In this document: positions 1 to 64,000 of the stretch, piece after piece
Position numbering within the stretch: position 1 is the first letter of the stretch
Layout of the letters: each line of letters starts with the position of its first letter
Origin: Stappia indica
GTDB taxonomy: Bacteria > Pseudomonadota > Alphaproteobacteria > Rhizobiales > Stappiaceae
Direction: 5' to 3'
Length of the DNA stretch: 64,000 nt
Assembly (NCBI RefSeq): GCF_020177335.1
Contig: NZ_JAIVMG010000001.1
Span: 1-64,000, forward strand
Notes under the pieces: model-generated
Database searches by the model: none
What the model was told of the DNA's origin: nothing
The model's input: the letters and a program-made list of their open reading frames with translations, nothing else
Position numbers and translations under genes: made by a program

Positions 1-162
1 GCGCGACGGCGTCAACCCATGGCCCGGGAAGGTGGTGCCATCGCCCTTTTGAGACGATGGCGGCCCGTGGAGCACCTTCCGGCAGGAGGGACAGCCGGGC
101 AGGGCGCCGTCCCGCTTGAAGTTCATGTTTTGTTTATCGATTGATCTATGGAGGGAATGCCG

Positions 163-1392
163 ATGAACCTTATGAATGGAGTCTTGGGCCGCTGGGGCCT
201 GCTCGTCCTCGCTGGCGGCAGTATCATGGGGTTGTCGCTTGGCATCCGTCAGTCGCAGGGGCTGTTCATGCTGCCCGTGACCATGAGCATGGATTGGTCG
301 ATCGAGGATGTCGGCTTTGCCTTTGCGCTGCAGAATCTGGTCTGGGGATTGACGCAGCCGGTGACGGGGATGGCGGCGGATCGGTTCGGTCCGGCGAAGG
401 TCATCATCTTCGGCGTGCTGATCTATGCTGCCGGTCTCTTCGCCATGGCCTACGCGCCTGACTTCCTGATCTTCAGCTTCAATGCCGGCGTTCTCGTCGG
501 GATCGGACTTGCCGGCACGGCCTTCGGTGTCATCTACGGCGCGGTGAGCAAGATCGTTCCTCCAGGGGATCGGGCCTGGGCCATCGGCGCGGTTGGCGCG
601 ATTGGCGGTCTGGTCCAGTTCCTCGTCGTGCCCTTCGTTCATCAGCTTTTGAATTCGCAGAACTGGGATGGGACGTTCCTTGTTCTTGCCGTTCTGTTTG
701 CCGCGATGTGCCCGCTGGCCTGGTTTCTGCGGGCGAAAGGCTCGGATGAAGTTGCCGGCCACGGCGAGCTTTCCATGTGGGCGGCGATCTCCGAAGCGTT
801 CCGGCACAGCGGCTTCTGGTACCTCAACCTTGGCTTCATGGCCTGCGGCTTCCAGCTTGCGTTCCTGGCCGGGCATATCCCGCCGTATCTTGTCGATCAG
901 GGGCTGCCGCTGTCCGTCGGCGGCACGGCGATTGCCCTGATCTCGCTGACCAATGTCGCCGGAACCTTTGTGTTCGGCTATGTCGGCGGGTCGATCTTCC
1001 GGCGCAAATACACGCTGACCTTCCTCTACGTCTGCCGTGTGGTCGCGATGATCGCCTTCATCTCCCTGCCGCTGACGCCGATCAGCACCTATCTGTTCGC
1101 GGCGGTGATGGGCTTTCTGTGGCTGGGGACCGTGCCGCTGACGAGCGGGCTGGTCGGGCAGATCTTCGGCACCCGATATCTGACGACCCTCTTCGGGTTT
1201 GTCTTCTTCGGCCACCAGCTCGGCGCGTTTTTCGGTATCTGGATGGCTGGCTATGTCTTCGATACCACCGGGTCCTACAGCTACATCTGGTGGTTCTCGA
1301 TCGGGATTGGCGTTCTGGCGGCCCTGTTGCACATGCCGATCAATGATCGGGAAGTCGCAAGGCCGAAGGCTGCCGAGGCGGTGCCGGCATGA
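163..1392 (+). CDS. MFS transporter (oxalate/formate or monocarboxylate-like)
   Basis: Inner-membrane major facilitator carrier of about 409 residues with roughly twelve hydrophobic segments and the usual two-halves layout; the loop after TM2 carries the MFS signature-like GMAADRFGPAK. An upstream in-frame ATG lies at 148, but a GGAGGG ribosome site at 150-155 sits seven bases before the ATG at 163, so 163 is preferred. The substrate is not readable from sequence. Its place beside the formate dehydrogenase operon and the similarity in style to OxlT/monocarboxylate carriers suggest a small carboxylate. The next gene overlaps its stop codon (ATGA), so the two are translationally coupled. Confident on the family, weak on the substrate. 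Confidence 0.85.
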   Translation: MNLMNGVLGRWGLLVLAGGSIMGLSLGIRQSQGLFMLPVTMSMDWSIEDVGFAFALQNLVWGLTQPVTGMAADRFGPAKVIIFGVLIYAAGLFAMAYAPDFLIFSFNAGVLVGIGLAGTAFGVIYGAVSKIVPPGDRAWAIGAVGAIGGLVQFLVVPFVHQLLNSQNWDGTFLVLAVLFAAMCPLAWFLRAKGSDEVAGHGELSMWAAISEAFRHSGFWYLNLGFMACGFQLAFLAGHIPPYLVDQGLPLSVGGTAIALISLTNVAGTFVFGYVGGSIFRRKYTLTFLYVCRVVAMIAFISLPLTPISTYLFAAVMGFLWLGTVPLTSGLVGQIFGTRYLTTLFGFVFFGHQLGAFFGIWMAGYVFDTTGSYSYIWWFSIGIGVLAALLHMPINDREVARPKAAEAVPA

Positions 1393-1535
1393 GCGATGAA
1401 CGGTCGTCGGCCTCCCTTGCCGTGAAGGCGCTGCTGGTTGCGGCACTGCTGGCGGTGTCGATCTACGGGTTCCTCGCGTATCTCGATCCCGTGTTCGTCT
1501 ACACCTACGCCACCTTCATGCGGCTTTGCGGCTGA
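1389..1535 (+). CDS. 48-residue single-pass membrane protein
   Basis: Small ORF whose ATG overlaps the stop of the upstream MFS gene (ATGA at 1389-1392). The product has a short charged N-terminus (MSDERSS), one hydrophobic stretch at about residues 13-30 (KALLVAALLAVSIYGFLAY) and a short C-terminal tail ending FMRLCG. A terminator follows 24 bases after the stop. The coupled start, the codon usage matching the neighbour and the terminator position argue that it is real. It may be an accessory subunit or stabilising peptide of the MFS carrier; that role is inference and I recognise no family. Confidence 0.6.
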   Translation: MSDERSSASLAVKALLVAALLAVSIYGFLAYLDPVFVYTYATFMRLCG

Positions 1536-1558
1536 GGCTGGATGTGGCGAGTTTTGAA

Positions 1559-1585
1559 AAAGCCCCGGGCAATGCCCGGGGCTTT
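1559..1585. terminator. Bidirectional intrinsic terminator
   Basis: Perfect 12-bp inverted repeat (AAAGCCCCGGGC, 3-nt loop AAT, GCCCGGGGCTTT) between the convergent MFS/small-protein unit and fdsD. T-rich sequence follows on the plus strand (TTTCTGGTTTT) and the complement of GTTTTGAAAA on the other side, so it could serve both directions. Confidence 0.8.
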
Positions 1586-1642
1586 CTGGTTTTCGCACTG
1601 TGAACAGGTGTTCTGTGCAGGGGGGCGGTTCGTTGCGCGCCG

Positions 1643-1864
1643 TCAGGCCTCGGCGATCGGGCGGACCTGCTGCCCGGCGTCCTGAACCAGCGGGTCGAAG
1701 CGCTCCTTCTCCCGCGCCAGAAGATCGAAGAACTGGCTGCGCATACGCGGTTCCCAGAAATTGCTGATGTGCTCGGCAATGCTGGAAACCGCCTCTTCGC
1801 GGGGAGCATGCCGGAAGAAGGTGGCGATCTGGTTCGCCATATAGGCGAGCTTGTCAGGCGACAT
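1643..1864 (-). CDS. fdsD: Formate dehydrogenase delta subunit
   Basis: 73-residue FdsD family protein, last gene of the fds operon. The start MSPDKLAYMANQIATFF matches the family N-terminus and overlaps the end of fdhD by 11 bases; a longer open frame upstream is just fdhD sequence in another frame. The body has the typical helical text with WEPRMRSQFFDLL near residues 37-49. FdsD is a small accessory subunit of the soluble NAD-dependent formate dehydrogenase, needed for activity in related systems though without a cofactor of its own. Confidence 0.9.
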   Translation of the reverse strand: MSPDKLAYMANQIATFFRHAPREEAVSSIAEHISNFWEPRMRSQFFDLLAREKERFDPLVQDAGQQVRPIAEA

Positions 1865-2675
1865 GTAGAAGAGCTCCTCCGATAATCCGTTCCGGATGCG
1901 TGTAAATCTCAAAACCGGTCTCGCGTACCGACCCGACCAGGGTAATCCGTGCGTGATCCGCCGTTTCCACCGCAAGGGCCGTTGGCGCCGACATGGCAAT
2001 CAGGATGCCGCAACCGGCGATGGCGGCCTTCTGGATCAGCTCGACCGACAGGCGGCTGGTCAGCACCAGCGCCCCGCCGGCGAAGGCTGCTTGCTGCCCG
2101 GTCGCGGTGAGGGCGCCGATCAGCTTGTCGAGCGCATTGTGCCGACCCACATCCTCACGCAGCGCGACCAGCCCGTTTTGCGGGCAAAAACAGCCGGCGG
2201 CGTGCACCGAACGGGTGCGCCGGTGCAGGGCCTGCGCCTCGGTGATCGCCTCGACCGCGCTGGCGACATCGGCCGCGGAGAACCGCGCGTCCGCCGTGAC
2301 CTGCGGCGTTGCCCGCATCGCTTCCTCAAGGCTTTCGATGCCGCACAGCCCGCAACCGACCGGTCCGGCCATCGACCGGCGACGCGCTGCCAGCCGACCG
2401 GCGGCATCCTCCGCCAGCCAGAGCTGAACGTCGAGACCACGCCCGCAATCGACCGTCTCGATGCGCTCGATCTCGTCGGCTGCGGCGACGATGCCCTCGG
2501 TCAGGGAGAAGCCGATGGCAAGATCGGCGAGGTCCGACGGGGTTGCCATCAGCACCGCCTGCGAGGTGCCGTTGTAGCTGATGGCCACCGCGACCTCATT
2601 GGCCAGCGCCCGCGCGGAGGCGGTGAACCGTCCCCCGTGATGCGAGATTGCCGAAAGTTCGCGATGCGGCTTCAT
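1854..2675 (-). CDS. fdhD: FdhD sulfurtransferase for formate dehydrogenase
   Basis: 273 residues, full length for FdhD (called FdsC in fds operons). It transfers sulfur from IscS-type desulfurase to the bis-MGD molybdenum cofactor before insertion into formate dehydrogenase. The conserved Cys pair is visible in VGCGLCGIES at about residues 107-116, and the second conserved region reads EDVGRHNALDK near residue 174. It starts two bases after the stop of fdsA and its end overlaps fdsD, so it is in the same transcript as the enzyme it matures. Confidence 0.95.
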   Translation of the reverse strand: MKPHRELSAISHHGGRFTASARALANEVAVAISYNGTSQAVLMATPSDLADLAIGFSLTEGIVAAADEIERIETVDCGRGLDVQLWLAEDAAGRLAARRRSMAGPVGCGLCGIESLEEAMRATPQVTADARFSAADVASAVEAITEAQALHRRTRSVHAAGCFCPQNGLVALREDVGRHNALDKLIGALTATGQQAAFAGGALVLTSRLSVELIQKAAIAGCGILIAMSAPTALAVETADHARITLVGSVRETGFEIYTHPERIIGGALLHVA

Positions 2676-2677
2676 GG

Positions 2678-5545
2678 CTACTCCGCCGCCTCGATCCGCC
2701 GGGAGCGGGCCGACAGGCGTTCATACTCTTCCTGCCAGTCCGTCGGACCGTTCGAGCGCGACACCTGAACCGCCGTGACCTTGTATTCCGGGCAGTTGGT
2801 CGCCCAGTCGGAATAGTCGGTGGTGATGACATTGGCCTGGGTGCCGGGGTGGTGGAAGGTGGTGTAGACGACGCCCGGCGACACCCGGTCGGTGATCTGT
2901 GCCCTCAGCGACGTCTCGCCGGAGCGGCTGGCGAGCTTCACCCAGTCGCCCTCCTTGACGCCGCGCAGCTCCGCGTCGTGGGCATTGATCTCCAGCACAT
3001 CCTCGCTGTGCCAGACCACATTGTCGGTTCGCCGGGTCTGGGCGCCGACATTGTACTGGCTGAGGATCCGGCCGGTGGTCAGGAGCAGGGGGAAGCGCGG
3101 GCCGGCCCGCTCGTCGGTCGCCACGTAATCGGTGCGGATGAAACGGCCGCGACCGCGCACGAAGCGGTCCACATGCATCACCGGCGCGCCTTCGGGACTG
3201 GCGTCGTTGCAGGGCCACTGCACCGAGCCCATCTCCTCCAGCAGCTTGTAGGTGACATTGGCGAAGCTCGGCGTGGTTGCCGCGATCTCGGCCATGATCT
3301 CGCGCGGATGGGTGTAATTCCAGTTGGCGCCCATGGCATTGGCCAGCAACTGGGTGACCTCCCAGTCGGCATAGCCATTGCGCGGCGCCATCACCTTGCG
3401 CACCCGGTTGATCCGCCGTTCGGCGTTGGTGAAGGTGCCGTCCTTTTCCAGGAAGGTCGAGCCCGGCAGGAACACATGGGCGTAGTTGGCGGTTTCGTTC
3501 AGGAAGAGATCATGGACGATGACGCAGTCCATCGCCGCCAGGCCGGCGGAGACGTGCTTGGTGTCCGGATCGGACTGAAGGATATCCTCGCCCTGGACGT
3601 AGAGCCCCCGGAAACTGCCATCGACGGCCGCGTCGAGCATGTTGGGGATGCGCAAACCCGGCTCGGGCGAGATGTCGACGCCCCAGGCGGCTTCGTAGAT
3701 CGCCCGCACATCGGCGTTCTTCACGTGGCGATAGCCGGGCAGCTCGTGCGGGAAGGAGCCCATGTCGCAGGACCCTTGCACGTTGTTCTGGCCGCGCAGC
3801 GGGTTCACGCCGACACCGGGCCGGCCGATGTTGCCGGTCATCATGGCGAGGTTCGCGATGCCGATCACCGTGGTCGAGCCCTGGCTGTGTTCGGTGACGC
3901 CAAGCCCGTAGTAGATGGCGCCGTTGCCGCCCTGAGCGTAAAGCCGGGCCGCGGCGCGCATCTCCGCCGCCGGGACGCCGGTCAGCGCCTCGACCGCTTC
4001 CGGGCTGTGCGCCGGGTCGGCGACGAATTCGGCGTAGTCCTGGAATTCCTCCCAGTCGCAGCGCTCGCGGATGAAGGTCTCGTCGTGCAGTCCCTCGGTG
4101 ACGATCACATGGGCGAGGGCCGTCACCACCGCCACATTGGTGCCCGGACGCAGGGCGAGATGATGGGCGGCGGCGATATGCGGCGACTTGACGAGGTCGA
4201 TGCGGCGCGGGTCGATGACGATCAGCCGCGCGCCCTGGCGCAGCCGCTTCTTCAGGCGCGAGCCGAACACCGGATGGCCGTCGGTCGGATTGGCGCCGAT
4301 CACTACCACCACATCCGCCTGTTCGACGCTCTCGAAATCCTGGGTTCCGGCCGAGGTGCCGAAGGTCTGGCCCAGGCCGTAGCCGGTCGGCGAATGGCAG
4401 ACACGGGCGCAGGTGTCGGTGTTGTTGTTGCCGAACACCGCGCGGGTCAGTTTCTGGACCAGATAGGTCTCTTCGTTGGTGCAGCGGGAGGAGGTGATGA
4501 CGCCGATGGCCTCCTTGCCATGGGCTTCCTGAATGCCGCGCAGCCGCGATGCCGCGAACCCCAGCGCCTCGTCCCAGGATACTTCGCGCCAGGGCTGGTC
4601 GATTGTCTCGCGGATCATCGGGTTGAGGATCCGGTCCCTGTGGTTGGCGTAGCCATAGGCAAAGCGCCCCTTGACGCAGGAATGACCGGCATTTGCCTTG
4701 CCATCCTTGTAGGGCACCATGCGCACCAGTTCATCACCGCGCATTTCCGCCTTGAAGGAGCAGCCGACACCGCAATAGGCGCAAGTGGTGACCACCGAAT
4801 GTTCCGGCTGGCCGATCTCGATCACCGATTTTTCCTGCAAGGTCGCCGTCGGGCAGGCCTGGACGCAGGCGCCGCAGGACACGCACTCGGAGGCGAGGAA
4901 GGTCTCGGACATGCCCGGGGAGACGCGGGAGTCGAAGCCGCGCCCCTCGATGGTCAGCGCGAAGGTGCCCTGCACCTCCTCGCAGGCCCGCACGCAGCGC
5001 GAGCAGACGATGCATTTGGACGGATCGTAGGTGAAATAGGGGTTGGTCTCGTCCTTGGGCATGTAGCGGGGATTGTCCTCGCCATTCTGCCGGGCGGTGA
5101 CGTGGCCGGCACCCTCATAGCCGTAGCGAACATCGCGCAGACCGACCGCGCCGGCCATGTCCTGCAATTCGCAGTCGCCATTGGCCGCGCAGGTCAGGCA
5201 GTCCAGCGGGTGGTCGGAGATGTAAAGCTCCATCACGCCCCGGCGCAGGTCCTTCAGACGGCCGGTCTGGGTGCGCACCACCATGCCCTCTTCCACCGGC
5301 GTGGTGCAGGAGGCGGGCGTGCCGCGCCGTCCCTCGATCTCCACCAGGCACAGGCGGCAGGAGCCGAAGGCGTCGACCATGTCGGTGGCGCACAGCTTGG
5401 GGATCTGAATGCCCGCTTCCATCGAGGCGCGCATGACGGAGGTGCCCGCCGGGACGGTGACGTCAAAGCCATCGACGGTCAGGGTCACGGTCTCCTGCGA
5501 CCGGGAGGCCGGCGTGCCGTAGTCGGTTTCCTTGATCAGGGACAT
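2678..5545 (-). CDS. fdsA: NAD-dependent formate dehydrogenase, catalytic alpha subunit
   Basis: 955-residue molybdenum formate dehydrogenase (formate to CO2). Order: N-terminal plant-type [2Fe-2S] domain (Cys in GSCRLCLVEI and further CTTP), NuoG-like His/Cys cluster site (HPLDCLTCAANGDCEL), two [4Fe-4S] motifs (CIVCSRCVRAC and CVSCGACVQAC), then the bis-MGD domain with its own cluster motif CAYCGVGC and the active-site Cys in TDTCARVCHSP. Cys rather than selenocysteine is used. The C-terminal molydopterin-dinucleotide-binding domain ends the protein. Cytoplasmic; passes electrons through FdsG/FdsB to NAD+. Five bases separate it from fdsB. Confidence 0.97.
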   Translation of the reverse strand: MSLIKETDYGTPASRSQETVTLTVDGFDVTVPAGTSVMRASMEAGIQIPKLCATDMVDAFGSCRLCLVEIEGRRGTPASCTTPVEEGMVVRTQTGRLKDLRRGVMELYISDHPLDCLTCAANGDCELQDMAGAVGLRDVRYGYEGAGHVTARQNGEDNPRYMPKDETNPYFTYDPSKCIVCSRCVRACEEVQGTFALTIEGRGFDSRVSPGMSETFLASECVSCGACVQACPTATLQEKSVIEIGQPEHSVVTTCAYCGVGCSFKAEMRGDELVRMVPYKDGKANAGHSCVKGRFAYGYANHRDRILNPMIRETIDQPWREVSWDEALGFAASRLRGIQEAHGKEAIGVITSSRCTNEETYLVQKLTRAVFGNNNTDTCARVCHSPTGYGLGQTFGTSAGTQDFESVEQADVVVVIGANPTDGHPVFGSRLKKRLRQGARLIVIDPRRIDLVKSPHIAAAHHLALRPGTNVAVVTALAHVIVTEGLHDETFIRERCDWEEFQDYAEFVADPAHSPEAVEALTGVPAAEMRAAARLYAQGGNGAIYYGLGVTEHSQGSTTVIGIANLAMMTGNIGRPGVGVNPLRGQNNVQGSCDMGSFPHELPGYRHVKNADVRAIYEAAWGVDISPEPGLRIPNMLDAAVDGSFRGLYVQGEDILQSDPDTKHVSAGLAAMDCVIVHDLFLNETANYAHVFLPGSTFLEKDGTFTNAERRINRVRKVMAPRNGYADWEVTQLLANAMGANWNYTHPREIMAEIAATTPSFANVTYKLLEEMGSVQWPCNDASPEGAPVMHVDRFVRGRGRFIRTDYVATDERAGPRFPLLLTTGRILSQYNVGAQTRRTDNVVWHSEDVLEINAHDAELRGVKEGDWVKLASRSGETSLRAQITDRVSPGVVYTTFHHPGTQANVITTDYSDWATNCPEYKVTAVQVSRSNGPTDWQEEYERLSARSRRIEAAE

Positions 5546-5550
5546 GGCTG

Positions 5551-7103
<1,553 letters not shown>

Positions 7104-7107
<4 letters not shown>

Positions 7108-7583
7108 CGGCTTGCCTCCGCGACGATGTCCTTGACGGAGGTCGCATCGAGCCGCCCGTGGAGCGTGTCATCCATCATGGCGGCGGGCGCGCAGGAACAC
7201 AGGCCGAGGCAATAGACCGGCTCCAGGGTGATCCGGCCGTCCGGCGTCGTTTCGTGCCAATCGATGCCAAGCGCCCGCATGACGTCTTCCGCGAGCTGGT
7301 CGCCGCCCACGGACTGACAGGCCTCGGCGCGGCAGAGCTTGAGGGTGTGCCGGCCGGCCGGGGACTTGCGGAAATCGTGATAGAAGCTGACGACGCCATG
7401 GACTTCGGCGCGGCTGAGGTTCAGCCCATCGGCAATCGGCTGGATCGCGGCTTCCGGCACACAGCCGAACGCATGATGAACGTCATGGAGGATGGGCAGC
7501 AGTGGCCCTTCAAGCTGCGCATTCCTGGAGACGATTTCCGCCGTGCGCTCCGTTATATTCTGCGCAGAATCCTGCAAACCCAT
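7104..7583 (-). CDS. fdsG: NAD-dependent formate dehydrogenase, gamma subunit
   Basis: 159-residue NuoE-like thioredoxin-fold [2Fe-2S] protein and first gene of the fds operon. Four cluster ligands are visible as CRAEACQ and CLGLCSCAP. The N-terminal helical part (LPILHDVHHAFGCVPEAAIQ) is typical of NuoE/FdsG. With FdsB it forms the diaphorase half of the enzyme. A LysR-type palindrome lies about 80-100 bases upstream of the start. Confidence 0.96.
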
Positions 7584-7646
7584 GCGTTTTCTCCCTCATT
7601 CGCGCATATCGGGAGAAGATGCAGGGCAACCATCGGCAAGATCAAT

Positions 7647-7682
7647 ATCGCAGTTCCGTTGTGCGATAGCACATTTCTATCG
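7647..7682 (-). promoter_or_regulatory. LysR-type operator upstream of fdsG
   Basis: In the 113-bp gap between the lysR stop and the fdsG start there is a perfect interrupted palindrome CGATAG-N7-CTATCG (7664-7682), containing the LysR-type pattern T-N11-A as ATAG-N7-CTAT. It overlaps a second palindrome ATCGCA-N9-TGCGAT (7647-7667) and TGTGC-GATA-GCACA (7660-7673). The location, 65-100 bases before the fdsG start, suits activation of fds by the adjacent LysR protein. The pairing of protein and site is inference. Confidence 0.6.
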
Positions 7683-7696
7683 ACGGTCCGGCCGAC

Positions 7697-8593
7697 CTAT
7701 TGCAGTCTGGGATCGGCGGCGGCAATCCGCCGGGTCAGCCGCAACAGGGCGGCGATCAACGGCGCATGCGGCTCGCGGTGTGTGGTGACCAGCCCGACGA
7801 GGGTGCCGGCATCCGGCTCGGTGATCGGGATGACCTTCAGCGCGTCTGAGGAGAAGGCCGCCGCCAGGCTTTCGGGGACAATGCTTGCCCAGCATCCGGT
7901 GCGCACATGGGCGAACAGCGAGACGACGGAATCGGTTTCCAGCGTCGGGTCGGCGGTCATGCCGACGCCGGCGAGGATGCTGTCGACGATCCGGCGGTTC
8001 TGCATGTCCGGGGTCAGAAGGCAAAGCGGAACCGTGCTGACATCGCACCAGGTGACGTGGCTGCGGTCCGAAAGGCGGGCGCCGGCGGCGGTGACGAGGC
8101 AGTAGCGCTCCCGATAGAGCGGCACCTGCAGGACGCGCCGCATTGGCTCGTTGTCCAGGTAGGTGATGCCGGCGTCCACCTCCAGGTTCTCCAGCAGCGA
8201 CAGGATTTCCACCGAGGAGCGCGACAGGATCGAGAAGGTCACGCCGGCGTGTTCCTTGCTGAAGGGCATGGTCAGCTCCGGCAGATAGGCGAGCGCGGTC
8301 GGAATGACCGCAAGGCGCAGATGGCCGGACAGGGCGTGGCGGCCGCTTCGGATCTCCTGCTGCATGGTCCGGGCATCGGCCACCAGCCGCCGTGCCCATT
8401 CCAGCACCCGTTGCCCCTCGGGCGTCAGTCCCTGAAAGCGAGAGCCGCGCAGCACCAGCAGGGCTCCCAGTTGCTCTTCAAGCTGCTTGATCGCAGCCGA
8501 AAGGGTCGGCTGGGTCACGCCGCATTCCTCCGCCGCGCGTCCGAAATGCTGTTCCCGCGCCAGGGCGATGAACATTTCCAGCTTGTCGATCAT
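7697..8593 (-). CDS. LysR-family regulator of the fds operon
   Basis: 298-residue LysR transcription factor starting MIDKLEMFIALAREQHF, with the winged HTH at residues 1-65 (AAEECGVTQPTLSAAIKQLEEQLGALL) and a periplasmic-binding-like effector domain after about residue 90. A longer reading frame exists upstream but LysR proteins normally begin right at the first HTH helix, so 8593 is chosen. It precedes and is codirectional with fdsGBA-fdhD-fdsD, as seen for LysR regulators of other fds operons. The effector is probably formate or a related metabolite (inference). Confidence 0.92.
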   Translation of the reverse strand: MIDKLEMFIALAREQHFGRAAEECGVTQPTLSAAIKQLEEQLGALLVLRGSRFQGLTPEGQRVLEWARRLVADARTMQQEIRSGRHALSGHLRLAVIPTALAYLPELTMPFSKEHAGVTFSILSRSSVEILSLLENLEVDAGITYLDNEPMRRVLQVPLYRERYCLVTAAGARLSDRSHVTWCDVSTVPLCLLTPDMQNRRIVDSILAGVGMTADPTLETDSVVSLFAHVRTGCWASIVPESLAAAFSSDALKVIPITEPDAGTLVGLVTTHREPHAPLIAALLRLTRRIAAADPRLQ

Positions 8594-8634
8594 TGAAGGT
8601 CCGTTTCGGGTGCCGGTGAACCGGGAAGGGGGGA

Positions 8635-8669
8635 AAGGCGCCCGGAAACGCAAGGTTCCCGGGCGCCTT
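8635..8669 (-). terminator. Terminator downstream of the OFA-family carrier
   Basis: 11-bp inverted repeat AAGGCGCCCGG / CCGGGCGCCTT with a 13-nt loop in the 86-bp gap between the carrier gene and lysR. On the minus strand the stem is followed by TTTCCCCCC, so the U-tract is short; termination may be partial. Confidence 0.55.
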
Positions 8670-8679
8670 CAGCGATGGG

Positions 8680-10395
8680 TCAGGCGCGTGCCGGCTCTGC
8701 GCCTTCACCGGCTTCCATGTGATGTTTTTCATGCACCGGGCGAACCAGCGCATTGCAGATCAATGCGATGACGAGCAAGCCGGCCATCGCATACATGGTG
8801 GTGTTGTAAAGGCTTGAGGTCGGATCGACCGTACCCGCCGGAGCGATCTCCATCAACTGGGCGATCGTCACCGTTTTTGCCGCGACGAGTTGATCGAGCT
8901 GATCGAGCCCGGCGCCGAACTTCTCGGTGAAGGTCGCCGGATCGACCTTGGCGGCCAGCTCCTTGATCGAGCTGTTCAGCGACAGGTTGCGCAACTGGGT
9001 GATGGCCAGGGGCCCGAGCACGCCGGCGGTGCTCCAGGCAGTCAAGAGCCGGCCATGGATGCCGCCGACATACTTGGTGCCGAAGATATCCGCCAGATAG
9101 GCCGGGATGGTGGCGAAGCCGCCGCCGTACATGGTGAAGATCACCATGGTCGCCGCATAGAACATCACCAGCCAGGTCACCGCCGGATTGACGCTCACCT
9201 GAGCCGCCGCGAAGGGGATCGACAGGTAGAGTGCGATACCGATGATGAAGAAGCAGTAATAGGTGTTCTTGCGCCCGATATAGTCGGAGGCGGAGGCCCA
9301 GAAGAACCGGCCGACCATGTTGAAGACCGAGATCATGAACACATAGGTCGCGGCGAAGGCGGAGTTGACGATCAGCGGCAGGGTCGTGCCGAAGATCTCC
9401 GTCATCATCGTCTTGGCAACGCCGATCACACCGATGCCGGCGGTGACGTTGAAGCACAGGACGATCCACAGCAGGTAGAACTGCGGCGTGCGCAGGGCCT
9501 GGTCGATGTGAACGTTGTTGTGGGTGATCATCTTGCGCGAGGCCGCATCGGCGGTCGGCGGCGTCCAGCCCTTGGGCAGCCAGCCTTCGCGCGGCACCCG
9601 GTAGGAGAAGGAGGCGATCATCATCACCACGAAATAGGCAATTCCGAGGGTGAAGAAGGTGCCGGCCGCGCCGGTGTTGCCGGTGCCGACCACATAGACG
9701 CCTTCCTCCAGCGGAATCGGGGCCGCGGCCACCTGTTTGGCGCCGGCGATCACCACCTCGACGAGCTGGCCGTTGACCTCGGCCATGCGCTTGCCGGCCT
9801 CCGTCACCATCTCCACCGCCGCCTGGGGGCCGAGATACTCCGGCGCCTTGTAGAACAGGCCGAGCAGATATTCCTTGATCGGCGTGGCGATCATCGCGCC
9901 GCCGCCAAAGCCCATGATGGCCATGCCGGTCGCCATGCCGCGCCGGTCCGGGAACCAGCGGATCAGCGTCGAGACCGGCGAGACATAGCCAAGGCCGAGA
10001 CCGCAGCCGCCGATGACACCATAGCCGAGATACACCAGCCAGAGCTGGTGGGTCATGATGCCCAGCCCGCCGATGATGAAGCCGCCGCCCCAGCATAGTC
10101 CGGCGACGACGCCGACCATGCGCGGGCCGACTTCCTCCAGCCACTTGCCGCCGAAGGCCGCCGCAAGGCCGAGGAAGACAATCGCCACGGAGAAGATCCA
10201 GACGACGGAGGACAGGCTCCAGTCACCGGAGGAGGCCGCCACCACGCCGAACTGCTTGGTCAGCGGCGGATTGAAGATGCTCCAGGCGTAGACGGAGCCG
10301 ATACAAAGGTGAATGGCGATGGATGCTGGCGGAACCTTCCAGCGGTTGAAATCGTCGTCGGCGACGATGTGTTCCTTTTTCAGCCGGTCAAACAT
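8680..10395 (-). CDS. OFA-family MFS transporter (oxalate/formate antiporter-like)
   Basis: 571-residue inner-membrane carrier of the OFA family. The N-terminus contains the family-like PPASIAIHLCIGSVYAWSIF, and GLGYVSPVSTLIRWFPDRRG near residue 140 matches the MFS/OFA loop. The protein is longer than OxlT (about 420) because of an extra segment after TM6 (about residues 175-235) and a long C-terminal region with a final membrane segment near residue 540. Substrate likely formate, oxalate or another small carboxylate; this cannot be fixed from sequence. It has its own sigma-54 promoter and is probably activated by the two-component pair upstream. Confidence 0.88.
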   Translation of the reverse strand: MFDRLKKEHIVADDDFNRWKVPPASIAIHLCIGSVYAWSIFNPPLTKQFGVVAASSGDWSLSSVVWIFSVAIVFLGLAAAFGGKWLEEVGPRMVGVVAGLCWGGGFIIGGLGIMTHQLWLVYLGYGVIGGCGLGLGYVSPVSTLIRWFPDRRGMATGMAIMGFGGGAMIATPIKEYLLGLFYKAPEYLGPQAAVEMVTEAGKRMAEVNGQLVEVVIAGAKQVAAAPIPLEEGVYVVGTGNTGAAGTFFTLGIAYFVVMMIASFSYRVPREGWLPKGWTPPTADAASRKMITHNNVHIDQALRTPQFYLLWIVLCFNVTAGIGVIGVAKTMMTEIFGTTLPLIVNSAFAATYVFMISVFNMVGRFFWASASDYIGRKNTYYCFFIIGIALYLSIPFAAAQVSVNPAVTWLVMFYAATMVIFTMYGGGFATIPAYLADIFGTKYVGGIHGRLLTAWSTAGVLGPLAITQLRNLSLNSSIKELAAKVDPATFTEKFGAGLDQLDQLVAAKTVTIAQLMEIAPAGTVDPTSSLYNTTMYAMAGLLVIALICNALVRPVHEKHHMEAGEGAEPARA

Positions 10396-10509
10396 GCACT
10401 TACTTTCCTCCCATGCGCTGTTTGGCTGGCATTCCGTCCGGTCTTTTCCCGGTTCGGCTCGCGGTGAGCCGGAATGCCGTGCAGCCAGCGGGGGAGGGCA
10501 GGGCGCGCG

Positions 10510-10524
10510 GCAATCTTGTGGCCA
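10510..10524 (-). promoter_or_regulatory. Sigma-54 (-24/-12) promoter
   Basis: On the minus strand the sequence TGGCCACAAGATTGC has the invariant GG and GC dinucleotides separated by exactly ten bases, as required for RpoN promoters (consensus TGGCAC-N5-TTGC). Transcription would start near 10498, about 100 bases before the OFA carrier start. An NtrC-family regulator gene lies immediately upstream and candidate enhancer sites lie at 10656-10714. Confidence 0.7.
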
Positions 10525-10655
10525 CGCCGTATCATGCCGGCGGACTGTCGCCGCAACCCGTCCTCCCCCGGGCAGCGGTTCCAGCGAAGCAAGTTCGGCG
10601 CCAATTTGAATTCATCTGGATTTTCAATCGGGTAATTCTAATCGCCAATCGGGAG

Positions 10656-10714
10656 GGGACATTTCGACCACACCTGGTCCGGGATGGGTGCGGGTGAAGT
10701 GGACATTTTGTCCA
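10656..10714 (-). promoter_or_regulatory. Two enhancer-like upstream activator sites
   Basis: A perfect palindrome TGGACATTTTGTCCA (10700-10714) and a related sequence GGGACATTTCGACCA (10656-10670; 12 of 15 positions identical) have centres 44 bp apart, about four helical turns. They lie about 135-200 bp upstream of the -24/-12 promoter, the usual position for NtrC-type enhancer sites. The rest of the 345-bp gap 10396-10740 shows no ORF that I would support. Confidence 0.6.
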
Positions 10715-10740
10715 GAAGGGGCTGACGCCCGCGCTGGGCG

Positions 10741-12763
10741 CTACATTGCCTGCGGCAACCACACCCTGAAACAGGTGCCGGTGTTGGGATCGGTCCGGAA
10801 GTCGATGGTGCCGCCATGGCGGGTCACCAGCGTGCGGGTGATCGACAGGCCGAGGCCAGTGCCCTCGCGGGATTTGGTGGTGTAGAACGGATCGAAGATG
10901 CGCGCGGCGACGGCTGCGGGGATGCCGGCGCCGGTGTCGGCGACCTCGATCGCCACCCCCGGCCGGCCGTCGTTCTCCGCATCGCGGGAGCGCAGGGTCA
11001 GCGTTCCTCCATGTGGCATGGCGTGAATGGCATTGACCAAGAGGTTGACCAGCACCTGTTGCAGCTCGGTCCGGTTCATCAAGACCTGCCGGGTGGCGCT
11101 GTTGTCGCGGAGAACTGCGATGTCCGCCTGGCGTAGCAGATGGCGCACCAGAGGCAGACAGTCCGAGATCACATCCGCCGGCGCGTGCCGGTCTGCCTGG
11201 CCGGCGTATTCGTCCGGCTTGGCGAATTGCAGCAGCTTCATCACGATCTGGTTGATGCGGTCGACCTGCTCGTCGATCAGCCGGATTTCCGTGCTCGCCA
11301 GCTCCGCATGACGGCCGAGCAGCATCCGCAGCACCTCCATGTTGCCCTGAATGACGGCAATCGGATTGTTGATCTCATGGGCGACGCCGGCGGTGATCTC
11401 GCCGATGGCGGCGAGCTTTTCCGACAGGATCAGTTGTTTGGTGGTGTCCTCCAGCCGCCGGTTGGCCATCTTCAGATCGCGGGTGCGCGCCTCCACCCGG
11501 CTGTTCAGCTCCTCGTTCCAGCGCCGTAGCTGCCGGTCGCGCTCCTGCACCTGTTCCAGGAGGTCGTCGAGCTGCCGGGCGACCCGGGCGATTTCGTCGC
11601 TGGCGCTGCTCGCACCCGTGCCCGTGCGCGCGCCCAGATCCCCCCGTTCGACCCGGGCAATGGTCTGGTTCATCCGCTCCAGCGGCTTGAAGACGCCGCG
11701 CGCCCAGCGCAGGAACAGCGGCACGCTGCCGGCGGTGACGACCAGAAAGCCAAGGCCGAGCGCCAGGAGGGTGGCGAGCTTGGCCTGATAGAAGGGGGCT
11801 TCGAGAAAGCCGACATAGAGCATGCCGACATTCCGGCCTCGGCTGTCGGTGATCGGCTCATAGGCGGAGATGTACCAGTCGTTGACGACAAAGGCGCTGT
11901 CGAGCCAGGTCCGGCCCTCATCGAGCACCCGTTCCCGCACCACCGCCGAAACCCGCGTGCCGAGCGCCCGGCGGCCTTCGAACAGACGGACATTGGTGCT
12001 GATGCGCACATCGTCCAGAAACAGGGTGGCGGTGCCCTGGCTGCCTTCCGGCAGGCTGGCCTCCCGGTAGACGAGATCGTTGATGGTATCGATGAAGACG
12101 AGATTCTGATTGAGCAACAGTCCGCCGACCAGAGCGGAGGCGGGCTGTCCGGGCAAGGAGACCGGGCTCGCCGAATGCACCATCATGCCGCGATCCTCCA
12201 CCTGTCGCGGGCTTGGCAGCGCATTGACTGTGGGCACCAACTCCAGTTTCGCCCGTTCGGCAAGGTCGAGGGAGATCGCCGCGAGGTCCGCGTGCTCGAA
12301 GATGTCGATACCGGTTGCCGGTGTGCCGGCCAGGGCCTTCCTGATCACCGGCCAATCCGGGGAAAGGCGTGGACGGGCGGTGGCGGGCGAGGCCGCGAGC
12401 ACCGTTCCCGCGCCGCTGGCCAGATAGAGAAAATCGAGGCCCAACTTCTGGCGTTGCCGCTCCAAGAGGGCGGCGAGCGCGGCGGGGTCGCGGCTGTCGA
12501 TCACATCACGGAACGCGGCGGAGGAGCCCAGGGCGTCGATCTTCTCGCCGCTGTTTTCCAGGATCCGGGCGACATACTGATGAGCGATGGTCAGGTCGCC
12601 ATTGACCTTGCTCTTCAGCAGCGCATCGAACTTGGCGTTCCAGCGCACCATGGCGACGCCGAGAAAGATCGGCAGCACCACCAGCGTCGGCAGCAGGGCA
12701 AGCGCCAGCAGCCGTACACGGACGGACAGGCGCCGCCGGCGCGGCCCTTGTGCGGGCGTGGTC

Positions 12764-12771
<8 letters not shown>
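10741..12771 (-). CDS. Sensor histidine kinase (Cache-HAMP-HisKA)
   Basis: 676-residue membrane sensor kinase. TM1 at about residues 20-44, a large periplasmic Cache-type sensor (about 45-330), TM2 at about 335-358, HAMP (MNQTIARVERGDLGARTG), a coiled-coil linker rich in R/E, HisKA with the phospho-acceptor in AGVAHEINNP, and a HATPase domain with N box LLVNAIHAMPHGG, G1 VADTGAGIP, and G2 TGLGLSIT. This is the NtrB/DctB-style layout that pairs with sigma-54 activators. Its start overlaps the end of the response-regulator gene by eight bases. Likely ligand: an external small carboxylate (inference from the target carrier). Confidence 0.93.
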
Positions 12772-14152
<1,381 letters not shown>

Positions 14153-14476
14153 CCTGCCCCTCCCCGGAAGCGAGCCCTTTGCGGGCGTGATTTTGGGCGC
14201 ATTTGAGGAAATTTCACAGGATTTCGCAACAGATTTCCCAAAGGGTGCCGAATTCCGCGCCATGACCTGCTGCGCCGGAGAGGCGACAACGGAGGGAACG
14301 CCGGGCTTTGGCGGTAGAGCTTGCGCTTTCAGCGGAGATTCAGCCAGACTCGATCAGAAGTTGCGGGTGAGGGCGTAATCCCGTTCGCAAAATAATGGCT
14401 GACCGATTCGAAAAGATAGGCGAATATTACGTCACGATAGCCGGAGCCTGATTTTTGTGATCGAAAGGGGACGACC
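14153..14476. other. Divergent intergenic region
   Basis: 324 bp between the response-regulator gene (minus) and the outer-membrane protein gene (plus). No supported gene. It becomes A+T-richer towards the right end (about 14380-14460), which should hold the promoter of the outer-membrane protein gene. A sequence resembling a -24/-12 promoter near 14308-14323 has eleven rather than ten bases between GG and GC, so I do not call it. Confidence 0.5.
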
Positions 14477-15277
14477 ATGCGCGTGCCAGCTTACAGTGTT
14501 CTAATACTTTGCCTGGCCTGCGGTTCGGCCCTTGCCGCCGATTTTCCCTCGGCGCCGCCACCCGCGGAGCAACCGGCGCCCCGGGAAGAGGGCGCATGGA
14601 AATTCGTCATCGCGCCATACATGCTCGGGCCGACCATCACGGGCACGTCGAGGATCGGCCGATTGCCGACGACCGATCTGAACGTTTCGCCGGGAACGAT
14701 CTTCGAGAACCTTCAGTTCGGCGCCATGGGCCATGTGGAGGTGCTCTACGACAACCGCTTCGGCGCCTCGCTCGATGTGGCCTACATGGATCTGGGCAGC
14801 GGCCGGACGTTTCCCGCCATTGGCGGATCGGTCAAGGCCAGCGTCAAGCAGTTGGTGACGGAAGGGTTCTTCGGCTACCGGTTCTGGTCCGAGGACCGAA
14901 ACTGGGCCGAGGCCTATGCGGGCGGGCGCTGGTGGTACAATCAGCTCGGTGTGGACGCGAATGTGCCGGGCAATACCTTCTCCCGAACGATTACCGAACA
15001 ATGGGTCGATCCGGTCATCGGCGTGCGCGGCCAGTATTTTCTCTCCGACACATGGTCCCTTTACGGCAGCGGCAACATCGGTGGCTTCGGCCTTGTTTCG
15101 GAGTTCACCTGGGGCGCGCAGGCCGGGGTTGGCTATCACTTCAACGAGAACTGGGCTCTTCACCTGCAGTACAAGGCCGTCGGCGTGAACTACGACAATG
15201 GCAAGAGCGGCAGGTCGGCCTTTTCCTATGACACGATCACCCATGGGCCGTTGCTGGGCGTGGCCTTCAGTTTCTAG
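14477..15277 (+). CDS. Outer-membrane beta-barrel protein
   Basis: 266 residues. A cleavable signal peptide ends near residue 21 (CLACGSALAA|DFPSAPP), followed by a Pro-rich linker and alternating amphipathic strands typical of an 8-12-stranded barrel; the chain ends in GVAFSF, an aromatic C-terminus used for outer-membrane insertion. An AAAGGGGAC ribosome site precedes the ATG. Function unknown; it could be a small porin or structural OMP. It sits 124 bp upstream of the multiheme cytochrome gene in the same direction. Confidence 0.8.
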   Translation: MRVPAYSVLILCLACGSALAADFPSAPPPAEQPAPREEGAWKFVIAPYMLGPTITGTSRIGRLPTTDLNVSPGTIFENLQFGAMGHVEVLYDNRFGASLDVAYMDLGSGRTFPAIGGSVKASVKQLVTEGFFGYRFWSEDRNWAEAYAGGRWWYNQLGVDANVPGNTFSRTITEQWVDPVIGVRGQYFLSDTWSLYGSGNIGGFGLVSEFTWGAQAGVGYHFNENWALHLQYKAVGVNYDNGKSGRSAFSYDTITHGPLLGVAFSF

Positions 15278-15401
15278 GCGCGTTTCGGCCGCGCCGCTGC
15301 TGTCGCGGCAAGGCGCGGCACCGTTGTCGTTTCGGGTTCCGGGTGAGGAGCCGCCAGGTGAGGAATTCGCGGATTTCTTAAGATAAACAAGGAATTACGC
15401 C

Positions 15402-17378
15402 TTGAAGAAATTTGTCGATTTCCTCGTTCCGCTGTTGTTTCTGGCGCTTGGGCTTGGCGCGAGCGCAGCCCGCGCGGAGGGCGGCGACCCGGCCGCCGGC
15501 TCCACTCCTCATCCTGTCTATGTCGGCTCCACCGTTTGCGCCGGCTGCCATGAAGCGGAAGCCAAGGCTTGGCGGTCCTCCCATCATGCCCGCGCCTGGA
15601 TGGCGCCGAGCGAAGAGACGGTCGACGGCGATTTCAGCGGGGCCACCTTCAGCAAGGATGGGCGGACCACCCGGTTCTTCAGGCAGGATGGCGACTACGT
15701 CATCGAAACCGAGGATTTTCCAGGTGGGCGGAGAGCCTTCAAGGTTGAGGGCGTCGGCGGCATCGCGCCCTTGCAACAGTATCTCCTTGAGACCGAGCCC
15801 GGCCGGTTGCAGTCGTTCGATGTCGTCTGGGATCAGCAGAAGAAGCGCTGGTATCACCTTTATCCGGACCAGAAGCTGACGCCGAAGGACGGGCTGCACT
15901 GGTCCGGACCGTACAAGACCTGGAATGCCCGCTGCGCGGAATGTCACGCAACCGGGTTTTCGAAGGCCTACGATCTTCGCAGCAGAAGCTATTCCAGCAC
16001 CCAGGCGGAAATCGGCGTCGGCTGCGAAGCCTGCCACGGGCCCGGCGCGGCGCATGTCGCATGGGCGCGGGCCGGCAAGGGCGGTCAGAGCAGCCCGTTT
16101 CCCGGCTCGGGGGACACCGGCTTGCCGGTCAGCTTCGCCAAGGGCCTTCCGGAGGTGGAAATTCAGCAATGCGCCGGGTGTCATGCGCGCCGGGAGCCTT
16201 TCGCGGATGGCAATCCGCTGCCCGGCACGCCCTTTCACGACAGCTATCGGCTGGCGCTCCTGACCCCGGGGCTCTACCACCCGGATGGGCAGATCCTGGA
16301 CGAAGTCTATGTCTATGGCTCGTTCCTTCAGTCGAAAATGTACAACAAGGGCGTGCGCTGCTCGAACTGTCATGAGCCGCATGGCGGGGACTTGCGGGCC
16401 GAAGGCAACGCGGTCTGCACCCAATGCCATTCGCCCACCGGCAATGCGGCGTTCCCGTCCCTGACGGCGCGGCGCTATGACGATCCCTCCCATCATTTTC
16501 ATGAGTCGGGAACTGCCGGTGCCCAATGCGTTTCCTGTCACATGATCGAGCGGGTCTACATGGGGATCGATGGCCGCCGGGATCATTCCTTTCGCGTGCC
16601 GCGACCCGATCTGACCGAGACGCTCGGTACGCCCAATGCCTGTACCGATTGTCACGCTGACAAGCCGGCAAGCTGGGCGGCGGCGGCGTTGAAAAAGCGC
16701 TTCCCGGAGAGCACCCATCGCGGCCCGCATTACGGGGAGGTGTTGGCGGGCGCGCAGCAGAACCCGAGCGGTTTCGATGCGGAATTGCTTGAGCTTGCCG
16801 GGCACGACGGGTTACCGGGCATCGTGCGTGCCACCGCGCTCAACCTGTTGGCGGAGCGGGCGACACCGCAGATGGCCGCGCGCGCGGCGCCGCTGATCCG
16901 CGATGCCGACCCGCTGGTTCGCGCCGCTGCCGTCTCCGTTCAGCGGGCGGCTCAGCCCCCTGACCGATTGCATCGGATCGCCGAAGCGTTGGAAGATCCG
17001 GTGAAGGCGGTGCGGATCGCCGCCGCGCGGGAAATGCTCGGTCTGCCCGTCGCCCACCTGCCGCCGCAGATCGACCGGGCGGCGCGCTCCGCGTCGAAGG
17101 AATGGCAGGCGGCAAATGCCGCCAAGCTCGATTTCCCGGAAACGCATCTCGTCCTTGGCGGCGCGGCGCTGGCGATGCGCAATCCGAAGGCCGCGGTTGC
17201 CGCGTTTGGGGAAGTGACCCGGCTCGATCCGCAGATGGTCGATGCCTGGATCATGCAGGTCCGGATTCTGCTTGCGGTCAGGGATATGGCGGCCGCGCAA
17301 GTGGCTTTGCAGAAGGGGCTTGCCGCCAATCCGGGCGATCCGAACCTGACGGCGCTCAAACCCTATTTCGCACGGTAG
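15402..17378 (+). CDS. Octaheme c-type cytochrome with HEAT/TPR-like C-terminus
   Basis: 658-residue exported protein; signal peptide about residues 1-27. Eight CXXCH heme motifs are visible: CAGCH, CAECH, CEACH, CAGCH, CSNCH, CTQCH, CVSCH and CTDCH. After the heme part (to about residue 425) comes an alpha-helical repeat region (HEAT-like, about 470-560: RDADPLVRAAAVS, EDPVKAVRIAAAREML) and a TPR-like end (about 585-655). The start is a TTG preceded by AAGGA at 15389-15393, and the signal peptide begins right there. Periplasmic electron transfer or a multiheme reductase; related proteins carry cytochrome c554-type domains but the substrate is unknown. Confidence 0.88.
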   Translation: MKKFVDFLVPLLFLALGLGASAARAEGGDPAAGSTPHPVYVGSTVCAGCHEAEAKAWRSSHHARAWMAPSEETVDGDFSGATFSKDGRTTRFFRQDGDYVIETEDFPGGRRAFKVEGVGGIAPLQQYLLETEPGRLQSFDVVWDQQKKRWYHLYPDQKLTPKDGLHWSGPYKTWNARCAECHATGFSKAYDLRSRSYSSTQAEIGVGCEACHGPGAAHVAWARAGKGGQSSPFPGSGDTGLPVSFAKGLPEVEIQQCAGCHARREPFADGNPLPGTPFHDSYRLALLTPGLYHPDGQILDEVYVYGSFLQSKMYNKGVRCSNCHEPHGGDLRAEGNAVCTQCHSPTGNAAFPSLTARRYDDPSHHFHESGTAGAQCVSCHMIERVYMGIDGRRDHSFRVPRPDLTETLGTPNACTDCHADKPASWAAAALKKRFPESTHRGPHYGEVLAGAQQNPSGFDAELLELAGHDGLPGIVRATALNLLAERATPQMAARAAPLIRDADPLVRAAAVSVQRAAQPPDRLHRIAEALEDPVKAVRIAAAREMLGLPVAHLPPQIDRAARSASKEWQAANAAKLDFPETHLVLGGAALAMRNPKAAVAAFGEVTRLDPQMVDAWIMQVRILLAVRDMAAAQVALQKGLAANPGDPNLTALKPYFAR

Positions 17379-17408
17379 AGCGCCTGGCGGGGTGATGGGG
17401 CAGGGCGC

Positions 17409-18320
17409 TCAGCATTCGGCGTTGCGGTTGCCAGCTTCGCCCGTTCGGGCGCCCAATTCCTCGGCGAGAACCTTCAGCACCAGCCGGATGCGCGGGCTGG
17501 CCTGCAACGCGTCATGGGTCACCAGCCAGATCGGCACCGGGGTTGTCGCCAGGTCCGGCAGGAGTCGCACCACCCCGGGGGTGCGCTCGGCGATGTCGCA
17601 CAGCATCGGCGCCACGCCCAGCCCGCGTTTGACCATCTCCCAGACGGTGACCGAGGAACTGGAGACCAGGCGGAAGTCGTCCGCCTCCATGGGAATGCCG
17701 GTCCCGCGCAGATAGGCGGAAAAGCGAGCCGTGTCGTCAAAGCCAAGCAGGTCGTCCCCGGCGAGCTCGGTGAGGGTTGCCGGCATCCCGTTGCGGGCGA
17801 TCCAGTTTTCGGAGGCATAGAAGCCGGCCTCCGTGTCGCGCAGGTGCTGCCCCGCCAACCCGGGCCGGTCCGGGGGCTGGTGCCGGATCGCGATATCCGC
17901 TTCCCTCTGGTGCAGGTCGCTAAGCTCGTTCGCGGCAAGGATCTCGATGGTCAGCCGGGGCGCTTCTGCCCGCAGGCGTGCGACGATCCCGGGCAGCAGA
18001 TAGGCGGCCACGCTGTCGCTTGCCGAGATGCACACCCGGCCGCGAAGTTCCTGCATCTCGCCGCCGGCGGTCAGGGCTGCGGCCTGCGCCGCATCCGCCA
18101 TGGTGCGGATATGTTTAAGCATCTCGTGGCCCGTCGGCGTCAGCACCAGCTTGCGGCCCGGCCGCTCGAACAGCGCGACGCCCAGTTGCTCTTCCAGAGA
18201 CTGGACCTGACGCGACAAGGTGGGTTGCGTCAGGCCAAGCTGGCGGGCCGCGGCCGACAGGGAGCCGGCGGTGGCGGTGGCGTGAAAGGCGCGAAGGTGG
18301 TTCCAGTCGAGGCTTCTCAT
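17409..18320 (-). CDS. LysR-family transcriptional regulator
   Basis: 303 residues from MRSLDWNHLRAFHATATAG. HTH at residues 1-65 (AAARQLGLTQPTLSRQVQSLEEQLGVALF), effector domain after about residue 90. A start seven codons upstream is possible; the chosen one matches the usual LysR N-terminus. It is divergent from the methyltransferase gene and convergent with the cytochrome gene. Target unknown; the methyltransferase is the nearest candidate. Confidence 0.9.
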   Translation of the reverse strand: MRSLDWNHLRAFHATATAGSLSAAARQLGLTQPTLSRQVQSLEEQLGVALFERPGRKLVLTPTGHEMLKHIRTMADAAQAAALTAGGEMQELRGRVCISASDSVAAYLLPGIVARLRAEAPRLTIEILAANELSDLHQREADIAIRHQPPDRPGLAGQHLRDTEAGFYASENWIARNGMPATLTELAGDDLLGFDDTARFSAYLRGTGIPMEADDFRLVSSSSVTVWEMVKRGLGVAPMLCDIAERTPGVVRLLPDLATTPVPIWLVTHDALQASPRIRLVLKVLAEELGARTGEAGNRNAEC

Positions 18321-18413
18321 GCATATACGTATATCAATCATGAGAATTTCGGCAATTTACCTGAAGCCTGCATATGATACTCCCCGGCCGCGAGGCGTGA
18401 AGGAGGCGAGATC

Positions 18414-19052
18414 ATGAGCACGGAACGTGACGCGGGGTTTTGGGATCGGGTGGCCGGGAAATATGCGGCCCGGGCGATCACCGATGAGGCCGGGTATGCC
18501 CGCACGCTGGAGCGCTGCCGCGCCTTGCTGCGGCCGGACGACCGGGTCGTCGAACTCGGCTGCGGCACCGGCTCCACGGCGCTGGTGCTCTCCGGGGCCG
18601 TGGAGAGCTATCTGGCGACGGATTTCTCCGCCGAAATGATCGCGCTGGCGCGGGACAAACAGGCCGCCGCTCCGGTGGACGGGCTTACTTTCCAGGTGAC
18701 AACAGCGGAGGATCTGGCGGGCGACGTGCCCCGGGTGAATGCGGTTCTTGCGTTCAACTACCTCCACCTCTTGCGCGATCTGCCCGGCACCTTGCGCAGC
18801 ATTCACGGCATGCTTGCCGAAGAGGGGCTGTTCATCTCCAAGACCCCGTGCCTTACGGACATGACCCCACTCATCCGCTGGTTGGTGCTGCCCGTGATGC
18901 GCGCTGTCGGCGTGGCGCCTTATGTGCGGTCGCTGGGGGCGGAGGAGCTCAGCCAGCACATTGCCGATGCGGGGTTCGAGATCCTGGCGGTGGAGACCCA
19001 CGCCAGTCGTGGCAACGACCACCGTCCCTTCATCGCCGCACGCCGAAAGTAA
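18414..19052 (+). CDS. Class I SAM-dependent methyltransferase
   Basis: 212 residues. The SAM-binding motif I reads VVELGCGTGSTAL near residue 47, followed by YLATDFSAEMIALAR (motif II-like) and LAFNYLHLLRDL (motif IV/post). A GGAGGCGAG ribosome site lies at 18402-18410. Acceptor unknown; the general fold matches Methyltransf_11/25 type small-molecule methyltransferases. It is divergently transcribed from a LysR gene with a 93-bp shared promoter region. Confidence 0.88.
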   Translation: MSTERDAGFWDRVAGKYAARAITDEAGYARTLERCRALLRPDDRVVELGCGTGSTALVLSGAVESYLATDFSAEMIALARDKQAAAPVDGLTFQVTTAEDLAGDVPRVNAVLAFNYLHLLRDLPGTLRSIHGMLAEEGLFISKTPCLTDMTPLIRWLVLPVMRAVGVAPYVRSLGAEELSQHIADAGFEILAVETHASRGNDHRPFIAARRK

Positions 19053-19241
19053 TCCCCCTAGTGCGCTGGGGAGCAACATCGGCCTATGCTGCGGGGCGCG
19101 CCTTCGGGCGCGAGGCTCACCGCCGGCGTTTTTTCCTCACGTTTTTCGCCGCGCGATAAACGCCGGTTTCCGGTTCGATCTCCCCATTTTCCAGAGCAAG
19201 GCGGTGCCCGCAGCCGTGTTGGCTGATGGGCCGTCCATATG

Positions 19242-19266
19242 CCATGTCAACAATATGTTGACATGG
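19242..19266. promoter_or_regulatory. Perfect 25-bp operator-like palindrome over a -35 element
   Basis: Arms CCATGTCAACA and TGTTGACATGG (11 bp each, perfect) flank a three-base centre ATA. The right arm contains a consensus -35 hexamer TTGACA (19258-19263) about 30 bases ahead of the cobalamin riboswitch. No T-tract follows, so it is unlikely to be a terminator. It probably is a repressor site controlling the nrd transcript; the sequence does not match the NrdR box and I cannot name the protein. The rest of 19053-19290 shows no gene. Confidence 0.55.
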
Positions 19267-19290
19267 TGGGGTGCTTGACTACGAAATGCG

Positions 19291-19480
19291 GTGGTCGTGG
19301 TTCTTTCGATTCCTCATCGATCGGAAGCTAAGAGGGAAGCCGGTGCGCGAAACGCAAGTCCGGCGCTGCCCCCGCAACTGTAAGCAGTGAGCTGCTGTCA
19401 CATCGTGTCACTGGCGCCGAGCGGGCGCCGGGAAGGCCAGACAGCGGCGATGACCTGCGAGCCAGGAGACCTGCCACGAT
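19291..19480 (+). ncRNA. Cobalamin (B12) riboswitch
   Basis: The conserved core is readable: GAGGGAAGCCGGTG at 19332-19345, AAGTCCGGCGCTGCCCCCGC (19356-19375) followed by AACTGTAAGC, the CTGG/GGGAAGGCCAG helix, and the B12 box AGCCAGGAGACCTGCC at 19460-19475. It lies about 115 bases upstream of the nrdA start. Class Ia reductase does not use B12, so the expected logic is repression when adenosylcobalamin is plentiful and a B12-dependent enzyme can take over. No clear U-rich terminator follows, so control may be at translation. Confidence 0.95.
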
Positions 19481-19595
19481 GAAATGAACGTCCACGGGCG
19501 GGGTGTCCCGGTGGTGCGCGTGCTGCCGCCGGTCTTTCCCCGTGGTGCCGCCTGCCTCCGTGCCGTCCCGCCGCCAGACCGCCACGGGGATCATC

Positions 19596-22463
19596 ATGCC
19601 GGCGACCGCAGATTTGCAGACCACCGGGGCCATCAAGGCCCCTTTTCCGACCGACACGCACAGCTCCGCAACGCCAGAGCCGGAGTATCGCGTCATCCGC
19701 CGCAATGGCGCGGTGACGCCGTTCGATCCGGGCAAGATCACGGTTGCGCTCACCAAGGCCTTTCTGGCCGTGGAGGGGGCCTCTGCGGCCGGATCGCGCC
19801 GGGTTCACGATTGTGTCGAGGAACTGACCGGCAACGTCGTGTCCGCATTGACCCGGCGTGTCGACAGCGGCCGCACCTTCCATATCGAGGACATTCAGGA
19901 TCAGGTGGAACTGGCGATGATGCGCGGCGAGCATCACCGCGTTGCCCGCGCCTATGTGCTCTATCGGGAAGAGCGCGCCCGCGAGCGCGCGGCGGCGGAG
20001 GCCACTCCGGCGGACAAGGGGGCGCCGGCGCTGCGGATGACCCTTGAGGACGGCCGGCAGGTGCCGCTCGATGAGGCGCGGCTTGTCGCGGTTGTCGCGG
20101 AAGCCTGCGCCGGGCTGGAGGCGGTGACGGCGGAGCCGATCCTGACCGAGACCCGCCGCAATCTCTATGATGGAATTCGTCAGGACGAGCTGTCGCTGGC
20201 GCCGATCCTGGCGGCACGCACCCTGGTGGAGCAGGAGCCCGACTATGCCTTCGTGTCCGCGCGGCTTTTGCTCGACCGGCTGCGCCGCGAGGCACTGAGT
20301 TTCGTCACCGGCAGGGCGGAAGAGGCGACGCAGGCGGAGATGAAGGAGCGCTACCCCGGCTACTTCCACCAGTTCGTTGAGGCGGGCATCAATGCCGAAC
20401 TGATCGACCCGGAGCTTGGCCGCTTCGACCTGGAACGGCTCGGGGCCGCCTTGAGGCCCGAACGGGACCTGACCTTCCAGTATCTGGGGCTGCAGACGCT
20501 CTACGACCGTTATTTCCTGCATGCGGGGGGAAAGCGCTTCGAGTTGCCGCAAGCGTTCTTCATGCGGGTCGCCATGGGGCTTGCGGTGCGCGAGATCGAC
20601 CGCGAGGCCCGCGCCATCGAATTCTACGACCTTTTGTCCTCCTTTGACTTCATGGCCTCGACGCCGACCCTCTTCAATTCCGGCACGCTGCGGCCGCAGC
20701 TCTCCTCCTGCTTCCTGACCACGGTCTCCGATGATCTGGAGGGGATCTTCAAGGCGGTGAAGGACAATGCGCTGCTCGCGAAATACTCTGGTGGTCTTGG
20801 CAACGACTGGACACCGGTGCGTGGGCTCGGCGCGCATATCAAGGGCACCAATGGGGAAAGCCAGGGGGTGGTTCCCTTCCTGAAGGTGGCCAATGACACG
20901 GCGATTGCCGTCAATCAGGGGGGCAAGCGAAAAGGGGCGGTCTGCGCCTATCTGGAGACCTGGCATATCGACATCGAGGAGTTCCTCGATCTGCGCAAGA
21001 ACACCGGTGACGACCGCCGCCGCACCCATGACATGAACACCGCCAACTGGGTGCCGGATCTGTTCATGGAGCGGGTCGAGGCGGATGGCACCTGGACGCT
21101 GTTCTCGCCCAATGAGACGCCGGATCTGCACGACCTTTACGGCGCGGCGTTCAAGGCGGCCTATGAGGCCCATGAAGCCCGGGCGGCGGCGGGCGATGTG
21201 CGCGTCTTCAAGACGGTGCGCGCGGTCGATCTGTGGCGGCGGATGCTGACCATGCTGTTCGAGACCGGGCATCCCTGGATCACCTTCAAGGACCCCTGCA
21301 ACATCCGCTCGCCGCAAGGCCATGTGGGTGTGGTGCATTCGTCCAACCTGTGCACGGAAATCACCCTCAACACGGCGAAGGACGAGGTCGCCGTCTGCAA
21401 TCTCGGCTCGGTCAATCTCGCCAATCACATCATCGACGGTCGGCTCGACATGGAACGGCTCGCGCGAACCGTCGGCACCGCCATGCGGATGCTCGACAAT
21501 GTGGTCGACATCAACTTCTACACCATCCCCGAAGCGCGCCGCTCCAACCTTCGCCACCGCCCCGTGGGGCTCGGCCTGATGGGCTTCCAGGATGCGCTTC
21601 AGAAGCTGGGCATCGCCTATGCCTCGGAGGAGGCGGTGGAGTTTGCCGACCGGAGCATGGAGGCGATCAGCTACCATGCGATTGCCGCCTCGGTCGACCT
21701 CAGCGCGGAGCGTGGTCGCTACGCCAGCTTTGACGGTTCGCTGTGGTCCAGAGGCGTGCTGCCCATCGACAGCATCGGGCTGTTGCAGGAGGCGCGGCCC
21801 GGTGTGGAGATGGACCGCTCGGCAACACTGGACTGGGAGGCCTTGCGCCAGCAGGTGAGGACCACCGGCATGCGCAATTCCAACGTGATGGCGATTGCCC
21901 CGACCGCGACGATCTCCAACATCTGCGGCGTGTCGCAGTCGATCGAGCCCAGCTACCAGAACCTTTTCGTCAAATCGAACATGTCGGGCGACTTTACCGT
22001 GGTGAATGCCCGGCTTGTCCATGACCTGAAGGCGCGGGGATTGTGGGACGAGGTGATGATGTCGGACCTGAAGTATTTCGACGGGTCCGTCGGGCAGATC
22101 GACCGGGTGCCGGACGATCTCAAGGCGCTTTATGCGACAGCCTTCGAAATCGATTCCGCCTGGCTGATCGAAGCGGCCTCACGCCGTCAGAAATGGATCG
22201 ATCAGGCCCAGTCGCTGAACCTTTACATCGCCAATCCGAGCGGGCGGAAGCTCGACGCGCTTTACCGGCTGGCCTGGAAGAAGGGTCTGAAGACCACCTA
22301 TTACCTGCGCTCGCGCTCCGCCACCCATGTGGAGAAGTCGACGCTGAAGGGCACGGACGGCAAGCTGAACGCGGTGTCTTCTGTGGCTGCTACGGCCGAG
22401 CCGGGAAGCGCCTGGGGCGGGGCCTGCGCCATCGACGATCCGGACTGCGAGGCGTGTCAGTAA
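19596..22463 (+). CDS. nrdA: Ribonucleoside-diphosphate reductase, alpha subunit (class Ia)
   Basis: 955 residues from MPATADLQTT; GGGGA sits just upstream and an earlier in-frame GTG at 19503 lacks such a site. Two consecutive ATP-cone domains precede the catalytic barrel (about residues 30-120, beginning RRNGAVTPFD, and about 140-240). Catalytic cysteines are visible in LSSCFLTT and NLCTEITLN, and the C-terminal redox pair is DCEACQ at the very end. Cytoplasmic; reduces NDPs to dNDPs with NrdB. Two N-terminal ATP cones point to allosteric overall-activity control. The gene is under the B12 riboswitch and precedes nrdB by 81 bases. Confidence 0.96.
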   Translation: MPATADLQTTGAIKAPFPTDTHSSATPEPEYRVIRRNGAVTPFDPGKITVALTKAFLAVEGASAAGSRRVHDCVEELTGNVVSALTRRVDSGRTFHIEDIQDQVELAMMRGEHHRVARAYVLYREERARERAAAEATPADKGAPALRMTLEDGRQVPLDEARLVAVVAEACAGLEAVTAEPILTETRRNLYDGIRQDELSLAPILAARTLVEQEPDYAFVSARLLLDRLRREALSFVTGRAEEATQAEMKERYPGYFHQFVEAGINAELIDPELGRFDLERLGAALRPERDLTFQYLGLQTLYDRYFLHAGGKRFELPQAFFMRVAMGLAVREIDREARAIEFYDLLSSFDFMASTPTLFNSGTLRPQLSSCFLTTVSDDLEGIFKAVKDNALLAKYSGGLGNDWTPVRGLGAHIKGTNGESQGVVPFLKVANDTAIAVNQGGKRKGAVCAYLETWHIDIEEFLDLRKNTGDDRRRTHDMNTANWVPDLFMERVEADGTWTLFSPNETPDLHDLYGAAFKAAYEAHEARAAAGDVRVFKTVRAVDLWRRMLTMLFETGHPWITFKDPCNIRSPQGHVGVVHSSNLCTEITLNTAKDEVAVCNLGSVNLANHIIDGRLDMERLARTVGTAMRMLDNVVDINFYTIPEARRSNLRHRPVGLGLMGFQDALQKLGIAYASEEAVEFADRSMEAISYHAIAASVDLSAERGRYASFDGSLWSRGVLPIDSIGLLQEARPGVEMDRSATLDWEALRQQVRTTGMRNSNVMAIAPTATISNICGVSQSIEPSYQNLFVKSNMSGDFTVVNARLVHDLKARGLWDEVMMSDLKYFDGSVGQIDRVPDDLKALYATAFEIDSAWLIEAASRRQKWIDQAQSLNLYIANPSGRKLDALYRLAWKKGLKTTYYLRSRSATHVEKSTLKGTDGKLNAVSSVAATAEPGSAWGGACAIDDPDCEACQ

Positions 22464-22544
22464 GACGCGACGAGAGAAGACACCAAAGACGCCGGCGCGT
22501 GAGTGCGCGCGCCGGATCCCCAGACCGTTTTCAAGGAAATTCCG

Positions 22545-23669
22545 ATGCTCGATTGGTCCGATCCCTCATCCGTCCCCACCCCCAGGCCGGCGCCCGCCGA
22601 TGACGCTGCCCCCACCGATGCCACCGGCCTTGGCGAAATCGAACGCGGCGGCGCGCGCGTGTCCGTCGATGACAAGCGCATGATCAACGCCCGTGCCGAC
22701 GTGAACCAGCTCCTGCCGCTCAAATACCGCTGGGCCTGGGAGAAATACCTGTCCGGCTGCAACAACCACTGGATGCCGACGGAAGTGTCGATGCAGGCGG
22801 ACATCGCGCTGTGGAAGTCGCGCGATGGTCTGACCGACGACGAACGGCGGATGCTGAAGCGTAACCTCGGCTTCTTCGCCGCCTCGGAAAGCCTGGTCGC
22901 CAACAACATCGTGCTGGCGATCTACCGCCATCTCACCAATCCGGAGTGCCGCCAGTACCTGCTGCGCCAAGCCTTCGAGGAGGCCATCCATACCCATACG
23001 TTCCAGTACATCGTGGAAAGCCTGGCGCTCGACGAGGGGGAGTTGTTCAACATGTATCGCGAGGTGCCCTCGATCACCGACAAGGCGGCCTGGGCGCTGA
23101 AACACACGCAGAACCTGGACGATCCGGAGTTCCGGACGGGAACGCCGGAGGCCGATCAGGCGTTCCTGCGCGATCTGGTGGCGTTCTATGTCATCTTCGA
23201 AGGTATGTGGTTCTACACTGGCTTCGCGCAGATCCTGTCGCTGGGACGGCGCAACAAGATGGTCGGGATCGCCGAGCAGTATCAGTACATCCTGCGAGAT
23301 GAATCGATCCATCTGAACTTCGGCATCGACGTCATCAACCAGATCAAACTGGAGAACCCGCATCTGTGGAGCGCGGCGTTCCAGGAGGAGGTGCGGGGGA
23401 TGATCGCCGAGGCGGCGGAACTGGAGGCCGCATACGGGCGCGACACCATTCCGCGCGGCTTCCTCGGGCTCAATGCAGCGCTCTGCGAGCAATACATGCA
23501 TTTCATCGCCAACCGGCGCTGCGCGCAGCTTGGCCTTCAGCCGGTCTATGCGGAGACGGAAAATCCCTTCCCGTGGATGAGCGAGGCGATGGACCTGAAG
23601 AAGGAGAAGAACTTCTTCGAAACCCGCGTCATCGAGTACCAGAACGGCGGCGCGCTGAGCTGGGACTGA
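22545..23669 (+). CDS. nrdB: Ribonucleoside-diphosphate reductase, beta subunit
   Basis: 374-residue R2-type radical subunit beginning MLDWSDP after an AAGGA site. Metal ligands are seen in [10 protein letters not shown] and [10 protein letters not shown], characteristic of the ferritin-like diiron R2 fold. The N-terminal about 40 residues are Pro/Ala-rich and variable. It generates the tyrosyl (or metal) radical for NrdA. Downstream lies a convergent hairpin and then a sulfatase gene on the opposite strand. Confidence 0.95.
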
Positions 23670-23677
23670 GAGGCGAG

Positions 23678-23710
23678 GCCCCCCGCAAGGCATCAGTGAT
23701 TGCGGGGGGC
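23678..23710. terminator. Hairpin between convergent nrdB and sulfatase genes
   Basis: Perfect 11-bp inverted repeat GCCCCCCGCAA / TTGCGGGGGGC with an 11-nt loop in the 51-bp gap. No U-tract on either strand; it may stop transcription only weakly. Confidence 0.5.
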
Positions 23711-23720
23711 AGGCCGGGGC

Positions 23721-26249
23721 CTATTCGCTTGAGCTGTTGTTGCGCATGGCGGATTTGAGCTTTTCGATATCGGCTTCCGACAGTTGCGGCCGGTCCACCT
23801 TGATCGTCAACTTTTCCAGCTTGGCGGTCAGGGGGAAGGGCGGCTGGTAGTCGGCGTCATTGACGCCGGTCAGGGTGTCGGAGCCGATGTCGAACGCCTC
23901 GTCCCATTGCAGGATCATCGGCAGGGTCTTCTCCATCTTGCGGGTGTCGACCGTCTTGCCATCCACCTTCAGTGTTCCGGTGCCGGAGCGGCCTAGACCA
24001 CTGAAGCTGTTGTAGCGCAGGGTGCCGGCGCCAATTCCGTCATAGTCGAACGCAAACTCGACCGTATGCCGGCCAGGCGTCAGCACGTCCGGTCCTTCCC
24101 ATTTGATGCGCTCCAGATCGATGAGGTTCCACAGGAAGACCGGCTTGCCCTTCAACAGGTAGAAGCCGTAGCCGGCGAACCGGCCGCCTGAGGTCAGGAT
24201 CATGCCTTCCGCGCCGCCCTCCGGGACGGTGATTTCCGCTGTGATCGTATAGGAGCTGTTGAGGAGCACGGGGGAATCCCCCTGCGGCAGTCCGGTCATC
24301 GGCTGAGTGTAGACGAACTCGCTGCGGCCCGCGGTGATATTCGGGCGCGGCGCGCCGAGCCGGGCGGCAACCGAGGCGTCCATCGGGAAGACCTGATACT
24401 TCTTCGCCTCCGCGATGAACATCGCCTTCAGCTCCTTCACCTTGTCCGGGTGCTGGTCGGCGATGTTGCGCGACTGGCTGTAGTCCTTGGTCAGGTCATA
24501 AAGTTCAAGCACCTGATTGTTCAGAGGATCGGTGTTCGCCGGACCATAGGCCTCCCAGGGCGCGCGGTTCACCTCTGTGCTGAGCAGCCAGCCTTCGTGA
24601 TAGAGCGCCCATTGACCCATCATCTCGAAGTACTGCGTCTTGTGCCGTGACGGTTCGTCGGCGTTTTCCTTGTCGAAGGTATAGGCGAAACTCGTCCCCT
24701 CGATCGGCGCCTGCTTGATGCCGTCCACATACTCGGGGGCGGGGATGCCGGAGACTTCGAGAAGGGTCGGCACCACGTCGATCACATGCATGAACTGGGT
24801 GCGCAGGCCGCCCTTGTCCGTGATGCGGGCCGGCCAGGAGATGGCCATGTTCTGGCGAATGCCGCCAAGCTTGGAGGCGTTCTGCTTGAACCAGGTGAAG
24901 GGCGCATCAAAGGCCCAGGACCAGCCCGCCGACATATGGTTGTAGGTCTGCTCGGTGCCCCAGGTGTCGTACCACTTCATCTGGGCTTCGACCGGAACGG
25001 AGACGCCATTGAAAAACGCCACTTCGTTGGGCGTGCCAAACGGTCCGCCCTCGGCGCTGGTGCCGTTGTCGCCATTGATATAGATGATCAGCGTGTTTTC
25101 CAGCTTGCCCATGTCCTCGATGGCCTGAATGACACGGCCGATTTCATGGTCGCTGTAGGCGGCATAGGCGGCGAAGACCTCCACCTGGCGGATGTAGAGC
25201 TTCTGTTCCTCGGCGCTGAGGTCTTCCCAGTTCTTGAGGACCTTCTCCGGCCAGGGGGCAAGCTCGGTGTCCGCGGGGATCACGCCAAGCCGCTTCTGGT
25301 TCTCGAAGATCCGCGCCTGGAGCTTGTTCCAGCCATCGTCGAACAGGTGCATGGCCCGGATTTTCTCGACCCATTCCTTCGTCGGGTGGTGGGGAGCGTG
25401 GGTCGCGCCCGGCGCGTATTTCACGAAGAACGGCTTGTCCGGGACGGTTTGATTGAGACGGCCGAGGTAGGCGATCGCATCATCGGCCATGCCGGTTACA
25501 AGGTTCCACTCTGGCTGGCCCGTGAACGGGTAGATCTGGGTGGTGTTGCGGAAGAGGTTCGGTTGCCACTGATTGGCGTCGCCGCCGACGAAGCCGTAGA
25601 AATATTCAAACCCCATGCCTGCCGGCCATTGATCGAACGGCCCGGCCTGGCTGGCGGCGAAGGCCGGCGTGTTATGGTTCTTGCCGAACCAGGAGGTGGC
25701 ATAGCCATTGTCGCGCAGGATCTTGCCGATGGTGGCCTTGTCCTCCGGGATGATGCTGTTGTAGCCAGGGAAACCCGTCGACTGTTCGGAGATCACGCCA
25801 AAGCCCGCGGAGTGATGGTTCCGCCCGGTGATGAGCGCGGCGCGTGTCGGTGAGCACAGTGCCGTGGAATGAATGTTGGTGTAGCGCAGGCCTTCCTGCG
25901 CCAGCCGGTCCATGGTCGGGGTCGGGATCACGCCGCCAAATGTGCTCGGGACGCCAAAGCCGGCATCATCGGTGATGATCAGCAGAACATTGGGAGCCTG
26001 CGGCGGTGGCACGATGCGCGGTGGCCACCACGGCTCGGAGGAAAGTGCATCTTCCTTGATCTCACCGCCGAATGTCGGGTCCGGCGCCGGCAACCGCGTG
26101 CCCTCGATGGTGCTGGTGGCGCTAGGCGAGCCCAATGTTCCTGTCACTTCGATGGCGGCTGCGCTTCCACAGGTTCCGGCGATAACCGCAAGCGTCGTCA
26201 GTGTTGAAGAGAACCTGCGCACAGTGGCTATTGTTGTTTTGCTGCTCAC
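23721..26249 (-). CDS. Secreted arylsulfatase (Cys-type)
   Basis: 842 residues. The GTG start has an AGGAGG site a few bases upstream. N-terminal signal peptide (to about residue 32), a spacer, then the sulfatase domain: metal-binding LLIITDDAGFG near residue 91, and the formylglycine motif CSPTRAALITGRN near residue 132 (C-X-P-X-R). A C-terminal beta-rich extension (about 640-800) follows. Periplasmic or secreted hydrolase of sulfate esters; it needs a formylglycine-generating enzyme, which is not in this window. Divergent from the second sulfatase. Confidence 0.92.
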   Translation of the reverse strand: MSSKTTIATVRRFSSTLTTLAVIAGTCGSAAAIEVTGTLGSPSATSTIEGTRLPAPDPTFGGEIKEDALSSEPWWPPRIVPPPQAPNVLLIITDDAGFGVPSTFGGVIPTPTMDRLAQEGLRYTNIHSTALCSPTRAALITGRNHHSAGFGVISEQSTGFPGYNSIIPEDKATIGKILRDNGYATSWFGKNHNTPAFAASQAGPFDQWPAGMGFEYFYGFVGGDANQWQPNLFRNTTQIYPFTGQPEWNLVTGMADDAIAYLGRLNQTVPDKPFFVKYAPGATHAPHHPTKEWVEKIRAMHLFDDGWNKLQARIFENQKRLGVIPADTELAPWPEKVLKNWEDLSAEEQKLYIRQVEVFAAYAAYSDHEIGRVIQAIEDMGKLENTLIIYINGDNGTSAEGGPFGTPNEVAFFNGVSVPVEAQMKWYDTWGTEQTYNHMSAGWSWAFDAPFTWFKQNASKLGGIRQNMAISWPARITDKGGLRTQFMHVIDVVPTLLEVSGIPAPEYVDGIKQAPIEGTSFAYTFDKENADEPSRHKTQYFEMMGQWALYHEGWLLSTEVNRAPWEAYGPANTDPLNNQVLELYDLTKDYSQSRNIADQHPDKVKELKAMFIAEAKKYQVFPMDASVAARLGAPRPNITAGRSEFVYTQPMTGLPQGDSPVLLNSSYTITAEITVPEGGAEGMILTSGGRFAGYGFYLLKGKPVFLWNLIDLERIKWEGPDVLTPGRHTVEFAFDYDGIGAGTLRYNSFSGLGRSGTGTLKVDGKTVDTRKMEKTLPMILQWDEAFDIGSDTLTGVNDADYQPPFPLTAKLEKLTIKVDRPQLSEADIEKLKSAMRNNSSSE

Positions 26250-26721
26250 CTTGGCCTCCTGCCTTCAAGACTTGTTTTTCAATGACGTAGAGGTGGATTC
26301 TGAAAAGACCCTACCGTTCCCGACGTCGTCTTTGTTGTCTCGAAATTCCGGTTGGATGTCTTCGGGGCTCGTTTCGGCGCATTCCAGATCGCGGGCGGAA
26401 AATGCATTTTGTATGAAAGCATGTATTTCATGGATTGAAAATAATGAATCCTGCATTCATGATTTGTACTTGATGATCCGATCGCCGATACACCGCTGAT
26501 GGTTCCAGCGGGGGCGGCTTTTGTCCGGCGCTGGGCATGCCTTGCATTGGGGGCATCGTCAGCATGAAGGACGGCTGGACGCGGATTTTCCCCGAGTAGC
26601 GGGAAGGGGAGCGGCGCTTCTGCCGTGCGCCCGCGACGCTTAAATGCTTTTGGCGTGTCCCAATGGATGCGGGGAATTTGATCTCTTATTTGTTTCAATG
26701 CGTTGGAAAAGGGAGAGGACA
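26250..26721. other. Divergent sulfatase promoter region with palindromes
   Basis: 472 bp without a supported gene, much more A+T-rich than the surroundings from about 26400 to 26470. It contains a near-perfect palindrome at 26440-26464 (arms AATAATGAAT and ATTCATGATT, 9 of 10 pairs, five-base centre) and a second one at 26413-26431 (ATGAAA-N7-TTTCAT). These could be operators shared by the two sulfatase genes. Confidence 0.5.
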
Positions 26722-28347
26722 ATGCTTGGGAGAACGAGGCATCGTGAATTTCCGAAATTCCTGAGAGTATCCGCGGTGGTCCTGGGGACAGGCGTTCTGG
26801 CCTGCGGGATTGCCGCGCTGGCAACGCTTTCCGCCGCGCAGGCACAGGAGGACGCCAAGCCGAACATCCTGGTGATCTGGGGCGATGATATCGGCACCTG
26901 GAACATCAGCTTCAACAACCGGGGCATGATGGGCTACGAGACGCCGAACATCGACCGGATCGCCAAGGAAGGTCTCAGCTTTACCGATTACTATGCGCAG
27001 CAGAGCTGCACCGCCGGACGTGCGGCCTTCATCGGCGGCAACGTGCCGGTGCGCACCGGCATGACCAAGGTGGGATTGCCCGGCGCCGAGCAGGGCTGGC
27101 AGAAAACCGATGTGACCATGGCGACGGTGCTGAAGTCGGAGGGCTATGCCACCGGCCAGTTCGGCAAGAACCATCAGGGTGACCGGGACGAGCACCTGCC
27201 GACGATGCATGGTTTCGACGAGTTCCTGGGCAATCTCTATCACCTGAATGCGGAGGAAGAGCCGGAAAACCGTGATTACCCGGGCGATATGGTGCTGGCC
27301 AACGGCAAGACCTTCCGCGAACAGTTCGGCCCGCGCGGGGTCATTCACTCCTGGGCCAACGAGGACGGCACCCAGCGCATCGAGGATACCGGGCCGCTCA
27401 CCCGGAAGCGCATGGAAACGGTGGACGAGGAAACGGTCGCCGCCGCCATGGATTTCATCAAGCGTCAGCACGAGGCGGGCAAGCCGTTCTTCGTGTGGTG
27501 GAATGCGACCCGGATGCATTTCCGCACCCATGTGAAGGAGGAGCACAAGGGGATCGCCGGCCCAAGCGGCAACAACTACCACGACGGTATGGTCGAGCAT
27601 GACATGCTGGTGGGCGAGTTGCTGAAGCAGCTCGACGATCTGGGCATCGCCGACAACACGGTGGTGATGTACGGGACCGATAACGGCCCCCACTACAACA
27701 CCTGGCCCGACGCGGGCACCACCCCGTTCCGCAGCGAGAAGAACTCGAACTGGGAAGGCGCCTACCGGGTGCCGGCCTTCGTGCGCTGGCCGGGGCGCTT
27801 CCCGGCGGGCAAGACCCTGAACGGCATCGTCGCCCATGAGGACTGGCTGCCGACCTTCGCAGCCATCGCCGGCAATGCCGATATCAAGGCACAACTGCGC
27901 GAAGGGGTAGAGCTGAACGGGCGGAGCTATCGCAACTATATCGATGGCTACAACCAGCTTGCGTATCTGGAAGGCAAGGGTGAAGCGCCGCGTCATGAGT
28001 TCTGGTACGTCAACGACGATGGCAACGTGGTTGCCGCGCGCTACGACGACTGGAAGGTGGTGTTTCTGGAGAACCGGGGGCAGGCGTTCGGGGTCTGGCG
28101 CGAACCGTTCATCGAACTGCGGACGCCGCTGCTGTTCAACCTGCGCCGCGATCCGTTCGAGCGGGCCCAGCACAATTCGAACACCTACAATGACTGGTTC
28201 CTCGACCGTGCGTTCATTCTGGTGCCGATCCAGGCACTGGCCGCTCAGTTCCTCAAGACCATGACGGAGTATCCGCCGAGCCAGACGCCCGGTTCGTTCA
28301 ACCTCAGCAGCATTGAGAAAAAGCTGAGCGAAGGCCTGGCGAACTGA
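26722..28347 (+). CDS. Secreted arylsulfatase (C-X-A-X-R type)
   Basis: 541 residues from MLGRTRHREF; the GGGAGAGG site at 26711-26718 supports this ATG rather than the longer frame. Signal peptide to about residue 40 (LSAAQAQ). Sulfatase domain with NILVIWGDDIG metal site and active-site motif CTAGRAAFIGG near residue 93, that is C-X-A-X-R instead of C-X-P-X-R. The C-terminal part (YNDWFLDRAFILVPIQ) is typical of the arylsulfatase subfamily often found in marine and soil proteobacteria. Divergent from a C-X-P-X-R sulfatase, followed by DUF3300 and DUF2950 genes. Confidence 0.92.
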   Translation: MLGRTRHREFPKFLRVSAVVLGTGVLACGIAALATLSAAQAQEDAKPNILVIWGDDIGTWNISFNNRGMMGYETPNIDRIAKEGLSFTDYYAQQSCTAGRAAFIGGNVPVRTGMTKVGLPGAEQGWQKTDVTMATVLKSEGYATGQFGKNHQGDRDEHLPTMHGFDEFLGNLYHLNAEEEPENRDYPGDMVLANGKTFREQFGPRGVIHSWANEDGTQRIEDTGPLTRKRMETVDEETVAAAMDFIKRQHEAGKPFFVWWNATRMHFRTHVKEEHKGIAGPSGNNYHDGMVEHDMLVGELLKQLDDLGIADNTVVMYGTDNGPHYNTWPDAGTTPFRSEKNSNWEGAYRVPAFVRWPGRFPAGKTLNGIVAHEDWLPTFAAIAGNADIKAQLREGVELNGRSYRNYIDGYNQLAYLEGKGEAPRHEFWYVNDDGNVVAARYDDWKVVFLENRGQAFGVWREPFIELRTPLLFNLRRDPFERAQHNSNTYNDWFLDRAFILVPIQALAAQFLKTMTEYPPSQTPGSFNLSSIEKKLSEGLAN

Positions 28348-28395
28348 CGAGACACGATTGTCTCCCTGAAGGGGGCGGTCTTGCACGCACGATCG

Positions 28396-28423
28396 GCCGG
28401 GCGGCTCCCGTGAGCCGCCCGGC
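28396..28423 (+). terminator. GC-rich hairpin after the second sulfatase
   Basis: Perfect 12-bp stem GCCGGGCGGCTC / GAGCCGCCCGGC with loop CCGT, about 50 bases after the stop codon. No U-tract follows, so intrinsic termination is uncertain. It may also protect the 3' end of the transcript. Confidence 0.45.
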
Positions 28424-28610
28424 TGGTATGGCTCGCCTCCTGCGGCCTGACGTTGTACCATGCATGGGCTGAAGCCGGCAGGAGGGCCATCGCCCGCGCC
28501 TGCAACCGGGCTCAAGCGTGGAGCGGGTGTCATATCCCCGCTCCACCTGTACGCATGAACAGGAAACGAACCGGCACCGTGCGCACCGCCGTTCGAGGGA
28601 GGAGGGTTCA

Positions 28611-30008
28611 ATGCTGCGACATCATGCGCTGGTTGCGCTGACGTCCATGGGGCTTCTGATCACGGGCACGGCCTTGCCCCCCGGCGCCGCCGTGCGCGCG
28701 CAGGCACAGCAACAGATCCCCGTGCCGCAGCCGTCGCCAGCCTCCACTGCCGCCCAGAGCCCGGCAACCGACACGGCGTCGGACCTGCTCAGCGAGGATG
28801 AGCTTGAGGTTCTGGTGGCGCGGATCGCCCTTTATCCGGACGAACTGGTGGCGCTGATCTCCGCCGCGTCGCTCTATCCCTTGCAGATCGTCGAGGCGTC
28901 GCGGTTTCTCGACGAGCGGGCGAAGAACGACAAGCTGGAGCCGAAAAGCAGTTGGGACGGCAGCGTCATCTCGCTGCTGAACTATCCGCAGATCGTCAAG
29001 ATGATGAGCGACGATCTGGACTGGACCCAGTCGCTGGCGGCGGCTCTGGGCGCGCAGCAAAAGGATGTGCTGGTCGCCATCCAGCAGCTGCGGGCCGAGG
29101 CGCAGGCCGCGGGCATCATCAAATCCGATGACAAGATCCAGGTGGTGGAGGAAAATGACAGCATCGTCATCAAGCCGGCCAAGCCGGATGTGGTCTACAT
29201 TCCGCAATACCCGCCGGAGATGCTGTATGTGCCGGACTATCAACCCGTGCCGATCAGCTACTACCCCGACCCCTATCCGATCTATTACTCCCCCGGCGCC
29301 ACCTTCTTCGCTGGCGTCGTGACGGGCGTGATCTGGGGCGCGGTGATCGACTGGAACCGGTGGGGCGTCTGGGGCGGGCGCTGGAACGGCGGCAATGTCA
29401 ACATCAATTGCAACAGGTGTCTCAACAACGTCGACTTCAACGGCAAGATCAATATCGGCGATGTGGACTGGCGCAACGTCGACCGGTCGAAGATCTCCTT
29501 CGACAAGACCCAGCTCGGCAAGATCGACCGGACCAACTTGCGCAACAACATCGAGGCGAACAAGGGCAACAACATCGGCAACCGGGCGTCGTCGCTGGCC
29601 AGGGACAAGCGGCCCGGCACGGGCGGCGGCAACCGCACCGGTCAGGATGTACGCAAATCGACGCTGGAGGGGCTGAAGGCCAAGCCCGGAACGCCGACCG
29701 CACGGACCCGGCCGGCGGCGAAGCCGGCCCAGGGCAATGTCGCCCGCAAGGGCGGGCAGGGCGCGCGCTCCAAGGCGGCGAACACCAAGGCCCGAAGCAA
29801 GGCCCAGAACCGGGCACCGGGGAAGGCGCGTCCCGCGGGGCGGGTGGACCGGCGGCCGAAAAACCCGTCCGGGCTGGGGCAGGTGCGCAGTGGGCGTGCC
29901 GCCGGTGTGCATTCCAACCGGGGGCGGCAGTCGATGGGCGGTGGCCAGCGCGGCGGCAACCGGGCACACAGGACAGTCCAGCGCGGCGGCGGCGGGCGCC
30001 GGCGTTGA
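28611..30008 (+). CDS. DUF3300 family secreted protein
   Basis: 465 residues from MLRHHALVAL, preceded by a GGGAGGAGGG site. A signal peptide (to about residue 30) leads into a helical DUF3300 domain (about 55-270; LVARIALYPDELVALISAASLYPLQIVEA, VVYIPQYPPEMLYVPDY) with a Tyr/Pro-rich middle and a hydrophobic hairpin (ATFFAGVVTGVIWGAVIDW). From about residue 330 it becomes low complexity, rich in Lys, Arg, Gly and Asn, likely disordered and basic. Function unknown. DUF3300 genes frequently sit next to DUF2950 genes, as here. Confidence 0.85.
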   Translation: MLRHHALVALTSMGLLITGTALPPGAAVRAQAQQQIPVPQPSPASTAAQSPATDTASDLLSEDELEVLVARIALYPDELVALISAASLYPLQIVEASRFLDERAKNDKLEPKSSWDGSVISLLNYPQIVKMMSDDLDWTQSLAAALGAQQKDVLVAIQQLRAEAQAAGIIKSDDKIQVVEENDSIVIKPAKPDVVYIPQYPPEMLYVPDYQPVPISYYPDPYPIYYSPGATFFAGVVTGVIWGAVIDWNRWGVWGGRWNGGNVNINCNRCLNNVDFNGKINIGDVDWRNVDRSKISFDKTQLGKIDRTNLRNNIEANKGNNIGNRASSLARDKRPGTGGGNRTGQDVRKSTLEGLKAKPGTPTARTRPAAKPAQGNVARKGGQGARSKAANTKARSKAQNRAPGKARPAGRVDRRPKNPSGLGQVRSGRAAGVHSNRGRQSMGGGQRGGNRAHRTVQRGGGGRRR

Positions 30009-30081
30009 GCCGAGGCCGGGCAACTCGCGGATGGACGGTGTCCGGCCGCGTGCATTCAAGTCTTCACTGGAAGGACGGATC

Positions 30082-31062
30082 ATGAAAACGGGTATGTTTC
30101 GGCTGCTGATCCTGCTTGCCCTGGGGGGCGGCTTCTTGCTCGCACCTTCTGGCCCGGGTGTGGGCGATGCGCGGGCGCAGGAGCAAGAGCAGAAGCAGGC
30201 GCAGGAGCCCGCCGGCATTGCCGCCTTCGTGTCCGAGGAGGAACCGCCCACCTTTGCCTCGTCGGAGGAAGCCGTTCAGGCGTTCAAGGACCGTCTTGCG
30301 GCGGGGGATCTCGCCGCGACGGTGGAGCTTCTCGGTCTCGATCCGGATGCGGTGAAGGGCTCGGAGGCAACGCTGGAGACCTTCGCCGTCATTCGCGAAG
30401 GCGCGGCCCGGCGGGTCAGCGTCAGCGAGCTGGGCGACCGGGTGCTGATCCGGATCGGACGGATCCTCTGGCCCCTGCCATTCCCTGTGGTCAAGGGAGA
30501 GGATGGCCGGTGGTCCTTTGATACTTATGCGGGGCTCCAGGAAATCGTGAACCGGCGCATTGGCGAGAACGAATTGGAAGCCATTGCCACCGCGCGGGCC
30601 TATGTGGAGGCGCAGGAAAGCTACGCCGCAGGCGATTGGGATGACGATGGCGTGCTGGAATTCGCCCAGAAACTTGTCAGCTCCGATGGCGCGCAGGACG
30701 GGCTCTACTGGCCGGAAACCGATACCGTCGAGCCGAGCCCGGCCGGGGCCTTCACCGACCAGGCCGCGCTTGACCGCGCGGCCGAGGGCGAGGGCTATTT
30801 CGGCTATCGCTTCCGGGTGCTGACCGGGCAGGGCGAAAACATTGCCGGTGGGCACTACGACTACATCATCAATGGCAACATGATCGCCGGCTTCGCCCTT
30901 GTCGCCTGGCCGGTGCGTTATGGCGAGACCGGGGTCTACACCTTCGCCATCAGTCACCACGGCACGCTGTATCAGGCGGATCTCGGACCTCAGACGGACA
31001 CACTGGCGCGCGAGATGGAGCGCTTCAACCCGGATGAGAGCTGGGAGGTGGTGCGCGACTGA
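30082..31062 (+). CDS. DUF2950 family secreted protein
   Basis: 326 residues with an AAGGACGG ribosome site. Signal peptide to about residue 33 (VGDARAQ), a Gln/Glu-rich linker, then the DUF2950 domain with FASSEEAVQAFKDRLAAGD, VKGEDGRWSFDTYAG and the C-terminal GYFGYRFRVLTGQG / GFALVAWPVRYGETGVYTF region. Function unknown. It follows the DUF3300 gene by 73 bases in the same direction, probably in one transcript. Confidence 0.87.
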   Translation: MKTGMFRLLILLALGGGFLLAPSGPGVGDARAQEQEQKQAQEPAGIAAFVSEEEPPTFASSEEAVQAFKDRLAAGDLAATVELLGLDPDAVKGSEATLETFAVIREGAARRVSVSELGDRVLIRIGRILWPLPFPVVKGEDGRWSFDTYAGLQEIVNRRIGENELEAIATARAYVEAQESYAAGDWDDDGVLEFAQKLVSSDGAQDGLYWPETDTVEPSPAGAFTDQAALDRAAEGEGYFGYRFRVLTGQGENIAGGHYDYIINGNMIAGFALVAWPVRYGETGVYTFAISHHGTLYQADLGPQTDTLAREMERFNPDESWEVVRD

Positions 31063-31199
31063 CGCCGGCAACGATCCGCGCGGTTCAGGTTTCGCCCATC
31101 GAAAAGGCGCGTCGTCGCGTGGCGCCTGCGTGCATTGGCTTCCGTTCCCCGCGCTCCTGTGGCATGTGCAGACGGGGCTGGGGTGCGGAGAGAAGACCC

Positions 31200-32897
31200 A
31201 TGGATCTGGTGGTGGGCGCGGTTGTCGGCAGTGGCATTGCCGCGCATGCGGCGGAGGTCGGCGGCGCCGACTTCCTGCTGGCGATCAATGCCGGACGCCT
31301 GCGCAACATGGGCGCGCCGTCGATAGCCTCCACCCTTCCCACCCATGACGCGGACACGATCAGCATCGACGTGGCGATGCGGGAGATCCTGCCGCGGGCT
31401 CAGGTGCCGGTCTTTCTCGGGGTCAATTGCTGGGCGCGGGCGGGGGACCCAGTGGCGCCGGGGCGCCGGGCCCGGGAGATGGGGTTCGCCGGTGTGGTCA
31501 ACTTCCCGCCGGTGATGCTGCTCTCCGCGAGCCTGCGAGAGGTGCTGGCCACTGTCGGAATCGATGCCGACAGGGAAATCGAAATTCTCCGGGCGGCGCA
31601 GGATCTGGGGCTGGAGAGCCTTTACTATTGCGGCTCGGCGGAGGAAGCGCGGCGGGCGGCCGAGGCGGGCCTGCGCAACATTCTCTATAATTTCGGCTGG
31701 AACGTCGGTGGGCGGCTGGGGCATGAGGCCCGCATGTCGCTGGAAGAGGCCGGTGCGATTGCCCACAGCATCGGCCGTTTGATCAAGCGGGTCGACCCGA
31801 CCATCCGCTTCTTCCTCGAAGGCGGCCCGATCGATACCTCGGATGATCTTGCCCATGTGGCGCTGCATGCGCCCATCGATGGCTATGTTGGCGGCTCCAC
31901 CCTTGACCGGCTGCCCTTCGAGGCGGCGGTGGCCAACCGGATCGCCGGCTACAAGCAGGCGGGCGAGGCGCGCCGGCAGATCGTGGCGGCCGATCAGGAG
32001 GTGCTGGACTGGTCGCGGCCGCTCGGCTTCGTCGGGCGGGCCCCTTGCCTGATCGCCTTTCTCAAGACCTTGCGGAAGATGTGCGCCAGCGCCCATCCGC
32101 TCAGGGTTGTCTGCGAAAGCGGGCTCGATGACGGCCCGGTGATCGGCGCTCTGTCGAAGGGGGCGGGGGAGGCGGTGCGGATCGTCGATGCGGCGCAGGA
32201 AAGCCTTGCCTCTCATGCGGTTCGGCGCTTGCTCGGGCACCAGCGCGGCGACCTGACGACACTGGGGCTTCTCACCGACCCGACCACCCGGGTCGTTGTC
32301 TTGCGCAATGCCCATCTGATCCCCAGGGGCGGGCAGCGGCGGCTTGCCATGCGGCTCAGGCGCGAAACCGTGGCGCATCCGAAGACCCGGGCGCCGCTGA
32401 AGCTCACCGCACGGTTGGTGGTGATCGACGAGGGCGGGGCAGATGCGGCGGCACTGGTGCCGGAGCTGTCCGCCCTGTTGGAGGGCTGGACGCTGACCTA
32501 TCCGCCGGTGCGTGCGCGCTCCCCGGACATCGTCGGACTGATCGCGGCGCGGATGGCCGGCGTTGGGCGGCCCCCTCGGCAGGTCCCCCGGTTTTCGGCG
32601 GCGGCGGTGCAGGTGCTGCGCGGCCATCTGTGGGCCGCCAACGATCTGGAGATCGACCGGGTGGTCGGGGTGATGACCTCCCTGGGCCATGACGGCGAAC
32701 TCAACCCTGAGGATGTGCGCGGGATTATTGGCAATGCTGCGGGCGCACTGGCTGGGGCCACTGTTCTGGATGCGAAGACGCGCCTGATCGACGCGCTGTG
32801 GCGCAACGGCTTCCACCGGGGCAAGACCGCCGCAGCGCTGGGGATCTCGCGCAAGACGCTCTACAATCGGATGCGCCGGTACGGCGTTACCGGCTAG
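31200..32897 (+). CDS. TIM-barrel / degenerate AAA+ / Fis HTH transcription regulator
   Basis: 565 residues. Residues 1-260 form a PEP-hydrolase-like (Tm-1 C-terminal-like) TIM barrel: GGADFLLAINAGRLRNMG, GVVNFPP, FFLEGGPIDT and STLDRLP align with the enzyme at 40151-40993. Residues about 290-490 align with the NtrC AAA+ domain but key motifs are lost: Walker A reads CESGLDDG, the GAFTGA position reads HQRGDLT, Walker B reads VVVLRNAH; the PPVRARSPDI block is retained. A Fis HTH (GKTAAALGISRKTLYNRM) ends the protein. The start at 31200 has a GGAGAG site. Probably a ligand-sensing regulator that works without sigma-54 ATPase activity, controlling the cluster at 33-41 kb (inference). Confidence 0.85.
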   Translation: MDLVVGAVVGSGIAAHAAEVGGADFLLAINAGRLRNMGAPSIASTLPTHDADTISIDVAMREILPRAQVPVFLGVNCWARAGDPVAPGRRAREMGFAGVVNFPPVMLLSASLREVLATVGIDADREIEILRAAQDLGLESLYYCGSAEEARRAAEAGLRNILYNFGWNVGGRLGHEARMSLEEAGAIAHSIGRLIKRVDPTIRFFLEGGPIDTSDDLAHVALHAPIDGYVGGSTLDRLPFEAAVANRIAGYKQAGEARRQIVAADQEVLDWSRPLGFVGRAPCLIAFLKTLRKMCASAHPLRVVCESGLDDGPVIGALSKGAGEAVRIVDAAQESLASHAVRRLLGHQRGDLTTLGLLTDPTTRVVVLRNAHLIPRGGQRRLAMRLRRETVAHPKTRAPLKLTARLVVIDEGGADAAALVPELSALLEGWTLTYPPVRARSPDIVGLIAARMAGVGRPPRQVPRFSAAAVQVLRGHLWAANDLEIDRVVGVMTSLGHDGELNPEDVRGIIGNAAGALAGATVLDAKTRLIDALWRNGFHRGKTAAALGISRKTLYNRMRRYGVTG

Positions 32898-32919
32898 GTG
32901 TGCCTCAGGGGGTAATGCG

Positions 32920-32955
32920 AAAAAAAAGCCCCTTGAAGATTTCTCCTCAAGGGGC
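32920..32955 (-). terminator. Intrinsic terminator of the tctCBA operon
   Basis: 9-bp stem GCCCCTTGA / TCAAGGGGC (32928-32936 and 32947-32955). On the minus strand it is followed by eight Us (the A-run at 32920-32927), so it ends the tct transcript. The convergent regulator gene ends just upstream on the plus strand. Confidence 0.85.
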
Positions 32956-32988
32956 CGTGCGAGAAAGGGTGGCGGATCGCCGCCTGTC

Positions 32989-34506
32989 TCAAGTTGGGGC
33001 GCGGTCACGCGCTCGGCGTTTGTTGAGGTAGGACAGGGTTGCCGGCAGCACCACCGCGAGCACGGCAAGCCCGTAGAGCGCCAGGCTCTTCCAGCTCTCC
33101 ACCAGGATCTCCCAATCACCGGCCGAGATCGACAGGGCGCGGCGCAGGTTGTCCTCGAACAGCCCACCGAGCACGAAGCCGAGAATGACCGGTGCGAGCG
33201 GGAATTCCATCTTGCGCAGCAGCCAGCCGAACATGCCCAGCAGGATGATCAGGAACAGATCGAAGGGATTGCCGACAATCGAATACACCCCGATGAAGGC
33301 CAGGATGGCGATCAGCGGTGTCAGGTAGTGCTGCGGGATGGTCAGCATCCGGGCGAACAGGCCCACCAGCGGCAGGTTGATGATCAGGAGCGCCACGTTG
33401 CCCACATACATGGAGGCGATCAGACCCCAGGCGATTTCCGGATGCTGGGTGAACAGCAGCGGGCCGGGCTGGACGTTGAACAGCATCAGGGCGCCCAGCA
33501 GGATGGCGGTGGTGCCCGAGCCGGGGATGCCGAGCGTCAGCATCGGCACCATCGCGCCGCTGGCCGCTGCGTTGTTGGCCGCTTCCGGGGCGGCGAGGCC
33601 GCGCATGTCGCCCTTGCCGAATTCGCTCGTGTCCGCGCCGGCCGCCCGTTTTTCCGCGCCATAGGCGACAGCCGAGGCCACCGAGGCGCCGGTTCCCGGC
33701 AGGATGCCGATGAAGAAGCCGATGATCGAAGCGCGCAGGATCGTCCATTTCGTTCTGGCCAGATCGGCCATGCGAACGAAGGAGTTGTCGACCGGCAGGG
33801 TCTGGAGCTTGCCGGTCACCTGCTGCTCGACCAGGTGGAACAGCTCGGCCATGCCGAACAGGCCGATCACCACGATCAGGAAGTCGATGCCGGCGAGAAG
33901 GTCGGGCACACCGAAGGTGAAGCGCGGCACGCCGGTGTTGCCATCGATGCCCATGGTGGCGAGCATCAGGCCGATCAAGGCGCCCATCAGGGTCTTCCAC
34001 GGGTTCTTGCCGACCAGCGAGGCCAGCGAGGCGAAGGCGAAGACCATCAGCGCCACATAATCGGACGGCGAGAAGGTGACCGCGAAGCGGGCCAGCGCCG
34101 GACCGAACAGGGACATCAGGATGACGGCGAAGGTGCCGCCGACGAACGAGGCGATGGCCGACAGCGACAGGGCACGCCCCGCTTCGCCGCGCTTGGCCAT
34201 GGGGTTGCCGTCGAGCGTGGTCATCACCGCGCCGGCGTCCCCCGGCACGTTGAGCAGGATGGACGAAATCCGGCCGCCGTATTCGGCGCCGTAGTAGATG
34301 CCGGCGAGCAGGATCAGGGCGCTTTCGGGCGGCAGCCCCAGCCCATAGGCGATGGGCAGGAGAATGGCGACGCCGTTGATCGGGCCGATACCGGGAAGGG
34401 CGCCGATGAGTGTGCCGGCGAAGCAGCCGATCAGCACCAGCATGATGTTGAACGGCGCCAGCGCGACGCCGAAGCCTGTGCCCAGGCTGGCGAAAACTTC
34501 TTGCAT
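32989..34506 (-). CDS. tctA: Tripartite tricarboxylate transporter, large permease
   Basis: 505 residues, full-length TctA with about 12 membrane segments. The family signature GTLIGALPGIGPINGVAILLP near residue 35 and a second matching repeat GILPGTGASVASAVAYGAEKR near residue 245 are both present, as is PGSGTTAILLGALML near residue 325. It is the main membrane channel of a solute-binding-protein-dependent secondary carrier for carboxylates, driven by ion gradients. It is the last gene of tctC-tctB-tctA, 12 bases after tctB. Confidence 0.95.
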   Translation of the reverse strand: MQEVFASLGTGFGVALAPFNIMLVLIGCFAGTLIGALPGIGPINGVAILLPIAYGLGLPPESALILLAGIYYGAEYGGRISSILLNVPGDAGAVMTTLDGNPMAKRGEAGRALSLSAIASFVGGTFAVILMSLFGPALARFAVTFSPSDYVALMVFAFASLASLVGKNPWKTLMGALIGLMLATMGIDGNTGVPRFTFGVPDLLAGIDFLIVVIGLFGMAELFHLVEQQVTGKLQTLPVDNSFVRMADLARTKWTILRASIIGFFIGILPGTGASVASAVAYGAEKRAAGADTSEFGKGDMRGLAAPEAANNAAASGAMVPMLTLGIPGSGTTAILLGALMLFNVQPGPLLFTQHPEIAWGLIASMYVGNVALLIINLPLVGLFARMLTIPQHYLTPLIAILAFIGVYSIVGNPFDLFLIILLGMFGWLLRKMEFPLAPVILGFVLGGLFEDNLRRALSISAGDWEILVESWKSLALYGLAVLAVVLPATLSYLNKRRARDRAPT

Positions 34507-34518
34507 CTCTTGGCGTCC

Positions 34519-34956
34519 TTAAATCTTGGGCAGCGGCCCGGCGGGAAGGTTGAGGCCCATCAGGCCGGCGCAGACGAGATATCCGGCAACGCCGATGGTG
34601 ATGCCGAACGCCGCCGAGCGCCCCCAGGCCGCGCCCAGAAGGCGCGCCATCAACGTGGCGAACAGGGCTGTGGCGATGATGAAGCCGAGCGGCTCGTAAA
34701 GCTCCGCATAGGCGAGCAGCATCGCGGAAGCGCTGGCGAGCTTGATCCAGGTTGGCCGGTCGGTGTCGAGGCTGTCCACGTCCGGCCGGATCAGCAGCAT
34801 GATCAGGCAGATCACCGCGACGATGGCGAGGATCTGCGGCCAGCCTTCCGGTCCGATCGGGTCGTACTGGAACGGCGCCTTGATGAGCGTGAAGGCGATG
34901 AAGCCATAGGCCAGGGTGATCAGGAGTAATGTGCCGGCGAAAATGCGGTCGATCAT
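34519..34956 (-). CDS. tctB: Tripartite tricarboxylate transporter, small permease
   Basis: About 145 residues with four hydrophobic segments, typical of TctB, which partners TctA in the membrane. A GTG four codons upstream is an alternative start. It lies 66 bases after tctC with an intervening terminator hairpin and 12 bases before tctA. Confidence 0.9.
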   Translation of the reverse strand: MIDRIFAGTLLLITLAYGFIAFTLIKAPFQYDPIGPEGWPQILAIVAVICLIMLLIRPDVDSLDTDRPTWIKLASASAMLLAYAELYEPLGFIIATALFATLMARLLGAAWGRSAAFGITIGVAGYLVCAGLMGLNLPAGPLPKI

Positions 34957-34983
34957 GTGTCCGTCCACGGGGTCGTGAGAGCG

Positions 34984-35017
34984 AAAAAGCCCGGCAGATT
35001 GCGCTTCTGCCGGGCTT
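34984..35017 (-). terminator. Attenuating terminator between tctC and tctB
   Basis: Perfect 11-bp stem AAGCCCGGCAG / CTGCCGGGCTT with a 9-nt loop; on the minus strand the stem runs into UUUUU. It sits inside the operon right after tctC. Partial termination here would give more binding protein than permease. Confidence 0.8.
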
Positions 35018-35022
35018 GACGG

Positions 35023-35988
35023 TTACTTGATCAGACCGGCGTCGCGGGCGATCTGGCGCAGCTCGCCGATGCGCTGCTTGACCTTGGTGTCAAGCTCGGC
35101 GCCGGAGAGGTTCAGCGGCAAAAGCCCCTTTTCTTCGCGGATCTTGCGGAACTCCTCGGTCTCATAGGCCTTGGCGAAGGCATCTGCCCAGGCCTGGTAG
35201 TCCGCATCCGGCACGTTGTTGCCCATGTAGAAGCCGCGCATGATCGTCCATTCGACGTCATAGCCCTGCTCGATCGCCGTGGGGATCTGGTCGAACGGCG
35301 CGTCGAGCCGCTCGGGGGAGAGCACGGCCAGCACGCGGATGTTGCCGGCTTCCAGGTGGGAAATCACCTCGCCCACATCGGCGGTGACCATGTCGATGGA
35401 ACCGCCCAAAAGAGCCGCCAGGGCCTCGCCGCCACCTTCAAAGGACACGTAGCGCATGTCGCGCGGGCTGCTTTCCACGGACTTGAGCAGCAGGGCGCCT
35501 TTCATCCAGTCCTGCGAACCGACGGAGCCGCCGGCACCGACGACCACCTCGGCCGGGGTCTCCTTGAAGACCGCCATCAGGTCATCGAGGGTTTCGAACT
35601 TGCTGTCCGCCCGCACGACGACGGCGCCGAAATCCGCGCCCACGGTGGCGAGGAAGCGGATGTCGTTCTCGGTGAATTCACCGAACTTGCCGGTGGCGAT
35701 GTTGAGCAGCGAGCCCGACGAGAAGGCGACAATCGCGTTCGGGTCGTCGGTGCGGGTGGTGTTGAACTGGCTGAACGCCACGGCGCCGATGCCGCCCGGC
35801 ATGAAGGTCACCTGGATCGGCTTGTCGAACTGCGCGGCAAGGCCGGTCTGGGCCACGCGGCAGGTCAGGTCGAAGCCACCACCGGGCTTCGCCGGAGCGA
35901 TGCACTCCGGAGCGGTGACATCCGCAAGAGCGGCGGTGGAGGCCAGGAGCAGGCCGGCGACACAATATTTCAGAGCTGCGATTTTCAT
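35023..35988 (-). CDS. tctC: Tripartite tricarboxylate transporter, solute-binding protein
   Basis: 321 residues from MKIAALKYCVAG; signal peptide ends near residue 22 (LASTAALA|DVTAPECIAPAKPGGGFD). The Bug/TctC family fold is shown by PAKPGGGFDLTCR near residue 30 and the central GGSVGSQDW motif. Exported periplasmic receptor that captures the carboxylate for TctAB. A 20-codon upstream extension to 36048 runs through the promoter/operator and is rejected. First gene of the operon, divergent from the GntR gene. Confidence 0.94.
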   Translation of the reverse strand: MKIAALKYCVAGLLLASTAALADVTAPECIAPAKPGGGFDLTCRVAQTGLAAQFDKPIQVTFMPGGIGAVAFSQFNTTRTDDPNAIVAFSSGSLLNIATGKFGEFTENDIRFLATVGADFGAVVVRADSKFETLDDLMAVFKETPAEVVVGAGGSVGSQDWMKGALLLKSVESSPRDMRYVSFEGGGEALAALLGGSIDMVTADVGEVISHLEAGNIRVLAVLSPERLDAPFDQIPTAIEQGYDVEWTIMRGFYMGNNVPDADYQAWADAFAKAYETEEFRKIREEKGLLPLNLSGAELDTKVKQRIGELRQIARDAGLIK

Positions 35989-36037
35989 GAGATTTCTCAG
36001 GTTCCTCCCATCCACGATCTGTCGTGAAACTGCAACA

Positions 36038-36073
36038 TTGTAGGACAAAATAGCAAAGATCGGGTTCTGTCAA
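36038..36073 (-). promoter_or_regulatory. tctC promoter with GntR/FCD-type operator
   Basis: On the minus strand TTGACA (36068-36073) is followed after 15 bases by TATTTT (36047-36052). Immediately overlapping is TTGTAGGACAA (36038-36048), which fits the FadR/FCD-subfamily pattern TnGTnnnACnA. A repressor bound there would block the promoter. The divergent gntR gene starts about 120 bases away. Confidence 0.55.
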
Positions 36074-36169
36074 GACGCATGGGGGTCAGCGCATTTCCTT
36101 GACAAGTCCGCAAATAATGGGCTTTTTGATGCGGGATGGAGGTCGGTGGAGAGCGGGTGAAGGAACGCT

Positions 36170-36859
36170 ATGGCTGCGGAATTGTTTACAAAAGACGAGA
36201 GCCCGGCAGGGCTGGCGGCGCAGCGAATCCATGACTGCCTGTGCGAGGAAATCCTGGCCGGGGAGCTCGCGCCCGGAACCCGCCTGGGTGAGGTGGCGCT
36301 GGCCAAGCGCTTCGATGTCAGCCGTGGTCCGATTCGCGCGGCGCTGAAGATGCTCGCCGAGACCGGGGTGGTGACCGTGGTGCCGCACAGCGGTGCCCGT
36401 GTCCGCGAAATGAGTTATGACGACGCCCGCGCGCTCTACCAGGTGCGCGAGGCGCTGGAGGCGCAGGCCGCGTCCCTTGCCGCCGCATCCGCCTCTCCCG
36501 AAGCGGTGGCGCAGTTGCGCGCGGTGCTGGCGGGTCACTCCCGGGACGTCGCCGCCCATCCGACCGGCGCCTATCTGCAAGGGGGCACCGACCGCGACTT
36601 TCACAACATCATTGCCCGCATGGCCGGCAACGCGATCATTCAGCGCTATCTGACGAAGGAGCTCTATCCGCAGCTCGCGCTGCTCCGGGTCCGGCATACC
36701 CATGTGACCGGGCGGGGCGTTTCCGCCCTGCGGGAGCATGAGCGGATCGTGGAAGCGATTGCCGCCGGCGACAGCGAAGTGGCGGGCCTGCTGATGCGCC
36801 GCCACATCCAGAACAGCTGGGCCTCCCTTGAGGCGCAGCTCAAATCCGACGACGCCTGA
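36170..36859 (+). CDS. GntR-family (FCD) transcriptional regulator
   Basis: 229 residues. N-terminal winged HTH (about 15-80: LGEVALAKRFDVSRGPIRAALKMLAETG) and C-terminal all-helical FCD ligand domain (about 90-220: ALYQVREALEAQAA, DRDFHNIIARMAGN, LREHERIVEAIAAGDSE) with conserved His/Asp metal-ligand positions. FCD regulators commonly sense organic acids. It lies between the divergent tct operon and the ICL/PEPM enzyme gene 45 bases downstream, and an FCD-type operator overlaps the tctC promoter, so it probably controls both. Confidence 0.92.
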   Translation: MAAELFTKDESPAGLAAQRIHDCLCEEILAGELAPGTRLGEVALAKRFDVSRGPIRAALKMLAETGVVTVVPHSGARVREMSYDDARALYQVREALEAQAASLAAASASPEAVAQLRAVLAGHSRDVAAHPTGAYLQGGTDRDFHNIIARMAGNAIIQRYLTKELYPQLALLRVRHTHVTGRGVSALREHERIVEAIAAGDSEVAGLLMRRHIQNSWASLEAQLKSDDA

Positions 36860-36904
36860 TCCGCGCCGCCCCCATTACCATGAGAAAGAAAAGAGAGACC
36901 GTTC

Positions 36905-37786
36905 GTGCTCAATCATGAAATCAGCAAGTCCTTCAAGCAGCGTCTGGCCCAAGGCGGCGCCATGCTGCTGCCCGGAGCCCCGAACGCGCTGGCGGCGCGG
37001 GTGATCGCGGATCTGGGGTTTGAAGGGGTCTATCTGACGGGCGCGGGGCTGACCAACACCTATCTCGGCATGCCGGACATGGGATTCATCAACCTGTCGG
37101 AAATTGCCCAGCACACCTCGGCGATCCGGGGCGTGACCGATCTGCCCATCGTGGTGGATGCGGACAACGGGTTCGGCAACGCGCTGAACGTGGCGCATAC
37201 GGTGCGGGTGCTGGAGCGGGCCGGCGCCAGCGCCATCCAGCTTGAGGATCAGGTGACGCCGAAGCGCTGCGGCCATTTCGCCGGCAAGGACGTGGTGCCG
37301 CTCGCCGAGGCGCGCTCGCGCATCCGCGCCGCCGTCGATGCGCGCCAGGATGAAAACACGCTGATCGTCGCCCGCACCGACGCCCGAGCCACCGAGGGCT
37401 ATCAGGCGGCGCTGGACCGGGCCGCCGCCTTCATCGAGGACGGGGCGGACATCACCTTCGTCGAGGCGCCGAAGACGCTGGACGAGGTGCAAGGCATCCC
37501 GCAGGCGCTGAAGGGCACCCCGCAGCTTGTCAATCTGGTGGTCGGTGGACACACCCCGATCATGGATCTGAAGACGCTGGATGAGATGGGCTTTTCGCTG
37601 GTGCTCTACGCCAATGTCGCCTTGCAGAGCGCGCTGCACGGCATGCAGGTTGCCCTTGGCCAGCTGAAGGAAAAGACCATGCTGGATGAAGACGGTCCGG
37701 TGGCCAGCTTCGCCGAGCGTCAGCGCATGGTGAACAAGGCGCATTTCGACGAAATGGAAAAGCGCTACGCGCTCTCAGAGGGCTGA
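36905..37786 (+). CDS. Isocitrate lyase/PEP mutase superfamily enzyme
   Basis: 293 residues with a GTG start and an AGAGAG site upstream. TIM barrel with the metal site VVDADNGFGNALN near residue 80 and the gating-loop motif KRCGH near residue 119, which is typical of the lyase branch (methylisocitrate lyase, dimethylmalate lyase, oxaloacetate decarboxylase). Cytoplasmic, Mg-dependent C-C bond cleavage of a 2-hydroxy- or 2-oxo-dicarboxylate-type compound is expected; exact substrate unknown. Likely acts on the compound imported by TctCBA. Confidence 0.9.
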   Translation: MLNHEISKSFKQRLAQGGAMLLPGAPNALAARVIADLGFEGVYLTGAGLTNTYLGMPDMGFINLSEIAQHTSAIRGVTDLPIVVDADNGFGNALNVAHTVRVLERAGASAIQLEDQVTPKRCGHFAGKDVVPLAEARSRIRAAVDARQDENTLIVARTDARATEGYQAALDRAAAFIEDGADITFVEAPKTLDEVQGIPQALKGTPQLVNLVVGGHTPIMDLKTLDEMGFSLVLYANVALQSALHGMQVALGQLKEKTMLDEDGPVASFAERQRMVNKAHFDEMEKRYALSEG

Positions 37787-37807
37787 CAAAGCACAACGGT
37801 GCCACTT

Positions 37808-37852
37808 GGCGTCATCCCGGGTCGCCGCTCGTGCGGCGTCCGGGATGACGCC
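37808..37852. repeat. REP-like intergenic palindrome
   Basis: Outer arms GGCGTCATCCCGG and CCGGGATGACGCC (13 bp, perfect) enclose a second near-palindrome (GCCGC-N4-GCGGC), giving a stem of more than 20 bp. It lies 21 bases after the lyase stop and looks like the GTCATCCCGG-type intergenic repeats scattered through alphaproteobacterial genomes. It could also end transcription. The rest of the gap up to 38021 has no gene. Confidence 0.65.
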
Positions 37853-38021
37853 CCTTGCGGGGCTTTATCACACTCAAAGCGCACCGCGCTCTGACGGCGC
37901 TTCCGGGGCCTTCCGGCCCTCAAGACTGAGAATTGCGGCGGCGGGATGCGTGCATGGTGCGCGTCCCGCCGTTTGCATGTGCGGTCTCTGGAGGCGGATC
38001 ATTCGCACGGGGCGCCGGGCA

Positions 38022-38735
38022 TCATGTCGGCCAGGCGCGGGGCGGACACAGGCACGGGGCGGCCTGGTCTCCCATCGCGGTGCTTTCCGCCGGGTCGCCA
38101 TAGGGGAGAAACAGCCCGTTCCAGCCCTTTGCGGCGAGGGCGGCGCGCAAATCCGCTTCCGCCGCCCGGCGCTGCGACAGTGCGGGGCGGCCGGTGTGGA
38201 AGGCGGCAAGCGCCGGCACATGGGCAATCGCCTCCGGGTTGAGGCTGACCCACAGGGCAGCCTCTTCCGCTCCGCTGACCGCGATCAGCAGGCGAAAGCC
38301 ACGTGCGCGGAAGGCGTCACACACGGCCAGCTCCCGGTCCACGCCCATGTTCACCTGCGAAAGGACATGCTGAAAAGCGCGGTCGTGCTGGCCGACGGTC
38401 GGCAGATTGCAGACCCACTCGATGCCGGCGGCGCGCAGGATCTCTGCCGTGCGCTCCACATGCAGGAAGCAATCGGCCATGAAAAGCCCGGCCGCCTTGT
38501 CTCTGACTGCCTTGTCTTTGATCGCCGTGGTGCGCGGGTGCCCCGCCGGCTGCGACAGCGCGTCGAGCAGTACCTGATTTCCCGCAGCGGTTGGCAAATG
38601 CACGGCGACCTCTGGCGGGAGCCCCAGATCGGCGCCGCCCGGTGCAAAGGTCAGGATACCAGACGGGACCGGCGCTGATGCACGGGGGTGCCAGATCTGC
38701 CAATGCAGCAACGCGGGGTTTGTGTCGGTTGGCAT
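38022..38735 (-). CDS. TIM-barrel (PEP-hydrolase-like) protein, divergent paralogue
   Basis: 237 residues. The central part resembles the PEP-hydrolase-like barrel of the neighbours: GIEWVCNLPTVGQHD, VNMGVDRELAVCDAFRARGF and IAVSGAEEAALWVSLNPEAIAH match in order the [30 protein letters not shown] and [21 protein letters not shown] blocks of the protein at 40151-40993. The N-terminal 90 residues and the Pro/Ala-rich end are different. It is divergent from the Tm-1-like gene. Function unknown; perhaps an accessory or degraded paralogue. Confidence 0.65.
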   Translation of the reverse strand: MPTDTNPALLHWQIWHPRASAPVPSGILTFAPGGADLGLPPEVAVHLPTAAGNQVLLDALSQPAGHPRTTAIKDKAVRDKAAGLFMADCFLHVERTAEILRAAGIEWVCNLPTVGQHDRAFQHVLSQVNMGVDRELAVCDAFRARGFRLLIAVSGAEEAALWVSLNPEAIAHVPALAAFHTGRPALSQRRAAEADLRAALAAKGWNGLFLPYGDPAESTAMGDQAAPCLCPPRAWPT

Positions 38736-38931
38736 CGTTTCTTACCCGATTTTACCCAAGTGTGGTGCCGCGACCGGTTGAGCGTGTCAAGTCGATGGCG
38801 GACCATCGCCTGCGGTTCAGCCCTGTGGTCCGTGCCACGGGGAGCGCGTGAAGGCCAGCTTGCAACAACAACAGATGGGGGTGGGGCGCCGCGCATGTGA
38901 GCTGACACCACTGCCCATGGAGGAATGAGAG

Positions 38932-40137
38932 ATGACCGCCAGACCCGTGCTTGTCGCCGGAACCTTCGACACCAAATCCGCCGAGCTGACTTATCTGGCC
39001 GACCGGCTGAAGGCGGCAGGGGTCGCCTGCAAGACCGTCGATTTGTCGACCACGGGCGGGGACGCGGGGACCGACATCACAGCGGGCGAGATTGCCGCCG
39101 CCCATCCGCGCGGGCCCAAGGCGGTCTTCACCGGCGATCGCGGCACCGCCGTTTCGGCCATGTCGCAGGCCTTCGAGGCCTGGGTTGCGGCTAGTCTGGA
39201 CCAGATCGGCGGGCTGATTTCGGCGGCGGGCTCGGGCGGCACGGCGCTGGCCACCCCGGCCATGCGCGTTCTGCCCGTCGGGGTGCCCAAGGTGATGATC
39301 TCCACCGTCGCGTCTGGTGATGTCGCGCCCTATGTCGGCCCTTGCGACATGATGATGATGTATTCGGTGACGGATGTGCAGGGCCTCAACGCGATCTCGC
39401 GGCAGGTGCTGGGCAATGGCGCCGCCGCCATGGCGGGCATGATCCAGCATCCGCCGGTTGACGCGCCGTCCGAGGCCGAAAAGCCGGGCCTGGCGCTGAC
39501 CATGTTCGGCGTCACCACCGCTGCCGTGCAGGCGGTCGCCGCCGGGCTGGAGGACACTTACGAGCCCTTCGTCTTCCACGCCACCGGCGTTGGCGGGCGC
39601 TCGATGGAAAAGCTGGTCGACAGCGGCTACATGCGCGCGGTGGTCGACCTCACCACCACCGAGATCTGCGACATGATGATGGGCGGGGTGATGGCCGCCG
39701 ATGAGGATCGGTTCGGCGCGATCATCCGCCACCGGGTGCCCTATGTCGGGTCCTGCGGTGCGCTCGACATGGTGAATTTCGGCGGACCGGCCACCGTCCC
39801 GACCCATTACAAGGGGCGGAATTTCTACGAGCACAATCCGCAGGTGACCTTGATGCGCACCACGGCGGAGGAAAACACCCGCATGGGCGACTGGATCGCC
39901 GGCCGTCTCAACCAGATGGAAGGCCCGGTGCGGTTCCTGCTGCCCGAAGGCGGCGTGTCGGCCCTCGACGCGCCCGATCTGCCGTTCTGGGATCCGGAGG
40001 CGGACGCGGCGCTGTTCGACGCCATCACCGCCCGCTTCATCCCCTCGGCGACACGCAAGCTGATCCGCGTGCCGCATCACATCAATTCGCCCGAGTTTGC
40101 CGCCGCGGCCATCGCGGCGCTGCGTGACATCGACTGA
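38932..40137 (+). CDS. Tm-1-like ATP-binding domain protein (UPF0261)
   Basis: 401 residues covering the full UPF0261/Tm-1 N-terminal-like family: [24 protein letters not shown] at the start, [29 protein letters not shown] near residue 98, [15 protein letters not shown] near residue 193, and the C-terminal [16 protein letters not shown] block. Tm-1 of tomato fuses this domain to the barrel encoded here by the next gene. The two genes are 13 bases apart and always travel together, but their enzymatic role is not known. An AATGAGAG-type site precedes the ATG. Confidence 0.92.
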
Positions 40138-40150
40138 GAAGGACAGGACC

Positions 40151-40993
40151 ATGCCGAGATTCGACCGCAAGGCACTGCTTGCGAAATTTCAGGACATGAA
40201 GGCCCGGGGCGTGCCGATCGTCGGCGGCGGCGCCGGCACGGGCCTGTCGGCCAAATGCGAGGAAGCGGGCGGGATCGACCTGATCGTGATCTACAATTCC
40301 GGGCGCTATCGCATGGCCGGGCGCGGCTCGCTCTCCGGGCTTCTGGCCTATGGCAACGCCAACGAGATCGTCAAGGACATGGCCTCGGAGGTCATTCCGG
40401 TGACCAAATCCACCCCGGTTCTGGCCGGGGTGAACGGCACCGATCCGTTCTGCAACTTCGACATGTTCCTTGATGACCTGAAGCGGCTGGGCTTCTCCGG
40501 CGTGCAGAACTTCCCGACCGTCGGTCTGATCGACGGGGTGTTCCGGCAGAATCTGGAAGAAACCGGCATGTCCTACGCGCTTGAGGTGGAGATGATCCGC
40601 CTTGCCGCGGAAAAGGACATGCTGACCACGCCTTACGTCTTCAGCGAAGCCGATGCGGAGGCGATGGCCAGGGCGGGGGCGGATATCATCGTCTGCCATC
40701 TGGGGCTGACCACCGGCGGCAGCATCGGCGCCGATACCGCCGTGACGCTGGAGGCCTGCCCGCCGTTGATCGACGCCTGGGCGGGAGCGGCGCTTGCCGT
40801 CAACCCGGACCTGATCGTTCTGTGCCACGGTGGGCCGATCTCCATGCCGTCGGATGCGGAATATGTTCTGGCCAACACCCGCCATTGCCACGGGTTCTAC
40901 GGCGCCTCGTCGATGGAGCGCCTGCCGACCGAGGTGGCGATGACCGAGCAGACCCGGGCGTTCAAGGCCATCACGATGACGAAGGCCGGGTAA
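40151..40993 (+). CDS. PEP-hydrolase family TIM-barrel protein
   Basis: 280 residues from [13 protein letters not shown] with a GGACAGGACC site. TIM barrel of the PEP hydrolase/Tm-1 C-terminal family: [63 protein letters not shown], and [14 protein letters not shown]. Partner of the Tm-1-like gene 13 bases upstream. The reaction is unproven; the fold and conserved acidic residues suggest a metal-dependent C-C lyase or hydrolase on a phospho- or oxo-acid. Strong terminator at 41020-41059. Confidence 0.9.
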
Positions 40994-41019
40994 CCGGACG
41001 CTTGCGAAGCGAAGGTCAG

Positions 41020-41059
41020 GGGCCGTCCCGCCTGTCGAAAAGGCGGGGCGGCCCTTTTT
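41020..41059 (+). terminator. Intrinsic terminator of the Tm-1-like/PEP-hydrolase operon
   Basis: 14-bp stem GGGCCGTCCCGCCT / AGGCGGGGCGGCCC with one G-U pair and a 7-nt loop, followed by TTTTTA. Confidence 0.9.
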
Positions 41060-41083
41060 ATGTCTTTACGTCTTGCGACGAAG

Positions 41084-41755
41084 CTATCCCGCAAGCGCCT
41101 GGGGCACGGCCCGCCAGCCGGCGGTCGCCTTGCGATGCGGGCGCGCCGGCCCCTCGACCAGATCGAGCATCGCCACCGCGAAATCCGCATAGGAAATCTG
41201 CGACTGGCCTTGCGCGTCGGTGACCAGCGTGTCGCTGCCGAGGGCATAGTTTCCCGTGCGCGGCCCGTGCAGCAGCATCGCCGGCGGGCGCAGGCAGGTC
41301 CAGTTGGCCGTCTTGACGCGATCCAGCAGCGCATCTTGGGCGGCGCAGGCCTCGGCGATGGGGCGCACGCTCTCGGGCAGGAAATCCGGTGCGCTCAGCA
41401 CCGTGTGGCCGCTGCCGTCGGCAAGCTTCAGCGTTGCCGCGCCGCCGGTGATGAAGAGTGGCACGCCGGTCTTCTCGCCCGCCACAAGCAGCGCTTCGGT
41501 CAGCCGGACCAGATCCGGTTCGTGTCCGGCCGGCGGGCGCAGGGCGCCGATCACCGCATCTTGTCCGCTGACAAGGGTAGCGGCGGCGCCGTCGTCCGCC
41601 AGAAGATCGGCCGTCACGCGGGTGAGGGGGCCGGGCAAGGCCTCCAGGGTCTTGGCGGATCTGGCAACGGCGGTGACCGTGTGGCCCCGGTCGAGCGCTT
41701 CGCGCACCGTTTGACGTCCAACGTCGCCGGTGGCTCCAAAGATGATGAGTTTCAT
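41084..41755 (-). CDS. NmrA-like NAD(P)-binding protein
   Basis: 223-residue Rossmann protein. The N-terminal MKLIIFGATGDVGRQTVREAL is the NAD(P) glycine motif of atypical SDRs/NAD(P)H azoreductase-like proteins (GATGxxG). The middle (SGQDAVIGALRPPAG, VPLFITGGAATL) agrees with the NmrA/NAD-dependent epimerase class. The ATG overlaps the stop of the EamA gene (ATGA), so both lie in one MarR-controlled operon. Possible role in quinone or reactive-electrophile stress; unproven. Confidence 0.88.
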   Translation of the reverse strand: MKLIIFGATGDVGRQTVREALDRGHTVTAVARSAKTLEALPGPLTRVTADLLADDGAAATLVSGQDAVIGALRPPAGHEPDLVRLTEALLVAGEKTGVPLFITGGAATLKLADGSGHTVLSAPDFLPESVRPIAEACAAQDALLDRVKTANWTCLRPPAMLLHGPRTGNYALGSDTLVTDAQGQSQISYADFAVAMLDLVEGPARPHRKATAGWRAVPQALAG

Positions 41756-42636
41756 GCTGTTTTTCCTTCTGCGAGAGCGGGAGAGTGAGGCAGGCGTCCG
41801 GCCTGTTGGCCGAACCAGACGCTGGCGAGGACGATCACCGCGCCGAGTGCCTGGGTGGTGGAAAGGCTCTGGTCCAGCAGCAGCCAGCCGAGCAGGATGG
41901 CGCTCAAGGGGCTGAGAAAACCGAAGGCGGTGGCGCTGGCCGGGCCAAGCCGGGCAATGCCGCGAAACCAGAAGAAATAGGTCAGCGCCGCGCCGATCAG
42001 GCCAAGCCAGAGAAACCCGGCCATGTTGGTTGCCGTCGGCAGGGGAAAGCCCGGTTCGGCCAGCAGAGCGACCGGCAGGAGCAGCAGCCCGCCCGCCGTC
42101 AGCTGCCAGGCGGTGAAGGTGAGCGGCGAGACCGGCGGTTGCCATTTGCGGGTCAGCACGGTGCCCGCCGCCATGGAGAGCGCGCCGCCGAGGGCTGCGG
42201 CGATGCCGAGCGCGTCGAGCTCGCTGGCAGGCGTCAGGATCAACAGGCCAACGCCTGCAATCCCTGAAAGCGCGGCGAGAACGCCGGCCGGCCGGATCGA
42301 CTGGCCGAGGGCGGCGCGCGCCAGCAGCAGGACCAGCAGTGGCTGGGTTGCCCCCAGCGTGGCGGCGACCCCGCCGGGCAGCCGGTAGGCGGCGACAAAG
42401 AGCAGAGACCAGAACACGGCGAAATTCGCCGCGCCGAGGATCAGAAGGCGCCCGAGCCAGTCGATGGGCGGCAATTGCCGGACCAGAAGCAGCAACAGCA
42501 GGCCGGCGGGCAGGGCGCGCAACAGGCTGACCGTCAGCGGAAAACCGTCGGGCAGCAGGGTGGTGGTGACGATGTAGGTGCTGCCCCAGATCGTCGGGGC
42601 AGCGGCGGTGGTGATGAGATCGGCGGTGCGGGACAT
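41752..42636 (-). CDS. EamA/DMT-family transporter
   Basis: 294 residues with ten membrane segments in two EamA repeats. AAPTIWGSTYIVTT near the N-terminus is the classic DMT opening. The ATG at 42636 has a GAGGAACGCC ribosome site; upstream in-frame starts do not. Likely exporter of metabolites or drugs. First gene of a two-gene operon with the NmrA-like gene, divergent from marR; two MarR-type palindromes lie in the 78-bp shared promoter region. Confidence 0.9.
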   Translation of the reverse strand: MSRTADLITTAAAPTIWGSTYIVTTTLLPDGFPLTVSLLRALPAGLLLLLLVRQLPPIDWLGRLLILGAANFAVFWSLLFVAAYRLPGGVAATLGATQPLLVLLLARAALGQSIRPAGVLAALSGIAGVGLLILTPASELDALGIAAALGGALSMAAGTVLTRKWQPPVSPLTFTAWQLTAGGLLLLPVALLAEPGFPLPTATNMAGFLWLGLIGAALTYFFWFRGIARLGPASATAFGFLSPLSAILLGWLLLDQSLSTTQALGAVIVLASVWFGQQAGRLPHSPALAEGKTA

Positions 42637-42649
42637 GGCGTTCCTCATA

Positions 42650-42690
42650 TATCTTGACGTCAAGATAAACCGAGAAAGCTTGACGTCAAG
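42650..42690. promoter_or_regulatory. Tandem MarR-type operators
   Basis: An 18-bp perfect palindrome TATCTTGACGTCAAGATA (42650-42667) and a second CTTGACGTCAAG core (42679-42690, flanked by AG and ATA) have centres 26 bp apart in the 78-bp gap between the EamA and marR starts. These are typical of MarR-family dimers, so the adjacent MarR protein probably represses both its own gene and the EamA/NmrA operon. Confidence 0.8.
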
Positions 42691-42714
42691 ATAAAATCTT
42701 CAGATGGTGTCGCC

Positions 42715-43209
42715 ATGGATCAGGTAGACAGAATTCTCGATCAGTGGCGGGCCGAGCGCCCCGATCTCGATGTGGCGGATATGGGCACCATCGGCCGCGT
42801 GAAGCGGCTGCAGGTGCAGCTGGGCAAGGGCATGGACCGGGTGTTCGCGGCCCATGGGCTCAATGCGGCGAGCTTCGACGTGCTGGCGACGCTGCGCCGG
42901 GCGGGGCCTCCTTACGCGCTCAGCCCCTCCGATCTGGTTGACTGGACCATGGTCACCTCAGGCACGATGACCAACCGGATCGACCGGCTGGAAAAGGCCG
43001 GTCTGGTGCGGCGCGACCGCAATCCTGAGGATGGGCGCGGCTTCGTCGTCGCCCTGACCGAGGCCGGGTTTGCGCTGATCGATGCCGCGGTGAGCGACCA
43101 TGTGGCCAATCAGCACCGGATGATGGCGCCGCTCACGGCCGAGGAGCGGCGGGCGCTCGACAGGCTGCTGGTGAAATGGCTTGCGGGATTCGAACCGCCT
43201 GAAGGCTAA
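42715..43209 (+). CDS. MarR-family transcriptional regulator
   Basis: 164 residues. Winged HTH in the centre (LNAASFDVLATLRRAGPPYALSPSDLVDWTMVTSGTMTNRIDRLEKAGLVRRDRNPEDGR), with the wing motif DGRGFVVALTEAG. The N-terminal helix contains a possible dimerisation region. Divergent from eamA-nmrA with two operator copies between. The stop overlaps the end of the following LysR gene, which runs on the opposite strand. Confidence 0.93.
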   Translation: MDQVDRILDQWRAERPDLDVADMGTIGRVKRLQVQLGKGMDRVFAAHGLNAASFDVLATLRRAGPPYALSPSDLVDWTMVTSGTMTNRIDRLEKAGLVRRDRNPEDGRGFVVALTEAGFALIDAAVSDHVANQHRMMAPLTAEERRALDRLLVKWLAGFEPPEG

Positions 43210-44105
43210 TTGGTAACGTCGGAGGCGGCGAGCTGGTCCTGCAGCCAGGCGCGGAAGGCGACCACCGGCGACTTGTTCTTTCGTTCCGGCGCGGCCAGCA
43301 GGTAGTAGCTGCCGATGGTGATGTCGGTGTTCAGAACCTCCACCAGATTGCCATCGGCAATCTCCCGGGCGACGCTGAGCTGGGTGGCCAGGGCGATGCC
43401 CTGATCGGCGGCGGCGGCATCGAGACCGAGGCTTGCCGTCCACAATCTGGGGCCGGAGAGCGGGCCGTGCGGTTCCACTCCGGCAGCAGCCAGCCATCGG
43501 CGCCATTGGCCATGGTCACGCTCGTGAATCAGCGATTGTTCGGCCAGCGCCGCCAGGGAGGCGGGCACGCCATTGCGGGCGATCCATCCCGGGCTGGCAA
43601 CGGGAAACATGCGCGGTGTTACCAGCACTTGCGCGCTTTGCGGGATCACCGCATCGGGCGCGAAGCCGATGAACAGATCCGCTTCGTGGGCGCTGAAATC
43701 GGGCAGGGTCTCCGTGGCCCGGATTGCCACCTCCAGATTCGGCAACAGTCGCTCGATCTCCGCAAGGCGCGGACCGAGCCAGCGACCGGCAAAGCCGGGC
43801 ATCGCCCAGATGCGCAGGCTGGCCGCATCCCGTTGCGGCATCAGCTTTTCCAGCGATGCTTCCAGCGCCGCGAAGGCATGGTCGGTGGCCTCGAACAGTG
43901 CTCGGCCTTGCGGGGTCAGGCTTGCGCCGAGGGGGCCGCGCGTCAGCAGCTTGGTCCCGACCCAGGCTTCGAGGTTGCGCAGGTGCCGGCTGACCACGGT
44001 GTGCGAGAGCCCGAGTGCGGTCGCCCCGCGCCGGATGCTGCCGGTTCGTCCGACCGCATGTAGCGCGCGGATCAGGTGGAGCGGGGGGAGATTGGGCAGG
44101 GGCAT
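43206..44105 (-). CDS. LysR-family regulator (GcvA-like)
   Basis: 299 residues from MPLPNLPPLHLIRALHAVG. N-terminal HTH (GATALGLSHTVVSRHLRNLEAWVGTKLL) and effector domain (WAMPGFAGRWLGPRL) resembling the GcvA/AmpR-like subgroup. A 33-codon upstream extension exists, but the chosen start matches the family N-terminus. It is divergent from the glutamine-amidotransferase-like gene and tail-to-tail with marR. Target unknown; the polyamine-like operon is the nearest. Confidence 0.9.
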   Translation of the reverse strand: MPLPNLPPLHLIRALHAVGRTGSIRRGATALGLSHTVVSRHLRNLEAWVGTKLLTRGPLGASLTPQGRALFEATDHAFAALEASLEKLMPQRDAASLRIWAMPGFAGRWLGPRLAEIERLLPNLEVAIRATETLPDFSAHEADLFIGFAPDAVIPQSAQVLVTPRMFPVASPGWIARNGVPASLAALAEQSLIHERDHGQWRRWLAAAGVEPHGPLSGPRLWTASLGLDAAAADQGIALATQLSVAREIADGNLVEVLNTDITIGSYYLLAAPERKNKSPVVAFRAWLQDQLAASDVTN

Positions 44106-44354
44106 GGTGGCGTCGGTCCGAAATGGGGTGGAAACCCTAGTGCACCGGGGAGGGGGAAACAATCTCTGCTTTCCGCACCGGCAGAAACTGCTAGATCGTG
44201 TCACCGCGCAAGGGGCAGGATCTGACCGGGAGCGGCGGTGGCTTCCCGAAAACGCGAACCGGCGCGATTCGCTGTCGGATCGACGGTGGCGCGTTCACGA
44301 TCCCCTTCTCCTTGTGCTGCCCGATTGCAACGACGTCCTGACCGGAGGCCCCAA

Positions 44355-45125
44355 GTGCTGATGTCGAACAAGCCCGTAATTGCCGTGATCGCCTGCAGTC
44401 GCGAGGTGGAAGGCGAGCCCGCGAGCATCGTCAAGCAGCGCTATCTCGATGCGGTGTCGCGCTATGCCGATGCGCTGCCGATCATCGTTCCGCCGACCGC
44501 CAGCCCGGCGGAAGCGGCGGCGCTGCTCGCCCGGGTCGATGCGGTGCTCCTGACCGGATCCAACTCCAACATCGAACCCTCCCGCTATGGGGGTGGTGCG
44601 GCTGGTGCGCCACCGTTCGATCCACCCCGGGATGAAACCGCCCTGCATCTGATCGCCGGCGCCATCGCGGCGAAGAAGCCGCTGTTCGGCATCTGCCGTG
44701 GTCTGCAGGAACTCAATGTCGCCTTTGGCGGTACGCTGGCGGACGAACGCGCCCTCGATGGCGTGGCGGTTTCGCACCACGCGCCGGCGGAGGCGGACCT
44801 GCAGGAAATGTTCACCTATGGCCACCGGGCAACGGCGGAGACCGGCGGTGTTCTGGCCGATCTGGTCGGTAGGGGGTCGATCCCCATCAACAGCGTGCAC
44901 TTTCAGCGCGTTGATGCGGTCGGAAAGGGCTTGAAGGTCGAGGCCCGCGCCGAGGATGGGGTCATCGAGGCGCTGTCTTCGACGCAAGGAGAGGCTCCGG
45001 TGCTGGCGGTGCAGTGGCACCCGGAATGGCAGCCGGAAGGGCGGCATCATGACCTTGCATTCTGGCGATATGTCGGTACGCAGGCACGCAAGGCGATGAC
45101 CCTACGTACGGACGCTTCTCTATAA
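44355..45125 (+). CDS. Class-I glutamine amidotransferase-like hydrolase (PuuD-like)
   Basis: About 256 residues. Catalytic triad of the gamma-glutamyl-GABA hydrolase/peptidase C26 type: nucleophile Cys in FGICRGLQELNVAFGG near residue 110, and His/Glu in QWHPEWQ near residue 227. A GTG at 44355 lies six bases after GGAGG; an ATG at 44361 is the alternative start. Hydrolyses a gamma-glutamyl amide such as gamma-glutamyl-GABA in the PuuABCD route; genes for a polyamine-like ABC transporter and an aldehyde dehydrogenase follow, which fits. No puuA or puuB is seen here. Confidence 0.88.
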   Translation: MLMSNKPVIAVIACSREVEGEPASIVKQRYLDAVSRYADALPIIVPPTASPAEAAALLARVDAVLLTGSNSNIEPSRYGGGAAGAPPFDPPRDETALHLIAGAIAAKKPLFGICRGLQELNVAFGGTLADERALDGVAVSHHAPAEADLQEMFTYGHRATAETGGVLADLVGRGSIPINSVHFQRVDAVGKGLKVEARAEDGVIEALSSTQGEAPVLAVQWHPEWQPEGRHHDLAFWRYVGTQARKAMTLRTDASL

Positions 45126-45215
45126 AAAAAATCTATCGGCAGAATTCGGCATTCGAATTGGACAGAATGCCGCGGATGCCTTGAAATGCCTGTATCTTAC
45201 AGCGGTGAAGGTACC

Positions 45216-45692
45216 ATGACAGACAAGAAGCTCTATCTGAAATTTATCGAATCCGGCGTCCAGGGCATCATTTCCCTTTATTGGGAAAACGCTCCTGAGA
45301 CCTGCAAGGCCCTGTGGGGCGCGCTGGAAACGCCGATCCAGGTTCCCGCCAGTCATGCGATTTTCTCCGGTCCGGAAATCATGATGGGGCTGCCGGAGAG
45401 CGCGCGCAATTTCGACCCGACCACCCTGCCGCCGGAAAACCAGACCGTGCTGCCCGAGCCCGGCGACATGCTGTGGTTCTACCAGCCGAAGAACTTCTTC
45501 AAGATCGATCCGGACGAGTTCTGGGAGATCGGCATGTTCTACGGCGTGGGCGGGCGTACCTTCGGTCCGACCGGCTGGATCCCCTGCACCTATTTCGCCC
45601 GGATGACCGAAGGCCTCGACGCCATCGCCGAGCAGTGCCGGTTGATCCGCAAGGAAGGCGTCAAGACCATTGAGCTTGGTCGCCTCGGATGA
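45216..45692 (+). CDS. DUF3830 family protein
   Basis: 158 residues from MTDKKLYLKFIESG. Matches the DUF3830 family (cyclophilin-like fold expected): WENAPETCKALWGALE, SHAIFSGPEIMMGLPE, EPGDMLWFYQPKNFFKI and the YGVGGRTFGPTGW stretch. Function not established; DUF3830 genes often accompany amidohydrolase or ABC-transporter genes for N-containing compounds. It sits between the hydrolase and transporter genes of the same operon. Confidence 0.85.
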   Translation: MTDKKLYLKFIESGVQGIISLYWENAPETCKALWGALETPIQVPASHAIFSGPEIMMGLPESARNFDPTTLPPENQTVLPEPGDMLWFYQPKNFFKIDPDEFWEIGMFYGVGGRTFGPTGWIPCTYFARMTEGLDAIAEQCRLIRKEGVKTIELGRLG

Positions 45693-45762
45693 TTTTCAGG
45701 GTGCGGCCGGTCTCCGGCCGCGCCCTTTGTGACCTGCGATAATCAAGGAGAGGAGCACTGTG

Positions 45763-46797
45763 ATGAAGGTAATTTCGACGATTGCCGTTTCCGGCCTGGC
45801 AACCCTGATGGCCACCACTGCCTTCGCGGCGGGTGAGACCATCACCATCAATTCCTTCGGCGGCGCGTATGAAACCGCGCATCGTGCCTGCGTGATCACC
45901 CCGTTCGAGGAGGCCACCGGCGCCAAGGTTCAGGTTGTCACCGCCTATTCGGCGGACGCCTTCGCCCAGTTGCGGGCCCAGGCCGAAGCGCCTCAGTTCG
46001 ACGTCATCCACTTCTCCGGCGGCCAGGAAATCGTTGGCGCGCGGGAAGGGCTGCTGTCGCCCATCGACCCGGCCAGCCTGTCGAATGCGGCCGATCTTTA
46101 CGACTTCGCCAAGGCAAACCTTGCCGGCGGTGAAGGTCCGGCCTACTCGATCGCCGCGATCGGCCTCGTCTACAACAGCGTCACGGTGCCGAAGGAGCCG
46201 GCCTCCTGGTCCGATCTGCTGGACAAGGCCTATGCCGATCACATCGTGCTGACCGACATCTCCAACGGCTACGGCATGCTCGGCTTCCTGATGCTCAACA
46301 AGGTGAAGGGCGGTAGCCTGGAGAACATCCAGCCGGGCCTCGACGCGGTCACCGAGCTTCTGGACAACGGTGCCATCGTGGTGTCGACCTCGCCGGAGAT
46401 CCAGCAGGAGTTCGCCCAGAACGACGCATGGGTCGCGCCGTACGCCTCCGACTACGCCTACACTCTGCGCAAGGCCGGTCTGCCGGCGGCATTCGTCCAG
46501 GGCAAGGAAGGCACGCCGGCGAGCTTCATCACCACCAACCTGGTCGCGGGCCGCGACAATCAGGAACTGGCGCTGAAGTTCATCGACATGTCGATCTCGG
46601 CCAAGGCCCAGGCCTGCTTCGCCGAGCAGCTGCGTTATTCGCCGACCAACGCCAAGGTGGTGCTGGACGGTGAGGTCGCCGCCGACGTCGCCTATGGCGA
46701 GGAGGCCGTGTCCGGTCTGATCCGCTTCGACCCGACCGTCATCGAGGCCAAGCGCTCCGAGTGGGTCGACGCCTGGAACCGCACCATCGCGCGCTGA
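45763..46797 (+). CDS. ABC transporter substrate-binding protein (PotD/PotF-like)
   Basis: 344 residues with an AGGAG site and a signal peptide (MKVISTIAVSGLATLMATTAFA, cleavage near residue 22). Type-2 periplasmic-binding fold starting TITINSFGGAYETAHRACVI, typical of spermidine/putrescine and related binding proteins. It is the receptor of the following permease and ATPase genes. A strong terminator after it suggests the receptor is made in excess over the membrane parts. Confidence 0.92.
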   Translation: MKVISTIAVSGLATLMATTAFAAGETITINSFGGAYETAHRACVITPFEEATGAKVQVVTAYSADAFAQLRAQAEAPQFDVIHFSGGQEIVGAREGLLSPIDPASLSNAADLYDFAKANLAGGEGPAYSIAAIGLVYNSVTVPKEPASWSDLLDKAYADHIVLTDISNGYGMLGFLMLNKVKGGSLENIQPGLDAVTELLDNGAIVVSTSPEIQQEFAQNDAWVAPYASDYAYTLRKAGLPAAFVQGKEGTPASFITTNLVAGRDNQELALKFIDMSISAKAQACFAEQLRYSPTNAKVVLDGEVAADVAYGEEAVSGLIRFDPTVIEAKRSEWVDAWNRTIAR

Positions 46798-46812
46798 TCG
46801 ATACCCAACCTG

Positions 46813-46850
46813 CCACCGCGCGGCCGCTCGGGCCGCGCGGTGGTTTTTTT
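46813..46850 (+). terminator. Terminator between binding-protein and permease genes
   Basis: Perfect 13-bp stem CCACCGCGCGGCC / GGCCGCGCGGTGG with loop GCTCG, followed by seven Ts. A strong intrinsic terminator placed inside the ABC operon; read-through or a separate promoter must supply the permeases. Confidence 0.9.
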
Positions 46851-46882
46851 AAATGAGACCGAGCAAGGAGTACGGGACCCCG

Positions 46883-47707
46883 ATGAGCGATCGCGCGGAA
46901 AATACGCTGCTGGTCTTACCAGGCCTATTGTTGCTCGCCCTGGCCTTTTTCGTGCCGATCACCCAGATGCTGGTGCTGTCGGTGTCCGGGGAGAATGGGC
47001 CGACGCTGGACCATTTCACTCGCTTTCTGGGTGATCCCTACTATCTCAACGTGCTCTGGCGGACCGTGCGCCTGTCGCTGATCATCACCGTGATCTGCGC
47101 GGCCGTTGGTTTCCCGCTTGCCTATATCATGGCGCGGGTCGGCCCGCGTCTGCGGCTCTGGCTGATCGTTCTCGTCATTCTTCCGCTGATGACCAGCGTG
47201 GTGGTGCGCACCTTCGGCTGGATGGTGCTTCTCAGCCGCTCCGGGCTGGTGCCGCAGGTGCTGCGTGACCTTGGCCTTGCCGAGCGCAATTTCTCCATCA
47301 TGCAGACCGAGCTGGCCATCGTCATCGGCATGGTGCAGGTGCTGCTGCCGTTCATGACCCTGTCGATCCTGGGTGTGGTCACCCGCATCGACCGGCGCCT
47401 TGAGGAGGCCGCGCGGACCATGGGCTGTTCCTTCATGCAGACCCTGCGCACCGTGGTGCTTCCGCTGGCCGTGCCAGGGATCGTCGCCGGGTCGCTCTTG
47501 GTCTTCACCCTGTCCGCCAGCTCCTTCGTGACGCCCAACCTGCTCGGTGGCTCGCGCATCCAGGTTCTGGCCGCCTCGATCTACCGGTCGGTGACCCAGA
47601 CGCTGGACTGGCCCTTCGCCGCGGCGCAGGCCGTCATCCTGTTCGCCGGCATCCTGCTCATTCTCGTGCCCTATGCACGTCTGGCCGGAGGACGCTCCAA
47701 TGGTTAA
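46883..47707 (+). CDS. ABC transporter permease (PotB/PotH-like)
   Basis: 274 residues, six membrane segments. The inner-membrane permease EAA-like loop is seen as LEEAARTMGCSFMQTLRTVVLPLAVPGI near residue 180. Chosen start MSDRAENTLLV; ten codons upstream are read through but lack a better site. First of two permeases. The second permease gene starts eight bases before its stop. Confidence 0.92.
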   Translation: MSDRAENTLLVLPGLLLLALAFFVPITQMLVLSVSGENGPTLDHFTRFLGDPYYLNVLWRTVRLSLIITVICAAVGFPLAYIMARVGPRLRLWLIVLVILPLMTSVVVRTFGWMVLLSRSGLVPQVLRDLGLAERNFSIMQTELAIVIGMVQVLLPFMTLSILGVVTRIDRRLEEAARTMGCSFMQTLRTVVLPLAVPGIVAGSLLVFTLSASSFVTPNLLGGSRIQVLAASIYRSVTQTLDWPFAAAQAVILFAGILLILVPYARLAGGRSNG

Positions 47708-48503
47708 GGCCATCTCGACCCCGCTGCGCATCGCCGTGGTGATCTTCGTGGTGCTGACCGCGATCTTCCTCCTGGCCCCGCTGGTGGTGGTGGTGGGCGT
47801 CTCGCTCTCCGAAAGCCAGTTCATCGCCTTTCCGCCGTCGAGCCTGTCGCTGCGCTGGTACGAGCAGGTCCTGTCCTCGGACAGCTACGTCAGCGCCGCC
47901 TGGATCAGCTTGCGGGTGGCGATCCTGGTCACGCTCACCGCGACACTGGTCGGCGGCGCGGCGGCGATCGCGATCCATCGGCGCAAGCTGCCGTTCTCCG
48001 GAGCGCTGGCGACCTTCTTTCTGTCGCCGCTGGTGCTGCCGACCATCATCTATGCCATCGGCATGCTGATGCTGTGGAGCGCGGTGTTCGGGCCGGTCTC
48101 CATCGTCACTCTCTGGCTCAGCCATACGGTCATCACCATTCCCTATGTGGTGCGCACCACGCTGGCGGTTCTGTCCGAATCCAATCCGTTCCTTGAGGAA
48201 GCGGCGCAGACCATGGGCGCCAACCGGCTGCAGCGGCTGTGGCTGGTGGTGGTGCCCCAGTGCCGGCCGGGGCTGGTGGCCGGGGCGTTCTTCGCCTTCA
48301 ACATCTCCTTCGATGAGGCGGTGCTGGCTCTCTTCCTGCGCAAGCCCGGGCTGACGACCTTGCCGGTCCAGATCTATGGCCAGCTTGAGTTCAGTCCCGA
48401 CCCGTCGGTGGCCGCCGTCTCGACCATCATGATTGGTCTGACCATCGCCCTGATCCTGATCATCGATCGCCTGCTCGGCGTTCAGAAATTCGCGAGTTCC
48501 TAA
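47700..48503 (+). CDS. ABC transporter permease (PotC/PotI-like)
   Basis: 267 residues, six membrane segments; EAA loop LEEAAQTMGANRLQRLWLVVVPQCRPG near residue 170. The ATG at 47700 is preceded by GGAGGA and overlaps the previous gene's end. Partner of the PotB-like permease, forming the membrane pore for the polyamine-like substrate. The ATPase gene starts three bases after its stop. Confidence 0.92.
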   Translation: MVKAISTPLRIAVVIFVVLTAIFLLAPLVVVVGVSLSESQFIAFPPSSLSLRWYEQVLSSDSYVSAAWISLRVAILVTLTATLVGGAAAIAIHRRKLPFSGALATFFLSPLVLPTIIYAIGMLMLWSAVFGPVSIVTLWLSHTVITIPYVVRTTLAVLSESNPFLEEAAQTMGANRLQRLWLVVVPQCRPGLVAGAFFAFNISFDEAVLALFLRKPGLTTLPVQIYGQLEFSPDPSVAAVSTIMIGLTIALILIIDRLLGVQKFASS

Positions 48504-48506
48504 CCC

Positions 48507-49556
48507 ATGGCTGATGTCCGTCTCACACAGATCAAGAAGGCTTTCGGCAAGGTCGAGGTGCTGCATGGCATTACCCTCGACATTCCGTCCGGCGAGTTCA
48601 TCAGCCTGCTCGGTGCTTCGGGGTGCGGCAAGACCACCTTGCTGCGCATCGTCGCCGGCCTCGAAGGCGTGACCAGCGGCACGGTGGAACTGGCCGGGCG
48701 CGACGTCACCGCGCTGCCGCCCGAAAAGCGCGACATCGCGATGATGTTCCAGTCTTATGCACTGCTGCCCCATCTGTCAGTGTCCGAGAACGTCCGCTTC
48801 CCCTTGCGCATGCGCCGCATCGGCAGCCGCGAGGAACAGGCCGAGAAGGTGCGCGAGGCGCTGGAGACGGTGCAGCTTGGCCACCTCGCCGACCGCAAGC
48901 CGACCCAGCTTTCCGGCGGTCAGCAGCAGCGTGTGGCGCTGGCGCGGGCCATCGTCTCCCGGCCGAGCGTGCTGCTTCTCGATGAGCCGCTGTCCAACCT
49001 CGATGCGCGGCTGCGCGAGGACATGCAGGTGGAGCTGATCGAGATCCACAAACGGCTCGGCCTGACCACGATCTTCGTCACCCACGATCAGGAAGAGGCG
49101 CTGAGCCTGTCCGACCGTATCGTGCTGCTCAATGGCGGCAACGTGGAGCAACAGGGCGCGCCCAGTGAGATCTACACCAACCCGGCGAGCGGCTATGTCT
49201 CCAACTTCCTCGGCGCGGCCAATCTGCTGCCGGCGGTGATTTCGGAGACCGGTGGCACCTTGTCCGCGCGGCTGGAAGATGGCCAGTCGCTGGCCCTTTC
49301 CACTGAGGAGAGCCGGCGCGGCGCGGCCACGCTGGCCCTGCGTCAGGAGGACGTCATCCTGTGTCCGGAAGGCGAGGGGCAGATCGTCGGCGAGATCGGC
49401 ACGCGCATCTATCTGGGCGCGCGCAACCGGTATGTGGTGCATGTCGCCGGGACCGAGATCCGCGTGCTCGCCGGCACGGAGACGGTCTTCGAAGACGGTA
49501 GCCGTGTTGGTCTCAAGGTCGATCCGGCCCGGATCCGGGCGCTGCCGCAGTCCTGA
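48507..49556 (+). CDS. ABC transporter ATP-binding protein (PotA-like)
   Basis: 349 residues. Walker A GASGCGKTT near residue 38, signature LSGGQQQRVALARAI near residue 136, Walker B LLLDEPLSNLD near residue 157 and a switch His in FVTHDQEEALS. A C-terminal TOBE/OB domain (about 240-349) is typical of the spermidine/iron/sugar MOI family. Energises the two permeases of this operon. Confidence 0.95.
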   Translation: MADVRLTQIKKAFGKVEVLHGITLDIPSGEFISLLGASGCGKTTLLRIVAGLEGVTSGTVELAGRDVTALPPEKRDIAMMFQSYALLPHLSVSENVRFPLRMRRIGSREEQAEKVREALETVQLGHLADRKPTQLSGGQQQRVALARAIVSRPSVLLLDEPLSNLDARLREDMQVELIEIHKRLGLTTIFVTHDQEEALSLSDRIVLLNGGNVEQQGAPSEIYTNPASGYVSNFLGAANLLPAVISETGGTLSARLEDGQSLALSTEESRRGAATLALRQEDVILCPEGEGQIVGEIGTRIYLGARNRYVVHVAGTEIRVLAGTETVFEDGSRVGLKVDPARIRALPQS

Positions 49557-49623
49557 CTTTCGCCTGTCGCCGCCCGGCTGATCCGGGCGGGCAGGTTGCT
49601 GACATTGTACGGAGACACGGATT

Positions 49624-51057
49624 ATGAGCGAGTTTGAAACCCGTCTGTTCATCGGCGGAGCCTTTGTCGCGGGCGAAGGCCCGTCCGAACCGGCGCACGA
49701 TCCGGCACGCGGCACCGTGCTGGCCGAGGTGCCGTCGGCCAGCGCCGAGCAGGTGGATCTGGCGGTGCGCACCGCCCATGAGGCCTTTGCCGAGTGGCGG
49801 CGGACGACGCCGAAGGAGCGCAGCCGGATGCTGTGGGCCATCGCCGACGCGGTCGAGGCCAATGCCGATGCGCTGGCGCGGGTGGAATCGCTCAATGCGG
49901 GCAAGCCCTTGCGGTTCGTCGTCGCCGGCGAGCTCGCCAATGTCGCCGACGTCTTCCGCTATTTCGCGACCGCCGTGCGCAACATTCCCGGCGTCGCGGC
50001 CAACGGCTATCGTTCCGACCGCATGACCTCGATGCTGCGCCGCGATCCACTCGGGGTGATCGCCTCGATCGCGCCGTGGAACTATCCGCTGCTGATGGCC
50101 GCCTGGAAGCTGGCGCCGGCGCTGGCGGCTGGCAACACCGTGGTGATCAAGCCTTCGGAGAACACGCCGCTCAGCCTTCTGGCCTTCGCCAAGATCCTCG
50201 ACACGGTGTTGCCGCGCGGTGTGGTCAACGTGGTCTGCGGCAACGGGCCGGATGTGGGCCAGCCGCTGATCTCCCATCCGCTGGTGCGGATGATTTCGCT
50301 CACCGGCGATGTGCGCACCGGCCGGGCCATTCTCAAGGCGGCGGCGGGCGAGCACATCAAGCGCACCCATCTGGAGCTGGGCGGCAAGGCGCCGGTGATC
50401 GTGCTGAAGGATGCCGATCTCGATGCGGTGGTGGAAACCCTGCGCGAGGCCAGCTTCTACAACGCCGGGCAGGACTGCACGGCCGCGTGCCGGGTGTTTG
50501 CCGAACGCAGCATCGCCGAGACCCTGACCCGCCGGCTCGGCGATATGGTCGAAAGTCTCGTCTATGGCGAGCCGGAGCGTGATGACGTTGAGTTCGGTCC
50601 GCTGATCAGCGCCAGCCAGCAGGCCCGGGTCGCCGGGTTCGTCGACCGGGCGCGTGCCGATGGGGCGGAGATCGTCGCGGGCGGTGCCCAGCCTGATGGA
50701 GCCGGGTTCTTCTACCAGCCGACGCTGGTGCGGGCCGATCTGCAAAGCGAGATCGTGCAGAAGGAGATCTTCGGGCCGGTGGTGACCCTGACCCCGTTCG
50801 ACACGCCGGAGGAGGCGACCGCCTTCGCCAATGCGTCCGAATACGGGCTCGCCTCCTCGGTCTGGTCGCGCGATGCCTCGGCGGCGATGCGGGTGGCCAA
50901 TGCGCTGGAATACGGCGTCACCTGGGTCAACACCCATGGCGTCTTTGCCACCGAGATGCCGCATGGCGGCATGAAGAACTCCGGCTACGGCTCTGATCTG
51001 TCAATGCAATCGCTGCTGGAATACACCCAGGCCCGCCATGTGATGATCGCCTCCTGA
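49624..51057 (+). CDS. NAD-dependent aldehyde dehydrogenase (aminobutyraldehyde/betaine-aldehyde type)
   Basis: 477 residues, full-length ALDH superfamily enzyme. NAD-binding WNYPLLMAAWKLAPALAAG near residue 147, general base Glu in HLELGGKAP near residue 250, nucleophile Cys in NAGQDCTAACRV near residue 285, and a C-terminal GGMKNSGYG motif. Closest style: gamma-aminobutyraldehyde or betaine-aldehyde dehydrogenase. With the PuuD-like hydrolase and PotFGHI-like transporter it fits a polyamine or diamine degradation role. An ACGGAGACACGG region precedes the ATG. Confidence 0.92.
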   Translation: MSEFETRLFIGGAFVAGEGPSEPAHDPARGTVLAEVPSASAEQVDLAVRTAHEAFAEWRRTTPKERSRMLWAIADAVEANADALARVESLNAGKPLRFVVAGELANVADVFRYFATAVRNIPGVAANGYRSDRMTSMLRRDPLGVIASIAPWNYPLLMAAWKLAPALAAGNTVVIKPSENTPLSLLAFAKILDTVLPRGVVNVVCGNGPDVGQPLISHPLVRMISLTGDVRTGRAILKAAAGEHIKRTHLELGGKAPVIVLKDADLDAVVETLREASFYNAGQDCTAACRVFAERSIAETLTRRLGDMVESLVYGEPERDDVEFGPLISASQQARVAGFVDRARADGAEIVAGGAQPDGAGFFYQPTLVRADLQSEIVQKEIFGPVVTLTPFDTPEEATAFANASEYGLASSVWSRDASAAMRVANALEYGVTWVNTHGVFATEMPHGGMKNSGYGSDLSMQSLLEYTQARHVMIAS

Positions 51058-51148
51058 GGGCGGCCCGCCGGCGCGGTTTTCGGGCCGGTACATCACGAAA
51101 AGCCTGGGGGCAGCCGGTGCGATCTGCTAGGGAATGCGGGCAACTGCC

Positions 51149-52081
51149 ATGGATCTCCTGATGCGCCTGCTGGACATGAAAACCTATGTCGCGCTCGCCC
51201 GGAACCGCCATTTCGGGCGGACGGCGGAGGAGCTCAACACGACCCAGCCGGCGATTTCCAGCCGGCTGGCCTCGATCGAGCGCGAGTTGGGCTGCAAGCT
51301 GGTGATCCGGGGCGAGGGGCGCTTTGCTCTGACTTCCGACGGGGAGAGCGTGCTCCAGCATTTCGAAACCGTGCTGGAGGGGATGGATTCGCTCAAGGAT
51401 TCCTTGTCCGGCGCCGATCACAACAGCCATGAACCCTTGCGGATCGGGGCGATCGACTCCGTTTCCTCCACCTGGATGCCGCAGCTGATCGAGGCGCTGC
51501 ACCGGGAGTTTCCGGGGCTGAAGATCGAACTGACCGTCGATGGCACCAAGCCGCTGGTGGCGGGCATGCGCAAGGGCGAGTTCGACCTGGTTTTCTGCCT
51601 GCACCCGGTGCTCGATGAGGGATTTCGCAGCTATACGGCCTGCGTCTTCCAGATGAGTTGGGCCGGCTCGCCCAAGCTGATCGACCCGGAGCGGGTCTAT
51701 TCGGTGGCTGCGCTGGCGGATCTGCCGATCATCTCCTTCCCGAAGAATTCGCCGCCATATCAAATGGTTGCGCCCTATTTTCACGATGAGCAGGCACTGG
51801 CATCGAAGCTGACGAGCTGCAATTCGCTGTTCGCCATCATCAACCTTCTGATCGATGGCTTCGGTGTCGGCGCGGTGCCGACGGTGACCATCGCACGTGA
51901 ATTGCAGATGGGCCTGTTGCACCCGATCCGGGTGACCAAGCGCTTTCCGCCGATGCCGATCATTGCGTCCTACCAGGCGAGCCTGCGCCAGGAGTTCATC
52001 CGCCAGATCGTGCGGCAGGCCAAGCGCTGCACCGCCGATTATTGCGCCAGCGCCAATCCGGAAATGGTCTGGATCGACTGA
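51149..52081 (+). CDS. LysR-family transcriptional regulator
   Basis: 310 residues from MDLLMRLLDMKTYVALA; several in-frame Met codons lie close together, so the start is uncertain by up to about 10 codons. HTH AEELNTTQPAISSRLASIERELGCKLV, effector domain after residue 90. Last gene of the polyamine-like run, 91 bases after the aldehyde dehydrogenase, and probably its regulator. The next gene downstream is cas3. Confidence 0.9.
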   Translation: MDLLMRLLDMKTYVALARNRHFGRTAEELNTTQPAISSRLASIERELGCKLVIRGEGRFALTSDGESVLQHFETVLEGMDSLKDSLSGADHNSHEPLRIGAIDSVSSTWMPQLIEALHREFPGLKIELTVDGTKPLVAGMRKGEFDLVFCLHPVLDEGFRSYTACVFQMSWAGSPKLIDPERVYSVAALADLPIISFPKNSPPYQMVAPYFHDEQALASKLTSCNSLFAIINLLIDGFGVGAVPTVTIARELQMGLLHPIRVTKRFPPMPIIASYQASLRQEFIRQIVRQAKRCTADYCASANPEMVWID

Positions 52082-52226
52082 CCTGCCCCGCGCTTTTCGG
52101 CGGGCGGGATGCGGGTGCTTGCGCGTTTGTGAAGACTCGCGCTAGGCTTGCGAATATCGACAATCTCCCGTGCAACTCCGGCACTCTTTTTCGTCTTTTT
52201 GTGCTTTTCTTGAGGTTTTTCAGCGC

Positions 52227-54476
52227 GTGCAATTCGCCCATTCCACGCCGGATCCCGACCGGCGAAACTGGCAGCCGCTCTCCGATCATCTGACCGCCGT
52301 CGCCGCTCTGGCACGAGCCTTCGCCGCATCCTTCGGGGCTGGGCGCGCGGCCGAGCTGGCCGGGCTGTTGCATGACCTTGGCAAATACTCCGCCCCGTTC
52401 CAGGCCTACCTGCAAGGGCAGGGCGTCAGCGTCGATCACTCCACCGCCGGGGCACAGTGCGTGCGGGGATTGCCGTTTCAGAAGATGGACCGGGTGATGG
52501 CCGATCTCCTGTCCTTCGTCATCGCCGGGCATCACGCCGGGTTGGCCGACTGGCTCGGGGCGAATGGCGGCTTGCGCAGCCGGCTGGACAAGCGGACCGA
52601 GCCGTTGGACGAGGTCTGGCGCCGGGAGATATCCCCCGGCGACGGGCCGCTGGTGCCGGCGGGCTTTGACTGGAGCCGGGACAAGGAACGGCAATGGTTT
52701 CAACTCGCCTTCCTCGGGCGGATGCTGTTTTCCTGCCTGGTCGATGCGGATTTCCTCGATACCGAAGCGTTCTACGCTTCCGTCGAAGGCGTTGAGGTCG
52801 ACCGGTCCTGGCCCCGGCTGGAGGATGAACTCGGTGGCCTGATCGCCCGGTTCGACGGGTTCATGGCGGCCAAGCAGGCTGGCGCGCCGGCCTCGCCGGT
52901 CAATCGGCTCAGGGCCGATATCCTCGCCCATGCGCGGGCGCAGGCAGAGCTTTCGCCGGGCCTGTTCACGCTCAACGTGCCGACCGGCGGCGGCAAGACG
53001 CTGGCTTCGCTCGGCTTCGCGCTCGATCACGCCCGCCGGCACGGGTTGGAGCGGATCGTCTACGCCATTCCCTTCACCTCGGTGATCGACCAGACGGCGG
53101 CGGTGTTCCGCGAGGTGCTGGGCGATGAGGTGATCCTGGAGCACCATTCGGCGATCGAGGAGGAGGTGCCGTCCCGCGATGAGCAGCGCTGGGGGCGGAG
53201 CAAGCTGCGGCTGGCAATGGAAAACTGGGCGGCGCCCCTCGTTCTGACCACCAATGTGCAGCTGTTCGAAAGCCTTTTTGCCGCGCGCACCTCGCGCTGC
53301 CGCAAGCTGCACAATCTGGCGCGGAGCGTCATCATTCTCGATGAGGCGCAGACCATTCCGCTGCATGTGCTGCGCCCGTGTGTCGCCGCGCTCGATGAGT
53401 TGGCGCGCAACTACGGCGCGACCATCGTCTTGTGCACCGCGACCCAGCCGGCGCTGGCCGCGCCGCGCTTTGCCGGCGGGCTGGCGCTCGATCCGGCGCG
53501 CGAACTGGCGCCCGATCCGGCGGACCTGCATGCCAGGCTGAAGCGGGTGCGGTTCGACCTGGCGCCGGAGACCATGGGGGATGCGGATCTGGTCGGCGCG
53601 CTCGGCGAGGTCTCTCAGGGGCTGGTGATCGTCAACAGCCGCGCCCATGCGCTGGTGCTTTATCGGGAGGCCGTGGCCGCCGGGCTTGAGGGCGTGGTGC
53701 ATCTGACCACCCGGCAGACGGCGGCGGACCGGCGGCGGATCCTGGCGGATATTCGCTGCCGGCTCGATCCCGAGCGGCCCCAGCCCTGCCGGGTGATCGC
53801 CACGTCGCTGGTGGAGGCCGGTGTCGATCTCGATTTTCCCCGGGTGTGGCGGGCCGAGGCGGGGCTCGATCAGATCATGCAGGCGGCCGGACGCTGCAAC
53901 CGGGAAGGGCGGCGGCCGGTGGACGACAGCGTGGTGACGGTGTTCCGCCCGGCTGAGATGAAGCCGCCGCGCGAGATTGCCGGCTTTGCCGCCGCCACCG
54001 GGCGGGTGCTCGCCAGCGGCAAGGCGCTCGACGATCCAGCGGCGATCCAGAACTATTTCGAGGAGGTCTACTGGCAGAAGGGGCCAGGCCTCGACAGGGA
54101 AGAAATCCTCACCGAGGCGTTCCGTGTGAGCCGGGGCAGCCTCGACTTTTCCTACCGCTCGGCGGCGGAGAAGTTCCGCATGATCGAAAGCGGCATGGCG
54201 GCGGTGATCATTGGGCACGACAAGGCGGCCCAGTCTGTGCTTGCGGCGCTGGCGAACGGGCTGTCTCCGGCTGCCGCTGCCCGCAAGCTGCAACCTCATG
54301 TGGTGCAGGTGCCGCCGCAGCAGCGGCAGGAGCTGTTGGACAATGGTCACGTCCGCTTTGTCGAGGGCTTCGACGATCAGTTCGCGGTGCTGAAGAGCGA
54401 CCACCTCTACACCATGGAAACCGGGCTTGCCTGGGAGCAGGCAGGGGAGCTGGGGGTCGAGAACGGGATCTTGTGA
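52227..54476 (+). CDS. cas3: Type I-C CRISPR-associated helicase/nuclease
   Basis: About 749 residues starting at a GTG (VQFAHS...), preceded by TGAGG; a longer GTG frame begins at 52170. N-terminal HD nuclease domain with LLHDLGKYSAPFQ (His-Asp) and SFVIAGHHAG; then a superfamily-2 helicase with Walker A NVPTGGGKTLAS near residue 250, DEAH-like box IILDEAQTIP, motif VI QAAGRCNREGR. Recruited by the Cascade complex to nick and unwind target DNA. First gene of cas3-cas5c-cas8c-cas7c and just after a LysR gene. Confidence 0.95.
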   Translation: MQFAHSTPDPDRRNWQPLSDHLTAVAALARAFAASFGAGRAAELAGLLHDLGKYSAPFQAYLQGQGVSVDHSTAGAQCVRGLPFQKMDRVMADLLSFVIAGHHAGLADWLGANGGLRSRLDKRTEPLDEVWRREISPGDGPLVPAGFDWSRDKERQWFQLAFLGRMLFSCLVDADFLDTEAFYASVEGVEVDRSWPRLEDELGGLIARFDGFMAAKQAGAPASPVNRLRADILAHARAQAELSPGLFTLNVPTGGGKTLASLGFALDHARRHGLERIVYAIPFTSVIDQTAAVFREVLGDEVILEHHSAIEEEVPSRDEQRWGRSKLRLAMENWAAPLVLTTNVQLFESLFAARTSRCRKLHNLARSVIILDEAQTIPLHVLRPCVAALDELARNYGATIVLCTATQPALAAPRFAGGLALDPARELAPDPADLHARLKRVRFDLAPETMGDADLVGALGEVSQGLVIVNSRAHALVLYREAVAAGLEGVVHLTTRQTAADRRRILADIRCRLDPERPQPCRVIATSLVEAGVDLDFPRVWRAEAGLDQIMQAAGRCNREGRRPVDDSVVTVFRPAEMKPPREIAGFAAATGRVLASGKALDDPAAIQNYFEEVYWQKGPGLDREEILTEAFRVSRGSLDFSYRSAAEKFRMIESGMAAVIIGHDKAAQSVLAALANGLSPAAAARKLQPHVVQVPPQQRQELLDNGHVRFVEGFDDQFAVLKSDHLYTMETGLAWEQAGELGVENGIL

Positions 54477-54607
54477 CCCTGAAAAGGGCCGCAAGCTGAA
54501 GGGAATAGGCCCCGGGCGGCATTGCGGCTGATGGAGCGTGGAGCGTTCGTAAAGGACTGTGATCGGAGCCGGTCTTGCAGATCCGGCAGGAAACAAGTGG
54601 AGGGGGT

Positions 54608-55273
54608 ATGCCCTACGGCATCCAGTTGCGTGTTTCGGGCGATTTCGCCTGTTTTACCCGCCCGGAGATGAAGGTGGAGCGGGTTTCCTATGATGTCATG
54701 ACGCCATCGGCGGCGCGGGGTATTCTGGAAGCCATTCACTGGAAGCCGGCGATCCGCTGGGTCATCGACGAAATCCGGGTGCTGGAGCCCATTCGCTTCC
54801 AGTCGATCCGGCGCAACGAGGTGGGCGCCAAGGCGCCCGCCGCCAAGGTCCGCTCTGCGATGAAATCCGGCCGGGTCGGCGATCTGGTGCTGGTGGCCGA
54901 TGACAACCGGCAGCAGCGCGCGGCGACCGTGTTGCGCGATGTGGACTATGTGATCAGCGCGCATTTCACCCTGACCGAGCGGGCGGGCGCGGAGGACAGC
55001 GAGGGCAAGCATCTCGATATCTTCAACCGCCGCGCCCGCAAGGGGCAGTGCTTCCATCACCCCTGCCTTGGCACCCGGGAGTTTCCGGCACGGTTCGAGC
55101 TGGTCGAACCGGGCGCATCGGTGCCCGAGGCCATCGACGAAAGCCGCGATCTCGGTTTCATGCTGTGGGACATCGACCATGGCGGGGGCGGGGCGCCGCT
55201 GTTCTTCCGGGCGGAGCTTGATCAAGGCGTTGTGCGGGTGCCCCGGCCCGGGGCGCCGGAGATCCGGCGATGA
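54608..55273 (+). CDS. cas5c: Type I-C Cas5 (pre-crRNA endoribonuclease)
   Basis: 221 residues from MPYGIQLRVSGDFACFTRPEMKVE, with GGAGGGGG directly upstream. The opening and SYDVMTPSAARGILEAIHWKPAIRW match Cas5c, which in type I-C both binds the 5' handle and cuts pre-crRNA (no Cas6 gene is present). It lies 131 bases after cas3 and overlaps cas8c by four bases (ATGA). Confidence 0.94.
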   Translation: MPYGIQLRVSGDFACFTRPEMKVERVSYDVMTPSAARGILEAIHWKPAIRWVIDEIRVLEPIRFQSIRRNEVGAKAPAAKVRSAMKSGRVGDLVLVADDNRQQRAATVLRDVDYVISAHFTLTERAGAEDSEGKHLDIFNRRARKGQCFHHPCLGTREFPARFELVEPGASVPEAIDESRDLGFMLWDIDHGGGGAPLFFRAELDQGVVRVPRPGAPEIRR

Positions 55274-57033
55274 GCCCGCTGGCGGCGCTGGCGCGCGCCT
55301 ATGACCGGCTGGCCGAGGCGGGCGAGGTGCCGGTCCAGGGCTACAGCCAGCAGAAGATCGCCTATCTGATCTCCCTCTTGCCCGACGGCCAGCCCGCCGG
55401 TCCGCCGGTGGATTTGCGCGAGCAGGAGGGCCGCAAGACCCGGCCCCGGCTGATCGCCGTGCCGCAGCCGACCAAGCGGACCTCCGGCATCGCCCCCAAC
55501 TTCCTGTGGGACAAGACCGCCTATGTGCTGGGGGTGACGGCGGGCGAGGGCAAGCGCACGGCGAAGGAGCATGCGGCCTTCATCGCCAGGCATGAGGAGT
55601 GGCTGGCCGGGACGCAGGACGAGGGGCTGACGGCGCTGCTCCGGTTCCTCGCCTGGTGGCGGCCGGAACGCTTCGCCGAGCTTGGCTGGCCGGAGGAGAT
55701 GGTGGACCAGAACGTCGTCTTCGCGCTGGAAAGCGAGCGCCTGGACGGTGTCCATCTGCATGACCGGCCCGCCGCGCGGGCGCTCTGGACGGACCTGTCG
55801 AGCGCGGCGGAGGGCGGCGAGGCGGCCTGCCTCGTCACCGGCGAGCGGGGCGCGGTGGCGCGGCTGCATCCGGCGATCAAGGGGGTGTGGGGCGGCCAGT
55901 CGTCCGGCGGTTCGATCGTCTCCTTCAATCTGGATGCCTTCACGTCCTATGGCCATGAGCAGGGCGCCAATGCGCCGGTGTCGGAAGCGGCGGCCTTTGC
56001 CTATACTGCCGCGCTCAACCACTTTCTGGAAACCGGCAGCACCCACCGCATCCAGATCGGCGATGCCTCGACCGTGTTCTGGGCCGAGGGCTCGGAGGCC
56101 GACGAGGCGGAGGATGTGTTCGCCAGCTTTATGGGGGTCGACGAGAAGGCCGAGGCGCGCAAGGTGGGCGACATCCTGGCGCTGATCCGCGAGGGCCGGC
56201 CGCTCGGCGAGGTGCTGGGGGACCTGCAAGGGGTCCGGTTCTACGTGCTCGGGCTGGCGCCCAATGCATCGCGGCTGTCGGTGCGGTTCTATCTGGAAGA
56301 CGATTTCGGCGTGATCGCCGAGCGCTATCTGCGGCACCTTCAGCGGATGCGGATCGAGCCGCCGCCGAAGGACGAGGCGCCGTCCATGTGGCGGATGCTG
56401 ATCGAGACCGCCACCTTGCGCAAGAGCGAGAACATCCAGCCCAACCTTGCCGGCGAGTGGATGCGGGCGATCCTGTCGGACACCCCCTATCCGCTGACGC
56501 TGCTGGCCAGCCTGATCATGCGGCTGCGGGCCGACGGCGATGTCAACGCGCTGCGGGTGGCCATTCTCAAATCCGTTCTGATCCGAAATTTTGGCAAGAC
56601 CTTCAAAGGAGAGGTGCCCGTGGCGCTCGATACCGAATTTCAGGAAACCGGCTATCTGCTGGGGCGGTTGTTCGCCGTTTATGAGCATATCCAGACGGCG
56701 GCGCTTGGCCGCAATCTCAACGCGACCATCAAGGACAAGTTCTACGGCTCTGCCTCGGCCCAGCCGCGCAAGGTGTTTCGCCATCTGGATGCCGGCGCGG
56801 CGCCGCATCTGTCGAAGATCGGCAAGCAGCGGCCGGGTCAGAGGATCGCCCTGGAAAAGCAGCTCGGCGGCATCATGGACCTGATGGAGCCGGGGGGCGA
56901 TCCGTTTCCGGCGCATCTGCCGGACCGGCAACAGGGGCTGTTCGCGCTCGGCTATTACCACCAGCGCAATGATTTTTTCCGCAAACACACTTCATCTGAG
57001 ACCGGGCATGAGGCCGGAGAGGACACCCAATGA
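55270..57033 (+). CDS. cas8c: Type I-C Cas8c (Csd1), large Cascade subunit
   Basis: 587 residues, full length for Csd1/Cas8c. N-terminal MSPLAALARAYDRL and QGYSQQKIAYLISL, middle IKGVWGGQSSGGSIVSFN, and C-terminal FFRKHTSSETG stretch. It recognises the PAM and carries a C-terminal helical region that can be made separately as Cas11c (see the internal start at 56620). Overlaps cas5c and cas7c by four bases each. Confidence 0.94.
   Translation: MSPLAALARAYDRLAEAGEVPVQGYSQQKIAYLISLLPDGQPAGPPVDLREQEGRKTRPRLIAVPQPTKRTSGIAPNFLWDKTAYVLGVTAGEGKRTAKEHAAFIARHEEWLAGTQDEGLTALLRFLAWWRPERFAELGWPEEMVDQNVVFALESERLDGVHLHDRPAARALWTDLSSAAEGGEAACLVTGERGAVARLHPAIKGVWGGQSSGGSIVSFNLDAFTSYGHEQGANAPVSEAAAFAYTAALNHFLETGSTHRIQIGDASTVFWAEGSEADEAEDVFASFMGVDEKAEARKVGDILALIREGRPLGEVLGDLQGVRFYVLGLAPNASRLSVRFYLEDDFGVIAERYLRHLQRMRIEPPPKDEAPSMWRMLIETATLRKSENIQPNLAGEWMRAILSDTPYPLTLLASLIMRLRADGDVNALRVAILKSVLIRNFGKTFKGEVPVALDTEFQETGYLLGRLFAVYEHIQTAALGRNLNATIKDKFYGSASAQPRKVFRHLDAGAAPHLSKIGKQRPGQRIALEKQLGGIMDLMEPGGDPFPAHLPDRQQGLFALGYYHQRNDFFRKHTSSETGHEAGEDTQ
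56620..57033 (+). CDS. cas11c: Internal Cas11c translated from within cas8c
   Basis: In frame with cas8c (codon 451). A strong ribosome site AAAGGAGAGG at 56605-56614 lies five to eight bases before a GTG at 56620; there is no other reason for such a purine tract inside the gene. The product would be 137 residues, starting VALDTEFQETGYLLGRL, mostly helical. In studied type I-C systems Cas11c is made from an internal start in the same place and forms the small-subunit row of Cascade. Inferred here from position, frame and ribosome site. Confidence 0.75.
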   Translation: MALDTEFQETGYLLGRLFAVYEHIQTAALGRNLNATIKDKFYGSASAQPRKVFRHLDAGAAPHLSKIGKQRPGQRIALEKQLGGIMDLMEPGGDPFPAHLPDRQQGLFALGYYHQRNDFFRKHTSSETGHEAGEDTQ

Positions 57034-57980
57034 CCGTACTTTCCAATCGCTATGACATTGTTTTTCTGTTCGATGTGGTCAATGGCAACCCCAATGGCGA
57101 CCCGGATGCGGGCAACCTGCCGCGCATGGACCCGGAAACCAACATGGGCCTCGTGTCCGATGTCTGCCTGAAGCGCAAGATCCGCAACTACACCGAACTG
57201 GCCAGGGGCGAGGAGCCCGGCTGGCGGATCTATGTGCAGGAAGGCTCGGTCCTCAACGAGAAGCACCGGGAGGCCTACACGGCGGTGCGCGGTGAGGATG
57301 ACAAGCTGGCCAAGGCCGCCAAGCTGAACCCGCAAGGGGAGGACGAGGCGCGCAAGATCACCGGCTTCATGTGCGATAATTTCTTCGACGTGCGCGCCTT
57401 TGGCGCGGTCATGAGCACCGGGATCAACGCCGGGCAGGTGCGTGGCCCGGTGCAGGTTGCCTTCGCCCGCTCACAGGAGGCGATCCTGCCGCTGGAAATC
57501 TCCATCACCCGCATGGCGGCCACCACCGCCAAGGAAAAGGAGGACCGGGACAAGGGCGATGGCGAGGAGCGCACGGAAAACCGCACCATGGGGCGCAAGC
57601 ACATCGTGCCCTATGGGCTTTACCGGGCGCATGTGTTTGTCAATGCCAAGCTGGCGGAAAAGACCGGCTTCACCGAGGCGGATCTCGATCATCTGTTCGA
57701 GGCGCTGAAGATGATGTTCGAGCATGACCGCTCCGCCGCGCGCGGTGAGATGGCGGCCCGGCGGGTGATCGCCTTCAAGCACGCGTCCCCGCTCGGCAAC
57801 GCGCCCGCTCATACCCTGTTCGACCGGGTCGAGGTGCGGCGCCGCTCCAATGGCGACAGCTATCCGCTCGGCGATCCGCGTCTCGACAACCAGCCACCGG
57901 CGCGGCGCTTTGGCGATTACGAGGTGCTGCTCGACCGCGAGGCGCTGCCGGAGGGGGTGGAGCTGATCGAGGTGCTGTAG
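57030..57980 (+). CDS. cas7c: Type I-C Cas7 backbone subunit
   Basis: 316 residues. N-terminal NRYDIVFLFDVVNGNPNGDPDAGNLPR is the Csd2/Cas7c signature, followed by RAFGAVMSTGINAGQVRGPVQ. Multiple copies coat the crRNA spacer. Overlaps cas8c (ATGA). In canonical type I-C loci cas4-cas1-cas2 would follow, but here a hairpin and then the CRISPR leader come next. Confidence 0.95.
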   Translation: MTVLSNRYDIVFLFDVVNGNPNGDPDAGNLPRMDPETNMGLVSDVCLKRKIRNYTELARGEEPGWRIYVQEGSVLNEKHREAYTAVRGEDDKLAKAAKLNPQGEDEARKITGFMCDNFFDVRAFGAVMSTGINAGQVRGPVQVAFARSQEAILPLEISITRMAATTAKEKEDRDKGDGEERTENRTMGRKHIVPYGLYRAHVFVNAKLAEKTGFTEADLDHLFEALKMMFEHDRSAARGEMAARRVIAFKHASPLGNAPAHTLFDRVEVRRRSNGDSYPLGDPRLDNQPPARRFGDYEVLLDREALPEGVELIEVL

Positions 57981-58006
57981 CACTTGTCTTTGGCGTAAAG
58001 TTGCGT

Positions 58007-58038
58007 GGCGGCGCCCTTCAGGAGCGGAGGGCGCCGCC
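58007..58038 (+). terminator. Hairpin after cas7c
   Basis: Perfect 11-bp stem GGCGGCGCCCT / AGGGCGCCGCC with a 10-nt loop, 26 bases after the cas7c stop. No U-tract follows, so it may terminate only partly or separate the cas and CRISPR transcripts. Confidence 0.5.
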
Positions 58039-58253
58039 GTGCCGTTGGGGGATCGGGGCAGCGTTGCTCGCCCCGCGCGAACCGCAAGCGTGCCGGAAAA
58101 CCCCGGGAGGTTCGCGCTTCCGCCAGATCATTGACATCGCTGATCTTTTTTCTCCGGGCGGGGCCGCCCGACCCTGCGCCGCGCGTCAAGCGAGGCAGGT
58201 TCGCGCAACGCGCCGGATTTTGTTTGGTCCCTCAATATGATAGCAAGGGGACG
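58039..58253 (+). promoter_or_regulatory. CRISPR leader
   Basis: 215 bp between the cas7c hairpin and the first repeat. It contains a T-rich stretch (GATCTTTTTTCTCC near 58140) and a -10-like TATGAT at 58236-58241, 12 bases before the first repeat. Position next to the conserved end of the array and direction of the repeats (ATTGAAAC at the 3' end) identify it as the leader. I see no remnant of cas4, cas1 or cas2 in it. Confidence 0.65.
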
Positions 58254-59659
58254 GTCGCCCCCTCACGGGGGCGTGGATTGAAACAGCACCGCGTCGATCT
58301 CGCGGAGCGTCAGCCTCGTCGCCCCCTCACGGGGGCGTGGATTGAAACGACGCGGAAGGCGGCGCGGCGCTGGAGATCATCAAGTCGCCCCCTCACGGGG
58401 GCGTGGATTGAAACGGCGTGCCGCCCCACATGATCGGGGACACGGAAAAGGTCGCCCCCTCACGGGGGCGTGGATTGAAACGTCCCTGAGGACCACTCGA
58501 ACGCTGGACCATCTTGTCGCCCCCTCACGGGGGCGTGGATTGAAACATCCACGAGGGCGCAAAGGCCGCGCGTCACGCCCGCGTCGCCCCCTCACGGGGG
58601 CGTGGATTGAAACCGCTGGCGGCCCTGATGGCGTGCGCGCGTCCGGATGTCGCCCCCTCACGGGGGCGTGGATTGAAACGGCAGCGGCGCCGAGCTGAGG
58701 GCCTGCGAGGCGAGTCGCCCCCTCACGGGGGCGTGGATTGAAACTACGTCCATTTTTGCCGCTCCGTTTTTTGGCACAAGTCGCCCCCTCACGGGGGCGT
58801 GGATTGAAACGCAACGCCGTCAGCGGGTTAAAACCCGCCGCCTCGTCGCCCCCTCACGGGGGCGTGGATTGAAACCCCCGCCGGGCGCAATTTGTCACTG
58901 TGCCTGCAAGTCGCCCCCTCACGGGGGCGTGGATTGAAACTCCGCCGAGGTCAACACCTGGTTTGCCGCCAAGGCGTCGCCCCCTCACGGGGGCGTGGAT
59001 TGAAACCTGCAGGTTTGTCGGCAGGTTTTCGTCCGCCAATAGTCGCCCCCTCACGGGGGCGTGGATTGAAACTGATTCAGAATTTGGCGGGGCCTTTGGT
59101 CCGCCGTGTCGCCCCCTCACGGGGGCGTGGATTGAAACCGCTGTGGGGCACTGGCGCGTCCATCGCCGACAAGTCGCCCCCTCACGGGGGCGTGGATTGA
59201 AACCACATCAACCGTTCAAAGAAACCGGCCTGCTGCAAGTCGCCCCCTCACGGGGGCGTGGATTGAAACTGGCGCTCAACCCGCTGCATCCGGATCGCAT
59301 CGAGGGTCGCCCCCTCACGGGGGCGTGGATTGAAACGCTATGGTGGTGCCGGACTTCGATCAGGCGGTGATGTCGCCCCCTCACGGGGGCGTGGATTGAA
59401 ACGACTCGCGCATGCAGCAGCAGGCGCAAGAGTACGTCGCCCCCTCACGGGGGCGTGGATTGAAACACCCAAGCGAGGTCTGAATCGGCCTCTTCGGGCA
59501 GGTCGCCCCCTCACGGGGGCGTGGATTGAAACGGTGCAGCCGTTGGCCGTGGTCATGGCACGCAGTGTCGCCCCCTCACGGGGGCGTGGATTGAAACAAT
59601 GAGGCCGTTGCAAAGGCAGCTCGCCGAAGTCGCCCCCCTCGCGGGGGCGAGGTCAGGCC
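58254..59659 (+). CRISPR. Type I-C CRISPR array, 21 repeats plus a degenerate one
   Basis: 21 identical 31-nt repeats (58254-58284 first, 59567-59597 last intact), beginning GTCGCCCCCTCACGGG and ending GCGTGGATTGAAAC, with 20 spacers of 33-36 nt, giving a 64-67-nt period. A 22nd, degenerate repeat starts at 59629 after a 31-nt spacer and loses its 3' half; it overlaps the end of the desaturase gene. The repeat has the internal palindrome CGCCCCC-N5-GGGGGCG, the Cas5c cleavage hairpin; the ATTGAAAC end gives the crRNA 5' handle. Short ORFs across the array are repeat artefacts. Confidence 0.99.
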
Positions 59660-60711
59660 GGGGCGGGCAGGGCGCGGGCCTCGCGGAAGGAGACCAGCCG
59701 CCGGGCCTGTTCGTCCCACAGGACGAGTTTGATGCAGCCAAGGCTCTGGCGGAAGGTGATACGGCCGATGTCCCGCAGTTGCGGGTGGTCGCGCAAGACC
59801 TGCGGCAGGCGGTAGAACGGCACCTTGCTCGACAGGTGATGCACATGGTGGATGCCGATGTTGCCGGTGATCCACTGCAGCACCGCCGGCAGGTCGTAGT
59901 GGGAGCTGCCGTGCAGGGCGGCGTGCTGGAAGGTCCAGTCGTCGCCCTCCGACCAGTGAGTGTCCTCGAACTGGTGCTGAATGTAGAACAGCCAAACCCC
60001 GCCGGTGGCGGCCATCAGCGTGATCGGCAGTTGCACCATCAGGAACGGGCCGAGGCCCATCAGCCAGATCAGCCCGGCGACCGGCAGGGCGATGCCCAGA
60101 TTGGTGGCGAGCGTCGAGGCCCAGGGCTGCACGCCGGCGCGCATCAGGCCGACCGGCAGCCGGTACTGGCAGATGAACAGCCAGGCCGGGCCGAGACCGA
60201 ACATCACCACCGGGTTCCGGTACAGCCGGTAGCGCAAGCGGCCCCAGCGCGACAGCGCCCGATATTCGGCAACGGTCAGGGTATCGACGTCACCGATGCC
60301 GCGCTTGTCCAGGTTGCCCGCGGTGGCGTGATGAATGGCGTGGGTGCGGCGCCAGTAATCGTAAGGGGTGAGGGTGAGAACGCCGATCATGCGCCCGGTC
60401 CAGTCATTGGCATTGCGCCGGGTGAACAGCGCGCCATGGCCGCAGTCGTGCTGGAGAATGAACATGCGGATGAGAAAGCCGGCGGCGGGGATCGTCAGCA
60501 GCAGGCCCCACCAGATGCCATGAACGGCGGAATAGCCGGCCAGCGCCCACAGGCTGGCGAAAGGAAGCACGGTGACGACGACCTCGAAGATGCTGCGGGC
60601 CGTGCTCGGATGGCGGTAATTCGCGAGAACGGCACTCCAGGAGCGGGCATCGCGCGCAACGGCGGCGTGCTCGGCGGCATCATTTTTCACAGGACCTCCA
60701 GGCTGGGACAT
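59653..60711 (-). CDS. Membrane fatty acid desaturase
   Basis: 352 residues. Three histidine boxes bind the diiron site: HDCGHGALF near residue 88, RTHAIHHATAGN near residue 124 and NIGIHHVHHLSS near residue 283, with four or more membrane segments. Style of acyl-lipid/omega-6 (DesA-like) desaturases. ATG at 60711 chosen over an upstream TTG. Its last codons coincide with the degenerate last repeat of the CRISPR array. A cold-shock gene lies next upstream, which could suit membrane adaptation, although that link is only positional. Confidence 0.9.
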   Translation of the reverse strand: MSQPGGPVKNDAAEHAAVARDARSWSAVLANYRHPSTARSIFEVVVTVLPFASLWALAGYSAVHGIWWGLLLTIPAAGFLIRMFILQHDCGHGALFTRRNANDWTGRMIGVLTLTPYDYWRRTHAIHHATAGNLDKRGIGDVDTLTVAEYRALSRWGRLRYRLYRNPVVMFGLGPAWLFICQYRLPVGLMRAGVQPWASTLATNLGIALPVAGLIWLMGLGPFLMVQLPITLMAATGGVWLFYIQHQFEDTHWSEGDDWTFQHAALHGSSHYDLPAVLQWITGNIGIHHVHHLSSKVPFYRLPQVLRDHPQLRDIGRITFRQSLGCIKLVLWDEQARRLVSFREARALPAPA

Positions 60712-60790
60712 GCGCCCAGTCAAAACGGGTTTTTCGCCGGCATGCGGCGTGGGCGCGGGGAGCCGGTCACAAGGCGGGCGACCCTAAAAC

Positions 60791-60820
60791 AAAAAAAGGC
60801 CGGGCGTGAGCCCGACCTCT
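60791..60820 (-). terminator. Terminator of the cold-shock gene
   Basis: 8-bp stem (minus strand GGTCGGGC / GCCCGGCC, one G-U pair) with loop TCAC, followed on the minus strand by seven Us (A-run 60791-60797). Confidence 0.85.
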
Positions 60821-60878
60821 TCTTCATCTCGACAATCCGTGCCAGCACAAGGGCGGTCATGGATTGAATAAGACGTAC

Positions 60879-61088
60879 TTACGCAGACTGAATGTTTTCA
60901 GCAGCGTTCTTGCCCGAACGGTTGTCCTTGACAACGTCGAACGAAACCTTCTGGCCCTCGACCAGCGTATGCATGCCGGAGCGCTCGACGGCGGAGATGT
61001 GAACGAACACGTCCGCACCGCCCTCATCCGGCTGAATGAAGCCGAAGCCCTTGGTGGTGTTGAAGAACTTCACGGTTCCAATGCTCAT
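60879..61088 (-). CDS. Cold-shock protein (CspA family)
   Basis: 69 residues, a single cold-shock domain with RNP1 KGFGFIQPD and RNP2 DVFVHISAV. Binds single-stranded RNA/DNA and acts as an RNA chaperone. It has a long untranslated stretch upstream (233 bp to ubiV), typical of csp genes whose 5' leader controls cold induction. GGAAATCG-type site precedes the ATG. Confidence 0.95.
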
Positions 61089-61321
61089 GACGATTTCCTT
61101 TCAATCGCTCAGTGAGTTATGCCCATCGCACATGGCGCACGACGGACGGATGGCGTCGACATTGATAGGGAAGATCGTCAGAGCGCCATCGGCGCGGAAC
61201 AAAATTCGTCAGCCAAGATCGATGGTCCCTATATAGGCACGTTCTCCGGCCAGCACAAGATGAGAATCGAACAACACTTGCGCTGATTGGATTGCCTTGC
61301 GGAAAACCGCGAAGCCGATGG

Positions 61322-62218
61322 TCAAAGCGCGACCTGCCGCCAGCCGGCCTCGCCGGCAAGGGCGGCGTTGCAGGGCGGGCCGGGCAGGTTCATCGCCGTC
61401 AGCCGCGCTTCCGTTTCCGCCTCCGACGCCGCGCCGTCCAAGAGATCGCGATAGGCACGGGCGACGGCGACCATATCCACCGTATGCGGCGACAGGCGCA
61501 GGCGGGAGATGCCGTTTTCCGCCAGCCGCTCGGGGCCAAGGGTCACCACCTGGCAACTGTCGGACAGGGTCTGGATGCCGTTGACCGCGAGGAAGCGGGC
61601 CTTGTCCAGCGTCGCCACATTCATGCCGTCCGGGTCCTTCTCGCAGACGAACTGGCAGGAATCCTTGGACAGCCCGTGGGCGCGGGCATGATAGCAGCGG
61701 CCCGAGAGGGCCAGCGGCAGCCGGCCGAAGGCAAACAGCTCCACCGTCACTTGCGGGTGGGCCCGGGCAACGGCGGCGATCGAGGCAAGCGGCACCTCCA
61801 CCGGCGGGCACCAGTCGCTGGCCCCGTGCCGGACAAGGGCGCCGAGCGCCGCCTCGTTGTAGACATTGAGGAACGGCCCGGCGACGAAGGGGCCGGGCTC
61901 GGTGGTTGCCAGCATGGACATGTCGTTGAATTCCAGCGGCAGCCCGGCCTCCGCGAGCCCGGCCATCGCCTTGCGCTCGCGCACGGTGGCCGGCAGTGCC
62001 AGCGACGACAGCACCACGGTCTTGCCGGCCCGGTCGAGGCGCTCGATCACCCGGGGCCAGACCGGATCGGAAAACGGCATGCGCTTGCCGCACACCACCT
62101 CGCCCAGATAGACCCGCTCCACCGGCGCCTCGTCGGCGATGCGGGCGTAGAAATCGGTGAGGTGCTCCGGCGACCAGTTGAAGAGGCATGGGCCGATGGC
62201 CAGTTCGATTGCGGTCAT
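61322..62218 (-). CDS. ubiV: Ubiquinone anaerobic biosynthesis protein UbiV (U32 family)
   Basis: 298 residues of the U32 peptidase-like family. Four cysteine ligands for the [4Fe-4S] cluster are seen in VVCGKRMPF, GRCYHARAHG and DSCQFVCEKDPDG. Works as a heterodimer with UbiU to hydroxylate the ubiquinone ring without O2. It follows ubiU by 12 bases. The family assignment to UbiV rather than YegQ-like peptidase rests on the Cys pattern and the pairing with ubiU and ubiT. Confidence 0.93.
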   Translation of the reverse strand: MTAIELAIGPCLFNWSPEHLTDFYARIADEAPVERVYLGEVVCGKRMPFSDPVWPRVIERLDRAGKTVVLSSLALPATVRERKAMAGLAEAGLPLEFNDMSMLATTEPGPFVAGPFLNVYNEAALGALVRHGASDWCPPVEVPLASIAAVARAHPQVTVELFAFGRLPLALSGRCYHARAHGLSKDSCQFVCEKDPDGMNVATLDKARFLAVNGIQTLSDSCQVVTLGPERLAENGISRLRLSPHTVDMVAVARAYRDLLDGAASEAETEARLTAMNLPGPPCNAALAGEAGWRQVAL

Positions 62219-62230
62219 GGCGATAGGTCC

Positions 62231-63247
62231 TCAGCGCCAGGTTTTGCGGTAGGCGCCGGTGGTCTGCCGGCCCCCTTCGGCAAGGGCGGCCAGTTCGCCG
62301 GCCAGATCGGTTTCCGGCTCGCCGCGCGCCAGCGCATCCACTGCCCGGCGGAAGGCGCGCACAACGCTGCTCACATAGGCCTTGCCGCGCTGGCGTCCCT
62401 CGATCTTCAGCGCGGTGACGCCGGCATCGCGCAGGGCCGGCAGCAGGGCGGCGGCATTGAGGCTCACCGGGTCCTCGAACAGGTAACCGGTCTTGCCCAT
62501 GGCACTGAACTGACCCTTGCACAGGGTCGGATAGCCGGCCGGCTCCCCGGCGGCGAAACGGTCGATGGTGAAGCCGCCGAGCCGTGCCAGCAGGGTGCCG
62601 TCGGCGTTTTCCTCATAGGCCACATGATCCGGCGGCGAGCAGACGCCGGTGAGATTGGGCGACTTTCCGGTGGCGTGGGAGGAGAGGGCGCAGCGCCCCT
62701 CGGTCATCACGCACAGGCCGCCGAAGACGAACACCTCGGTCTCCACCGCGATTTCGCGGTTGAGCCGAGCGATCTCCTCCACCGACAGGACCCGGGGCAG
62801 CACCACCCGCTTGACGCCGAAGGTCTCGGTATAGAAGCGGATCGCCTCGGGGGTGTTGGCGGCGGCCTGGACGGAGAGGTGCAGCCTCGTGCCGGGCTGG
62901 TGCCGGGCGGCGTGTTCGAGCACGGCAAGATCGGCGGCGATCAGCGCATCGGCGCCGGCCTCGGCGGCGGCGTCCACCGCGCGCTGCCAGATCTCGACGC
63001 TGCCGGCCCGGGCGAAGGTGTTGATGGCGACCAGCACCTTGGCGCCATGGCGATGGGCGTAGTCGACGCCCTTGGCCATCTCGGCCTCGGAGAAGTTCAG
63101 GCCGGGAAAGTTGCGGGCGTTGGTTTCGTTGTTGAAGCCGCAGTAGATCGCATGGGCGCCGGCGTCGACGGCGGCGCGCAGGGCCGCAGGCGTGCCGGCC
63201 GGGCAGACCAGTTCGAACGGCGCGGCGGTTTCAGCTTGAAGGCTCAT
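62231..63247 (-). CDS. ubiU: Ubiquinone anaerobic biosynthesis protein UbiU (U32 family)
   Basis: 338 residues, U32 family, with cluster ligands in FGGLCVMTEGRCALSSHATG, LTGVCSPPDHV and PTLCKGQFSAMG. The N-terminal FELVCPAGTPAALRAAVDAGAHAIYCGF is typical. It partners UbiV for O2-independent C-hydroxylation in ubiquinone synthesis. Overlaps ubiT by four bases and precedes ubiV by 12. Confidence 0.94.
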   Translation of the reverse strand: MSLQAETAAPFELVCPAGTPAALRAAVDAGAHAIYCGFNNETNARNFPGLNFSEAEMAKGVDYAHRHGAKVLVAINTFARAGSVEIWQRAVDAAAEAGADALIAADLAVLEHAARHQPGTRLHLSVQAAANTPEAIRFYTETFGVKRVVLPRVLSVEEIARLNREIAVETEVFVFGGLCVMTEGRCALSSHATGKSPNLTGVCSPPDHVAYEENADGTLLARLGGFTIDRFAAGEPAGYPTLCKGQFSAMGKTGYLFEDPVSLNAAALLPALRDAGVTALKIEGRQRGKAYVSSVVRAFRRAVDALARGEPETDLAGELAALAEGGRQTTGAYRKTWR

Positions 63248-63804
63248 CGGCCATGCTCCGGGGTTGCGCGGATGTCGGCGGCGGGTGCGCCGAGCAGACG
63301 GCGGGCCAGGCCAAGCGCCTCGGCCGTGCGGCGGTTGACGATCTCGGCGAGATTGCCGCTGAGGCCGGCGAATTCGGCCGGGGTAAGGTCGGCTTCTTCC
63401 AGCGTGTTGCGCAGGGCCAGCACGTGCTGGGTCGCGCCCTCGATGGCGATGTCGCGAGAAAAAAAGGCCGCGTCGCCGTCATAGCTGCCGTCGAACAGGC
63501 CAAGCAGGATCAGCAAGGGACCTTCGATCCGCGCCGCCGCGCTGGTCGCCTGATCGCTGGCGACCACGTCGATGCGCGAGCGCGGCCCGTCCAGGTTGAC
63601 GATGAAGGCATGGGGCAGGTCGGTGGGAACGACGGCGATGGGCACCTGGGCGGTGGGGCCGAGCCGCTCGATCAGCTCCGGGCGCCGCTCCACGAACTGG
63701 CGCACCAGACGGGTGAGGATCAGTTCCAGCGGACGGCGGGGAAGCGGTTTGGTCAGAAGGGCGACGACGGGCGGGAGTTCTCCGCAGTCTCGATGGCGTG
63801 TCAT
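63244..63804 (-). CDS. ubiT: SCP2-domain lipid-binding protein UbiT
   Basis: 186 residues from MTRHRDCGELPPV; GAGG sits just upstream and the longer frame to 63975 passes through the FNR box, so it is not used. SCP2 sterol-binding domain (about 35-130). UbiT is the anaerobic counterpart of UbiJ, carrying the ubiquinone precursors for the UbiUV hydroxylation complex. First gene of ubiT-ubiU-ubiV (ATGA overlap). Confidence 0.9.
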   Translation of the reverse strand: MTRHRDCGELPPVVALLTKPLPRRPLELILTRLVRQFVERRPELIERLGPTAQVPIAVVPTDLPHAFIVNLDGPRSRIDVVASDQATSAAARIEGPLLILLGLFDGSYDGDAAFFSRDIAIEGATQHVLALRNTLEEADLTPAEFAGLSGNLAEIVNRRTAEALGLARRLLGAPAADIRATPEHGR

Positions 63805-63858
63805 GGGGGCCTCTTTGCTCGCGTGCCGGACTGTACCGCTCGCGCCGAGGCGCGCCCC

Positions 63859-63872
63859 TTGATCAAGGTCAA
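63859..63872 (-). promoter_or_regulatory. FNR/DNR-type box upstream of ubiT
   Basis: Minus-strand TTGAC-CTTG-ATCAA (plus TTGATCAAGGTCAA), matching the FNR/DNR pattern TTGAY-N4-RTCAA at every defined position. It lies 55 bases upstream of the ubiT start, the usual place for a class II activator site. Anaerobic activation of the O2-independent ubiquinone genes is expected. The last about 130 bases of the window show no supported gene. Confidence 0.8.
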
Positions 63873-64000
63873 GGCGGGGCGTCGATTTTGTCGCATCCTC
63901 GCGTGCCACGCCCGGGCCCGGGCGCGCGCTGTGCGATCCGCCGGGCCGGCTGTCCTCGATGAAGTTTCCGCCCATGCACCTGCGTTCCCTGCCGCCCTTT

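Follow-up and report, generated by a model that had tools for sequence, protein, structure and literature searches.

Regulators of the bEBP type that lack GAFTGA and act at sigma-70 promoters share a Fis-type HTH. TyrR, DhaR, HupR, VpsR and the NtrC proteins of Rhodobacter and Caulobacter carry a bEBP-type AAA+ domain without the sigma-54 loop, and some such regulators work at sigma-70 promoters, according to the portions of PMC10274813 and PMC3162934 available to us. In the same portion of PMC10274813, R. capsulatus NtrC is described as needing ATP binding and Caulobacter NtrC as needing its Walker residues, and VpsR is said to need no ATP. Another set of relatives is formed by the PEP_hydrolase (PF09370) or 'TIM-barrel signal transduction' proteins, with the solved structure 2p10 (Mll9387); in the literature examined we found no established reaction for this family. 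Barrels of this kind also occur in Tm-1-like pairs of a UPF0261 protein and a TIM barrel, which form one protein in plants and are widespread in bacteria, according to the part of PMC5028733 available to us.

The locus described here lies in a 64,000-nucleotide stretch of Stappia indica DNA (the window; contig NZ_JAIVMG010000001.1, positions 1 to 64,000). It encodes a regulator, REG, in which a PEP_hydrolase-like barrel is followed by an AAA+ domain and a Fis-type HTH, together with a truncated PEP_hydrolase-like protein (MINI), a UPF0261 protein (TM1) and a stand-alone PEP_hydrolase-family protein (ENZ). Like the GAFTGA-less sigma-70 regulators, REG combines bEBP descent with absence of GAFTGA. 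It differs from them in having an enzyme barrel as sensor domain, in having also lost the P-loop and Walker B themselves while the domain is still under purifying selection, in having MINI as a partner, and in that intact family members with the same site and neighbours survive. Its barrel is homologous to the PF09370 proteins over the whole domain; unlike theirs, it has both histidines replaced and is fused to AAA+ and HTH. A Tm-1-like pair lies within the analysed stretch in 35 of the 38 REG loci. The words sigma, transcription and HTH are absent from PMC5028733, which therefore leaves the barrel-AAA+-HTH fusion untreated, and our literature search, with most subscription journals outside its coverage, returned no paper on the fusion. 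One named protein close to REG is NGR_RS30945 of pNGR234a, which shares the REG domain order, MINI, TM1, ENZ and the operator; it keeps the P-loop GK, unlike the window REG, and has no GAFTGA. Because GAFTGA is missing, the sigma-54 in its name in the plasmid collection, 'sigma-54-dependent Fis family transcriptional regulator', and in similar database names seems doubtful.

The regulator and its AAA+ domain

31200..32897, + strand: REG regulator gene, 565 aa (ORF, Pfam, bEBP alignment, HHalign)
31206..31958, + strand: PEP_hydrolase-like TIM barrel, residues 3-253 (Pfam), with N and E in place of the two enzyme histidines
32025..32729, + strand: bEBP-type AAA+ domain, about residues 276-510 (alignment, HHalign), catalytic motifs lost
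32781..32882, + strand: Fis-type HTH_8, residues 528-561 (Pfam), recognition segment SRKTLYN

The REG frame runs from an ATG at 31200 to a stop at 32897; there is an in-frame GTG upstream, at 31119, but the Pfam match begins at residue 3 counted from the ATG. The barrel was matched with E 1.6e-55 (188.6 bits, cut-off 33.8) and the HTH, of the Fis type found in bEBPs, with E 5.6e-9; between them Pfam listed neither Sigma54_activat nor any other AAA+ family up to E 1. NCBIfam and PDB sequence searches reached bEBPs (DhaR, NifA, NtrC and others) only through the C-terminal part of REG, from residue 402 on, DhaR being the best NCBIfam match of the AAA+ part. The recognition segment of the HTH is the same in the intact relative L173.

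Alignment to five bEBPs placed CESGLDDG at the Walker A site and LGHQR-----GDLTT at the loop-1 site, where GAFTGA is deleted through, not substituted. Walker B reads VVVLRNAH, its acids gone; the arginine-finger segment, LVPELSALLE, has lost the finger, and sensor II, WAANDLEIDR, its arginine. Because HHalign of nine eroded REGs against the five bEBPs gave a probability of 99.4 (E 1.6e-21, 222 columns) versus 0.2 for the reversed-sequence control, the middle of REG is, on profile evidence, a bEBP-type AAA+ domain by descent. The sequence-only reading of this DNA had seen in it an NtrC-type AAA+ domain without Walker A, GAFTGA or the Walker B acids, and had allowed that the segment might prove unrelated; the alignment bears out the losses and extends them to the arginine finger and the sensor II arginine, and the profile comparison instead supports homology. 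The search it had proposed, for the same domain order, returned full-length relatives in genomes and plasmids.

A genome-contig scan with the single window protein had Stappia taiwanensis as its sole match, and the homologue in that species is 96% identical to REG across residues 1-565. The dN/dS ratio was 0.153 overall, indicating purifying selection, and 0.196 in the AAA+ part, where it rests on few events (17 synonymous and 9 non-synonymous changes); the HTH had zero non-synonymous changes. Given this conserved copy and the low dN/dS, REG does not look like a frameshift or pseudogene.

Full-length relatives occurred in 9 of 87 genomes of the same taxonomic family, including the window's own. 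For wider draws, which overlap, the best three first-look candidates per genome were scored, so that the counts are lower bounds: at least 19 of 397 genomes of the order (at E 1e-75, one partial match included), at least 9 of the 385 class genomes (in one of them the match stopped at profile position 519) and at least 4 of 398 in the phylum draw, the own genome being included each time. A relative at 80% cover or more was present in 31 plasmid records, among them pNGR234a of Sinorhizobium fredii, and in none of the viral contigs scanned. The 38 loci compared below are the window, L004, nine plasmid loci (L091-L099, drawn from the 31 records) and 27 genome loci (L117-L143); partial matches in G646 (L066, L116) were left out. 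Twelve later loci, close relatives of the first set (seven genomes of two families and five plasmids of genera already used), were fetched after the criteria had been fixed.

The REG frame is open in all 38 loci, and the motor is graded across them. GAFTGA is present in 5 regulators and absent in 33, and the P-loop GK is found in 16. Five (L134, L136-L139) keep P-loop, GAFTGA, DE, arginine finger and sensor II arginine and, by these motifs, look like working sigma-54 activators. L131 keeps the P-loop, an acidic Walker B, the finger and sensor II without GAFTGA; the P-loop lysine persists in 10 further GAFTGA-less REGs and is missing in the remaining 22 of the 38. Once GAFTGA had gone, the other motifs did not disappear in one fixed order, since L140 and L141 have lost the P-loop lysine and still show EE at Walker B. 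Pfam scores for Sigma54_activat match this grading, falling from 228.9 bits in L136 through 126.7 in L131, 76.4 in L091 and 56.2 in L120 to 17.4 in L117, under the cut-off of 20.2; the family was not listed for L124 or the window REG. Different REG versions occur within one genus code (L135 of G1085, without GAFTGA, and L139 of G1064, intact), which might stem from exchange of the whole locus. Separately, one reference bEBP, L033 (G060), also lacks GAFTGA (FGQVETDSSG) and keeps P-loop, DE and arginine finger.

Gene neighbourhood, operator and promoters

32989..34506, - strand: TctA, tripartite tricarboxylate transporter
34519..34968, - strand: TctB
35023..36048, - strand: TctC, start codon uncertain
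36170..36859, + strand: FCD-type GntR regulator, second local regulator
36905..37786, + strand: PEP mutase / isocitrate lyase superfamily protein
38022..38735, - strand: MINI, 237-aa truncated PEP_hydrolase-like protein, divergent from TM1 (phmmer, profile, Pfam, alignment)
38742..38757, no strand: putative operator, a perfect TTACCC-N4-TTACCC direct repeat (period 10 bp), found in this exact form once in the 4.66-Mb genome
38932..40137, + strand: TM1, UPF0261 (Tm-1-like) protein, likely target gene
40151..40993, + strand: ENZ, stand-alone PEP_hydrolase-family protein with both histidines, likely target gene

MINI, about 200 aa long across loci, was found by phmmer in 34 of the 38 loci and by profile in the other 4; in the Shinella sumterensis plasmid locus L098 it is split into 11684-12007 (- strand) and 14676-15056 (- strand), about 2.7 kb apart. 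The window MINI matches Pfam PEP_hydrolase over profile positions 85-162 of 267, below the cut-off, and has no Pfam HTH match. REG and MINI face each other in many loci, with MINI divergent from the operon, and lie on one strand in L117 and L131. L096 and two loci whose contigs measure 9.9 and 7.8 kb are the three that miss the TM1 and ENZ pair in the stretch. Transporters vary from TctABC in the window to branched-chain-type ABC genes in L120, L124 and L134 and sugar ABC genes on several plasmids. All twelve later loci have MINI; ENZ is absent from the analysed stretch in L176 and L183, as is TM1 in L176. In the window the FCD-type GntR and PEP mutase/isocitrate lyase genes (36170-37786) place a second regulator and another enzyme between TctC and MINI. 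Further out, genes named by eye include two large sulfatase-like ORFs head to head at 23721-28347 (23721-26249 on the - strand, 26644-28347 on the + strand) and, at 44238-51057, a polyamine-type ABC transporter-like block with amidotransferase-like and aldehyde dehydrogenase-like genes.

The putative operator is separated from the MINI start codon by 6 bp. Its distance to the TM1 start is about 175 bp, more than in the annotated plasmids, where annotation places it 79-121 bp before transporter or TM1 genes in 10 of 14 loci. At one mismatch or fewer it was found in 34 of the 38 REG loci (47 sites, where block-shuffling each of the 37 loci other than the window twice predicts about 1.0) and in none of 20 TM1-ENZ loci without REG. 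L099 and L139 carry it with two mismatches at the expected place, and L093 and L131 have no site. In L133, L094 and L096 the sites at one mismatch or fewer are not beside MINI; that of L133 adjoins none of the genes looked for, and L096 has a two-mismatch site at the usual position. Two Azospirillum loci have the operator also 11 bp before REG. It was present in all twelve later loci; in L183 one copy precedes a TM1 that is about 9 kb away from REG, and another, at 13118, precedes none of the genes considered. A search for a second operator at the window's REG and TctC promoters, the TctC-GntR gap included, found nothing better than 4 mismatches. Genome-wide, the own genome held 3 sites at one mismatch versus 9 for a reversed control, and 28 REG genomes held 45 sites of the core pattern versus 173; the core pattern occurred in 24 of the 28, and by manual row reading 23 of these carry at least one copy inside the REG locus. 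Because the loose pattern is thus rarer than its control, the signal lies in the operator's place, not its number.

Promoters were scored against what we take to be the -24/-12 consensus and its weights, with one operator per locus, on the side taken for the operon, and with L093, L094, L131, L133 and L142 left out of the 38. All five intact loci scored 23-25 of 25 within 300 bp of the operator, the element lying 52-70 bp after it; in the 28 other loci the best score there was at most 22, none near-perfect, and 23 or more was reached nowhere in the whole stretches of the 33 non-intact loci. At the window operator the best score within 300 bp was 17, a value reached by 0.69 of shuffles. Near-perfect -24/-12 sequences thus accompany the operator only in loci whose REG has an intact motor. 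All 20 genomes tested have rpoN. Among the later loci the predicted promoter was present in the one intact case and near the operator of none of the 11 others; scores of 22.5 or more in L174, L182 (23.5) and L183 lay far from any operator and were not counted. The loci are related, so that Fisher values overstate independence and are not used as evidence; the intact ones form one group. The sequence-only reading had suggested disuse of the sigma-54 motor; the lost motifs, together with -24/-12 elements near the operator only at intact-REG loci, speak for it.

In L120-L123, four congeneric genomes with a GAFTGA-less REG, a -24/-12-like element, CTGGCACGGATCTTCC, lies about 20 bp after the operator (e.g., L120:8244-8260, - strand), its -12 GC reading CC. 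This is possibly a fossil, decayed sigma-54 promoter, confined to one genus and spaced differently from those of the intact loci.

The barrel, family history and alternative readings

Every one of the 35 stand-alone neighbouring barrels has the same two histidines (29 read by alignment column, 6 divergent ENZ sequences by eye), and they are present in 2p10 as well. None of the 38 REG barrels keeps either of them: at the first position N is found in 34, V in 2, and D and G in one each, and at the second E in 30, G in 6, and V and A in one each; in the twelve later loci the first position was captured in 11 (not in L183) and the second in 12. The loop residues N-x-GRxR, NFP, GGP and GxS are mostly retained. 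This pattern of kept loops and lost histidines, whose catalytic role is itself an inference, fits a binding, non-catalytic pocket, and the REG barrel is probably a pseudoenzyme sensor. The earlier suggestion of an enzyme-derived, PEP-hydrolase-like barrel as sensor thus gains a full-length barrel match and the loss of both enzyme histidines throughout the family.

A tree of barrel plus HTH, built without AAA+ columns, united the five intact REGs (85/96, branch not starred) and nested them weakly inside motor-less REGs. In the AAA+ tree, from which R_L142 was omitted, the motor-less REGs formed one group (92/88) with the intact five outside, and one reference bEBP (C_L033) fell between the intact five and the other REGs; a single clade of all REG AAA+ domains was not rejected (p-AU 0.348). 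One loss of the GAFTGA loop followed by decay appears to be the simplest history, the alternatives being several losses or an exchange of the AAA+ domain in the intact group.

Could the barrel still be an enzyme, making REG a bifunctional enzyme-regulator? Many barrel residues are retained, and the histidines may be inessential, as no established reaction was found for the family; we nevertheless regard this as highly improbable, given that histidines invariant in the stand-alone neighbours and 2p10 are lost in every REG and that an apparent enzyme copy, ENZ, is encoded at the same locus. A more serious possibility, though one we still rate as doubtful, is that the barrel reads a pathway protein rather than a small molecule, as E. 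coli DhaR does, with MINI or ENZ as the partner in a barrel-barrel contact. All 38 REG loci also have MINI (split in one), the MINI profile matches only ENZ frames in 20 REG-less stretches, and the Pfam match of MINI is limited to a part of the barrel profile; the AAA+ part of REG has DhaR as its top NCBIfam match, and binding of dihydroxyacetone kinase by DhaR appears as the title of a reference cited in the part of PMC3162934 available to us. On the other hand, the REG barrel mostly keeps its loop residues, as a ligand pocket would, and contact of REG with MINI or ENZ is a proposal from sequence and gene context. One could also argue, from the position of the operator right next to MINI and from the GntR gene in the window, that it serves MINI or the FCD-GntR as regulator and that REG acts elsewhere. 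This is very unlikely: the operator is missing from all 20 REG-less TM1-ENZ loci, MINI has no Pfam HTH match, the site is common to loci with different neighbours, and in the two Azospirillum loci it also precedes REG itself.

As for history, the GAFTGA-bearing group might be secondary, its AAA+ domain acquired by exchange, not retained. The weak nesting of that group in the barrel plus HTH tree, the position of C_L033 and the higher scores of the intact AAA+ domains against generic bEBPs than against other REGs all lean this way, and yet slow evolution of an intact motor accounts for those scores, one clade of all REG AAA+ domains was not rejected, and MINI and the operator are identical in kind at the intact loci; we consider exchange rather unlikely. 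Extreme motif loss might also mark REG as a dying gene heading for loss, which is scarcely credible beside its open frames in all 38 loci, a signal of selection that reaches zero non-synonymous change in the HTH, and an operator and partner gene conserved alongside it.

Proposed mechanism and significance

We thus favor, with good though not complete confidence, the reading of REG as a DNA-binding regulator that works independently of sigma-54, is dedicated to one pathway, that of the UPF0261/PEP_hydrolase operon, and descends from an ordinary sigma-54 activator. Intact relatives sit in the same gene neighbourhood, and REG, MINI and the predicted operator occur together; from these sequence patterns we infer DNA binding, a metabolite as ligand and use of sigma-70. 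The Fis HTH would recognise the TTACCC repeat (38742-38757) that separates MINI from the TM1-ENZ operon. The barrel may bind a substrate or product of the TM1/ENZ pathway without turnover, or be titrated by MINI, and binding would alter a REG oligomer held together by the AAA+ remnant. Bound REG would repress MINI, whose start codon is so close to the site, and switch TM1-ENZ through a promoter of the sigma-70 type. For intact relatives, this site would serve as enhancer, upstream of the -24/-12 element. REG would thus have kept its sensor, reading head and address while the motor went out of use.

The intact relatives, the TTACCC operator, the adjoining -24/-12 promoters at intact loci and the MINI gene are new beyond the sequence-only reading, and the UPF0261/PEP_hydrolase pair gains a dedicated regulator with a predicted operator, as well as a small partner gene. 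We rate as about even the chance that the family both preserves the history of a sigma-54 activator that shed its motor and defines a new regulatory module. On that account the GAFTGA loop would have gone first and other motifs later in more than one order, with sensor barrel, HTH, operator, partner gene and target operon kept and the promoter changing in step; the module would be a regulator pseudoenzyme barrel and MINI jointly reading the state of the UPF0261/TIM-barrel pathway. The GAFTGA-less regulators in the cited papers are separate cases, whereas here intact and motor-less versions of one regulator occur. Because the window REG lies beside the same site and enzyme genes as its intact relatives, the family may record a switch between control types; and since both versions share sensor, predicted site, partner and targets, the change from sigma-54-dependent to sigma-54-independent control would be testable in natural relatives.
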